Virus record (IMG/VR): IMGVR_UViG_3300048800_000059
Coordinates: 1-34,806 of that record
Source: a virus
Strand: one strand, 5' to 3'
Length of the DNA stretch: 34,806 bases
Made by a program: the position numbers and the translations under genes. This document shows positions 1 through 34,806 of this stretch, piece by piece. The notes beneath the pieces are model-generated. The model was given only the letters and a program-made list of their open reading frames with translations, was not told the origin of the DNA and made no database searches. The first letter of the stretch is position 1. Each line of letters starts with the position of its first letter.

Positions 1-127
1 ACAGCACCTGGTGCTCGGGCTCGTCCAGGTACTGCTCGTAGGTCATCGGGACGAGCATCCGGAACTTGGCCATCTGCACGGCCTCCGCCGTCGCCGGGTC
101 GAGGTCACCCCCGACCCCGTCGATCAA
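1..127 (-). CDS. Tail assembly chaperone, -1 frame C-terminal extension (partial)
   Basis: Reading leftward in the -1 frame relative to the preceding gene, there is an open frame to the window edge. Its peptide looks genuine: it contains DPATAEAVQMAKFRM followed by LVPMTYEQYLDEPEH. In tailed phages the gene between the tail tube and tape measure genes is usually translated both as a short chaperone and, by a programmed -1 ribosomal frameshift, as a longer form (lambda gpG/gpGT). Position, frame offset (-1) and lack of an obvious ribosome binding site all fit that scheme. I could not find a canonical X XXY YYZ slippery heptamer upstream. Independent starts are possible: a TTG at 127 overlaps the upstream TGA, and there are GTG 79 and ATG 73. 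The 3' end lies outside the window. Confidence 0.7.
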   Translation of the reverse strand, partial: MIDGVGGDLDPATAEAVQMAKFRMLVPMTYEQYLDEPEHQVL

Positions 128-630
128 TCCTCGGAGCCGGCGGAGGCCCCAGTAGGGGAGTCGGGCTCCTGGGCCGAGCCGACGTCGAAGCCTTCGGCCA
201 GGACGTGGTCGGACTCGACCTTGGCCGCTGCGGCGGCGATGGCGTTGTACACCGCCTCGGGCAGGTCGGCGACCTCTGCGACGTTCGCGGGCAGCGGCGC
301 GGGCAGCGTCCAGGACGCCAGCAGGGAGTAGATCGCAGCGTCGGTGGTGCGGAACAGCAGGTCCCACTCCTGCTCGGACAGGCCCAGGGCGTGCACGGCG
401 GCTTCGGTCGCGGCCTCCGCGGCCTGCTGCTGCTCCGGCGTGGCGTCCTCGGGTGCCTCGAACTCCGCGCGGGCGTTGACGATCTCGTTCAGCCGCTCCT
501 GACCGAGCATGCTGTACAGCATGGTCAGGGGCCGCTTCTGCCGCACGGTCCGGGCCTTCGGGTCACGCAGGACCGCGGTGTGCTCGCTCTCGCCGCCGGT
601 CGGGTCGGGCAGGGGGACAGTCGTTTCCAT
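124..630 (-). CDS. Tail assembly chaperone (short form)
   Basis: The product is 168 aa, acidic and mostly helical, with no transmembrane segment. It includes TVRQKRPLTMLYSMLGQERL in its N-terminal third, a Gln/Ala-rich stretch around residues 68-78, and a low-complexity Pro/Ser/Gly/Glu C-terminus. It lies directly downstream of the tail tube gene, apart from the inserted nuclease gene, and overlaps a -1 frame open region at its 3' end. This is the expected place and layout for the chaperone that coats the tape measure protein during tail assembly. The ATG at 630 is preceded by a GGAG about 12 bases upstream. The family is recognised mainly from gene order and the frameshift layout, because these proteins diverge strongly in sequence. 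Confidence 0.75.
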   Translation of the reverse strand: METTVPLPDPTGGESEHTAVLRDPKARTVRQKRPLTMLYSMLGQERLNEIVNARAEFEAPEDATPEQQQAAEAATEAAVHALGLSEQEWDLLFRTTDAAIYSLLASWTLPAPLPANVAEVADLPEAVYNAIAAAAAKVESDHVLAEGFDVGSAQEPDSPTGASAGSED

Positions 631-663
631 CAGGGGTGTGCTCCAAGGGGAGGAGGAGCGCGG

Positions 664-1086
664 TCAGTATGCGGTGCTCAGGTAGGCGATGGCGGCTTGC
701 AGGCCATCGACGCTGTCACCGAACGCACCGAGCGCGACATTGCAGGGTTGGCACAGCAGGCCCCGGACAAGGCCTGTGACGTGATCGTGGTCAACAGACA
801 GGAACGTGTGCTCAGGTTGGCGCTTGCAGATGCCGCAGACGCCGCCCTGCCGGTCGAGAAGGGACTGATACTCCTCGGGCTCCAGGCCGAACTGACGGCG
901 GATCGCACTGTTGCGCTGGTTGCGCCGGAACTGCTCGGGGTGAGCCTTGTTCCACTCCATCGCTGTCTTGCTCCCGCACGCCTTGCAGTGCGACTGGCGG
1001 CCATGCCAGGTCTTGCTAGAGCGATTGACGTTGAAGTCGTCGAGGGGCTTGGTCTCTTTGCACCGTGAGCACTGCTTAGTATCCAC
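664..1086 (-). CDS. Endonuclease VII-like HNH endonuclease (free-standing)
   Basis: The product is 140 aa. The N-terminus carries a zinc-binding CxxC pair (CSRCKETKPLDDF) and a second one (CKAC). The C-terminal half has the recombination endonuclease VII signature: CGICKRQ, then LSVDHDHVTGLVRGLLC and CNVALG, with His/Asp catalytic residues in VDHDH and the Asn in CN. T4 endonuclease VII resolves branched DNA; related stand-alone phage copies act as homing endonucleases. The gene separates the tail tube gene from the tail chaperone, which are normally adjacent, so I infer a homing insertion. The start is GTG at 1086 behind a G-run. Its last four residues, STAY, match those of the tail tube protein. 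Confidence 0.85.
   Translation of the reverse strand: MDTKQCSRCKETKPLDDFNVNRSSKTWHGRQSHCKACGSKTAMEWNKAHPEQFRRNQRNSAIRRQFGLEPEEYQSLLDRQGGVCGICKRQPEHTFLSVDHDHVTGLVRGLLCQPCNVALGAFGDSVDGLQAAIAYLSTAY
666..675. repeat. 10-bp direct repeat, left copy flanking the inserted nuclease gene
   Basis: The sequence agtatgcggt is present here, at the 3' end of the nuclease gene, and again at 1105-1114, at the 3' end of the tail tube gene. On the minus strand both copies encode T-A-Y followed by the first base of the stop codon. I infer that the repeat marks the ends of an inserted segment. Confidence 0.75.
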
Positions 1087-1091
1087 GCCCC

Positions 1092-1114
1092 CATACTAGA
1101 TCCTAGTATGCGGT
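1092..1114. repeat. 8-bp inverted repeat and right copy of the 10-bp direct repeat
   Basis: The arms catactag (1092-1099) and ctagtatg (1103-1110) form a perfect 8-bp inverted repeat around a 3-base centre, covering the tail tube stop codon. The right arm overlaps the direct repeat copy at 1105-1114. A near-palindrome at the junction of a homing-type nuclease gene could be part of its target site or a byproduct of insertion; the hairpin is too AT-rich in its stem and too short to be a convincing terminator. Confidence 0.7.
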
Positions 1115-2104
1115 CGAGACCGCGTTGAGCAGCTTGAACTGCCCGTTGGACAGGCCGCCGTTGGCGCCGACGACGTCGGTCGGGCTGGCCTCGGCCTCGA
1201 ACTTGGCGTTGATCTCCATCCACTTGCCGGACTCCGACACGACGACGCCGTCGGTGTCGTACGAGCAGGACGTGGCGAGCCAGTTGAGGTAGTGGACGGC
1301 GTCGCCGGAGGGGGCGACCTGCACCATGACGGAGGGCTGGACGTTGGTGATGTAGTTCGCCAGGTCCGGGATCGTCGCCCCGTACCCCTGGTAGACGGCG
1401 GTGTAGTCGCCGTTGACCGCGAGGTTGCCGCAGAACACCACGTAGGGGCCCTGCGCGCCGGACGCGCCGAACACCGCGGACGTGTCCCGCTTGAACGTGA
1501 CCTTGATGTCGGAGTAGTTCCCGGCGGAGGCGACGCCGCCGACCGTCAGAATCGTGTTCCACGCCGGCATCGGCTTCTGCGTGGTCGGGGTGTTCGTCGG
1601 GATCGTGATCTTCGCGGCGGGCATCCCGACCCACGCCGCGGTCAGGTTCGCCAGGCTGGCTGCGACGGACGTCTGCAGGTCGAGCTGCCCGAGCTGGCAG
1701 CCGGGCATCTGCCAGCACTCCACACCGTTCCACAGCCACAAGGTGAGCGACGTCGGCTGGGCGTTGCCCGTGTTCAGCAGCGACGTCTTGTGGGTGTACG
1801 GGTCGGCGCCGCCGGTCAGGGTGTCGGCGCCGCCGTAGATGTTGCGGAAGTGCGGGAACACCGAGTCCAGGAACGGGAACGTCTGGTAGTCGATCGTGTC
1901 GTACCGGACCCCGGGGACGCGGGCCTGCAGCCGGGCCATGTTGCCCTGGTAGGCGTCGTCGTCGAGAGCGGTGACGTGGGGCTGGTGCTTGGGGCTCTTC
2001 ACCGGCCACCACCACGTCGGCGCCGCCGCCGGGGTGCCGAACGTGGTCTCGATCGCCCCGCCGATGAACTGCAGGTTGGCGGGGTAGATCAGCGGTCCAG
2101 CCAT
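1103..2104 (-). CDS. Major tail tube protein
   Basis: The product is 333 aa and forms the tube of the non-contractile tail. It begins MAGPLIYPANLQFIGGAIET, typical of actinophage tail tube proteins whose N-terminus describes a small sheet-forming fold. It is rich in Thr, Val, Gly and aromatic residues, has no signal peptide or membrane segment, and ends near EINAKFEAEA followed by a short tail. It lies between the tail completion/connector genes and the tail assembly chaperone, as in siphovirus-like maps. CAGGAG at a good distance precedes the ATG at 2104. The assignment rests on gene order, length and overall character; I see no catalytic motif. Its last codons are duplicated at the end of the inserted nuclease gene. 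Confidence 0.8.
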   Translation of the reverse strand: MAGPLIYPANLQFIGGAIETTFGTPAAAPTWWWPVKSPKHQPHVTALDDDAYQGNMARLQARVPGVRYDTIDYQTFPFLDSVFPHFRNIYGGADTLTGGADPYTHKTSLLNTGNAQPTSLTLWLWNGVECWQMPGCQLGQLDLQTSVAASLANLTAAWVGMPAAKITIPTNTPTTQKPMPAWNTILTVGGVASAGNYSDIKVTFKRDTSAVFGASGAQGPYVVFCGNLAVNGDYTAVYQGYGATIPDLANYITNVQPSVMVQVAPSGDAVHYLNWLATSCSYDTDGVVVSESGKWMEINAKFEAEASPTDVVGANGGLSNGQFKLLNAVSTAY

Positions 2105-2107
2105 CGG

Positions 2108-2446
2108 TTACTCCTGCGTCTCGGCGGTGGGCTTGCGGGCGCGCGGGCGGCGGGCGGGGGCAGGGGTTTCCCCGACCGGCGCGGTGGTGGCGGTCTCGGT
2201 GGCGGTCTGCTCGGCGAGCGCCGCCCAGGCCTGCGCGGTGGCCTGCTCGGTCGCCGCGTCGGCGGGCACGAGCTCGGCGTGGGTCTGGGCCTGCTCGGTG
2301 TGCAGCGTGTCCCCCGGGCGCAGCACCACGGTTCCCTCGGTGGGCCCGCCGGCCTCGGCGCGGTCCACCGTCAGGCCGGGCTGGTCGTGGTGCAGATGGG
2401 TGAAGATCCGTTCCATTTCGCCGGCGAAGTGGTAGACGAACGACAT
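2108..2446 (-). CDS. Hypothetical protein in the connector-tail block
   Basis: The product is 112 aa, starting MSFVYHFAGEMERIF. The first third is mixed; the rest is low-complexity Ala/Thr/Glu and ends in basic ARRPRARKPTAETQE. I do not recognise a family. Its start at 2446 follows GAGGAG closely, and it ends just before the tail tube gene, so it is clearly part of the late operon. Short genes with charged tails often occur between the tail terminator and tube genes, where they may be assembly factors; that role is only an inference here. Confidence 0.65.
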   Translation of the reverse strand: MSFVYHFAGEMERIFTHLHHDQPGLTVDRAEAGGPTEGTVVLRPGDTLHTEQAQTHAELVPADAATEQATAQAWAALAEQTATETATTAPVGETPAPARRPRARKPTAETQE

Positions 2447-2457
2447 GGCGGGGCTCC

Positions 2458-2994
2458 TCAAGAAGTGATCATCTCGACGACGGTGAATTCGACGCGCTGC
2501 CAGTTGTGGAGCACGCCGTTGTCCTGCTCGGGGAGGTCCCGGACGATGCGGATGTCGGGGCTGTCCATGCCGTCGCCCTCGCCGAACTGCCAGATCACCC
2601 CGCCGGTGCCCCCGGCCGGGGCGGTGCCGGCGGTGCGGTCCGCGCGGATCCGGGCGGACACGTCGGACAGGAGCTGGTCCAGGGGCCCGACCCACTCGGA
2701 CTGGTCGGACTCGACGGGGATCGGGTCGGGGATCAGGTACTGGTAGAGCAGGACCAGGTCGCAGCCGTGGGTGACCTGTTTGAGCCCGCCGTGGTACCCG
2801 CCGTCGCCGATCCGTTTCTCCTCCTGGGTGGACAGGTGGATGAACCCGACCGCGGCCCAGGTCTGGCCGGCGGCGAACTCCCAGCGCTGCCCGTCGGTGT
2901 AGACGGCCAGCGCCGGGTAGACCTTGATGAGGCCGTTGATCGCGGGGGCGTCGAACCACGCGACGAGGGCGTCGCGGACCTCGGGGGCGCCCAT
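2458..2994 (-). CDS. Tail completion / head-tail joining protein candidate
   Basis: The product is 178 aa, starting MGAPEVRDALVAWFDAP. It has an alternating strand/helix pattern with INGLIKVYPALAVYTDG near the N-terminus and QRVEFTVVEMITS at the C-terminus. This profile (small N-terminal helix, then beta-strands, ending in a strand) resembles phage tail terminator or neck proteins, and it occupies the usual slot between the connector and the tail tube gene. The ATG at 2994 overlaps the previous TGA by one base (TGATG), indicating translational coupling. Its function is inferred from position; no unambiguous motif is visible. Confidence 0.6.
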   Translation of the reverse strand: MGAPEVRDALVAWFDAPAINGLIKVYPALAVYTDGQRWEFAAGQTWAAVGFIHLSTQEEKRIGDGGYHGGLKQVTHGCDLVLLYQYLIPDPIPVESDQSEWVGPLDQLLSDVSARIRADRTAGTAPAGGTGGVIWQFGEGDGMDSPDIRIVRDLPEQDNGVLHNWQRVEFTVVEMITS

Positions 2995-3203
2995 CAGCCC
3001 TCGGCCAGGGTCAGGACGAGCCACGACAACGGCCGGCCACCGGAGACGACCTCGCGGGCTTCCCGGCCGTCCAGGGAGTCGTGGATGATCAGCCACCCGT
3101 CGCCGTCGGGGGTCTGCCGCAGCTCGGACGCGGGCCCGCAGGGGCACTCGTCGGTCAGCTCGTGCTCGATCAGGTCGCCGTTGGGGACGACGTGGACGAG
3201 CAT
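2994..3203 (-). CDS. Small conserved phage protein of the head-tail region
   Basis: The product is 69 aa. It contains VVPNGDLIEHELTDECPCGP, then WLIIHDSLDGREA. Short proteins with a 'DLIEH...CxCGP...HxSLDGRE' pattern are common just after the connector gene in actinophages; they have no assigned biochemical role that I know of. The Cys pair (CPC) could bind metal. It is coupled at both ends: its ATG at 3203 overlaps the upstream TGA, and its TGA overlaps the next ATG. Identification as a real gene is secure from the coupling and the family pattern; the function is unknown. Confidence 0.75.
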   Translation of the reverse strand: MLVHVVPNGDLIEHELTDECPCGPASELRQTPDGDGWLIIHDSLDGREAREVVSGGRPLSWLVLTLAEG

Positions 3204-4105
3204 CAGCGGACCCGGATGAAGTCGCCGAGGAGGCTCGTCGCGACTTCGACGTCCGCCAGGCCGCCCGAGGCGATGAGCTCCCTCTTGCTCGGCCTCGAGC
3301 TGATCGACGGCATGACGAGGGCCTGCGCGCCCCGGGTCTTGATCAGCGCCGACGTCAGGGACACGGTGGCCTGCTTGACCTGCGGCGGCAGCGCGGACAG
3401 CGACGCGCCGACCAGGTGCGCGTAGGTGAGGCCGGAGGCTAGGGGGATCGGGGCTGCGCCGAACACGTAGGCCGGGGAGATCGTCACGTTCTCCGCGGCG
3501 GCCCCGTCGTAGATGGCCATCGGCAGTCCGGCGGCGATGCCGAGCGGGGAGGCCACGGTCAGCGACGTGGCGCCCTGCGCCGGCGCGGCGGTCAGCGTCG
3601 TGTTGGCGTAGCCGTTGATGTAGGTGAGCTGCACGTAGACCCGGTCGGGGTAGAACCCGGACGCGGCGAGGGGGACCTGCGGGCCGCCGGGGGTCGCGGA
3701 CAGCAGCGGGACCTGCACGACCTTGCGGTCGATCCACAGCGTCGACAGGTCCGGCATGTCGGTCAGGTTCGCGGCCCCGGGCTGCCAACCCCACTTCACG
3801 TCGGTGACGGCGATGATCGGGGAGTAGGCGACCGGCACCCACACGGTGCCGTCGGAGCGCATCCGGTAGATGCCGGCCTGGACGTCCGTCGTCGCGGCGA
3901 GGATCTGGTGGCAGATCGAGTCGACCCAGGACGAGCCGTGCGCGCACATCCGGGTCAGCGCAGCGGTGTTGTCCTGGACCGATCCCGACGGCACAAGCTT
4001 GGAGGTGTCGACGCCGGTCGGCTCGGCGAGGTACTCCGCGGCGGTGATATACGGTGATTCTGACGCGTACGTCGGAACATATGGCGCAACGGCAGGAGCA
4101 ACCAT
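3203..4105 (-). CDS. Head-to-tail connector protein
   Basis: The product is 300 aa. The N-terminal half is helical and includes the stretch SSWVDSICHQILAATTDVQ, as in adaptor/connector proteins that bind below the portal. The middle has a small beta-rich insert (GATSLTVASPLGIAAG), and a helical C-terminus follows. It is the first connector gene downstream of the capsid gene, as expected. I chose the ATG at 4105 rather than an in-frame ATG further upstream because it is preceded by GGGAGGA (4113-4119) at a 7-base spacing. That start codon overlaps, on the opposite strand, the start codon of the inserted HNH gene. Its TGA overlaps the next ATG. Confidence 0.75.
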   Translation of the reverse strand: MVAPAVAPYVPTYASESPYITAAEYLAEPTGVDTSKLVPSGSVQDNTAALTRMCAHGSSWVDSICHQILAATTDVQAGIYRMRSDGTVWVPVAYSPIIAVTDVKWGWQPGAANLTDMPDLSTLWIDRKVVQVPLLSATPGGPQVPLAASGFYPDRVYVQLTYINGYANTTLTAAPAQGATSLTVASPLGIAAGLPMAIYDGAAAENVTISPAYVFGAAPIPLASGLTYAHLVGASLSALPPQVKQATVSLTSALIKTRGAQALVMPSISSRPSKRELIASGGLADVEVATSLLGDFIRVR

Positions 4106-4676
4106 GGTGGCGTCCTCCCGGTGCTCGGTTGATGGCTGCGAGGGGACCGTGCGTGCCCGGGGCATGTGCTTCATGCACTACCAGCGGGTCATGCGACACG
4201 GCTCGACGAACAAGCCAGCGCGACCGCGGACCGACCCTGCGCAGCGGTTCTGGGCGAAGGTCGACAAGACGCCCGGGTGCTGGCTGTGGACCGGAATGAC
4301 CGACCGGAATGGCTACGGCTACTTCAACCCGATGGACGGTCGGCATAACCAGCTGGCCCACCGGTGGTCATACGAGACGGCCCTCGGCCCGATCCCGCCC
4401 GAGCTGACCATCGACCATCTGTGCCGGCAGCGGAACTGCGTCCGGCCTTCGCATCTGGAGGCGGTGACCTTCGTCGAGAACATCCGACGCGGAACCTCCA
4501 TCTCGGCCACGACCGTCCGGACCGGGATCTGTCAGCGGGGTCACGCGATGACCCCCGAGAACATCTATGTGACGCCGAGCGATGGGCACCGCAGTTGCCG
4601 CGTGTGCAGGAAGGCTGCGGCCACGCGGGGCACGATCAAGGCGGCTGCTAAGCGGCGCGCGGCGCGGCAGGCGTAG
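4104..4676 (+). CDS. HNH homing-type endonuclease on the opposite strand
   Basis: The product is 190 aa and is the only plus-strand gene in the window. An N-terminal zinc finger (CSVDGCEG...GMCFMHY) precedes an HNH_3-type nuclease core: CWLWTG, then NGYGYF, HRWSYE, then the histidine-rich catalytic strand LTIDHLCRQRNCVRPSHLE. A C-terminal CxxxH...CxxC knuckle (CQRGHAMTPENIY and CRVC) completes it. AGGAG at 4094-4098 lies 5 bases before the ATG. It sits between the connector gene and the 142-aa gene that follows the capsid gene, and is probably a selfish homing endonuclease. Its first bases are shared head-to-head with the connector gene, and it ends before a strong hairpin. Confidence 0.9.
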   Translation: MVASSRCSVDGCEGTVRARGMCFMHYQRVMRHGSTNKPARPRTDPAQRFWAKVDKTPGCWLWTGMTDRNGYGYFNPMDGRHNQLAHRWSYETALGPIPPELTIDHLCRQRNCVRPSHLEAVTFVENIRRGTSISATTVRTGICQRGHAMTPENIYVTPSDGHRSCRVCRKAAATRGTIKAAAKRRAARQA

Positions 4677-4688
4677 CGCTGGGGATGC

Positions 4689-4731
4689 CCCCCGGCCCGG
4701 CCCCTCCCCTTGAGCAGGACCGGGCCGGGGG
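4689..4731. terminator. Hairpin between convergent gene ends
   Basis: A perfect 12-bp inverted repeat (4689-4700 and 4720-4731, arms cccccggcccgg / ccgggccggggg) with a 19-base loop lies between the 3' end of the plus-strand HNH gene and the 3' end of the minus-strand gene at 4736. It could stop transcription in both directions. There is no T-run on either side, as is common in GC-rich actinobacterial DNA, so termination is inferred. Confidence 0.55.
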
Positions 4732-4735
4732 ACGC

Positions 4736-5164
4736 TCAGGGCCGGCGGGGCTTGGCGGCCTTGCGCGGCGTGGCCCGGATCGGACGCTTGGCCTCGGCCG
4801 GTTTCGGCGCCTTCGCGGCCGGCTCCTGGGCCGGTGCGGGCCTAGCCGGGGCCTTCCGGGGGGTCCGGGGCCGGGAGGCCTTGGGCGCTGACACGGGCCC
4901 GTGTGGGCCGTCGGCCTGCCCGGCGGCGATCTTGGCGAGGAGCTCGTAGGCGGACGCGGGGTCGCGGCGGCGGGCCAGCTCCTCCTCGAGGAGCCGGTTC
5001 TGTTGCTCGATCGAGTCCTCCCACTGCTTCTCGCCGCCGATGTGGGTGTCGCGCAGGCGTTCGCCGAGGGCGTGGGGGACCTCGACGGTGCCGTCCGCGC
5101 CGACCTTGTAGGTGTCCTCGCCGTCGTGCACGGCGGCGGCGTCGTTCAGGGTGTGCAGCTTCAC
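4736..5164 (-). CDS. Conserved small protein downstream of the capsid gene
   Basis: The product is 142 aa. The first 90 residues are mixed, with YKVGADGTVEVPHALGERL and then a charged helix (EQQNRLLEEELARRRDPA). The last 45 residues are a disordered Pro/Ala/Lys/Arg tail ending RKAAKPRRP. Genes of this layout (small domain plus basic tail) occur right after the major capsid gene in many actinophages; the function is not established. The start is GTG at 5164 with GCGAGG upstream. It follows a strong hairpin after the capsid gene, which may reduce its expression relative to capsid. Confidence 0.65.
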   Translation of the reverse strand: MKLHTLNDAAAVHDGEDTYKVGADGTVEVPHALGERLRDTHIGGEKQWEDSIEQQNRLLEEELARRRDPASAYELLAKIAAGQADGPHGPVSAPKASRPRTPRKAPARPAPAQEPAAKAPKPAEAKRPIRATPRKAAKPRRP

Positions 5165-5200
5165 GGTGACCTCGCAAGGGGAACGGGCGCGGGAGGGGGT

Positions 5201-5235
5201 TGCTGGGCCCGGGGTTGTCTCCCCCGGGCCCAGCA
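5201..5235. terminator. Strong stem-loop just after the major capsid gene
   Basis: A perfect 14-bp inverted repeat (5201-5214 tgctgggcccgggg, 5222-5235 ccccgggcccagca) with a 7-base loop lies 14 bases beyond the capsid stop codon and before the next start. No T-run follows on the minus strand. It may be an attenuator or an mRNA 3'-end stabiliser that raises capsid yield over the downstream genes. Confidence 0.6.
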
Positions 5236-5248
5236 GGAGCGGAACCGG

Positions 5249-6766
5249 TCAGGCGACGTTGCTCAGGATCGCCATCGCGACGGGGGCCCGGTTGATGAAG
5301 GCCTCCACCGAGCGGATCTCGAACTCCTTGCGGGGGCCGCCGCCGACGGTGTTCGCCACGCGGCCGGTCGCGTAGTCGAACTGGGTGGTGTCGCGCAGGG
5401 TCCGGCACTCCAGCACGGAGCTGATGTTGGCCTGCGGGAACGGCACTCGGTCGCTCCGGGCGATGATCGTGCCCGGCGGCACCGAGGTGTGGACCTCGAT
5501 CGGGACGGTGACCCCACCTGCGTAGGTGTTGACGACCTGCCCGACCCGGCCACCGGCGGTGACGTTGACACGGCCGGTCTCATCCGTCTGCAGGTAGGTC
5601 ACGGCGGAGGGCTGGTTCAGGACCAGGTTCGCCAGCTCCTGCGCCTGAGCTCCGTTGACCATCAGTGCGGTCGGGGAGCACTTCACCGCGTTCCACAGTC
5701 CGGCGAAGATCGTCTCGGCCTGGGTGATCGAGCCGCCGGTCAGGGTCAGCCCGGCGCCGAGGCCGTCGATGAAGATGGCCCCGTTCGCCGTCGCCGTGCC
5801 GGGGGTGACGAACTGGCCGGCGGTGTTGTAGTCGCCGGTCAGGGAGGAGATCAGCCCGTTGAACTGCTGGCCCTGCCCGGTGGCGACCCCGGAGCCGTTG
5901 TCGGCGGCGAGGTTCGGGGTGCCGGGGACCTGCCCGAACAGGTCCGGGCAGACCGTGTTGCTCGGCAGGCCGTTGTTGGCGACGATGGTGCTCGTCATCA
6001 GCAGCGTCGCGACCGTGGTGGTCGTGTAGTAGAAGTACGGCGCGGAGCCGTTCGGGGTGTAGAACCAGTCGTAGGCGACGGCGCCCTTGACCGCGGCGAG
6101 GGACAGCGCGATCGACGCTGTGGTGCCGGTCGTGGTGAGCGCCGCACTGATCTGCGCCCGGGAGTTGCCGACCACCGTGGGCGCGGAGGGGTTCGGCGGG
6201 TAGAAGTACCCCATCGCCGTGCGGGCGGCGACGACGACCTTCTGTGTCGTCGAGGCGGTCATGGTCCCGCCGGTCGTCGACGGCGTCGCGGTGATCGCCC
6301 CGGGCTGGGCCAGGTTGTACGACTGCGCGCCGACCAGGGCCCTGTCCTCGCCGATCAGGTACTGGTTCAGCGTGGTCATGGTCTTCTCGGCGTACGGGTC
6401 GTACAGGCCCTTGGCCAGGTCGTAGGCGTCCTGGGTGACCAGGCCCGCCAGGGACAGCGGCGCGTAGGGCGCCTGGAAGTCCTGCTCGCTGTCGATCGTC
6501 TCGCCGCCGGCGTAGTCGAACCCGGCGAACGGGGACGGCTGCAGGTTGGTGACGTTCATGAACGCGCGCCAGATCGCGTTCGGGTTGCCGTCGGTGGATG
6601 CCTTGCGGGGCACCCGGTCACGGAACGGGGTGACGACCGGGATCAGCCGGACGATGCCGGTCAGGTCGTAGGAGTACGCGCCAGTCGCGGTCAGCAGGCC
6701 GGTGGTCTGCGCCTTGGCGATGGCGGCGAGGGTCTCCTCGGTCGTCTCGTCGAACGTTGTGCTCAT
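5249..6766 (-). CDS. Major capsid protein, HK97 fold with an inserted Ig-like domain
   Basis: The product is 505 aa and forms the icosahedral shell. The N-terminus (LLTATGAYSYDLTGIVRLIP) leads to an N-arm and then an E-loop-like stretch. The C-terminal part has the usual capsid features: LWNAVKCSPTALMVNG, then GRVGQVVNTYAGGVTVPIEV, then IIARSDRVPFPQANISS. Residues about 195-250 (AVKGAVAYDWFYTP followed by YFYYTTTTV) look like an Ig/fibronectin-like domain inserted in the core, a known decoration in actinophage capsids. At 505 aa it is longer than minimal HK97-type capsids, in line with that insert. GAAGGAAG precedes the ATG at 6766. It follows the protease and scaffold-like genes and is followed by a strong hairpin. 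Confidence 0.85.
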   Translation of the reverse strand: MSTTFDETTEETLAAIAKAQTTGLLTATGAYSYDLTGIVRLIPVVTPFRDRVPRKASTDGNPNAIWRAFMNVTNLQPSPFAGFDYAGGETIDSEQDFQAPYAPLSLAGLVTQDAYDLAKGLYDPYAEKTMTTLNQYLIGEDRALVGAQSYNLAQPGAITATPSTTGGTMTASTTQKVVVAARTAMGYFYPPNPSAPTVVGNSRAQISAALTTTGTTASIALSLAAVKGAVAYDWFYTPNGSAPYFYYTTTTVATLLMTSTIVANNGLPSNTVCPDLFGQVPGTPNLAADNGSGVATGQGQQFNGLISSLTGDYNTAGQFVTPGTATANGAIFIDGLGAGLTLTGGSITQAETIFAGLWNAVKCSPTALMVNGAQAQELANLVLNQPSAVTYLQTDETGRVNVTAGGRVGQVVNTYAGGVTVPIEVHTSVPPGTIIARSDRVPFPQANISSVLECRTLRDTTQFDYATGRVANTVGGGPRKEFEIRSVEAFINRAPVAMAILSNVA

Positions 6767-6797
6767 GCGGATTTCACTTCCTTCAGGGCATGGGTGT

Positions 6798-6819
6798 GGC
6801 GCGCGTCGAGCTGCGCGCC
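6798..6819. other. Short hairpin in the scaffold-capsid gap
   Basis: The 73-base gap between the scaffold-like gene and the capsid gene holds a perfect 7-bp inverted repeat (ggcgcgc at 6798-6804, gcgcgcc at 6813-6819). It might mark an mRNA processing point ahead of the highly expressed capsid gene, but in GC-rich DNA such pairs arise by chance. Confidence 0.35.
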
Positions 6820-6839
6820 GCGCTGCGGGGGTGGGTGGT

Positions 6840-8363
6840 TCAGATGGGCTGGCCGGCCGCGTGGATCCGCGTCAGGGCCTCGGAAGCCACCGCCATCATG
6901 TCGCCGGCGACGGCCTCGCGCTCGGGTGCTGTGCCAGCGGAGTCGTACTTCTCCCGCATCTTCATCACCAGGTCGTCCGCCGGGGTTCCGGTCGGCCGGT
7001 TCAGCCCGCGCATCAGGTGCGCCGGCGGGAGCTGCCCGTTCGATGTCACCTTCGACGGCGCCGGAGTCTCTCCCCACGCGGTGAGCCGGGCGTCGACCGC
7101 CTTCAGTACGGTCGCCGTCACCTCATCCGCGAGGCCACTGAGAATCTCCTCGCGCGCCTTCGCAACAGCGCCTGGAGCGGGGACCGCTGCCACCGGGGCG
7201 GCAGCGGCGTCTGCGGGGACCCCGACGGTCGCCGACGGCGCCGGGGTCAGGTCCTTCGCCGCGTCGTCCTTGCCGGGGGCGTCGGCGACGGGGATCAGGT
7301 CGGTGGGGTCCATCATCCCGACGAGCTTCCCGTTCTCGTCGTGGACGGGGAGCATCGGGTCGCCCTTGGCCTTGGCGACATCGTCGGCGCCGTCGCCCTC
7401 GGTGGCGCTGGTGACGCCCTCCTCGGCCTTGGCCTCGCCCTCGTCGGCCGGGGCCGACGGGGCGTCGGCGGGCTCCTCGCCGCCCCCGTGGGGTGCGACG
7501 ACCGGGCCGTCGTTGTCGGGAATGTCGCCCTTGGCGACGTCCTCGACGACGTCGACGGCGGTGGTGGGTGCGGTCATCTGCGTCTCCTTGACGACTGGTG
7601 CGGCGGGGAGTGAGGCGAGGACGCCGGTGAGCTTGTCGACGGCGTCGCGGATCGCGGTCTCGTTCGTGGCGGACAGGACCCGGCCGGACTTCAGGACCGG
7701 CCCGGCCCATTCGAGCTCGGCCATCGCGGTCAGCACCGACGGCTGGGCGAGGCCCTCGGCGGCCGAGGCCACGGTCTTGACGACGCCCTGGACGGCGTCG
7801 GGGGCCAGGAACGGCAGCCACGCCGACGGCAGGTCCCCCAGGACGGCCTTGGTGACGGCCTGGTCGAACGCCGCGGCGGCTTCCTCCCCGGTCAGCACCT
7901 CGTTCGTCTCCGACACTGCGTAGGGGGCCAGGACGCCGATCGCGTAGTCGATCGCGGCGCACGCGTCGCCGAGGTCGAACACGTTGTCCATGTCCCCGGC
8001 GTCGCCGGTGTCGGCCTCCTGCATCTCCCGGTTGCCGAGGAGCTCCAGGGCGTTCTTGGCCCGGGCGAGCCGGCCGGCCCAGGCCTGCGCGGTGGCCGCG
8101 TCGATGGCCTCCCACGCCGGCGAGCCGGGCACGTTCGGGTCCCCGGCGGCGGGGACGTCCGGCTCGGCGAGGAGCTCGACGTCGGCCGGGTCGTCGCCGT
8201 CGGCCTTCGCCAGGGCCTGCTCGGGCTCGACGACGAGGTCGCCCTGCGCGGCTGCCTTGGCGATCAGGAACCGGGTCCCGTTCGCGCCCCGGCCGACGGC
8301 GGCGAGCTTGTCGATGTTCGCGTCGACGATCTCGGTGAACTCGTCGTCAACCACAGCGGTCAT
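6840..8363 (-). CDS. Scaffold-like protein next to the prohead protease
   Basis: The product is 507 aa. Residues 1-240 are mixed and include MDNVFDLGDACAAIDYAIGV; the middle (about 270-400) is low-complexity Ala/Asp/Glu/Pro, and the C-terminus is helical, ending SEALTRIHAAGQPI. Acidic, Ala-rich, disordered-helical proteins encoded between the protease and the capsid gene usually act as scaffolds for prohead assembly. No scaffold family motif is certain, so this is inferred from position and composition; an alternative is a protease-associated minor head protein. The ATG at 8363 overlaps the protease TGA (TGATG), so the two are translationally coupled. Confidence 0.6.
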   Translation of the reverse strand: MTAVVDDEFTEIVDANIDKLAAVGRGANGTRFLIAKAAAQGDLVVEPEQALAKADGDDPADVELLAEPDVPAAGDPNVPGSPAWEAIDAATAQAWAGRLARAKNALELLGNREMQEADTGDAGDMDNVFDLGDACAAIDYAIGVLAPYAVSETNEVLTGEEAAAAFDQAVTKAVLGDLPSAWLPFLAPDAVQGVVKTVASAAEGLAQPSVLTAMAELEWAGPVLKSGRVLSATNETAIRDAVDKLTGVLASLPAAPVVKETQMTAPTTAVDVVEDVAKGDIPDNDGPVVAPHGGGEEPADAPSAPADEGEAKAEEGVTSATEGDGADDVAKAKGDPMLPVHDENGKLVGMMDPTDLIPVADAPGKDDAAKDLTPAPSATVGVPADAAAAPVAAVPAPGAVAKAREEILSGLADEVTATVLKAVDARLTAWGETPAPSKVTSNGQLPPAHLMRGLNRPTGTPADDLVMKMREKYDSAGTAPEREAVAGDMMAVASEALTRIHAAGQPI

Positions 8364-8875
8364 CAGGTGCTCCTCGAGCGGCGTCGGGTGGCTGTCCCCT
8401 GCGGGGACCAGCTGGAGATGTGCCCGTTCTTGTACAGCTCCCAGCCGGTCTCGTCGCCGATGGCGCCGACCAGCCAGTCCCCTGCCTTGACGACGACGTC
8501 GGCGCCGCCGACGTCCTTGGTGACCCAGTCCGGGCCCCGGTAGATGTAGGACTCGACGACGTCGAAGTGCCCCTCGGTGCCGTCGGCGTGGAACAGGTTC
8601 GTGCCGGCACCGGCGCGCAGGTAGCCCCACGCGGTCTTCTCGAGCTCGACGTCGGTGATGAAGTCCCGGGCCCCGTCCGCGCCCTTGGTGATCTTCTCGT
8701 CGCGGCCGGCCTGGTAGGCGACGCCGAGGACGTACCGCTGCTCCGCGGACTCCTTCAGGACGACCTCGCGCTCGGGCGAGACCGGGCGCAGCGGCACCTC
8801 GACGGGGGCCGGGTCGGCCTTGGCGAGGCTGACCTGCTCGCCGTCGACGTGCAGATGCACGTGGACCTCGGTCAC
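8363..8875 (-). CDS. Prohead protease, XkdF-like
   Basis: The product is 170 aa. It carries the XkdF-type putative phage serine protease pattern: RYVLGVAYQAGRDEKITKGA (about 48-66), FHADGTEGHFDVVESYIYRG with conserved His103, and then VVKAGDWLVGA and SSWSPQG near the C-terminus. This family processes head proteins during capsid maturation in phages related to the PBSX/SPP1 line. The start is GTG at 8875, overlapping the previous gene's TGA by four bases (GTGA). It lies in the usual place between the portal module and the scaffold/capsid genes. The C-terminus ends in a basic TRRRSRST. Confidence 0.8.
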   Translation of the reverse strand: MTEVHVHLHVDGEQVSLAKADPAPVEVPLRPVSPEREVVLKESAEQRYVLGVAYQAGRDEKITKGADGARDFITDVELEKTAWGYLRAGAGTNLFHADGTEGHFDVVESYIYRGPDWVTKDVGGADVVVKAGDWLVGAIGDETGWELYKNGHISSWSPQGTATRRRSRST

Positions 8876-9321
8876 TGGTAGAACCCGGCGACGTATAAGC
8901 CGGCGACCGTCGCGGCGGCGGTGCCGAGGACCAGGGTCAGGGCGGCGCCGGCGGGAATCTGCGGCTGGGTCTCGAAACCGAGCAGGTTCAGCGGGCCGGT
9001 GTCGCCCTTGCAGTACCCGTCGAAGATCGGCGTGGCGGCCTGGAGGAGCTGGGCGAGGAACTGCGTCGCCGAGTTGGATCCGCAGTACAGGTCGGTGACG
9101 TAGCCGATGTAGGGGGTGCCGGTCAGCGGGTTGTTCCCGGCCGGGACCGTGACGATCGTCGGCGAGGTGTACCCCGACGCCAGCGACGGGTTCGCGGTGA
9201 AGGTGAACAGGGTCTGCCCGTAGGCCGCCGCGCCGGCCGTCGACTTGGCGGTCGGGCTGATCGACCCGGCAGGGTCGGTCGGGACGGACAGCTGCCCGCT
9301 GGAGCCGAATCCGGGTGGCAT
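8872..9321 (-). CDS. Hypothetical virion-region protein
   Basis: The product is 149 aa. The N-terminal 40 residues are Gly/Ser/Pro/Thr-rich, followed by predicted beta-strands (QTLFTFTANPSLASGYTSP) and a hydrophobic Ala/Val/Leu-rich C-terminal segment (ALTLVLGTAAATVAGLYVAG) that could be a strand pair or a membrane-like helix. I do not recognise a family. It is encoded between the membrane protein and the protease and is coupled to the protease by a four-base overlap, so a minor structural role is likely. Confidence 0.6.
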   Translation of the reverse strand: MPPGFGSSGQLSVPTDPAGSISPTAKSTAGAAAYGQTLFTFTANPSLASGYTSPTIVTVPAGNNPLTGTPYIGYVTDLYCGSNSATQFLAQLLQAATPIFDGYCKGDTGPLNLLGFETQPQIPAGAALTLVLGTAAATVAGLYVAGFYQ

Positions 9322-9798
9322 TCAGACCTCCAGGGCAGGCGGTGCGGCGGGGACGACGACGGCGTGCATGGCGGTCAGCACACCGTCCTGGGTGGCAAGG
9401 TGCTCTTGGATCTTTAGCGCCTCGGCGAGGACCGCGGACGCGTCGTCGTAGGTCGCCTGCGCTCGGGCGTCTGATGCGGCCGCCTGCACGTTCTGCCCGA
9501 CGATGATGATGGGCAGCAGGACGAGCTGCAGGAAGTAGCCGGAGACCGCGCCGACGATCAGGACCAGGTGGACGTTGTTCGTCAGCGCCCCGACGACGCC
9601 CATGATCCCGATCACGGCGAACAGGTAGGCGCAGTACATCGTCCCGACGCTGGCGGTGATCCTCACCCCGAGCGCGGCGTTGACCCGGGCGAGCGGGCCC
9701 GGGCCGTGCAGCGCCGCCGCCGCCCCTGCCACCGTCGGGGCGCCGGCGACCTGCCGGGCCGCGATGTGCGGGTGGGGGATGTGGGTGAACAGGGTCAT
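9322..9798 (-). CDS. Phage membrane protein with two transmembrane helices
   Basis: The product is 158 aa. Two strongly hydrophobic segments are visible: about 51-72 (YCAYLFAVIGIMGVVGAL) and 77-100 (LVLIVGAVSGYFLQLVLLPI). They are followed by a coiled-coil-like segment (SDARAQATYDDASAVLAEAL) and a Pro/Val-rich tail. Proteins with two membrane helices, then VGQNVQAAASDARA, recur in actinophage structural regions, but their role is not established; injection-related or superinfection functions are only guesses. It lies between the portal fusion and the structural gene at 8872-9321. Confidence 0.65.
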   Translation of the reverse strand: MTLFTHIPHPHIAARQVAGAPTVAGAAAALHGPGPLARVNAALGVRITASVGTMYCAYLFAVIGIMGVVGALTNNVHLVLIVGAVSGYFLQLVLLPIIIVGQNVQAAASDARAQATYDDASAVLAEALKIQEHLATQDGVLTAMHAVVVPAAPPALEV

Positions 9799-9823
9799 GT
9801 GCCGCTGCCCTTCCTCGGGTTCA

Positions 9824-12800
9824 TCAGCCGTCGCCGCCGCTGTCGTCGGGGGCTGTGCCGGGGTCGACCATGACGGGGCTGGACGCGCACCGGCAGCGGG
9901 GGTGGATGGGGACGAGCGACCCGTCGTCGACGGGGTAGGGGTTGTCGTCGGCGACGGCGACGCATTCCTCGCAGGCCCCGTCGGCGAGGAGTACTTCGAA
10001 CTGGTCGATGCCGTTCGCGCCGTAGGTGTCCATCGTGGCCGCGTCCATGCACCGGGCGGTCTCGGTCGTCGCGATCAGCTCGGCCTGGTCGCCCCAGAAC
10101 CCCACGTCGCCGAGGGAGCCGGCTACCTGGTCGACCGAGCTGCCTGCGGTCAGGCCGTCGGCGATCGCGTTCCCGAGCCGGTCCAGGGCGCTGCCCTCGA
10201 CGCCCCCGATGGTCACGCCGGCGCCGTCGAGGAGGTCGGCGAGGCCACCGTCGGCGGCCTGCAGCGCCGCCCCGGGGTCCCCTGGTGTCCAGGTCGACCA
10301 GTCGATCCCGGCGGCGACCTGCCCGACAGCGGAGGTCACGTACCCGCCGGAGGCTCCGGCGGCGGTGTGCAACCCGGCGGTGTACGAGTCGGCGATGAGC
10401 CGGCGGAGCGTCTCCTCGAGCTGGGCGGTGGACGCGGCGGGGAGGGCGTCGCGGGCAGCGGCGGCCATCGCGTCCCGGGCCGAGGATGCGTCCTTGCGGA
10501 CCGTCCGGTCCGCCGCGGCAGCAGCGGTCCGGACGGCTCGGTCGGGGAAGGCGGCCCGCAGGCCCTGGGCGAGCTCGGCGGCGTAGTGGTCGGTCAGGCG
10601 CAGGTCGAAGGCGTGGACGGGCAGGTTGCCCGCTTCACGCCACCGGCCTTTTGGGCCTGCCTTGACCACCACCTCGCCCTGTAGCGCGGCGACGACGACC
10701 TCGGCGTCCTGCCCGAGCTCGGCGCGGACCGCCGGGTTCCCGGCGAGCTGGGCCGGATCCCACCAGGCGACGGTCTCGATGCAGTCCCCGTCGGGGTCGT
10801 CGGGGTTGAGGACCCGGCCGGTGGCCAGGTTGATCGGCAGCGACGTCTCGGAGGGCACGATGATGACGAACCCCTGGTAGATCCCGTCGGCGCTGGTCCA
10901 GGTCTGGCCGTTCTCGAAAGCATGCGGGACGGCCAGGTCCAGGTATGGGGCCAGCGAGCAGCCGGTCTCCTCCTGCCACTCCCGCCACGCCGCGTCGAGC
11001 GGGGTCTCCCCGTCCTCGATGTGCCCGCCGGGCATCTCCCACGTCCCGGACGCGGGGTCGGACGGGTCGAACGCCCGCTGGAGCATGAGGACCCGGCCGG
11101 TGTCGGCGGCGACGACTGCCAGGCCGGCGGCGACCAGCTGCCCGGTGTCCTTGCGGATCAGCGCCCGGCCCCGGTCGTTCAGCCGGTGCGCGAGCACGGG
11201 AGGCAGGGTGGTGAAGGTGAACGGCCGCCACTTTCCGGCCTGCCGGCGGGCCTTGACGAACCGCAGGAACGCCCCGGCTTCCTTGGCGACCTGCTCGCCG
11301 CCGTTGGCCTCGGTCAGGTCCCGGTGGATCCGGTTGTCGTCGTTCTCCTCGAGATGCTCCACGTCGATGCCCGCGTTCCCGAGCTCGGCGACCTCGCCGC
11401 TGTCGGCCTCGTCGGCCGCGGAGTCCTTGGCGACCTGGTCGCCGAGGTCGGACTCGCCGGGATGCTCGTCGTCATCGTCGTCGTCGGGGCCGAGCAGCGG
11501 GTTCCCGTACGCGCCGGTCTCCGCGGTCAGCCCGGCGGTGATCTCCTTCAGGACCGCGGCGTTGTCGGCGACCGCGTCGGCTGCCACGGACGCGGCGTTC
11601 TCCGCCGGGTAGTTGACGACGGCGAGGGGCAGCGCGTCCGGGGGCTTCTGCGGGGCCACGCCCTCGACGGGGGAGAACGGCTTGTGCGGCAGCGGGGCGC
11701 CGGGCAACGGCAGCGCCGTCTCCGGGTCGATGAGGCCCTGCACGGCCTTCAGCGCGGACACCGGGATCGGGCCGGCGCGGGCGGTGTAGATGTACCGGCC
11801 GATGACCTGGTCGGGGGGGTCCTCGAGCCCGTAGACCCGGGACCGGACCTCCGACGGGCTGATGACCCCGGACTGCATGTACACCTCGTCGGCCTGCGCG
11901 GTCGCGAGCCGGTCCTCGGTCTCCTGGCCGGTGTCGAAGTTGAACTCCAGCGGCAGGCCGAAGTCGTCCTGCAGGGACTCGGACAGCATGTCCTGGACGT
12001 GCTGGATCAGCGGCAGGTCACCGATGCGGAACTGCACGTCGGCCTGGGTCTCCCCCGAGGCCCGGTTGACGTCCTCGGTGAACCCGACGTCGGCGGGGGT
12101 GACGTGGTAGGCGGCGCAGGTCTTGCGCATCAGGAACAGGGAGAAGGTGTCGTTGAAGTCCTTCTCGTTGCTCCACGCGAACGTCGTGCCGTGCGGCACC
12201 CATTTGATCTGGTGCTTGACGTCGGGGTCGCCGTAGAGCATGGCGTCCCACGCGGCCTGGAAGTCCTCGATCTGCTGCGGGTTCCAGCCCTCCGGTGCGC
12301 CGGCGAACGCCTCGGGGACGTTGCCGGCGGTGAACCGGGACAGGAAGTAGGTCTGGAAGCGGAGGTCGAGGTTGGCGTTGAGCAGGATCGACTCCAGCGG
12401 CGACTTCCCGTAGGGACTGTCCGTCGCGGGCCGGAACGGCACGTAGATCAGGTCGTCCTCGGTGAGCCAGTTCCACGGCACGCCCTGGACGAACTGCACC
12501 CAACCCGGCGCGGGGGCGTCCGGCTGGTCGCCCCAGTCGTCGATCAGCGGCGCGAGCGTCGTCCCGTCGACGTGCTTGAGGCCGATGACCCGGCCGGCGT
12601 TGTTGCGCATCCGGTACAGGCAGCCGGCGTCGTAGGCGAGGACGTCGAACAGGTACTTGGCCAGCCACGACTTGAATCGGAGCTTGCGGTCCGGCTTCTT
12701 CAGGATCCGCCGGCCGAACTCGATCGCCGCCTCCGCGTCGCCGCCGAACCCGGGCAGCGCGGTCAGGTTCCAGTCCAGCGACCGCACGGAGTCGATGCGG

Positions 12801-13120
12801 TGCCAGATGCAGATCTGGGCGAAGTCGTACGCGGCGACGAGGCCCTTGAGTGTGTCGAAGGAGACCCGCTCGTGCGAGCGTGGCCGGGCGGCGATGTTGT
12901 ACCCGGTGAGGAAGTCGTGGCCGCGGGGCTCCCGGGAGTACCCGTCGTGGGGCGCCATCGGGGCGCCGGGGCCGAACGTGGTCGTCCCCATGCCTTGGAT
13001 GTCCAGGGAGTCGGTGACCTGCCGCAGCGGGCCGCCCACGGACTTGGCGACCTCCAGCTCGGTCGACCGCCGCGCCTTCGCCGGCTTCGGCTTAGTCTTC
13101 GTCACGGAGCGCTTGGCCAT
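9824..13120 (-). CDS. Portal - Nudix - MuF fusion protein
   Basis: The product is 1098 aa. Residues about 60-480 are an HK97-type portal (for example SLDWNLTALPG, DSPYGKSPLESILLNANLDL, SRFTAGNVPEAFAG, GETQADVQFRIGDLP). After an acidic linker (GPDDDDDDEHPGE, about 544) comes a Nudix hydrolase domain, about 660-815, with a complete Nudix box: G699, E705, R713, E714, E717, E718, G720. The C-terminal part, about 835-1082, is MuF-like, with TETARCMDAATMDTYG, then ACEECVAVADDNP and IHPRCRCAS. Portal and MuF proteins are often adjacent or fused; a Nudix domain between them is unusual. The TGA of the terminase overlaps its ATG at 13120. It should assemble as the DNA-packaging vertex. Confidence 0.85.
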   Translation of the reverse strand: MAKRSVTKTKPKPAKARRSTELEVAKSVGGPLRQVTDSLDIQGMGTTTFGPGAPMAPHDGYSREPRGHDFLTGYNIAARPRSHERVSFDTLKGLVAAYDFAQICIWHRIDSVRSLDWNLTALPGFGGDAEAAIEFGRRILKKPDRKLRFKSWLAKYLFDVLAYDAGCLYRMRNNAGRVIGLKHVDGTTLAPLIDDWGDQPDAPAPGWVQFVQGVPWNWLTEDDLIYVPFRPATDSPYGKSPLESILLNANLDLRFQTYFLSRFTAGNVPEAFAGAPEGWNPQQIEDFQAAWDAMLYGDPDVKHQIKWVPHGTTFAWSNEKDFNDTFSLFLMRKTCAAYHVTPADVGFTEDVNRASGETQADVQFRIGDLPLIQHVQDMLSESLQDDFGLPLEFNFDTGQETEDRLATAQADEVYMQSGVISPSEVRSRVYGLEDPPDQVIGRYIYTARAGPIPVSALKAVQGLIDPETALPLPGAPLPHKPFSPVEGVAPQKPPDALPLAVVNYPAENAASVAADAVADNAAVLKEITAGLTAETGAYGNPLLGPDDDDDDEHPGESDLGDQVAKDSAADEADSGEVAELGNAGIDVEHLEENDDNRIHRDLTEANGGEQVAKEAGAFLRFVKARRQAGKWRPFTFTTLPPVLAHRLNDRGRALIRKDTGQLVAAGLAVVAADTGRVLMLQRAFDPSDPASGTWEMPGGHIEDGETPLDAAWREWQEETGCSLAPYLDLAVPHAFENGQTWTSADGIYQGFVIIVPSETSLPINLATGRVLNPDDPDGDCIETVAWWDPAQLAGNPAVRAELGQDAEVVVAALQGEVVVKAGPKGRWREAGNLPVHAFDLRLTDHYAAELAQGLRAAFPDRAVRTAAAAADRTVRKDASSARDAMAAAARDALPAASTAQLEETLRRLIADSYTAGLHTAAGASGGYVTSAVGQVAAGIDWSTWTPGDPGAALQAADGGLADLLDGAGVTIGGVEGSALDRLGNAIADGLTAGSSVDQVAGSLGDVGFWGDQAELIATTETARCMDAATMDTYGANGIDQFEVLLADGACEECVAVADDNPYPVDDGSLVPIHPRCRCASSPVMVDPGTAPDDSGGDG

Positions 13121-14757
13121 CAGGCGCTCCTTCGGTCATCGGGTCGGTTGGCGTGGAACGCGGCTTGGCGGGCTGCGCGCATCCGCTCGGTGTCGTCGGC
13201 CGGCTCGGGCTCGTCCGGGACGGCCCGCTCGGCTGCCGCGGCTTCGGCGTTCGCCGCCGCGAGTTGGCGCAGGTACGCGGACCACTCGGCGGCACCGCTG
13301 CCGTCGATCAGCAGCTTCTTCAGCCCCTGCGACACCGCGTCGACCTGGTCGTCGTGGGCGCCGTTGGGGAACGCCGCGGCCTCGTCGATGAAGGCCTCCA
13401 CGTCGAACCCGGGGATCTCGATGCCGTCGGCGGGCAGCAGCACGTTCCCGGCGGCGATGAACGGGGCCACCGCGTTCGCCCGGGCGTACTTGGATCCCTC
13501 CGGCTTGACCGGGACGATCCCGCCGATCTCCTGCCGCAGCGTGTCGATGACAGCCGCGCCGTTCGCGGCTTCCTCGACGTACTTCGCGGCGGCCTGCGGC
13601 CACTTCGCGGTCATCGCCCGGAACGCGGTGACCGTGTCGGTGAACGACATGCGGCGGCAGATCAGGTCCAGGACGTACACCTCGGCCTTGCGGCGGGCCA
13701 GGACCGCTCCGACGACGAAGTCCGAGCCCTTGGTGTCCTTGAACGCCAGGTCCCAGGACTGCGCGACCTCGTCGAACCCGTCGACCCGGTACGCGCCGTT
13801 ACCGTCGATCGTCCACGGCAGCTCGTGGTAGCGGCGACCCCACCAGGGCCGGAGCCACACGTTCCCGGACTCCGGGGACGGCCGGCCCTGGTACATCGAC
13901 GTCCACGTCCGCGCCGGGGAGGACAGCCTGCGCAGCTCCCAGTCCGCCTCGGTCCGGCCGCGGACCGAGCGGAGCCATTCCCCGGGCGCGCGGCCGAGGG
14001 GGTCGACCTCGCCCTTGGACGGGTTGTGGTCGGCCTGGGCGGGGATGTTGATGACCGTCCACTGCTTCCCGTCGGGGCCCGCCTGCAGCCGGCCGGCGAG
14101 GTCGTCCTCGTGCCAGCGGGTCTGGATCAGGATCACCGGTGAGCCGGGGGCGAGGCGGGGCAGCGCGGTGCCGGTCCAGAAGTGCCACACCGACTCGCGG
14201 AACGCGGGTGAGTCGGCGTCCTCCTGCCGGCCGTACGGGTCGTCGAGGAACAGCACGTCGACGGGGTTGCCGGTCAGCTTCCCCGACGCCATCGACGAGG
14301 TACGCAGGCCGCCGATGTTGCCCTCGATCGTCCACCGGCGTTTCGCCCAGGACGCCCTCGACACCCTGATTCCCAGGTCGAGGGTGCCGTCGGCGCCGGA
14401 GTTGTTCTCGATGAGCTCGCGGACCCGTCCGCCGAACTGCTCGGACAGGTCGTTGTCGTAGCAGGCGATCGCGATCCGCAGCGCCGGGTCGCGGACCAGC
14501 ATCCACAGCGCCGCGGGGATGGTGACCGCGGATGTCTTTCCCTCCTGCGGCGGCGTGGAGATGATCAGCCGGCCGTCGGGTTCGGTCAGCGCGCGGACGA
14601 CCTCGGCGTTGATCAGCTCCAGCGCCGGGGTGCGGACGGTGGGGAACGGGTTGATCGCCTCGGCGAGGTCCAGCGGCGTCGGCCACTGTCGGGGCGCGTC
14701 GACGGTCCGGACCCCGAACTGGCGTTCGGCGATCGCGTACTCGTTGATCGCGGCCAC
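13120..14757 (-). CDS. terL: Terminase large subunit
   Basis: The product is 545 aa and is the ATP-driven DNA packaging motor with a C-terminal headful/cos nuclease. Walker A is STPPQEGKTS (67-76) and Walker B is VLFLDDP (168-174). The coupling region has IQTRWHEDDLAGRL (211-224). The RNase H-like nuclease has SWDLAFKDTKGSDF with Asp336, and HDDQVDAVSQGL with Asp469/470. There is no ATG nearby, so I chose GTG at 14757, two bases after the stop of the preceding gene. Upstream in-frame open sequence is an arginine/proline-rich shadow of the repeat gene and is not coding. The TGA overlaps the portal ATG. Confidence 0.9.
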   Translation of the reverse strand: MAAINEYAIAERQFGVRTVDAPRQWPTPLDLAEAINPFPTVRTPALELINAEVVRALTEPDGRLIISTPPQEGKTSAVTIPAALWMLVRDPALRIAIACYDNDLSEQFGGRVRELIENNSGADGTLDLGIRVSRASWAKRRWTIEGNIGGLRTSSMASGKLTGNPVDVLFLDDPYGRQEDADSPAFRESVWHFWTGTALPRLAPGSPVILIQTRWHEDDLAGRLQAGPDGKQWTVINIPAQADHNPSKGEVDPLGRAPGEWLRSVRGRTEADWELRRLSSPARTWTSMYQGRPSPESGNVWLRPWWGRRYHELPWTIDGNGAYRVDGFDEVAQSWDLAFKDTKGSDFVVGAVLARRKAEVYVLDLICRRMSFTDTVTAFRAMTAKWPQAAAKYVEEAANGAAVIDTLRQEIGGIVPVKPEGSKYARANAVAPFIAAGNVLLPADGIEIPGFDVEAFIDEAAAFPNGAHDDQVDAVSQGLKKLLIDGSGAAEWSAYLRQLAAANAEAAAAERAVPDEPEPADDTERMRAARQAAFHANRPDDRRSA

Positions 14758-14759
14758 GG

Positions 14760-17387
14760 TCAGATGAAGCGGAGCGTGACCGGGCCGAGGACCAGCACGG
14801 ACGCGTCGGTGACCTTCAGGTAGAGGACGACGGTCGTCGAGGGCGCCGGCACGTACGGGCCGGACGGCCCGCAGGGGCACAGCGCCCAGTGCTGCCCGAG
14901 GCTGTCGGTGAACCACGTCGCCGGCAGGGTTATCGCGGACTGGACGGGGACCGGGTCGGAGGGGTTGAAGATGGCGAACGCGACCGGGTCGGGGGTGGGG
15001 TCCAGGCCGAACAGGGACGTGACGCGGACGGCGACGTTCTGGTCGGAGGTCGCGAGCTGGGCGTGCACGGCGCCTCCCGTCCGGGCGGTTGCGGTCCAGG
15101 TGGCCCCGCCGGTCCACGCCGACCACAGCGGGGCGACCTGGCGGATCTTGAAGTCGGGTTTTTGGCCGGTGCCCTTGTGGTTGACCAGGCGCAGGACCAG
15201 GCCGGCGAGGAGCCGGATCCGCTGCCCGATCGCCGCCCCGGCCCGGGCGGTGATGGCCGGGGTCGCGCGGAGGGCCTGGCCGAGCTGGGTGGCCAGCCGT
15301 CGGGCCACGGTGGCCGCCGCCGCGCGGAGGCTCGCTGTGACGGCCTGCGCTGCACTGGGCCCGGACGCCTGCGCCAGGGCGCGCGTGGCTCGCACAGCCC
15401 CGGACAGGGCCCGTCCTGGGGCCTGGGTGGCTTTCAGCCCGGCGTTCACAGCCGCTTGCAGGGTCCGGGCGGGTGTCTGCACAGCGGTCTTCGCGGCAGC
15501 GACGGCTGCTGCCCCGAGCCGGGCGGTCGTCGCCGGCGCGACCCGGGCGGCCTGGGTCAGCACGGTCAGGGCCCGTGCGGCGGCCGACTCGGCGACCCGC
15601 AGCGACGCGGCGGCAGCGGACTTGACGGTCCGGGCGGGGGCCTGCACGACGGGCAGGGCTGCGGCGACAGCCTGGGCGATCCGGGCCGTGGTGGTCTCCA
15701 CGGCCCGGGCTGTCTGCAGGAACGCCGTCGAGTTGACGACGGTCAGGTGCGCGACCTCGACCGCCCGCAGGGTCTGGGCGACAGCGGCGAGGACCGCCCG
15801 CTGCGGGGCCTCGACGGCCCGAAGGCTGCCGGTGACCGCGGCGAGGATCTTTCGGGCCGGCGCCTCGGCCACGGACCTCGTGGCGGCGACGGCCTGCGCG
15901 ACCCGGGCCTGGGTGGTCTCGACCACGGCCAGGGTCTGGGTGAACGCGACCGCGTTCGTGACGTGGAGCGCGGCGGCCTCGACGACCTTGACCGTCTGGG
16001 CGACGGCGGCCTTGACGAGACGGCCGGGGGCCTCGGTGACGACGACCTTCGCGGTCACGGCCTGGCCGACGCCCCGGCCCGCCGTCTCGACGACCCGGGT
16101 GACCGTCCCGACAGCCGCGCCGACCAGCCGGAGTGGCTGCTCGGTCACGGCACGGGTCGCCGAGACGGCAGACAGCAGGACCCGGGCCGGCGCCTGCGTG
16201 CGGGCGATCGTCGCGGCGACAGCGGCCTTGATCTTGGGACTGGTGGTCTCGCCGACCAGCAGGGTCTGGAACTTGGCGAGCAGCGACGTGACCGTCCCGG
16301 CGGGGGCCTCGAGGACGGACCTGGTCGCGGCCACAGCGGCCTTGATCACGCGGGCGGGAGCCTCGGTCGCGGCGAGCTTGGCTGTGACCGCTGCGGCGAC
16401 CGCGCGGCCCGGGGCCTCGGTGACCTTGGCCGTGGCCGTGACCGCCTCGCCGGCGGCCTTGGGGACGGTGGTCTCGGTGGTCTTCACTGTGCCGGCGATC
16501 GCGGCCAGGATCGTCCGCTGCGCGGCCTCGGCCACTGCCAGGGTGGCGGTGATCGCGGCCTTCAGGATCGGGACGGTCGTCTCGGTCCTGGTCAGCTTCG
16601 CGGTCACGGCCTGCAGGACGGTCCGCAGCGGCGCGGTGGCGACGAGCAGCGTCTGGGTGAACGCGCCGAGGGTCGCCGGCCCGACCCAGTCGACGGTGGA
16701 GTACCCGAACCGGGGGACGAACATGTGGGTGAGCAGGCCTGGGGTGTTGATGAAGCCGACGTTGAACGTGTCGATGACCCCGCCGCTGGTGAACGCACCG
16801 GAGCCGGAGTCGAGGAGCGTCGTCCCGGCCGCGTTCCAGATCCGCAGGTAGCAGGTGGAGGCGGGGACGTCGAAGCACGCCTCGACCTGGTAGGTGGTCC
16901 CGGCGACGATCGTCAGCGCAGAGGTGAACCGGGCGGTGTGGACGTCGCGGAGGACCAGCACCCCGGCGTTGAAGACGACCTCGCCTTGGACCGTGGCCCC
17001 GAGCCGGACGTTGAAGATCGGGTTGTTCGCGTTCGTCGGCAGGTCGTTGTACTGGAAGGTCATGGCGACGAAGACCCGGCCGAGCCCGCCGGCCACGCCG
17101 TTGAGCAGGGTCGCGAACCTGTTCGCCGTGCCGGTCGTCCCGGCCGTGTCGACCCGGGAGCCCATGACGTAGCCGGGCGCGAGGACCGTGTTGTCGTAGA
17201 TCCACGTCGCGGACAGGGTCAGCGCGCCGCCGTCGACGATCCCGGAGCTGGACGTGAACGCCGCCGCGTTCGCACCTTCGGCGAAGGTCTCAATCTCCTT
17301 GACGGCCTGCTCGATGAACTGCGGCGGTGAGGCGACGACGGGCAACCCGGGAGCGCCGGGCAGGTGCGGGATGGTCGGAATCGGCAT
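14760..17387 (-). CDS. Giant repeat protein with lectin-like head and 18-residue-repeat stalk
   Basis: The product is 875 aa. Residues about 30-235 look like a jelly-roll/lectin-type beta-sandwich (LSATWIYDNTVLAPGYV, VFVAMTFQYNDLP, TYQVEACFDVPASTCYLRIW). Residues 240-735 are about 27 tandem copies of an 18-residue unit, for example KAAVAATRSVLEAPAGTV and AAAVTAKLAATEAPARVI. Residues 736-875 are a C-terminal beta-rich domain with GGATWTATARTGGAVHAQL. I recognise no named family; a virion fibre or stalk protein is the best inference. The head binds glycans or the host surface, by analogy only. It lies just upstream of terL with no gap, and its neighbour encodes the same repeat type. Confidence 0.75.
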   Translation of the reverse strand: MPIPTIPHLPGAPGLPVVASPPQFIEQAVKEIETFAEGANAAAFTSSSGIVDGGALTLSATWIYDNTVLAPGYVMGSRVDTAGTTGTANRFATLLNGVAGGLGRVFVAMTFQYNDLPTNANNPIFNVRLGATVQGEVVFNAGVLVLRDVHTARFTSALTIVAGTTYQVEACFDVPASTCYLRIWNAAGTTLLDSGSGAFTSGGVIDTFNVGFINTPGLLTHMFVPRFGYSTVDWVGPATLGAFTQTLLVATAPLRTVLQAVTAKLTRTETTVPILKAAITATLAVAEAAQRTILAAIAGTVKTTETTVPKAAGEAVTATAKVTEAPGRAVAAAVTAKLAATEAPARVIKAAVAATRSVLEAPAGTVTSLLAKFQTLLVGETTSPKIKAAVAATIARTQAPARVLLSAVSATRAVTEQPLRLVGAAVGTVTRVVETAGRGVGQAVTAKVVVTEAPGRLVKAAVAQTVKVVEAAALHVTNAVAFTQTLAVVETTQARVAQAVAATRSVAEAPARKILAAVTGSLRAVEAPQRAVLAAVAQTLRAVEVAHLTVVNSTAFLQTARAVETTTARIAQAVAAALPVVQAPARTVKSAAAASLRVAESAAARALTVLTQAARVAPATTARLGAAAVAAAKTAVQTPARTLQAAVNAGLKATQAPGRALSGAVRATRALAQASGPSAAQAVTASLRAAAATVARRLATQLGQALRATPAITARAGAAIGQRIRLLAGLVLRLVNHKGTGQKPDFKIRQVAPLWSAWTGGATWTATARTGGAVHAQLATSDQNVAVRVTSLFGLDPTPDPVAFAIFNPSDPVPVQSAITLPATWFTDSLGQHWALCPCGPSGPYVPAPSTTVVLYLKVTDASVLVLGPVTLRFI
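15183..16670 (-). repeat. Degenerate 54-bp (18-codon) tandem repeats, about 27 units
   Basis: The encoded consensus is roughly xAAVxATxxVxEAPxRxV. Most units are exactly 18 residues, four are 19, and three are 20-residue variants with F-x-Q-T and E-T-T (examples: TNAVAFTQTLAVVETTQARV and VNSTAFLQTARAVETTTARI). The DNA is diverged between units, so this is an old, coding-level repeat rather than a recent slippage array. Confidence 0.85.
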
Positions 17388-17401
17388 CCCGTCCGCCTAG
17401 G

Positions 17402-17959
17402 TCAGTTGAGGGCCTGCAGAGCGATCCACTGCGCCTGGATCGAGTTGGTCGCCGACGACGTGCCGCAGGTCGCGGACAGGATCAGGCCCTGCGCCGTGGT
17501 CTGGTCGGCGGTCGCCGCGACGGTCCCACCCATGCTGATGACCTGGGAGGCGAGGACCGCGGTCGTCGGCCAGACGACGAAGCCGTTGCCGGTCACCGAC
17601 GACCCGGACGCGGCGACCCCGAGGGAGCGGAACGCCAGGGTGAACTCGAAGTACCACGGCGACGAGGCGGGGATGACACCGCCGGAGGGGACCACCGCGG
17701 ACGCGCCGAGGAGCAGGTTCGACGACGGCGTCGCGGACTGGCCGTAGCGGGGGGTGAAGGTCCAGTTGATGCCGGTCGCCGACTGGCAGATCCCGCCGCC
17801 GCTGATCTTGTACGCCTTGCCGGCGCGGGGGTCGAACGCGGGGATGAAGGACCACAGGTTCGGGGTCCACAGGTTCGCCTCGGCGGTGAACGCGGACAGG
17901 GCGGTGAACGACGCGGGGGGGACGTCGATGGGCAGGTCCATGAAGCCCTGACGAGCCAT
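17402..17959 (-). CDS. Small structural protein between the two repeat proteins
   Basis: The product is 185 aa. It starts MARQGFMDLPIDVPPASFTA and is beta-rich with many Ser, Thr, Ala and Gly (ISGGGICQSATGINWTFTP, then PWYFEFTLAFRSLGV). The profile is that of a virion surface or fibre-associated protein, with no catalytic motif. It is encoded between the 887-aa and 875-aa repeat proteins in the same operon and may form part of the same structure. I do not recognise a named family. Its ATG at 17959 has GAGGAG upstream on the minus strand. Confidence 0.65.
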   Translation of the reverse strand: MARQGFMDLPIDVPPASFTALSAFTAEANLWTPNLWSFIPAFDPRAGKAYKISGGGICQSATGINWTFTPRYGQSATPSSNLLLGASAVVPSGGVIPASSPWYFEFTLAFRSLGVAASGSSVTGNGFVVWPTTAVLASQVISMGGTVAATADQTTAQGLILSATCGTSSATNSIQAQWIALQALN

Positions 17960-17969
17960 GTGTCTCTCC

Positions 17970-20633
17970 TCAGGCGCGGACGGACCAGGTGGGCTCGTCG
18001 ACGTCGACGGACCAGGTCGGGGCGGTGCCGGCGACCGTGAGCACCTCGGGGGTTTGGTTGGCGGTGGCGAACAGGTTGGTCACGAACCCGACCAGCCGGG
18101 TCGGCGCGGCAAGGAGCCGCGCCGCGATCGCGTGCCGGGCGCGGGCCACGACGACCTTCACGGCCGGGGCGAGGCGGGCGGCGATCGCGTGGCCAGCCGA
18201 GCGGGCGGGGGCCTGGACTGCGCGGACGAGCTGGGCCAGCGCCGGGTTGCTCGCCCGCGGGGCCGGGCCCTGCAGGGCCGAGCTCGCGCGGCCGGCGGCG
18301 GCTCGCAGGATCTTGGCAGGGGCTTGCACGGCTGCCCGGCTCGAGGTGATCACCTGGCCGGCGCGGGCCACGGTGGCCTCGACGGCGCGGGCGGTCTGCA
18401 GCAGGTTCTCGACGAGCTGGGTCGCCGACGGGGCGGCGGCCTGCGCGGCCCGGGCGGTGGACGTCGCTGCGGCGGCGAGGCGCCGGGCGGGCGCCTGCAG
18501 GGCTGTGGAGGTGATCCCGCTGGCCTCGGCTGCCCGCCCAGCGGTCGTCGCCGTAGCGGTCCTGGTCCCGGCGACTACGGCGCGCAGGGCCCGGGCGGGG
18601 ACCTGGACCGCGGTCAGTGTCTGCAGCCGGGCTGTCGAGTTGCCCAGGGCCTTCGCGACGGTCTCGGCGGCCCGCAGCGTGGCGGCGGCAGCCGACGCGG
18701 CGATCCGGGGCGCGGGGCCCTGCACCGCGGCGGTGACCTTCCCGACGGCCGAGGCGGCGCGGCGGGTCACCGTCGAAACGGCGTGGGCGGACTGGAACTG
18801 CTCGAGGGCGTTCACCGCGGACCGGGCCGGGGCCTGCAGCGCCGCCGGCCGCCTGGCGAGCACCGCGGCGAGCAGCGACCGGACCGGGGCCTCGATCGCG
18901 CGGATCGTGGCCGCCACGGTGACGAGCTCGTCGAGGACGGCCATCGACCGGTGGATCGTGACCAGGTCGACGTAGAACACCTGGCCTGCGGTCGACGAGC
19001 CCGTCGTGAACACGTCGACCGTGTTGGTGGTCGCGGTCGTCGTGAACGTCAGCGAGAGGAACTGCCAGGCGTTGTTGACCGACGAGGCCCGGCTGAGAAC
19101 GGACGTGCCGTCGACCGTGAACTGCACCGGGGGGCAGCCACCGGAGGGCACGTACACCCATAGGGCGACGGTGATGATCGTGCCGACGGCCGGCTCGACG
19201 AAGTCCAGCTTGGTCCCGGTCAGCCCGGACTGGTTCCCGGTCAGGGTCGGCAGGGTGACCTGCATCGACCGGAAGCCGTCCTTGACCTGCGCCGTGGTGT
19301 TCGCCAGCACCGGTGCGGGCGAGCCGGTGGTGTACCAGGCGCCGACCGAGCCGCCTTCGAACGTGGACGACTCGTCGGTCAGGTACGGGAACGACGGCGG
19401 GGTCTGCGCCTGGTTCGGGTTGTGCCGGACCAGCATCTTCCGCACGGGGGTCACGGTCGGGTTGACGCCGAGGGACTGGAAGAACGCGGTCCCGCCGCCG
19501 CCGCCGCCGGTCTGGGTGTTCCAATAGTCCACCGACAGGGGCATCAGGAGGACGAGGGTGCCGAGCGGGTAGGTGCGGCCCAGCGCGGGGATCGACAGGG
19601 TCGTCGTGGTGGCTGCGGCAGTGAGGTTGACCCGCTGGTTGACGCCGAACGGGTCGAGGGCGATCAGCGCGCCGTTCGCCATCGAGTCGCCGCCGGACGG
19701 CTGGTTGTGCGGGATCTCGTTGACGTGCAGCGTCGTCCCCGACGTGTACGCCGACGCCAACGTGGTCTGCATCAGGTTGTGGTTGGCGTCGTACCAGCAC
19801 ACGTCGTCGGGGGGGACGGCCTGCGACTGCCAGATCCCGACCAGGGCCTGCATGTGGGCCAGGTGCGAGCCGGCGCCGCTGTCCGGCGGGTTCACCGCGA
19901 CCGACGTGCCGACCTCGGGGTGGTTCCAGATCGCGATGCTGTTCCGGGCCGCGATGCCCGCCGCCGTCGCGGAGCCGCTGGTCGCCGCGTAGATGTCGAA
20001 CCCGAAGTAGTCGATCGAGGCGGCGTCGCCGTGGACGGTCGACAGGATCCAGGCGTCCTGGGCCGCGTTGGACAGGCTGGCGAAGTTCTGCCCGGCCATG
20101 ATGTTCCCGAACAGCACCGGGTGGGTGCGGGCCGGGTAGGTGTGGCCGTTGAACGTGCCGCCGCCGTTGACCAGCGACTTGATCGACACCCCGCCGGGGA
20201 GCACCCCCGAGCCGGGGACGATCATCATCGCGTTCATCGTCTTGTAGATCGCGCCGGTCAGCGTCAGGCCGTTGACCACGTCACCCGGGTTGGGCTCGTG
20301 GTAGGGGCAGACCTTGTTGCCGTCGACGTCGTTGCTGATGCCGTTGCTGCCGGACCCTGCGCGGCCGGTGATGCCGTCCAGGATCGTCGTGAACGCGGCG
20401 GTCTGCGGGCCGGCGCCGTTGGTCCCCAGGTAGTCGCCGATGAACCCGTTGGTGCCGCCCGACCCGTTGCCCGCCATGACCGCCGTGAACGACAGGATGG
20501 TGCGCGTCGTGCCGTCTACGGGGACGGCCCCGGCCTCAGAGTCTGAGAACGCGCGGATGGTGTTGGTCCGGGCGACCGGGTTGAGGACGCCGACCCCAGG
20601 CGTGGAGCAGCCGTAGCGTTTCGCGTCGGCCAC
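17970..20633 (-). CDS. Giant tail fibre-like protein: glycosidase-like head, carbohydrate-binding domain, 18-residue-repeat stalk
   Basis: The product is 887 aa. Residues about 1-280 resemble a clan-A (GH26-like) TIM-barrel glycosidase, with a candidate acid/base in YHEPN (Glu113) and a candidate nucleophile in AIWNHPEVGTS (Glu240); YFGFDIYA is also typical. A short beta stretch follows (TLHVNEIPHNQ). Residues 420-562 look like a CBM4/9-type sandwich (STFEGGSVGAWYTTGS to QVFYVDLVTIHR). Residues about 565-850 carry about 14 copies of the EAPxR/QAPAR repeat. The C-terminus has a PTWSV duplication. Inference: a receptor-binding/depolymerase fibre. The catalytic assignment rests on two short motifs only. 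Its repeat type matches the 875-aa protein downstream. Confidence 0.7.
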   Translation of the reverse strand: MADAKRYGCSTPGVGVLNPVARTNTIRAFSDSEAGAVPVDGTTRTILSFTAVMAGNGSGGTNGFIGDYLGTNGAGPQTAAFTTILDGITGRAGSGSNGISNDVDGNKVCPYHEPNPGDVVNGLTLTGAIYKTMNAMMIVPGSGVLPGGVSIKSLVNGGGTFNGHTYPARTHPVLFGNIMAGQNFASLSNAAQDAWILSTVHGDAASIDYFGFDIYAATSGSATAAGIAARNSIAIWNHPEVGTSVAVNPPDSGAGSHLAHMQALVGIWQSQAVPPDDVCWYDANHNLMQTTLASAYTSGTTLHVNEIPHNQPSGGDSMANGALIALDPFGVNQRVNLTAAATTTTLSIPALGRTYPLGTLVLLMPLSVDYWNTQTGGGGGGTAFFQSLGVNPTVTPVRKMLVRHNPNQAQTPPSFPYLTDESSTFEGGSVGAWYTTGSPAPVLANTTAQVKDGFRSMQVTLPTLTGNQSGLTGTKLDFVEPAVGTIITVALWVYVPSGGCPPVQFTVDGTSVLSRASSVNNAWQFLSLTFTTTATTNTVDVFTTGSSTAGQVFYVDLVTIHRSMAVLDELVTVAATIRAIEAPVRSLLAAVLARRPAALQAPARSAVNALEQFQSAHAVSTVTRRAASAVGKVTAAVQGPAPRIAASAAAATLRAAETVAKALGNSTARLQTLTAVQVPARALRAVVAGTRTATATTAGRAAEASGITSTALQAPARRLAAAATSTARAAQAAAPSATQLVENLLQTARAVEATVARAGQVITSSRAAVQAPAKILRAAAGRASSALQGPAPRASNPALAQLVRAVQAPARSAGHAIAARLAPAVKVVVARARHAIAARLLAAPTRLVGFVTNLFATANQTPEVLTVAGTAPTWSVDVDEPTWSVRA
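18084..18941 (-). repeat. About 14 degenerate 18-codon repeats in the fibre-like gene
   Basis: Units such as AEASGITSTALQAPARRL, ASAAAATLRAAETVAKAL and NPALAQLVRAVQAPARSA share the A-rich helix followed by a [EQ]-A-P-A-R turn with the repeats in the 875-aa protein. They are less regular, with several units of 19-22 residues, and the Q-A-P-A-R form dominates instead of E-A-P. Confidence 0.8.
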
Positions 20634-20650
20634 GGCGCCTCCCGGTCAGG

Positions 20651-21253
20651 TCACGCTGTGGTCTGCCCCTTCGTAGCGTGGTAGTAGGCGAGGTTGTAGC
20701 AGGCCCGGCACAGTCCCTTGGCTTTCACGGGCCGGTCGGGGTGACAGGTCGCCGGCGCCTTGGCGTGCGTCGCGTCCCATTCCATCTGGTAGCACGAGTG
20801 GCACAGCCCGTTGGCCCGCATCGGCCGGTCGGGGTGGCACTCGGCCGCGCTACGCCCGACCTGGCGGGTGAGTTCCCGGGACAGCCCGAGGCGTTCACGC
20901 TGGCAGGGCTTGCAGTAGCGCCGGGTCGTCTTGCCCTTGAAGGTCGAGTAGGGGCCGCCGCACTTCGGACAGTTCGGCTGCAGCATGTGCTGGTTCCGGC
21001 CTCGGCCCTTGGCTTGCCGGTCCCGCATGTTGTCGCCCGCGGTGCCCTCGAACAGGTGCGTCGGTTCGATGCACGGCGGGTTGTCGCAGTGGTGGCAGAT
21101 GTGCATGCCCTCGCCCGGGAGGCGCCCGTTGGCGTCGACCCAGGCGAGAACGTGCGCGTAGATGATCCGCTTGCCGAACCGGGTGGCCTTGACCCTGCCG
21201 TAGCCATTGGGCTGGCAGTACTGGGTCCACTCGATGCAGGGGGTCTGAGTCAT
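20651..21253 (-). CDS. HNH endonuclease with tandem zinc ribbons
   Basis: The product is 200 aa. The HNH_3-type core is at about 6-85: CIEWTQYCQPNGYGRVK, then AHVLAWVDANG, then the catalytic strand MHICHHCDNPPCIEPTHLF. After it come a CPKCGG...YCKPC zinc ribbon (95-117) and two copies of a short CHPDRPxxAxGLCxxCY module (about 139-155 and 170-186). The zinc modules probably bind DNA. A GGGGG precedes the ATG at 21253. It sits between a tail/collar-like gene and the 887-aa repeat gene and is most likely another free-standing homing-type endonuclease of this phage. Confidence 0.88.
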   Translation of the reverse strand: MTQTPCIEWTQYCQPNGYGRVKATRFGKRIIYAHVLAWVDANGRLPGEGMHICHHCDNPPCIEPTHLFEGTAGDNMRDRQAKGRGRNQHMLQPNCPKCGGPYSTFKGKTTRRYCKPCQRERLGLSRELTRQVGRSAAECHPDRPMRANGLCHSCYQMEWDATHAKAPATCHPDRPVKAKGLCRACYNLAYYHATKGQTTA

Positions 21254-21276
21254 GCCCCCAATATAGCAGGAACTGA

Positions 21277-21915
21277 CTACTGAAACTGCACTTGGAGTGT
21301 ACTCTGCAAAGTGTTCCCGGTCGACAGGTTGATGACGGCGAAGTCGAAGTGCGCGAGCAGCGTCCCACCGGTCGTCGCGGTCACGCCGGGCTGGTTGCCG
21401 GGGGTGACGACGTCGGCGGCGGCGATCGTCGCGATCGCGGAGGAGCCGTTCACGCCGCGGACCACGGTCAGCGCGGTGGTGCCCGAGCCGGCGGTGACCT
21501 GCAGAACCTCGGTGCGGATCTGGATGAAGTTGTTGCCCGGGGTGAACGTCGCCGCGGTGTTCAGCGTCGTCGCGACGGCGGAGCCGACGACACCACCGGC
21601 GGCGACAGCGGCGACGGCGGGCTTGGTCGTCGAGTCCAGCAGCGCGACCTCGGTGACGGCACGCGACCCGGACGCGGTCAGCGTGGCGACGACCTGGTAG
21701 GTGTCCTGGGTCGTGGTCGTCGTGACCGCCGAGCTGGTGCCGGTCTGGCGGGCCTCCGCGGTCTCGGCGAACAGGGCCACGTCGGACACGGCGGCGGTGA
21801 ACTGCGCGGACGGGACGCCCCAGCTGACGACCTTGCACTCCGCCTGGGTGGGCGTGGCGCCGATCATGCGGCCGGACAGGACGTCGCGGCCCTTGGAGGT
21901 GATGACAGACGCCAT
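21277..21915 (-). CDS. Tail/collar-like structural protein
   Basis: The product is 212 aa. It begins MASVITSKGRDVLSGRMIGA, the typical start of small actinophage tail or collar proteins. It is beta-rich, with QVTAGSGTTALTVVRGVNGS (a recurring phage structural motif), and it ends STGNTLQSTLQVQFQ. No enzyme motif is seen. CAAGGGGA lies upstream of the ATG at 21915. It heads the large structural gene group and is followed by an inserted HNH gene. Confidence 0.65.
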   Translation of the reverse strand: MASVITSKGRDVLSGRMIGATPTQAECKVVSWGVPSAQFTAAVSDVALFAETAEARQTGTSSAVTTTTTQDTYQVVATLTASGSRAVTEVALLDSTTKPAVAAVAAGGVVGSAVATTLNTAATFTPGNNFIQIRTEVLQVTAGSGTTALTVVRGVNGSSAIATIAAADVVTPGNQPGVTATTGGTLLAHFDFAVINLSTGNTLQSTLQVQFQ

Positions 21916-21999
21916 GACAGGTTCCCCTTGCTCGGGCGCGGTTGGGCGGGTTGCGGTGCGGCCGGCAAGGGGTTCCGGCGGGGTGGTTCCAGCGCTGGT

Positions 22000-22272
22000 T
22001 CAGCGCTTGCGGGCGGCGGCCTTCTTCGCAGCGGGCAGCGGCGCGGCGAGCTCGTGCAGCAGGGCGAGGGACTCGCCGAGCTTGGCGGCGTGCTCGATCG
22101 CCGCGACGATGTGGTCCTTCTCTGCGACCAGGCGGTGCCGTAGCTCGGCGACGCCGCGGGGCTGGTGGGCGTCGTGCGACGGGTCGTCCGACGGCCGGGG
22201 CGTCGCGGCGGCGAGGAGCTCGTCGACGTCGTCGGTCGCGGCCTTCAGCTTGCCCGGCAGGTCAGCGAGCAT
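22000..22272 (-). CDS. Small helical protein, unknown function
   Basis: The product is 90 aa. It is Ala/Leu-rich and helical: DVDELLAAATPRPS, then RGVAELRHRLVAEKDHIVAA, then a basic end (AAKKAAARKR). The central helix with charged heptads could be a coiled coil. No family is recognised. It starts at ATG 22272, one base after the preceding stop, so it is read from the late transcript. Confidence 0.6.
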   Translation of the reverse strand: MLADLPGKLKAATDDVDELLAAATPRPSDDPSHDAHQPRGVAELRHRLVAEKDHIVAAIEHAAKLGESLALLHELAAPLPAAKKAAARKR

Positions 22273-22273
22273 G

Positions 22274-22489
22274 TCAGTGGCCTCTCGTGTTGCGGGGGAG
22301 CAGCGGGCCGATTTCGCGGACCTCGGTGTCGTCGGTGTGGGAGCGGGACACCTGCCGGACGGGCTTGCCCTTGTGCGTCAGCGTGCCGTCGTCGGCGACG
22401 GTGACGTCAGCGGTTACGTCGTCGTGGCCGGCTGAGCCCGGGGACTGGCCGGCCTTGACGGGCCGGGCGAGCAGGAACGTGGTGTGCAT
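22274..22489 (-). CDS. Small protein, unknown function
   Basis: The product is 71 aa, starting MHTTFLLARPVKAGQS. It contains DVTADVTVADDGTLTHKGKP and ends basic. No motif is recognised. Its ATG at 22489 overlaps the preceding TGA (TGATG), so coupling supports it as a gene. Confidence 0.6.
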   Translation of the reverse strand: MHTTFLLARPVKAGQSPGSAGHDDVTADVTVADDGTLTHKGKPVRQVSRSHTDDTEVREIGPLLPRNTRGH

Positions 22490-22767
22490 CAGGTCTCCTC
22501 GGGCGTTTGGGCCGCGCGGGCGGCTGCGTTCGCCGCGCATGCGGCCTGCTGCGCCGGGTCGGCCTGGTGGACGTTCCATGCGGCGATCCGGCGCTTGGCG
22601 CGGGGCTTGCCGAGCAGCCGCCACCACAGCATTCGCAGCGGGTTCGGGTGGTAGTAGTCGACGATCCCCAGGTCCCATGCGCCCTTGCACGAGCGGAGGC
22701 CGCAGTCGCAGCCGACGACGAGGTGCGGCCAGTTGCCCGGCTTCTCCGAGGCGGTGTGCAGCGACAC
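22489..22767 (-). CDS. Small Cys-containing protein, unknown function
   Basis: The product is 92 aa from GTG at 22767, with GGGAG upstream. It includes WPHLVVGCDCGLRSCKGAWD, a Cys cluster that may bind metal, then PNPLRMLWWRLLGKPRAKRR, and an Ala-rich C-terminus. I do not recognise a family. Its TGA overlaps the next ATG. Confidence 0.6.
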   Translation of the reverse strand: MSLHTASEKPGNWPHLVVGCDCGLRSCKGAWDLGIVDYYHPNPLRMLWWRLLGKPRAKRRIAAWNVHQADPAQQAACAANAAARAAQTPEET

Positions 22768-22790
22768 GGCGGTACTCCCAAGGGGTGGGG

Positions 22791-23174
22791 TCAGAAGTGG
22801 ATTTCGTGGCCGTTCGGGCAGCGCTTCGACTTCCGCTCCGGGATCGTCGCGCCGCAGCCGGGGGCGTGGCAGACGGTGAAGTCGCAGGTCCGACACTCCA
22901 GCACCCACACCCCGGTCGCGCCGGAGAAGGACGGCGGGACCCATCGGACGGGTTGGGTGGTTCCGCAGCCCTGGCAGGTCGTCGTCCGGGTCGCCGCCAC
23001 CTTCGGCTTGGCCGGGGGGAGGACGGGTGGGACAGCTGGCGGGCCGGTGATGGTGAGGCGTTCGTCGAGGAGCTCGTCGACGGTCGCCCAGATCTGGGGG
23101 CGCTGCGCGTCGGTGGCGGCGCGCAGGACGTTGGCGCACTGGCCGAGGCGGCGGTCGATGACCTGCAGGCGCAT
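22791..23174 (-). CDS. Zinc-finger protein, first gene of the late block
   Basis: The product is 127 aa. The N-terminal half is helical (RLQVIDRRLGQCANVLRAAT). The C-terminal half has four or five zinc-binding pairs: TTTCQGCGTT, LECRTCDF, CHAPGCGA and RCPNGHEIHF. The ATG at 23174 follows GGGGAGG. It is the first gene after the control region at 23.2 kb. A regulatory or nucleic-acid-binding role fits the zinc pattern but cannot be specified. Confidence 0.7.
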   Translation of the reverse strand: MRLQVIDRRLGQCANVLRAATDAQRPQIWATVDELLDERLTITGPPAVPPVLPPAKPKVAATRTTTCQGCGTTQPVRWVPPSFSGATGVWVLECRTCDFTVCHAPGCGATIPERKSKRCPNGHEIHF

Positions 23175-23188
23175 CACGGGCCTCCCCA

Positions 23189-23226
23189 GGTGTCCCACTA
23201 GTCCTTATGCCGGGGTGTCCCATTAG
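23189..23226 (-). promoter_or_regulatory. Two 13-bp direct repeats upstream of the late block
   Basis: The sequences ggtgtcccactag (23189-23201) and ggtgtcccattag (23214-23226) are 12/13 identical, and their starts are 25 bp apart. They lie in the intergenic region just before the first late gene, the expected place for a promoter with repressor or activator sites. No clear -35/-10 pair is visible, so a regulator-binding site is inferred. Confidence 0.5.
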
Positions 23227-23251
23227 CCTGCGCGGAACGTCCCCTGGACGT

Positions 23252-23298
23252 GCGAACAGGCCCGGTGCCGGTGTTTCGGGCACGCTGGGCCTGTTCGC
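23252..23298. terminator. Strong inverted repeat at the end of the early operon
   Basis: Perfect 12-bp arms (gcgaacaggccc at 23252-23263 and gggcctgttcgc at 23287-23298) surround a 23-base spacer that itself can pair (gtgcc/ggcac). It lies about 29 bases past the HTH gene stop and before the 13-bp repeats. There is no T-run. A terminator or mRNA-stabilising hairpin between the two transcription units is the likely role. Confidence 0.6.
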
Positions 23299-23326
23299 CG
23301 AATGTCACACGACAGTGGGCCGTGCG

Positions 23327-23557
23327 TCAATCACCGTGCTTGCGGGGCGGCGTGTCGGACCTGCGGGCGCGGGCGTTCAGCTCGGACAGCCGGTACAGGG
23401 TCCGGCCGTGCCGGTCCTTCCCGTACCGGCTGATCTGGCCCCGCCAGGCCCAGGTCCGTACCTGCCCGGGGGTGACCGGCCGGCGGCCGGTGGTGCTCAG
23501 GAACAGGGCCGCCGCAGTCGCGTCGACCAAGTCGGCGTGCCGGCGCGGGTTGCTCAC
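23327..23557 (-). CDS. Excisionase/MerR-like HTH DNA-binding protein
   Basis: The product is 76 aa from GTG 23557. The centre reads as a winged-helix/HTH of the Xis/MerR type: RPVTPGQVRTWAWRGQISRY (recognition helix), then GKDRHGRTLYRLSELNARA (wing). Such proteins bind promoters or attachment sites. It is the last gene before the control region and overlaps the previous gene by four bases. It could be a late regulator or an excisionase; no integrase gene is present in the window to decide. Confidence 0.7.
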   Translation of the reverse strand: MSNPRRHADLVDATAAALFLSTTGRRPVTPGQVRTWAWRGQISRYGKDRHGRTLYRLSELNARARRSDTPPRKHGD

Positions 23558-23712
23558 CGGTCGCCGTCCCGGAACAGGGCCCAGATGATCGCGGCGCCGG
23601 GCAGGACGACGCCGAGGAGCAGCAGCACGATCGTGGCGACGACGCGGCCGGTCGTGACCGGGGCCCAGGCGATCCACGCGCCGCTGGTCCTCAGGAACTC
23701 GGTGATCGTCAT
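23554..23712 (-). CDS. Small single-span membrane protein
   Basis: The product is 52 aa, MTITEFLRTSGAWIAW at the start, with one strong transmembrane helix at about 23-45 (RVVATIVLLLLGVVLPG followed by AAIIWAL). It overlaps both neighbours by four bases (ATGA/GTGA). The function is unknown; it could act at the host membrane. Confidence 0.65.
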   Translation of the reverse strand: MTITEFLRTSGAWIAWAPVTTGRVVATIVLLLLGVVLPGAAIIWALFRDGDR

Positions 23713-24134
23713 CGCAGTTTCCCTCCGTGGTGGGTGCAGCCGCAGCCCGTCAACCCGGGGTCGCGGCACGAGTCGTGCAGCCAGGCGGCGCACGCGGAGG
23801 ACTGCCAGTCGCCGAACAGGTCCCCGACGCCGCCCTCGGCCTTGCGTGCCGCGGCCCGATCGGACCGGGCGGTGTGCCGCTTGTAGGCGGCCAGCTGCGC
23901 GGCGAGCTGCGCAGCCGCCACCCGGATGACCTCGCCGACGTGACGCATCGCCTCCACCAGCGGGCCCATGTCGATGCGGACGATCAGCTCGACGAGCCGC
24001 GGCGGCGACGGAGCGGGGAGCCGTGGGGCGCGTGCCGGGTCGGGGGACCAGCGCATCGCGTCGACCGAGACCGAGCCGTCGTCGAGCGCGCCGTCGATCG
24101 CGGCGAGCACCCGGTCCGTTGCTGCTGCTGTCAC
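23709..24134 (-). CDS. Hypothetical protein with C-terminal Cys cluster
   Basis: The product is 141 aa from GTG 24134. A helical region (LVEAMRHVGEVIRVAAAQLA) is followed by a basic segment and a Cys-rich end (CAAWLHDSCRDPGLTGCGC). No family is recognised. It is coupled to both neighbours by four-base overlaps. Confidence 0.6.
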   Translation of the reverse strand: MTAAATDRVLAAIDGALDDGSVSVDAMRWSPDPARAPRLPAPSPPRLVELIVRIDMGPLVEAMRHVGEVIRVAAAQLAAQLAAYKRHTARSDRAAARKAEGGVGDLFGDWQSSACAAWLHDSCRDPGLTGCGCTHHGGKLR

Positions 24135-25192
24135 GGTTCCTCCGATGGGATGAGCTCGTCGAGTACTCGCCGGTCCTCGTACCAGGCCCGCAACGCGAGC
24201 CAGTACGACTCGGGGGCGTAGGCCCGCCCGCAGGTCCCGCATTCCCAGTTGTCGGCCCGGCCGCCCTGCTCGCACGGGTGGTCCCGTTTCCACACGATCA
24301 TCCGCTGCCGGTAGGCGCCGCCCGGTTCGAGGCGGACCGGCCGGCCGGGACGGCGGCGTTCGCGGAGCCGGCGCACCCCGCCTGCGGCGATCCGCCGGTC
24401 GGGTAGCACGAGCCGGGGCGGCCACGGATGGTGGCAGACCCGGGCCGGCCCGTACTCGCGGCGCAGGTCCAGCGCCCCGCAGTCGAAACACGGGGCATCG
24501 GAGTACTCCGGCCGCTCGCCCCAGGCGACGGTGTCCTCGAGGCGGCGGTGGATGCGTCGCACGTCGTCGGCGAAGTCGGCGAACGCGTAGTGGTGTTCCC
24601 CGGCCCAGGACAGGCGGGGCAGCAGATAGGCGGCGGCCGTGGCGACCGTGGGTGCGGTGTCGGCGGCGAGCTCGGCGCGGGCGGTCCGCCACCCGTCCTC
24701 CCACTGGCCGAGGGTCTGGGCGATCGACTCGGGGTCGCCGGGATGGGCGAGGCCGCTGGCCGTCCCCTTCCACGGGTCCGCTTCCAACGCTGGCACCCAC
24801 CCGTCGCCGACCCACACCGCTGGTAGCCGGCGGCGGCCCGGGGCGCCCCACGGGTAGCCCTTGTCGGCGGCGTGCTCAGCTGTCGGGGAGGTGCCGTACC
24901 CGCCGGGGGAGAGCATGACCAGGGCCCGCTCCGCGCCACGGTCGTGGACGAGCTCGCCGGGCAGGAGGGCGAACATTTCGACGGCGTCGCGCAGTTTGGC
25001 CCGGACCCGGCCGACGCAGCCCATGCACGTTCCCTCCATCAGGACGGACAGGGATTGGCGGCAGATCGAGCACAGCGGGTGCGCGGCGTCGGCGGCGTGG
25101 GTTTCCAGCGCGGCCCGGGCCTCGGCGCGGCTGTCCTGGACGGTCGACCAGTCGCAGCGGGCGCAGCCCCGGCGGAACGTCTCGGCGGTCAC
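24131..25192 (-). CDS. Conserved zinc-ribbon phage protein
   Basis: The product is 353 aa from GTG 25192. N-terminal Cys pairs (CARCDW, CSICRQSL, CMGC) form zinc knuckles. A helical centre contains AAAYLLPRLSWAGEHHYAFA and DDVRRIHRRLEDTVAWGERP. The second half has DAPCFDCGALDL, then WECGTCGRAYAPESYWLAL. Proteins with this HTH-helix/zinc ribbon plan are widespread in actinophages and host plasmids without a proven role; a DNA-binding function is plausible. It overlaps the upstream and downstream genes by four bases. Confidence 0.7.
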   Translation of the reverse strand: MTAETFRRGCARCDWSTVQDSRAEARAALETHAADAAHPLCSICRQSLSVLMEGTCMGCVGRVRAKLRDAVEMFALLPGELVHDRGAERALVMLSPGGYGTSPTAEHAADKGYPWGAPGRRRLPAVWVGDGWVPALEADPWKGTASGLAHPGDPESIAQTLGQWEDGWRTARAELAADTAPTVATAAAYLLPRLSWAGEHHYAFADFADDVRRIHRRLEDTVAWGERPEYSDAPCFDCGALDLRREYGPARVCHHPWPPRLVLPDRRIAAGGVRRLRERRRPGRPVRLEPGGAYRQRMIVWKRDHPCEQGGRADNWECGTCGRAYAPESYWLALRAWYEDRRVLDELIPSEEP

Positions 25193-25479
25193 GGTCCCCC
25201 CAGCGCGAGCGCGTCCTCGGCCAGCAGCCGCGTCAGGTCGTAGGCGACCTGCCCGCGCACCGTCTCCGAGCAGTCGGAGTAGCAGTCGTTGCCCGGCTCG
25301 CACCCGTGCCCGGCCATGCGCCAGTCGAACAGCGCGTCTCGGACCGGGGTCAGGTGCTGCGCGAGCAGGCTAGATCGGACCCTCTCGCGGATCTGGGCCG
25401 CGTCGGGCTGATGCCACCACTGAGGCGGCGGCCGCCACGCAGCCTCGGCTGTCAGCGCGTCCATCTCCTCAACGTTCAC
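25189..25479 (-). CDS. Hypothetical protein
   Basis: The product is 96 aa from GTG 25479. It includes RPPPQWWHQPDAAQIRERV and GHGCEPGNDCYSDCSETVR, a Cys cluster, and a helical end. I do not recognise a family. Both ends overlap neighbours by four bases, which is good evidence of translation. Confidence 0.6.
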   Translation of the reverse strand: MNVEEMDALTAEAAWRPPPQWWHQPDAAQIRERVRSSLLAQHLTPVRDALFDWRMAGHGCEPGNDCYSDCSETVRGQVAYDLTRLLAEDALALGGP

Positions 25480-26138
25480 GTCAGGTTCTCCTTGTCGAGT
25501 CGGGTCGCGGTGACACGCTGTCGGCGGGCCGGGGCCTTGGCCGGGGCCTTGGCCGCCCTCCTCTTCGCCGGCGGCGGCAGGTCGGGGTCGACGTCGATCA
25601 GCTCCCCGGACTCCAGCTCCAGTGCGATCCGGAGCCGGCCGAAGTAGGCGGCGGCCTCCGCTCGGGCCCGGACGTCGCCGTCGAGGCCGAGGTTGGTGAG
25701 GAAGGTTTGCATCTCGGCGATCTGCCTCCGCCCGGCCTCCTCGGTCATCGCCAGGGCCTTCTCCGCCAAGCCGTCGGCGTGGTCGAGGCCGAGGAGCCGG
25801 GCGCGGCGTTCCATGATCCGCAGCACGGTCAGGATGGCCTTGTCGTCGCCGCGCAGGGCCCGTTCCCACACCTGGACCTGCATCCGGTCCAGGCGGTCCG
25901 CTTCCAGGTCGCGGAGCTCCTGCGCGGGCTGGACGAGGGTCCGGGACAGGGCCCGCATGAACGCCTTGTGTGCGGCGCCGCGGGCGGTGTAGCCGACGGT
26001 GGATGCGATCTGGTCGAACGACACGCCGGCGCGGCGGAGTTCCAGGACGCGGCGTTCCCGGGCCAACGTCTCGTCGGTGGGGACCTGCGGGGCGACCTGC
26101 CCCGGGGCCGCGCGGATGGTGCGCCGCCGGGTGGCCAT
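25476..26138 (-). CDS. Small terminase subunit candidate (HTH protein)
   Basis: The product is 220 aa. It has an N-terminal HTH: RERRVLELRRAGVSFDQIAS, then TVGYTARGAAHKAFMRAL. A central helical part follows (EADRLDRMQVQVWERALRGD, then VLRIMERRARLLGLD). This layout matches terminase small subunits of actinophages, which bind the packaging site and stimulate TerL. The C-terminus is a basic Ala/Lys/Arg tail. It is an outlier in place: about 10.7 kb from terL, with the repeat-protein genes in between. It could also be an unrelated HTH regulator. Confidence 0.6.
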   Translation of the reverse strand: MATRRRTIRAAPGQVAPQVPTDETLARERRVLELRRAGVSFDQIASTVGYTARGAAHKAFMRALSRTLVQPAQELRDLEADRLDRMQVQVWERALRGDDKAILTVLRIMERRARLLGLDHADGLAEKALAMTEEAGRRQIAEMQTFLTNLGLDGDVRARAEAAAYFGRLRIALELESGELIDVDPDLPPPAKRRAAKAPAKAPARRQRVTATRLDKENLT

Positions 26139-26386
26139 CAGCCCGCCACGGTGAAGTCGGTGGGCTGGCGTTGCCCGACGCGGCGGGGTTTGATCCCGGT
26201 GTGGTCCTGGAAGCGGCGGCAGATCACGTCGCAGTACGCGGGGTCGACCTCGATCAGGAAGGCCAGCCGGCCGAGGCCGTGGCAGGCGATCAGCGTCGTC
26301 CCGGATCCGGCGAACGGGTCGGCGACCGACTCCCCCGGCCGGGTCGAGTTCTCCAACGCCCGGGTGACGAGCTCGACAGGTTTCAT
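26138..26386 (-). pseudogene. C-terminal remnant of a DNA methyltransferase
   Basis: Only the SAM-binding end of an N6-adenine/N4-cytosine-type methylase is left: MKPVELVTRALENSTRP, then VADPFAGSGTTLIAC (motif I, residues 22-35) and EVDPAYCDVICRRFQDHTG. The catalytic (D/N)PPY motif and target-recognition region are missing. The frame continues upstream for a few codons as TEHP, which in intact methylases precedes TMKPVEL. So this is the end of a longer gene whose middle has been lost. Its ATG overlaps the stop of the ParB-like ORF (ATGA), so translation is possible, but no methylase activity is expected. Confidence 0.8.
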
Positions 26387-26700
26387 CGTCGGATGCTCGG
26401 TCGCGCCACGTCGTCGTCGACGTCGAGCCAGCCCACCGCCAGGTGCGACCAGCCGAGCCCGACCGCCGCTACGAGGGTGCCGTTCCCGACCAGGATCGTC
26501 CGGGTCGAGACCTGGCCGACGAGGGGCTTGTACTGGCCGTTCGCCTCGAGGCTGGCGGCGATCGTGGGCAGGTCGTGGACGCGGGCGTTCCCGGGGTAGC
26601 CGTGCAGCGTGGCGAGGGGCTCGAGGAGTGCGTGCAGCGCGGGGGCGACGTGGTGGTGTCCTCCCGCTGGTGGCGTTCTCTGGCGGGTCCGTGGGATCAC
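26383..26700 (-). pseudogene. ParB-like N-terminal remnant of a ParB-methyltransferase gene
   Basis: A 105-aa ORF (GTG 26700) has a ParB-like nuclease/CTPase-type domain: LEPLATLHGYPGNARVHDLP, then IAASLEANGQYKPLVG and VGNGTLVAAVGLGWSHLAVG. In related phage genes ParB is fused to a methyltransferase, with GNHTL where this has GNGTL. The reading frame runs out after WLDVDDDVAR with five out-of-frame residues and a TGA. The methyltransferase end follows in another frame, so the two ORFs are halves of one gene split by an internal deletion. Confidence 0.7.
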
Positions 26701-26784
26701 CGGTGACGCTCCGTGGTCATAGATCCCGTGTTTGGCCGCACTTGGGGTGGTGTTTCGTCAAGGCTGAGCGTGACGATCATGGTT

Positions 26785-27540
26785 TCAGTCACCGTCGGTG
26801 ACCACCGGTTCGGTTAGGTGGCGGAGCCACGTCTCCCGCGACCCGTCCGCGTACTCCACCAGCACCGTCGGCTCGTCGGTGTAGCCGACCACCCGGCCGT
26901 GGCCGCGCGTCGAGCGGTCATGCGCGTAGAGCGTCCTGCAGGCGCGGCCTAGTAGGCGGTCGCTGGAGGTGGGTGTCTGCCATCCCGTCCCGTCCCCCTC
27001 CGAGGAGGAAGGCGTCGGAGGCCGCAGGGATGCGCTGGCGCCGGCCGTGCTCAGCCAGTCAGCGGCGGCGTGGAGGCGCTCGGCCACCGTCTGCGGGCGT
27101 GGCGGGGCCGGCTCGTCGTGGCCACGGGGCAGGATGCACAGCAGCCTCGGGTGATCGCGCACGATCGCCCAGCATCTCCCCGGATCCGCAGACGCAAGGC
27201 CGTCCTCGATGCGCGGCCAGCCGGCGTGGCTCGCATGGCGGGCAGCGTGCGCCGCCGTCGCAGGGGCGGGTTGGAAGTCGAGGACCAGCGGGGCCGCGGC
27301 TCTCATAGCGCCGACGGCCCGGGCCTCGGCCAGCTCGCGGGTCAGCCGGTTGACCGCGATGTGCTCCATGTACGTCGCCTCCTCCGCGAGCTCCAGAGCG
27401 TCGGCGGCGGCGTTGAGCAGCTTGGCCAAGGAGACGTTGCCGGGGACCTCAGGGAACATGGCGCGGCCCTCGGCGACGTCTCGCAGCAGGCCGACCGTCG
27501 CGTCGAGGGCCAGCGCGGCGGCGCCCTGGTTGTCAGCCAC
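26785..27540 (-). CDS. Hypothetical protein, unknown function
   Basis: The product is 251 aa. It has a helical N-terminus (FPEVPGNVSLAKLLNAAADA; LEEATYMEHIAV is nearby), a long mixed centre, and a C-terminal segment with strands (RVVGYTDEPTVLVEYADGSR) that looks like a small SH3-like barrel. No family is recognised. It overlaps the 65-aa membrane gene by eight bases. The 84 bases between it and the ParB ORF hold no gene. Confidence 0.55.
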   Translation of the reverse strand: MADNQGAAALALDATVGLLRDVAEGRAMFPEVPGNVSLAKLLNAAADALELAEEATYMEHIAVNRLTRELAEARAVGAMRAAAPLVLDFQPAPATAAHAARHASHAGWPRIEDGLASADPGRCWAIVRDHPRLLCILPRGHDEPAPPRPQTVAERLHAAADWLSTAGASASLRPPTPSSSEGDGTGWQTPTSSDRLLGRACRTLYAHDRSTRGHGRVVGYTDEPTVLVEYADGSRETWLRHLTEPVVTDGD

Positions 27541-27730
27541 CGAACAGGACCAGCCACGCGCCCGTGATGATCCCGGAGAACAGCACCCCCCGAGCAGCCG
27601 ACCGGGCCCGCGTGCAGGGCCCCACCCAACCCTTCCGCGACCACCTCGGCTTCTGCGGGCCGAGACGGGACTCCTCGTAGGCGCCCATGAACAGCAGGGC
27701 GGCGATCAGGGCGAGCCAAACGTGTGCCAT
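27533..27730 (-). CDS. Small membrane protein
   Basis: The product is 65 aa, MAHVWLALIAALLFMGA at the start (first membrane helix), a basic middle, and a second hydrophobic stretch GVLFSGIITGAWLVLFGG at the end. Two membrane spans with a positively charged loop are predicted. Its function is unknown. Its ATG at 27730 overlaps the preceding TGA by one base. Confidence 0.65.
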   Translation of the reverse strand: MAHVWLALIAALLFMGAYEESRLGPQKPRWSRKGWVGPCTRARSAARGVLFSGIITGAWLVLFGG

Positions 27731-28719
27731 CAGGTTCTCCTCGTCTCGGGTGGCGCGTCGTCAGGGGCGGGCTCCGGCGTCTCCTCGGTGTCACCGGCAG
27801 CAGCGAGAGCGGCGGTAGCAGCGCCGAGCCAACGCATGATCCTCGCCTTGGACACGCGGGTGTCGCCTTCCGGGGCGCATAGTTCCATCGCCCCATCGAT
27901 GCACCACTGCGTCTGTTTCAGCGCATCGCACCGGTCCGTCTGGTCGCTGCTGGTGCGGGCCGCAGGCAGGCGGTCCTCGTAGACGCAGTCGTAGCAGTCG
28001 CAGGAGTACCCGTGGCGCGGCTTGCCTCCGATCTCGTCCAACACGGCGTCGTCGGCTGCCGGGGTTGGGCGGGCCACAGGAGCCGGGCAACGCTCCCAGC
28101 CGTCGCGAAAGCCATCACGGACTGCATCCATTGCTCGGCCGTAGCGGATCTGCGCCCGGAGTGTGTGCTCGACGTGTCCGCAAGCCTCCGCTGCCGGGGC
28201 TTGGCGGGCAGCCAGGGCGTCAGCGGCCTCGTCAGCCGTATTCGCCTCGTCGGCCGTCAGCTCCAGGTTGTGCGCCAACGCCCGCAGCCGCCGGATCAGC
28301 GTCTCGTTCCCGTCGCGGGCCGAACGGGGCTCAGAAGTCGCAGCGGCGGCAGGTGCGCTCACCGTAGAAGCCGCGCCAGGACGGCCGAACACGTCCCCAA
28401 CCCTTGACCCGGATCCGAGGCCAGTGGTGGTTGGTGAGTCGGCAGACGAATCGGACCATGACGGATCCTCCCGAGGGCAGTCGCAGGGTATGTCGATCCA
28501 GTCACCGCATTGGCCGCACTGGATGACGTGCTTCGCCGCGATCCACGCCTCGTTCCCGTCGCGGGCGGGACCAGCCGACACCGGGACGACCCGATCGGCG
28601 CAGTGGCAACAGGCGCAGTGACAGTGCCCATCCTCAGGCCACGGGCCGTGATTCCGGGCGATGTCCCGCCAAGACGGCGTCGGATGCCTCTCATGCCCGC
28701 ATCGCAGTCGCTCTGCCAT
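27730..28719 (-). CDS. Cys-rich hypothetical protein with internal duplication
   Basis: The product is 329 aa, starting MAERLRCGHERHPTPSWRDI. Cys pairs (CHCACCHC, CGQCGDWIDIPCDC, CDCYDCVYED) suggest several zinc sites. Two similar segments, SAGPARDGNEAWIAA and EPRSARDGNETLIRR, are internal duplicates, also seen as a 17-bp exact DNA repeat (ctcgttcccgtcgcggg). It overlaps the next upstream gene by 29 bases. No family is recognised. Confidence 0.55.
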   Translation of the reverse strand: MAERLRCGHERHPTPSWRDIARNHGPWPEDGHCHCACCHCADRVVPVSAGPARDGNEAWIAAKHVIQCGQCGDWIDIPCDCPREDPSWSDSSADSPTTTGLGSGSRVGDVFGRPGAASTVSAPAAAATSEPRSARDGNETLIRRLRALAHNLELTADEANTADEAADALAARQAPAAEACGHVEHTLRAQIRYGRAMDAVRDGFRDGWERCPAPVARPTPAADDAVLDEIGGKPRHGYSCDCYDCVYEDRLPAARTSSDQTDRCDALKQTQWCIDGAMELCAPEGDTRVSKARIMRWLGAATAALAAAGDTEETPEPAPDDAPPETRRT

Positions 28720-29035
28720 CGCCGTGCTCCTTCGGTTCGGTGGGGGTGGACGCGGACAGCCGGTCGATCTCAGCGGCGATCAGCGCACCCGCCTTGACCA
28801 GTTCGCGCACCCGGTCGTCCGGGGTCGGCTTCCAGTAGCGCGACAGCCACGGCCACAAGTGCGGGGTGTCGTTCATGGACCCGCCGCGGATGTCTCGCCA
28901 GCCGTCCGGCATCGCGTAGCAGGCTGCTGCCCGAGCGAGTCCTCCGTGATCATGCTGGGCGTCGTGCTCGGCCGTGTAGCCCCCGGCATCCATCTGCCGC
29001 TGCCGTTCTGCTGCGATCAGTTCCGCGCCGCTCAC
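28691..29035 (-). CDS. Conserved phage/host hypothetical protein
   Basis: The product is 114 aa. It reads GAELIAAERQRQMDAGGYTA, EHDAQHDHGGLARAAACYAM, then LWPWLSRYWKPTPDDRVREL and VKAGALIAAEIDRL. This pattern is widespread in phages and host genomes as an uncharacterised protein with conserved His/Asp/Trp. Its C-terminus adds ASTPTEPKEHGDG, which belongs to a repeated DNA segment found at three gene ends here. Confidence 0.75.
   Translation of the reverse strand: MSGAELIAAERQRQMDAGGYTAEHDAQHDHGGLARAAACYAMPDGWRDIRGGSMNDTPHLWPWLSRYWKPTPDDRVRELVKAGALIAAEIDRLSASTPTEPKEHGDGRATAMRA
28727..28754. repeat. 28-bp repeat at gene 3' end (copy 1 of 3)
   Basis: On the minus strand this segment encodes A-S-T-P-T-E-P-K-E near the end of the 114-aa protein and also carries the GAAGGAG that lies ahead of the next ATG. 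It is identical over 28 bp to the copy at 29789-29816 and differs at three positions from the copy at 29041-29068. Confidence 0.8.
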
Positions 29036-29595
29036 GGCTGCTCCTTCGGCTGGGTGGGGGTGGACGCCAAGACAGCGCGGAGGTCGCCTACCTCGACCAC
29101 TTTCGCGTGCTGATCGGGGATATCGTCGTCGTACCAGTTAGCAAAGACCCAGCCCGTGTCGCACAGCGCTTCGATGGCCCGGGCCTGCGCCCGCAGCGCG
29201 ACGTTGTCGGCGGCCAGTTCCTCCACCTCGATGCTCAGGTTGTCGGCAACGGTTAGCAGCGCCTCCTGGTCAGCCCGTGCCGCGTCCCGGTCGGCTTCGG
29301 CCTGGTCCAGTAGCGGGCCGACCACAGCCAACACCGCGTCAGCGGCGGCCCGGTACTCCGCGACCCCCGAGTCCGGACCGAGGTCATCCCCGGCGAACGC
29401 TATCGCTGCCGCGATCTTGTCCCGCCACACCACGGCGTCGCGGGCGGGACCAGCCGCCGCCGGGGTTCCTTCCGGGTAGTCGATGATGTCCCTCCACGTC
29501 GGGCAGCCGGGGCCGTGCGGGCCGTCGTGGGCGCAGCTGCGGGGGTGGGGACTGCCAGCCGCCGCCGGGACCGGACGGGCGGGACCAGCCATCAC
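29032..29595 (-). CDS. Hypothetical protein with coiled-coil middle
   Basis: The product is 187 aa. It has a Pro/Ala N-terminus (MMAGPARPVPAAAG), a CPTWRDIIDYPEGTPAA stretch, then AAAGPARDAVVWRDKIAAAI, and a coiled coil at about 90-140 (DQAEADRDAARADQEALL, SIEVEELAADNVAL). It ends ASTPTQPKEQP, which is the repeat tail. Related coiled-coil small proteins occur in actinophage accessory regions; the function is unknown. It overlaps both neighbours by four bases. Confidence 0.6.
   Translation of the reverse strand: MMAGPARPVPAAAGSPHPRSCAHDGPHGPGCPTWRDIIDYPEGTPAAAGPARDAVVWRDKIAAAIAFAGDDLGPDSGVAEYRAAADAVLAVVGPLLDQAEADRDAARADQEALLTVADNLSIEVEELAADNVALRAQARAIEALCDTGWVFANWYDDDIPDQHAKVVEVGDLRAVLASTPTQPKEQP
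29041..29068. repeat. 28-bp repeat at gene 3' end (copy 2 of 3)
   Basis: This copy encodes A-S-T-P-T-Q-P-K-E near the 3' end of the 187-aa gene and supplies GAAGGAG ahead of the start of the 114-aa gene. It differs from the other two copies at three positions. Confidence 0.75.
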
Positions 29596-29783
29596 CGGGC
29601 GCTCCGACGATCAGCAGCGATAGCCTCGACGATGTCGGCCACGACCGGGTCCACGGGCTCACCCATGTGGTCCGAGCAGCGCCCCTTGAATGGTCCGCCC
29701 TTCGGACTGGTGCGGAATAGCGGCCAGCCCGTCGCCGGGGTGTGGGTGCAGCCTGGGAACTCGCAGGGCTCGTGGGCGTTCAC
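29592..29783 (-). CDS. Small zinc-binding-type protein
   Basis: The product is 63 aa from GTG 29783. It reads HEPCEFPGCTHTPATGWPLF, then GRCSDHMGEPVDP: a CxxxxC...CxxH zinc site. It overlaps the 40-aa gene by four bases (GTGA) and the next gene by four bases. The role is unknown. Confidence 0.65.
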   Translation of the reverse strand: MNAHEPCEFPGCTHTPATGWPLFRTSPKGGPFKGRCSDHMGEPVDPVVADIVEAIAADRRSAR

Positions 29784-29902
29784 GACGCCTCCTTCGGTTC
29801 GGTGGGGGTGGACGCGGGCGGGGGTCTCCACGCGAAGAACACGTACAGCAGCAAGATGGGGCCGGCGCAGGCGGCGTCGAAGACCACCCAACGGGCGGTC
29901 AT
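29780..29902 (-). CDS. Short membrane protein
   Basis: The product is 40 aa: MTARWVVFDAACAG, a transmembrane helix PILLLYVFFAW (about 15-25), and a tail PPPASTPTEPKEAS made of the shared repeat. Overlaps of four bases on both sides (ATGA, GTGA) support translation. It was too short to be obvious by length alone. Confidence 0.7.
   Translation of the reverse strand: MTARWVVFDAACAGPILLLYVFFAWRPPPASTPTEPKEAS
29789..29816. repeat. 28-bp repeat at gene 3' end (copy 3 of 3)
   Basis: This copy is identical over 28 bp to the one at 28727-28754. It encodes the C-terminal A-S-T-P-T-E-P-K-E of the 40-aa protein and carries GAAGGAG ahead of the GTG start of the 63-aa gene. Confidence 0.8.
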
Positions 29903-30141
29903 GCGAAACACTCCGGTGGGCACAACACCGGGTCACAGTCGGTGTCGCCGTCCGGGTAGGCGCAGGCGACGGGGGACGACCTACCCGAGGTGGCGGCAAG
30001 GATCGGTCGGACGGCTTCGGCCCGGTCCAGCCGGGGGCCGACCACGGCCATCACCACGTCAGCGAGAATGTCGCTGCGCCAGGAGTATCCGGCCAGCGCC
30101 GCCGCGATCTCGTCTCGGAGCCCGGCCCGGTCCGCGGTCAC
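29899..30141 (-). CDS. Hypothetical protein, unknown function
   Basis: The product is 80 aa from GTG 30141 (four-base overlap with the upstream stop). Helical DEIAAALAGYSWRSDILADV (with VVMAVVGPRL) is followed by a Cys-rich end CAYPDGDTDCDPVLCPPECF that may bind metal. The phrase 'AVVGPRLDRAEA' resembles part of the 187-aa neighbour (AVVGPLLDQAEA), so the two genes are related by duplication. Confidence 0.6.
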   Translation of the reverse strand: MTADRAGLRDEIAAALAGYSWRSDILADVVMAVVGPRLDRAEAVRPILAATSGRSSPVACAYPDGDTDCDPVLCPPECFA

Positions 30142-30302
30142 GACGGCACCGCCGAGCCGGCGCGAGTACGCCGGGGGGTCACGGCAGCGCCCGGGCTCAC
30201 GCAGTTGCACGGCCGGAACACGATCTGCTCCCGGTACCGCTCGTTGGTCTCGATCACCGGGCAGGCCGCTGGCATCGTCGGCGTCTTCGCGGTCAGGCTC
30301 AC
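30138..30302 (-). CDS. Small Cys-containing protein
   Basis: The product is 54 aa from GTG 30302: AACPVIETNERYREQIVFRP, then CNC and a basic end. It overlaps the stops of both neighbours by four bases (GTGA each time). It may bind zinc through the C-N-C and N-terminal Cys. Its function is unknown. Confidence 0.6.
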   Translation of the reverse strand: MSLTAKTPTMPAACPVIETNERYREQIVFRPCNCVSPGAAVTPRRTRAGSAVPS

Positions 30303-30523
30303 CGGTCCTCCTTCATCAGGTCAGCTAGGAGCGCCCGGGCGAGCACCCACGTCTCTTCCGAGCAGGGCCGGACCCCGGCGACCCGCTCGGCCGCCCGCCG
30401 GCCGGCGTCCGTCGACGGCCACGGCCCCGGGCTGTCGTGGAACAGGGTCGCGATCTTGTCGGCCTTGATCAGCCGGGCCTGCTGGGCCCGCGCCGAATGG
30501 GCGAAGTCGGCCGGCACGGTCAC
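30299..30523 (-). CDS. Small basic protein coupled to the helicase
   Basis: The product is 74 aa from GTG 30523, four-base overlap with the helicase stop. It includes QQARLIKADKIATLFHDSPG and ends ALLADLMKEDR. The sequence is helical and basic. No family is recognised. Confidence 0.6.
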   Translation of the reverse strand: MTVPADFAHSARAQQARLIKADKIATLFHDSPGPWPSTDAGRRAAERVAGVRPCSEETWVLARALLADLMKEDR

Positions 30524-31842
30524 CACCCCTTCATCCGCGTCGTCGAGTCGACGAACCGGGCGTAGTGGGTCTGGGCGATCAGCGTCGCGATCCCCGTCGG
30601 CCCGTTCCGCTGCTTCGCCACGATCAGGTCGACCTCGCCGGGCCGGTTCTCCGGCTCGAGGAGGTCCGGGCGGTGGATCAGGATCACCGCGTCGGCGTCC
30701 TGCTCGATCGCCCCGGACTCCCGCAGGTCCGCGAGCTGCGGCCGGCCGCCCGTCCGGGCCTCGGGTTGCCGGTTCAGCTGGCACAGCACCACCACCGGCA
30801 CGTCCTCGGACTTGGCGAGGAGCTTCAGGCCGCGGGACAGTTCGGCGACCGCGTTCTGCCGGTACCGGGCGTCCGTGCGCGGGGTGGTGATGAGCTGCAG
30901 GTAGTCCAGAACCACCAGGGCTGGGCGGGTGCGGCGGATCAGGGCCCGCAGCGACGACAGGGTGTGGGTTTCGGCGTCGTCGATGAGCAGCGGCGCGGCC
31001 ATCATCCGGTCCCGGGCGTGCGCGATCCGCTCCCACTCCTCCTCGCCCAGGTCGCGGCGGATCAGCCGGCCCAGGTCGACCTTGCCCTCCGCGGCCAGGA
31101 CCCGCAGCGTCGTCTCCTGCCCCGACATTTCCAGCGACACGAACAGGGCCAGCTCGCCGAGCTTGAACGAGCAGTACCGGGCCAGGTCCAGACCGACGAG
31201 GGATTTTCCCGTCGACGGCCGGCCGCCGACCACGACGAGCTGGCCGCCGGTCATCGGGTTCAGGTACTTGTCGAGCTCGATGTACCCCGACACGATCCCC
31301 GGCCGGGGCTTGCCCGCGTCCAAGTCCTCGATCACCGGGTCGACCCACTCCGACAGCGGCCTGGCCACCGACGCGGTCGCCGAGCCGCCGGCCTCGCGGA
31401 CCGCCCGGTCCGCCTCCGACAGGGCGTCCTGCGGGTCGGTGGCTGACCGGGCGAGCTGGGCGATCCGCTCCCCCGCGACCAGGAGCCGGCGGGCCACCGC
31501 CTTGTCCGCGACGATCTGCGCGTACCACGACCCGGACAGCGGGCTCGGGGGGCTGGCCATCAGCTGATGCAAGTAAGGGGCGCCGCCGACTTTCATCAGG
31601 TCCGGTCCGAGCTCGGTCGAGACCGTGATCGGGTCGACGGGCTCCCCACGCTCGAACAGGGCCAGGCACGCCGCGTAGATCAGCTGATGCGCCGGGCGGT
31701 AGAAGTCCGCCGGTGTCAGCATCCCGGCCACGTCACCCAGCGCGGTGCTACTCAGTAGCACGCTACCCAGCGCGGCCGCCTCCGCGTTCGTGTCCTGCGG
31801 CACAGGCGCGGACCAGACGTCCTGCTCGTCGACGGCCGTCAC
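30520..31842 (-). CDS. dnaB: DnaB-like replicative helicase
   Basis: The product is 440 aa and unwinds DNA ahead of the phage replisome. It has the DnaB N-terminal domain (PQDTNAEAAALGSVLLSSTA), a linker, and the RecA-like domain with Walker A GGRPSTGKSLVG (206-217), Walker B VVLDYLQLIT (310-319) and the following SRGLKLLAKSEDVPVVVLCQ, plus QLNRQPEARTGG and DADAVILIH (383-391). The length (440) is that of phage DnaB proteins. The start is GTG 31842, overlapping the previous TGA by four bases. It lies in the replication block with the initiator and nuclease genes. Confidence 0.9.
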   Translation of the reverse strand: MTAVDEQDVWSAPVPQDTNAEAAALGSVLLSSTALGDVAGMLTPADFYRPAHQLIYAACLALFERGEPVDPITVSTELGPDLMKVGGAPYLHQLMASPPSPLSGSWYAQIVADKAVARRLLVAGERIAQLARSATDPQDALSEADRAVREAGGSATASVARPLSEWVDPVIEDLDAGKPRPGIVSGYIELDKYLNPMTGGQLVVVGGRPSTGKSLVGLDLARYCSFKLGELALFVSLEMSGQETTLRVLAAEGKVDLGRLIRRDLGEEEWERIAHARDRMMAAPLLIDDAETHTLSSLRALIRRTRPALVVLDYLQLITTPRTDARYRQNAVAELSRGLKLLAKSEDVPVVVLCQLNRQPEARTGGRPQLADLRESGAIEQDADAVILIHRPDLLEPENRPGEVDLIVAKQRNGPTGIATLIAQTHYARFVDSTTRMKGW

Positions 31843-31994
31843 GACTCCAGCCACTCCTCGCAGGAGCACACGACGCCGCGCAGGTACCGGTCCTGGACCG
31901 GCCCGTGCAGGGCGGCGATGGCCGAGAGCCGGCGCGCCAGTGCCTCGCGGCTGGTCCCGCGGCGGACCGTCGGACGCTCGATCTCGCCGGTCAT
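31839..31994 (-). CDS. Small protein upstream of the helicase
   Basis: The product is 51 aa from ATG 31994: RRGTSREALARRLSAIAALH, then YLRGVVCSCEEWLES. It overlaps the previous TGA (TGATG) and the helicase GTG. No family is recognised. The position suggests a small replication accessory factor, but nothing shows this. Confidence 0.6.
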   Translation of the reverse strand: MTGEIERPTVRRGTSREALARRLSAIAALHGPVQDRYLRGVVCSCEEWLES

Positions 31995-32569
31995 CACAAC
32001 CTCGCCAGGCGGGCCAGGTTCGGCTCACACCGCGGACACTGCTCCGGATCCCACCTGGGATCGGATGGGCGGGAGCCGCAGTGCCGGCAGATGTGCCCGT
32101 GCGCATGACCGGAAGCGCAGTCGGGGCACAGCCGGCCACCGTCGTCCCGGACCCGCACGACCACGATCCGGTCCGCGGTGGTCTGGTCCGCCGGGCGGGG
32201 ACCAGGCATGAGTAGCGGCACCGGGGAGTCCGAAACATATGTTCCAGATATGTCTCGGACCAGCGGGGCGTGCGCGTCGGCTTCCGCGACAGCCCGCTCC
32301 AGCTCGACCACGAAGAGGTGCTCGTACTCCTCGCGGTGCAGCTCCCGCAGCCGCGACAGGGACCGCTGCCGGGCCCGATTCCTCAGGAACCGCAAGGCGT
32401 TCGGGGTACGGACCCGGGTGCGGCCGACAACCCGCTCGCACGGCTTGCAATACGAGCGCAGGCCACCCGAGCGGTTGTCGACGTAGAACTCCGTCGCCGC
32501 CTTGACCTCGCCACAGCGGGCACACCGGTGCGACTCCTGGCCCGGGACCAGGTCCATCGCGGCGCTCAC
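31994..32569 (-). CDS. Zinc-ribbon protein related to the endonuclease VII N-terminus
   Basis: The product is 191 aa from GTG 32569. The N-terminus (HRCARCGEVKAATEFYVDN, then CKPC) resembles the start of endonuclease VII-type proteins. A helical segment with many Arg follows (RFLRNRARQRSLSRLRELH). The C-terminus is Cys-rich: CPDCASGHAHGHICRHCG, then CPRC. No HNH catalytic residues are visible, so it may be a DNA-binding remnant or a distinct regulator. It overlaps the HNH gene stop (GTGA). Confidence 0.65.
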   Translation of the reverse strand: MSAAMDLVPGQESHRCARCGEVKAATEFYVDNRSGGLRSYCKPCERVVGRTRVRTPNALRFLRNRARQRSLSRLRELHREEYEHLFVVELERAVAEADAHAPLVRDISGTYVSDSPVPLLMPGPRPADQTTADRIVVVRVRDDGGRLCPDCASGHAHGHICRHCGSRPSDPRWDPEQCPRCEPNLARLARL

Positions 32570-32988
32570 TCGGCCACCACCAGGGCCCGGCCGCCGAGCG
32601 CGTCCAGCAGCCACCAGAACCCCAGGTGGTCACGGACGGGCTGAGCCAGCGGATCCGCCCCGGCGGGCAGCTTCCAGCCCCCCGCATACGCCAGCAGCGG
32701 CCGGTCCTCATAGTCGCCGTTGCAGCCGGAACACGAGGTTGTCAGCCACTGCGGCCCCGACTGCGGATGCCCGTGCCCCGACCGGCGGTGGTTCACGACC
32801 AGGTCCCCGACGGCGCCGCAGCACAGACACCGCCCGCCGTCGCGTTCCTTCACCGCGTCCCGCAGGGCCCTAGGCGGGCCCGTGTAGCGGGAGCGAAGCG
32901 CGACCGTGCAACGCCGGATCCGGGTCCGGGCCAGGGCCGTGTGGGCCCGCAGCGGTGTTCGCCGGGCCAGCGGCCCCCCGCGCCTCAC
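32566..32988 (-). CDS. HNH endonuclease
   Basis: The product is 140 aa from GTG 32988. The HNH motif is at about 50-95: VKERDGGRCLCCGAVGDLVV, then NHRRSGHGHP and CSGCNGDYED, with the catalytic His of NHR and the final Asn/Asp of CNGDYED. A basic N-terminus (GGPLARRTPLRAHTALA) may contact DNA. Phage HNH proteins next to packaging genes can help cos cleavage, but here it is in the early block, so a homing or replication role is equally likely. Both ends overlap neighbours by four bases. Confidence 0.8.
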   Translation of the reverse strand: MRRGGPLARRTPLRAHTALARTRIRRCTVALRSRYTGPPRALRDAVKERDGGRCLCCGAVGDLVVNHRRSGHGHPQSGPQWLTTSCSGCNGDYEDRPLLAYAGGWKLPAGADPLAQPVRDHLGFWWLLDALGGRALVVAE

Positions 32989-33203
32989 AGCCGCTCCTCG
33001 CGGGCCACGGCCAGGTGCACCGCGTCACGGTGAGCCCTACGCTCGGTCAGGCTCGGCGCCTGCCGTTCCCCGGACTGGCAGTTGACGTGATCCCAACCCC
33101 CGGGCCGGCGGACCCGGTTCCGCCCGGCCTTCGCCTTCATGCTGACCCGCAGCCCACACTTGGAGCACGTCACCCACGCCTGCTCCGACACCCAGCCGCT
33201 CAT
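32985..33203 (-). CDS. Small zinc-ribbon protein
   Basis: The product is 72 aa from ATG 33203. It reads AWVTCSKCGLRVSMKAKAGR, then PGGWDHVNCQSGERQAP: a CxxC...H..C zinc site. The end is charged. It overlaps both neighbours by four bases. Confidence 0.65.
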   Translation of the reverse strand: MSGWVSEQAWVTCSKCGLRVSMKAKAGRNRVRRPGGWDHVNCQSGERQAPSLTERRAHRDAVHLAVAREERL

Positions 33204-33421
33204 GCCGGCGCCCCGACCGGCTCGGGCCGGTGCGCGCCGCCCGCGATGGCCTCGACGGCGGGGCAGACGTGGTCGACGGCCTGCAGCAGCACCGCAGCCG
33301 CTGACGGGCCCCGGGCCATCCACCGGCCGCAGCAGGCGCACTCCGCGCCGAAGTCCGGCCTCATCGGATCCGCGTCGTCGACGCTCAGGGAGAACAGGGC
33401 GGAGGACTCCCGGCCGGTCAT
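33200..33421 (-). CDS. Small zinc-site protein
   Basis: The product is 73 aa from ATG 33421: FGAECACCGRWMARGPSAAA, then VDHVCPAVEAIAGGAH. The CACC and later Cys may hold zinc. The function is unknown. It overlaps both neighbours by four bases. Confidence 0.6.
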   Translation of the reverse strand: MTGRESSALFSLSVDDADPMRPDFGAECACCGRWMARGPSAAAVLLQAVDHVCPAVEAIAGGAHRPEPVGAPA

Positions 33422-33846
33422 TGGGCCAGCTCCTTCAGCTTCGATCGGATCCCCGGCAGCACCATGTCGCCGAGTACCCGGCCGTCGGACAGGATCAGGT
33501 ACGGCATGAACGCCTGCTCGACGGACAGCAGGCCGAGCTCGACGGCCTCGAGGTTGGCTTTCAGGAGCAGGACGAGGGCCCGCCAGCGTTCCTTCACGGC
33601 CTGCTCCCACGGCGGGATCGTCTGCACCCATCGGCCCGTCTTCGGGTTCTGCTCCTTGTCCTCGGCGGGCCGGGGCGGCAGCGGCACCTCGACCCGGACC
33701 GGGAACGCGCCGAGGAGGAACTCCACGACGGCCTTACCCGGGCTGGCGCCGAACGAGTACGTCTCAATGCCGTACCGCATGAAGATCCGGCCGACCTCCT
33801 GCTGGCTGCCGGCGACGTTGACCTCGGTCCCCCGGGCGTACGTCAC
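33418..33846 (-). CDS. Conserved phage protein of unknown function
   Basis: The product is 142 aa from GTG 33846. It has RIFMRYGIETYSFGASPGKA, then VEVPLPPR and a helical part WEQAVKERWRALVLLLKANL, ending AFMPYLILSDGRVLGDMVLP. The 'WRAL...KxxLEAVExG...xFxxxIxLxDGRxxG' pattern is shared by an uncharacterised protein found in many phages and prophages. It lies between replication genes and overlaps both neighbours. Confidence 0.75.
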   Translation of the reverse strand: MTYARGTEVNVAGSQQEVGRIFMRYGIETYSFGASPGKAVVEFLLGAFPVRVEVPLPPRPAEDKEQNPKTGRWVQTIPPWEQAVKERWRALVLLLKANLEAVELGLLSVEQAFMPYLILSDGRVLGDMVLPGIRSKLKELAQ

Positions 33847-34073
33847 GACTCGCCACCGAGCATCGGCTGGTCCATCGGCGCCGGCTCGAAGTCGAGGCGG
33901 GCCTGCTCCGCGGTCACGTTCCACCCGCAGTGCGCCAGGACGGCGACCAGGTCGGAGCGGAGCAGGTACTCCCCATCCGCGCTGGTGATGATGTCGCCCG
34001 GGTCGCGGGCGGTGACGTGGACCCAGCCGGCGAGACGCTCACACGCCTCGTTCAGCGTCGACGGCGGGGTCAC
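33843..34073 (-). CDS. Small hypothetical protein
   Basis: The product is 76 aa from GTG 34073: EACERLAGWVHVTARDPGDI, then LLRSDLVAVLAHCGWNVTAE. It ends in an acidic tail. The function is unknown; it is coupled to both neighbours by GTGA overlaps. Confidence 0.6.
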   Translation of the reverse strand: MTPPSTLNEACERLAGWVHVTARDPGDIITSADGEYLLRSDLVAVLAHCGWNVTAEQARLDFEPAPMDQPMLGGES

Positions 34074-34411
34074 CGGGTCACCTCGCGGGGGTTGTCGCCG
34101 GCGGCGACGGCGGCGCGGCGGGCGGCGAGCTCGGCTCGGTAGGCGCCGGGGTCGTCGGCGTCGGCCAGCGGGGTCGGCTCGGGGGTGCGGGCCAGGCGTT
34201 CCGCGCGGATTGCGCGCACCCCCTGGACGACGTCGGCGACGGCCACGAACGGGCCGGTCGCGGCGGCGCCCTGCGCGGCTGCGAGGCAGTCCGCGTAGGG
34301 GTAGGCGGCGAGCAGCGGATGCCACGCGTCGGGGGTGTACTCGTCGAGCTTCTGGGCTGGGCACATCTGGGAGATGACGGCGCACAGCCGGACGGTGTCC
34401 GAGGGTCTCAT
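34070..34411 (-). CDS. Conserved small protein next to the replication initiator
   Basis: The product is 113 aa from ATG 34411: RPSDTVRLCAVISQMCPAQK, then LDEYTPDAWHPLLAAYPYAD, an Ala-rich helical part and a basic end. The 'C..QxxDEYTPDAWH.LL' pattern recurs in actinophage replication regions directly after the initiator, where a loader-like role has been guessed but not shown. The four-base overlap with the initiator gene supports their linkage. Confidence 0.7.
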   Translation of the reverse strand: MRPSDTVRLCAVISQMCPAQKLDEYTPDAWHPLLAAYPYADCLAAAQGAAATGPFVAVADVVQGVRAIRAERLARTPEPTPLADADDPGAYRAELAARRAAVAAGDNPREVTR

Positions 34412-34806
34412 GCGGTCGCTGCCTCCGCGGCGTGGGCGCGGGCCATCGCCGCGTTCGGGTCGAACCCGGCCCGGCGGCCGGGCGCGGGGTACTGGTCGGT
34501 GTTGCGCATCCAGGTCCGCCAGGCGGCGTCCCAGGAGGCCATCACGGAGCCCTTCCCGGCGTGGTGGTCGCGGAACTGGGCGAGCTCGCGTTCCAGGTTC
34601 CGGCCGGGGAACTGCTCGACGGCCCAGCGCCACGCCCCGTCCGAGGGCCGCCAGGCCTCGTCGATGCGGGTTCGCCGGGTGCCGCGCGAAGTTGGCGCGG
34701 CCCTCACAACGACGGTCTTTGTCGTTGTGTCTTTCTCTTCTCTACTCTCTGTCCCTCCGATGTCCGCGCCCGTGTCCGCGGACTGTCCGCGGACGCGTCC
34801 GCGTCG
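34408..34806 (-). CDS. Replication initiator / replisome organizer, C-terminal part (partial)
   Basis: The frame is open from the right edge to the stop at 34408, so the N-terminus (with the expected winged-helix domain) is outside. A charged linker (ESREEKDTTTKTVV, then TSRGTRRTRIDEAW) leads to a C-terminal domain: WRPSDGAWRWAVEQFPGRNL, ERELAQFRDHHAGKG, then WDAAWRTWMRNTD. This plan is that of phage replication proteins that load the helicase at the origin. The linker is encoded by a repetitive segment that may itself be the origin. A GTG at 34707 could give a shorter product, but the upstream frame continues openly. Confidence 0.75.
   Translation of the reverse strand, partial: RRGRVRGQSADTGADIGGTESREEKDTTTKTVVVRAAPTSRGTRRTRIDEAWRPSDGAWRWAVEQFPGRNLERELAQFRDHHAGKGSVMASWDAAWRTWMRNTDQYPAPGRRAGFDPNAAMARAHAAEAATA
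34705..34803. other. Candidate replication origin inside the initiator gene
   Basis: Four copies of gtccgcg start at 34762, 34774, 34785 and 34797, about 11-12 bp apart (close to one helical turn). Next to them is a lower-GC, pyrimidine-rich stretch (34730-34758, tctttctcttctctactctc) and a perfect 9-bp inverted repeat (cacaacgac 34705-34713, gtcgttgtg 34721-34729). Iterons followed by an easily melted region within the initiator gene is the layout of lambda ori. Binding has not been shown; the iterons are short. Confidence 0.45.

Follow-up and report, generated by a model that had tools for sequence, protein, structure and literature searches.

A predicted helical array of 18-residue repeats in a putative adhesin of a high-GC tailed phage

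The viral DNA analysed here, taken at its full length of 34,806 nucleotides as the window (IMG/VR record IMGVR_UViG_3300048800_000059), encodes a protein of 875 residues with a long central array of tandem 18-residue units. The question raised by this locus is which structure such an array adopts and what it does for the phage. The gene, named p here (14760-17387, minus strand), consists of a lectin-like N-terminal domain (residues 1-238; 16674-17387), the repeat array (residues 240-735; 15183-16670) and a conserved C-terminal domain (residues 741-875; 14763-15167), all on the minus strand. The GC content of p at the three codon positions (0.69/0.58/0.94) is in line with that of the genome and the protein is conserved in a second phage; therefore, p was taken as a real gene. 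The long plus-strand ORFs over 14889-17330 were regarded as antisense artefacts of high GC, the minus frame being better supported both by conservation and by the GC content at the codon positions.

The repeat unit and its helical periodicity

The original prediction, made from the sequence of the window, had placed about 27 tandem repeats, mostly of exactly 18 residues, in residues 240-735 of the ORF running from 17387 to 14760. This placement (16670-15183 in the window) was exact, and the period was recovered by self-comparison, with the strongest self-similarity at a lag of 18 residues (z = 12.3), followed by lags 36, 74 and 56; the autocorrelation at lag 11 was weak (z = 3.5) and 22 was outside the top lags. 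An iterated 18-column profile detected 23 units with a summed score of 550, compared to a mean of 4.5 (sd 4.8, maximum 16) when residues 240-735 were shuffled. Three stretches of low score (607-625, 662-679 and 698-735) resemble about four further degenerate units, so that the number proposed was a fair one. Successive scored units were spaced by 18 residues with few exceptions, namely a single one-residue insertion (before residue 313), three two-residue insertions (before residues 369, 479 and 553) and the low-score stretches.

The consensus of the unit is A3 (23/23), V4, A6, T7, L8, V10, E/Q12 (21/23), A/T13, P14 (12/23), R16 and V/I/L18. A Pro starting each helix had also been proposed, but P14 is present in only 12 of the 23 units and the weak AlphaFold2 models carry the helix through it. 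The units share a mean identity of 35% at the protein level (14% expected by chance) and of only 52% at the DNA level, and Tandem Repeats Finder detected nothing over the DNA of the array, which points to an old, diverged and maintained pattern and not to recent DNA slippage. As anticipated, the repeat fell outside the named families, since neither it nor the rest of p matched Pfam, NCBIfam, PHROGs or PDB sequences; weak PDB matches to designed helical proteins, versicolorin reductase and SOBER1 were judged to be due to composition or chance. The array thus represents a new, previously unnamed type of repeat, although the phage protein that carries it is of a known kind.

The secondary structure of the array was approached through its hydrophobic moment in 18-residue windows, which peaked at 100 degrees per residue (z = 7.3), in agreement with the 18/5 helical periodicity that had been predicted; the 7+11 pattern predicted along with it appeared as a 4-3-4-3-4 spacing of hydrophobic residues within the units. 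As any 18-residue repeat gives power at multiples of 20 degrees, the dominant harmonic of the mean unit profile was checked, and the largest was the fifth, corresponding to 3.6 residues per turn. The 4-3-4-3-4 pattern fitted best when rotated to positions 4, 8, 11, 15 and 18, where V/I/L/F made up a fraction of 0.62 versus 0.26 overall. A peak at 95-100 degrees was found in 5/5 arrays from p, the adjoining protein q and both homologues in a second viral contig, G001 (z from 3.7 to 7.3), and persisted in q and the homologues even though the 18-residue register is poorly kept there. No strand peak (160-180 degrees) was seen in any of the five arrays, and the two terminal domains of p, which served as controls, gave no helical peak.

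The array is rich in Ala, Thr and Val, with a net charge of +37 over 496 residues. Asp, Cys, Met, Trp and Tyr are all absent, and Asn (0.6%) and Gly (4.4%) are scarce; the lack of Asp and the low Asn and Gly leave few turn formers. AlphaFold2, run for monomers only, predicted the array as mostly helix both in the whole protein (two sequences; mean pLDDT 37) and in six units with an alignment built from other repeat blocks (mean pLDDT 52). As these values are low, the helix is credited to the sequence statistics, which support an alpha-helical array, and we infer anything above secondary structure. If fully helical, the array would be about 74 nm long (496 × 1.5 Å), a matter of arithmetic only.

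The three two-residue insertions precede units of a particular kind, which read TS + LLAKFQTLLVGETTSPKI (residues 367-386; 16230-16289), TN + AVAFTQTLAVVETTQARV (residues 477-496; 15900-15959) and VN + STAFLQTARAVETTTARI (residues 551-570; 15678-15737), all on the minus strand. The units beginning at 369, 479 and 553 carry KFQT, FTQT or FLQT in place of the usual A-V-x-A-T and have no Pro at position 14. The first insertion has a counterpart in the homologue of p (SN + LQSRFQTLLV), with FQTLLV common to both proteins. Two-residue insertions in trimeric coiled coils are known to form beta-layers (PMC4786415), and those of p may do so too, which is a testable idea.

End domains, neighbouring genes and relatives

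A Foldseek search with the model of the N-terminal domain placed it among legume-lectin and GH131 folds (E = 5e-5, probability 1.00), but with TM values no higher than 0.40 and a model pLDDT of about 50; no Pfam match was obtained up to E = 10. The domain thus looks like a lectin of the concanavalin-A type, with a beta-sandwich suggested by fold comparison of a weak model. The C-terminal domain belongs to no known family and is 49% identical in the homologue of p. At their short C-terminal ends, p and q appeared alike around a W-S motif on inspection, and this might be the end proximal to the virion.

Upstream of p, the gene q (17970-20633, minus strand; 887 aa) encodes an N-terminal domain of no known family, a CBM_4_9-like domain (residues 423-545) and then helical repeats as in p (residues 566-850; 18084-18938, minus strand), similar to the p array in composition and helical periodicity; these repeats were absent from the original prediction. 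The CBM_4_9 assignment in q is below the Pfam cutoff (18.0 versus 25.9 bits), and a homologous domain in another phage, described below, passes it (29.1 bits). Residues 1-390 of q match no family; conserved H-E-P and E-x-GTSVA motifs, kept between q and its homologue, might mark a glycosidase, but this assignment was not retained as no family model supports it. Between q and p lies r (17402-17959, minus strand; 185 aa). Downstream of p, the large terminase subunit (13120-14757, minus strand) starts with a GTG two bases past the p stop codon and is followed by a portal-NUDIX-MuF fusion of 1098 aa (9824-13120, minus strand), which marks the head module. From q through r and p to terminase, the genes follow one another closely and share one direction. 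No tail-fibre match, nor one to any other structural-protein family model, was found for p, q or r in PHROGs and Pfam. The portal protein matches those of the Arthrobacter phages Sonali and Mufasa8 (41-43% identity), annotated as a portal-MuF fusion or a MutT/NUDIX hydrolase; with these as the nearest named portal relatives and a GC content of 72%, the host is probably actinobacterial.

A DNA pattern of two successive units was found in one other viral contig, G001 (58 kb; L017, L020). Both phages have in common the gene order 212-aa protein (21277-21915, minus strand, in the window; at the head of the cassette in both), q, r, p, terminase and portal-NUDIX-MuF fusion, and G001 also carries a separate tape measure gene together with capsid and tail genes. 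The p homologue in G001 (P0001; 1188 residues) is the only close one found and is 47% identical to p in the N-terminal domain; its array is split by two extra non-repeat segments, which resemble separate domains. An additional domain, possibly beta-helical, precedes the rest of the q homologue, and the r homologue is 66% identical. As p has no PHROG match and G001 has a tape measure gene of its own, p was not considered a tape measure protein. A further r homologue (67% identity) was located on a third phage contig, L021 (6968-7519, plus strand), close downstream of the terminase, and in that stretch neither p nor q appeared before the contig end.

Other searches were negative. In annotated phages, tblastn with p, q, r, both homologues and the 212-aa protein gave nothing, whereas the same search with the repeat alone was uninformative, the query having probably been masked by the low-complexity filter. 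Scans of genome contigs yielded no relatives, the repeat was absent from the ORFs checked in terminase relatives (L004-L014), and the pattern match L024 was attributed to chance. The repeat is thus rare among the IMG/VR patterns, GTDB patterns and annotated phages searched, from which records close to the window may have been left out.

When the N-terminal domain of p was used alone as a query, a match was obtained in a phage of 46% GC (L030; IMGVR_UViG_3300031902_000083), with about 27% identity and E values of 8e-10 to the p homologue and 4e-8 to p itself. The protein concerned (5009-9106, plus strand; 1366 aa) contains a CBM_4_9 domain, then the lectin-like domain and then 36 tandem 20-residue repeats, whose periodicity is that of a strand (180 degrees, z = 9.2), a helical peak being absent. 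Its gene lies two genes after a tail-fibre-matching protein and is separated by one gene from terminase and portal. Like p, this protein joins a homologous lectin-like domain to a long array of repeats and is encoded ahead of terminase and portal, but its repeats are strand-periodic and of 20 residues, and its lectin domain is distant. Homology between the helical 18-mers and these beta 20-mers was looked for, and no profile similarity was detected.

Possible structures of the array

The array resembles 18/5 coiled coils, whose periodicity is derived in PMC4786415 from heptads with a delocalised stutter (7+7+4), in its 18-residue unit, its five hydrophobic positions and its period of 3.6 residues, and differs from them in being Ala-rich and in carrying Pro in about half of the units. 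It is also like the alpha/beta coiled coils treated there, among which is a Streptococcus pyogenes prophage protein (2C3F), in being a long, regular helical array with few two-residue insertions, one of them common to the homologue, although the underlying repeat is 18 and not 7. Such helices could instead lie along a lipid or cell-wall surface, as in apolipoprotein A-I or perilipin 4, and be adhesive themselves without packing into a rod. The amphipathic helix of perilipin 4 is long, repetitive, net positive and weakly hydrophobic, with 11-mers rich in Thr, Val and Ala (PMC5889406), and the basic, Asp-free array of p, with its weak bulky hydrophobicity, shares with it, with alpha-synuclein and with apolipoprotein A-I the very long Ala/Thr/Val-rich amphipathic repeats, and with the latter also the Pro punctuation (PMC5889406). 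However, the 11- or 22-residue repeat of these proteins was not found in p, a phage protein with a lectin-like head, where lag 18 dominates and the periodicity is 18/5 instead of 11/3. The bulky stripe is narrow (5 of the 18 positions), as in coiled coils, and the two probable domains splitting the array of P0001 fit a spacer better, so that we consider a surface-lying array rather unlikely.

It is quite unlikely, too, that each unit forms one short helix and that the chain turns at the E-A-P sites to build a helical-hairpin solenoid or bundle. Pro does fall regularly near the same position, and the unit length would suit one helix plus a turn, but very few turn-forming residues are present, lag 36 is weaker than lag 18, which argues against a two-unit alternation, and long continuous helices are seen in the weak models. 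Intrinsic disorder, or a basic Ala-rich tail binding nucleic acids, would account for a low-complexity, basic, Pro-containing region of low pLDDT; against this, the mean hydrophobicity (0.56 versus 0.44 for the charge-hydropathy line) lies well within the folded range, even diverged units retain the residue pattern, and the array, encoded in a cluster of structural genes, has on either side a domain that is conserved and probably rich in beta structure, making this explanation very unlikely. Finally, 18 residues per turn of a beta-solenoid, as in left-handed beta-helices or RTX rolls, would agree with the unit length, the abundance of Thr and Val and the strand-periodic repeats that follow the homologous domain in L030. 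Nevertheless, strand periodicity is missing from all five helical arrays, Gly, Asn and Asp are few and the L030 repeats bear no profile similarity to those of p, so that a beta-solenoid seems highly improbable.

A proposed stalk for a virion adhesin

We favour, as fairly probable, the reading of p as a tailed-phage adhesin made of a lectin head, an oligomeric 18/5 helical rod and a conserved C-terminal domain, the host of the phage being a high-GC bacterium and probably an actinobacterium. The N-terminal beta-sandwich would bind a sugar of the host surface, and the roughly 27 amphipathic repeats would form a long, nearly straight rod, a shape that the original prediction had considered possible. 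Long stretches of the rod would be continuous helix, lying alongside one another in an oligomer and packed through the V4-L8-V11-A15-V18 stripe, with the C-terminal domain ending the chain. The sister protein q would bear other, probably carbohydrate-directed, domains on the same type of rod. The lectin-like head, together with a relative in L030 that carries a different array in a tail-fibre cassette, suggests a stalk role, and the array is most likely a spacer; it probably serves as a stiff stalk, up to about 70 nm long, that keeps the binding domain clear of the particle. A modular adhesin carried on the virion, as we infer p to be, fits the lectin-like head, long array, conserved C-terminal domain and tight q-r-p-terminase run. 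A comparable combination, of sugar-binding-type domains and a long repetitive shaft encoded beside structural genes, is found in phage tail fibres that bear concanavalin-A-like or CBM domains, although neither a tail-fibre anchor domain nor a fibre family was detected in p.

Several points speak against a rod-like adhesin. Both AlphaFold2 models are of low confidence, so that the rod and its oligomer are proposals; about half of the units contain Pro, which is uncommon within coiled coils; p, q and r match no structural-protein family model; the lectin assignment comes from fold comparison of a weak model; and a single close homologue was found.

If the rod is rigid and reaches about 70 nm, the array would be a long and genetically simple spacer, and straight 18/5 arrays of this length would offer a natural test of rod straightness and of the sites where Pro and two-residue insertions are tolerated. 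Related heads are joined to helical 18-mers in p and to beta 20-mers in L030, which suggests an exchange of complete stalk types among phages. A bolder proposal, which we hold tentatively and regard as doubtful, is that p represents a new class of fibre shaft, namely an 18/5 coiled coil that is homo-oligomeric, almost free of supercoiling, Ala-rich and Pro-punctuated, with beta-layer hinges of two residues, onto which varied sugar-binding heads are spliced and which can be swapped for a beta-repeat shaft at the same gene position.

Other genes were observed around the cassette. An HNH endonuclease gene (20651-21838, minus strand) lies inside it, between q and the 212-aa protein, and may be a homing-type insertion, since L020 apparently has an unrelated ORF at the equivalent position. 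PHROG matches were obtained for RNase E, a ParB-like protein and a DnaB-like helicase in the region upstream of the structural genes (25479-26138, 26386-26700 and 30523-32238, minus strand).
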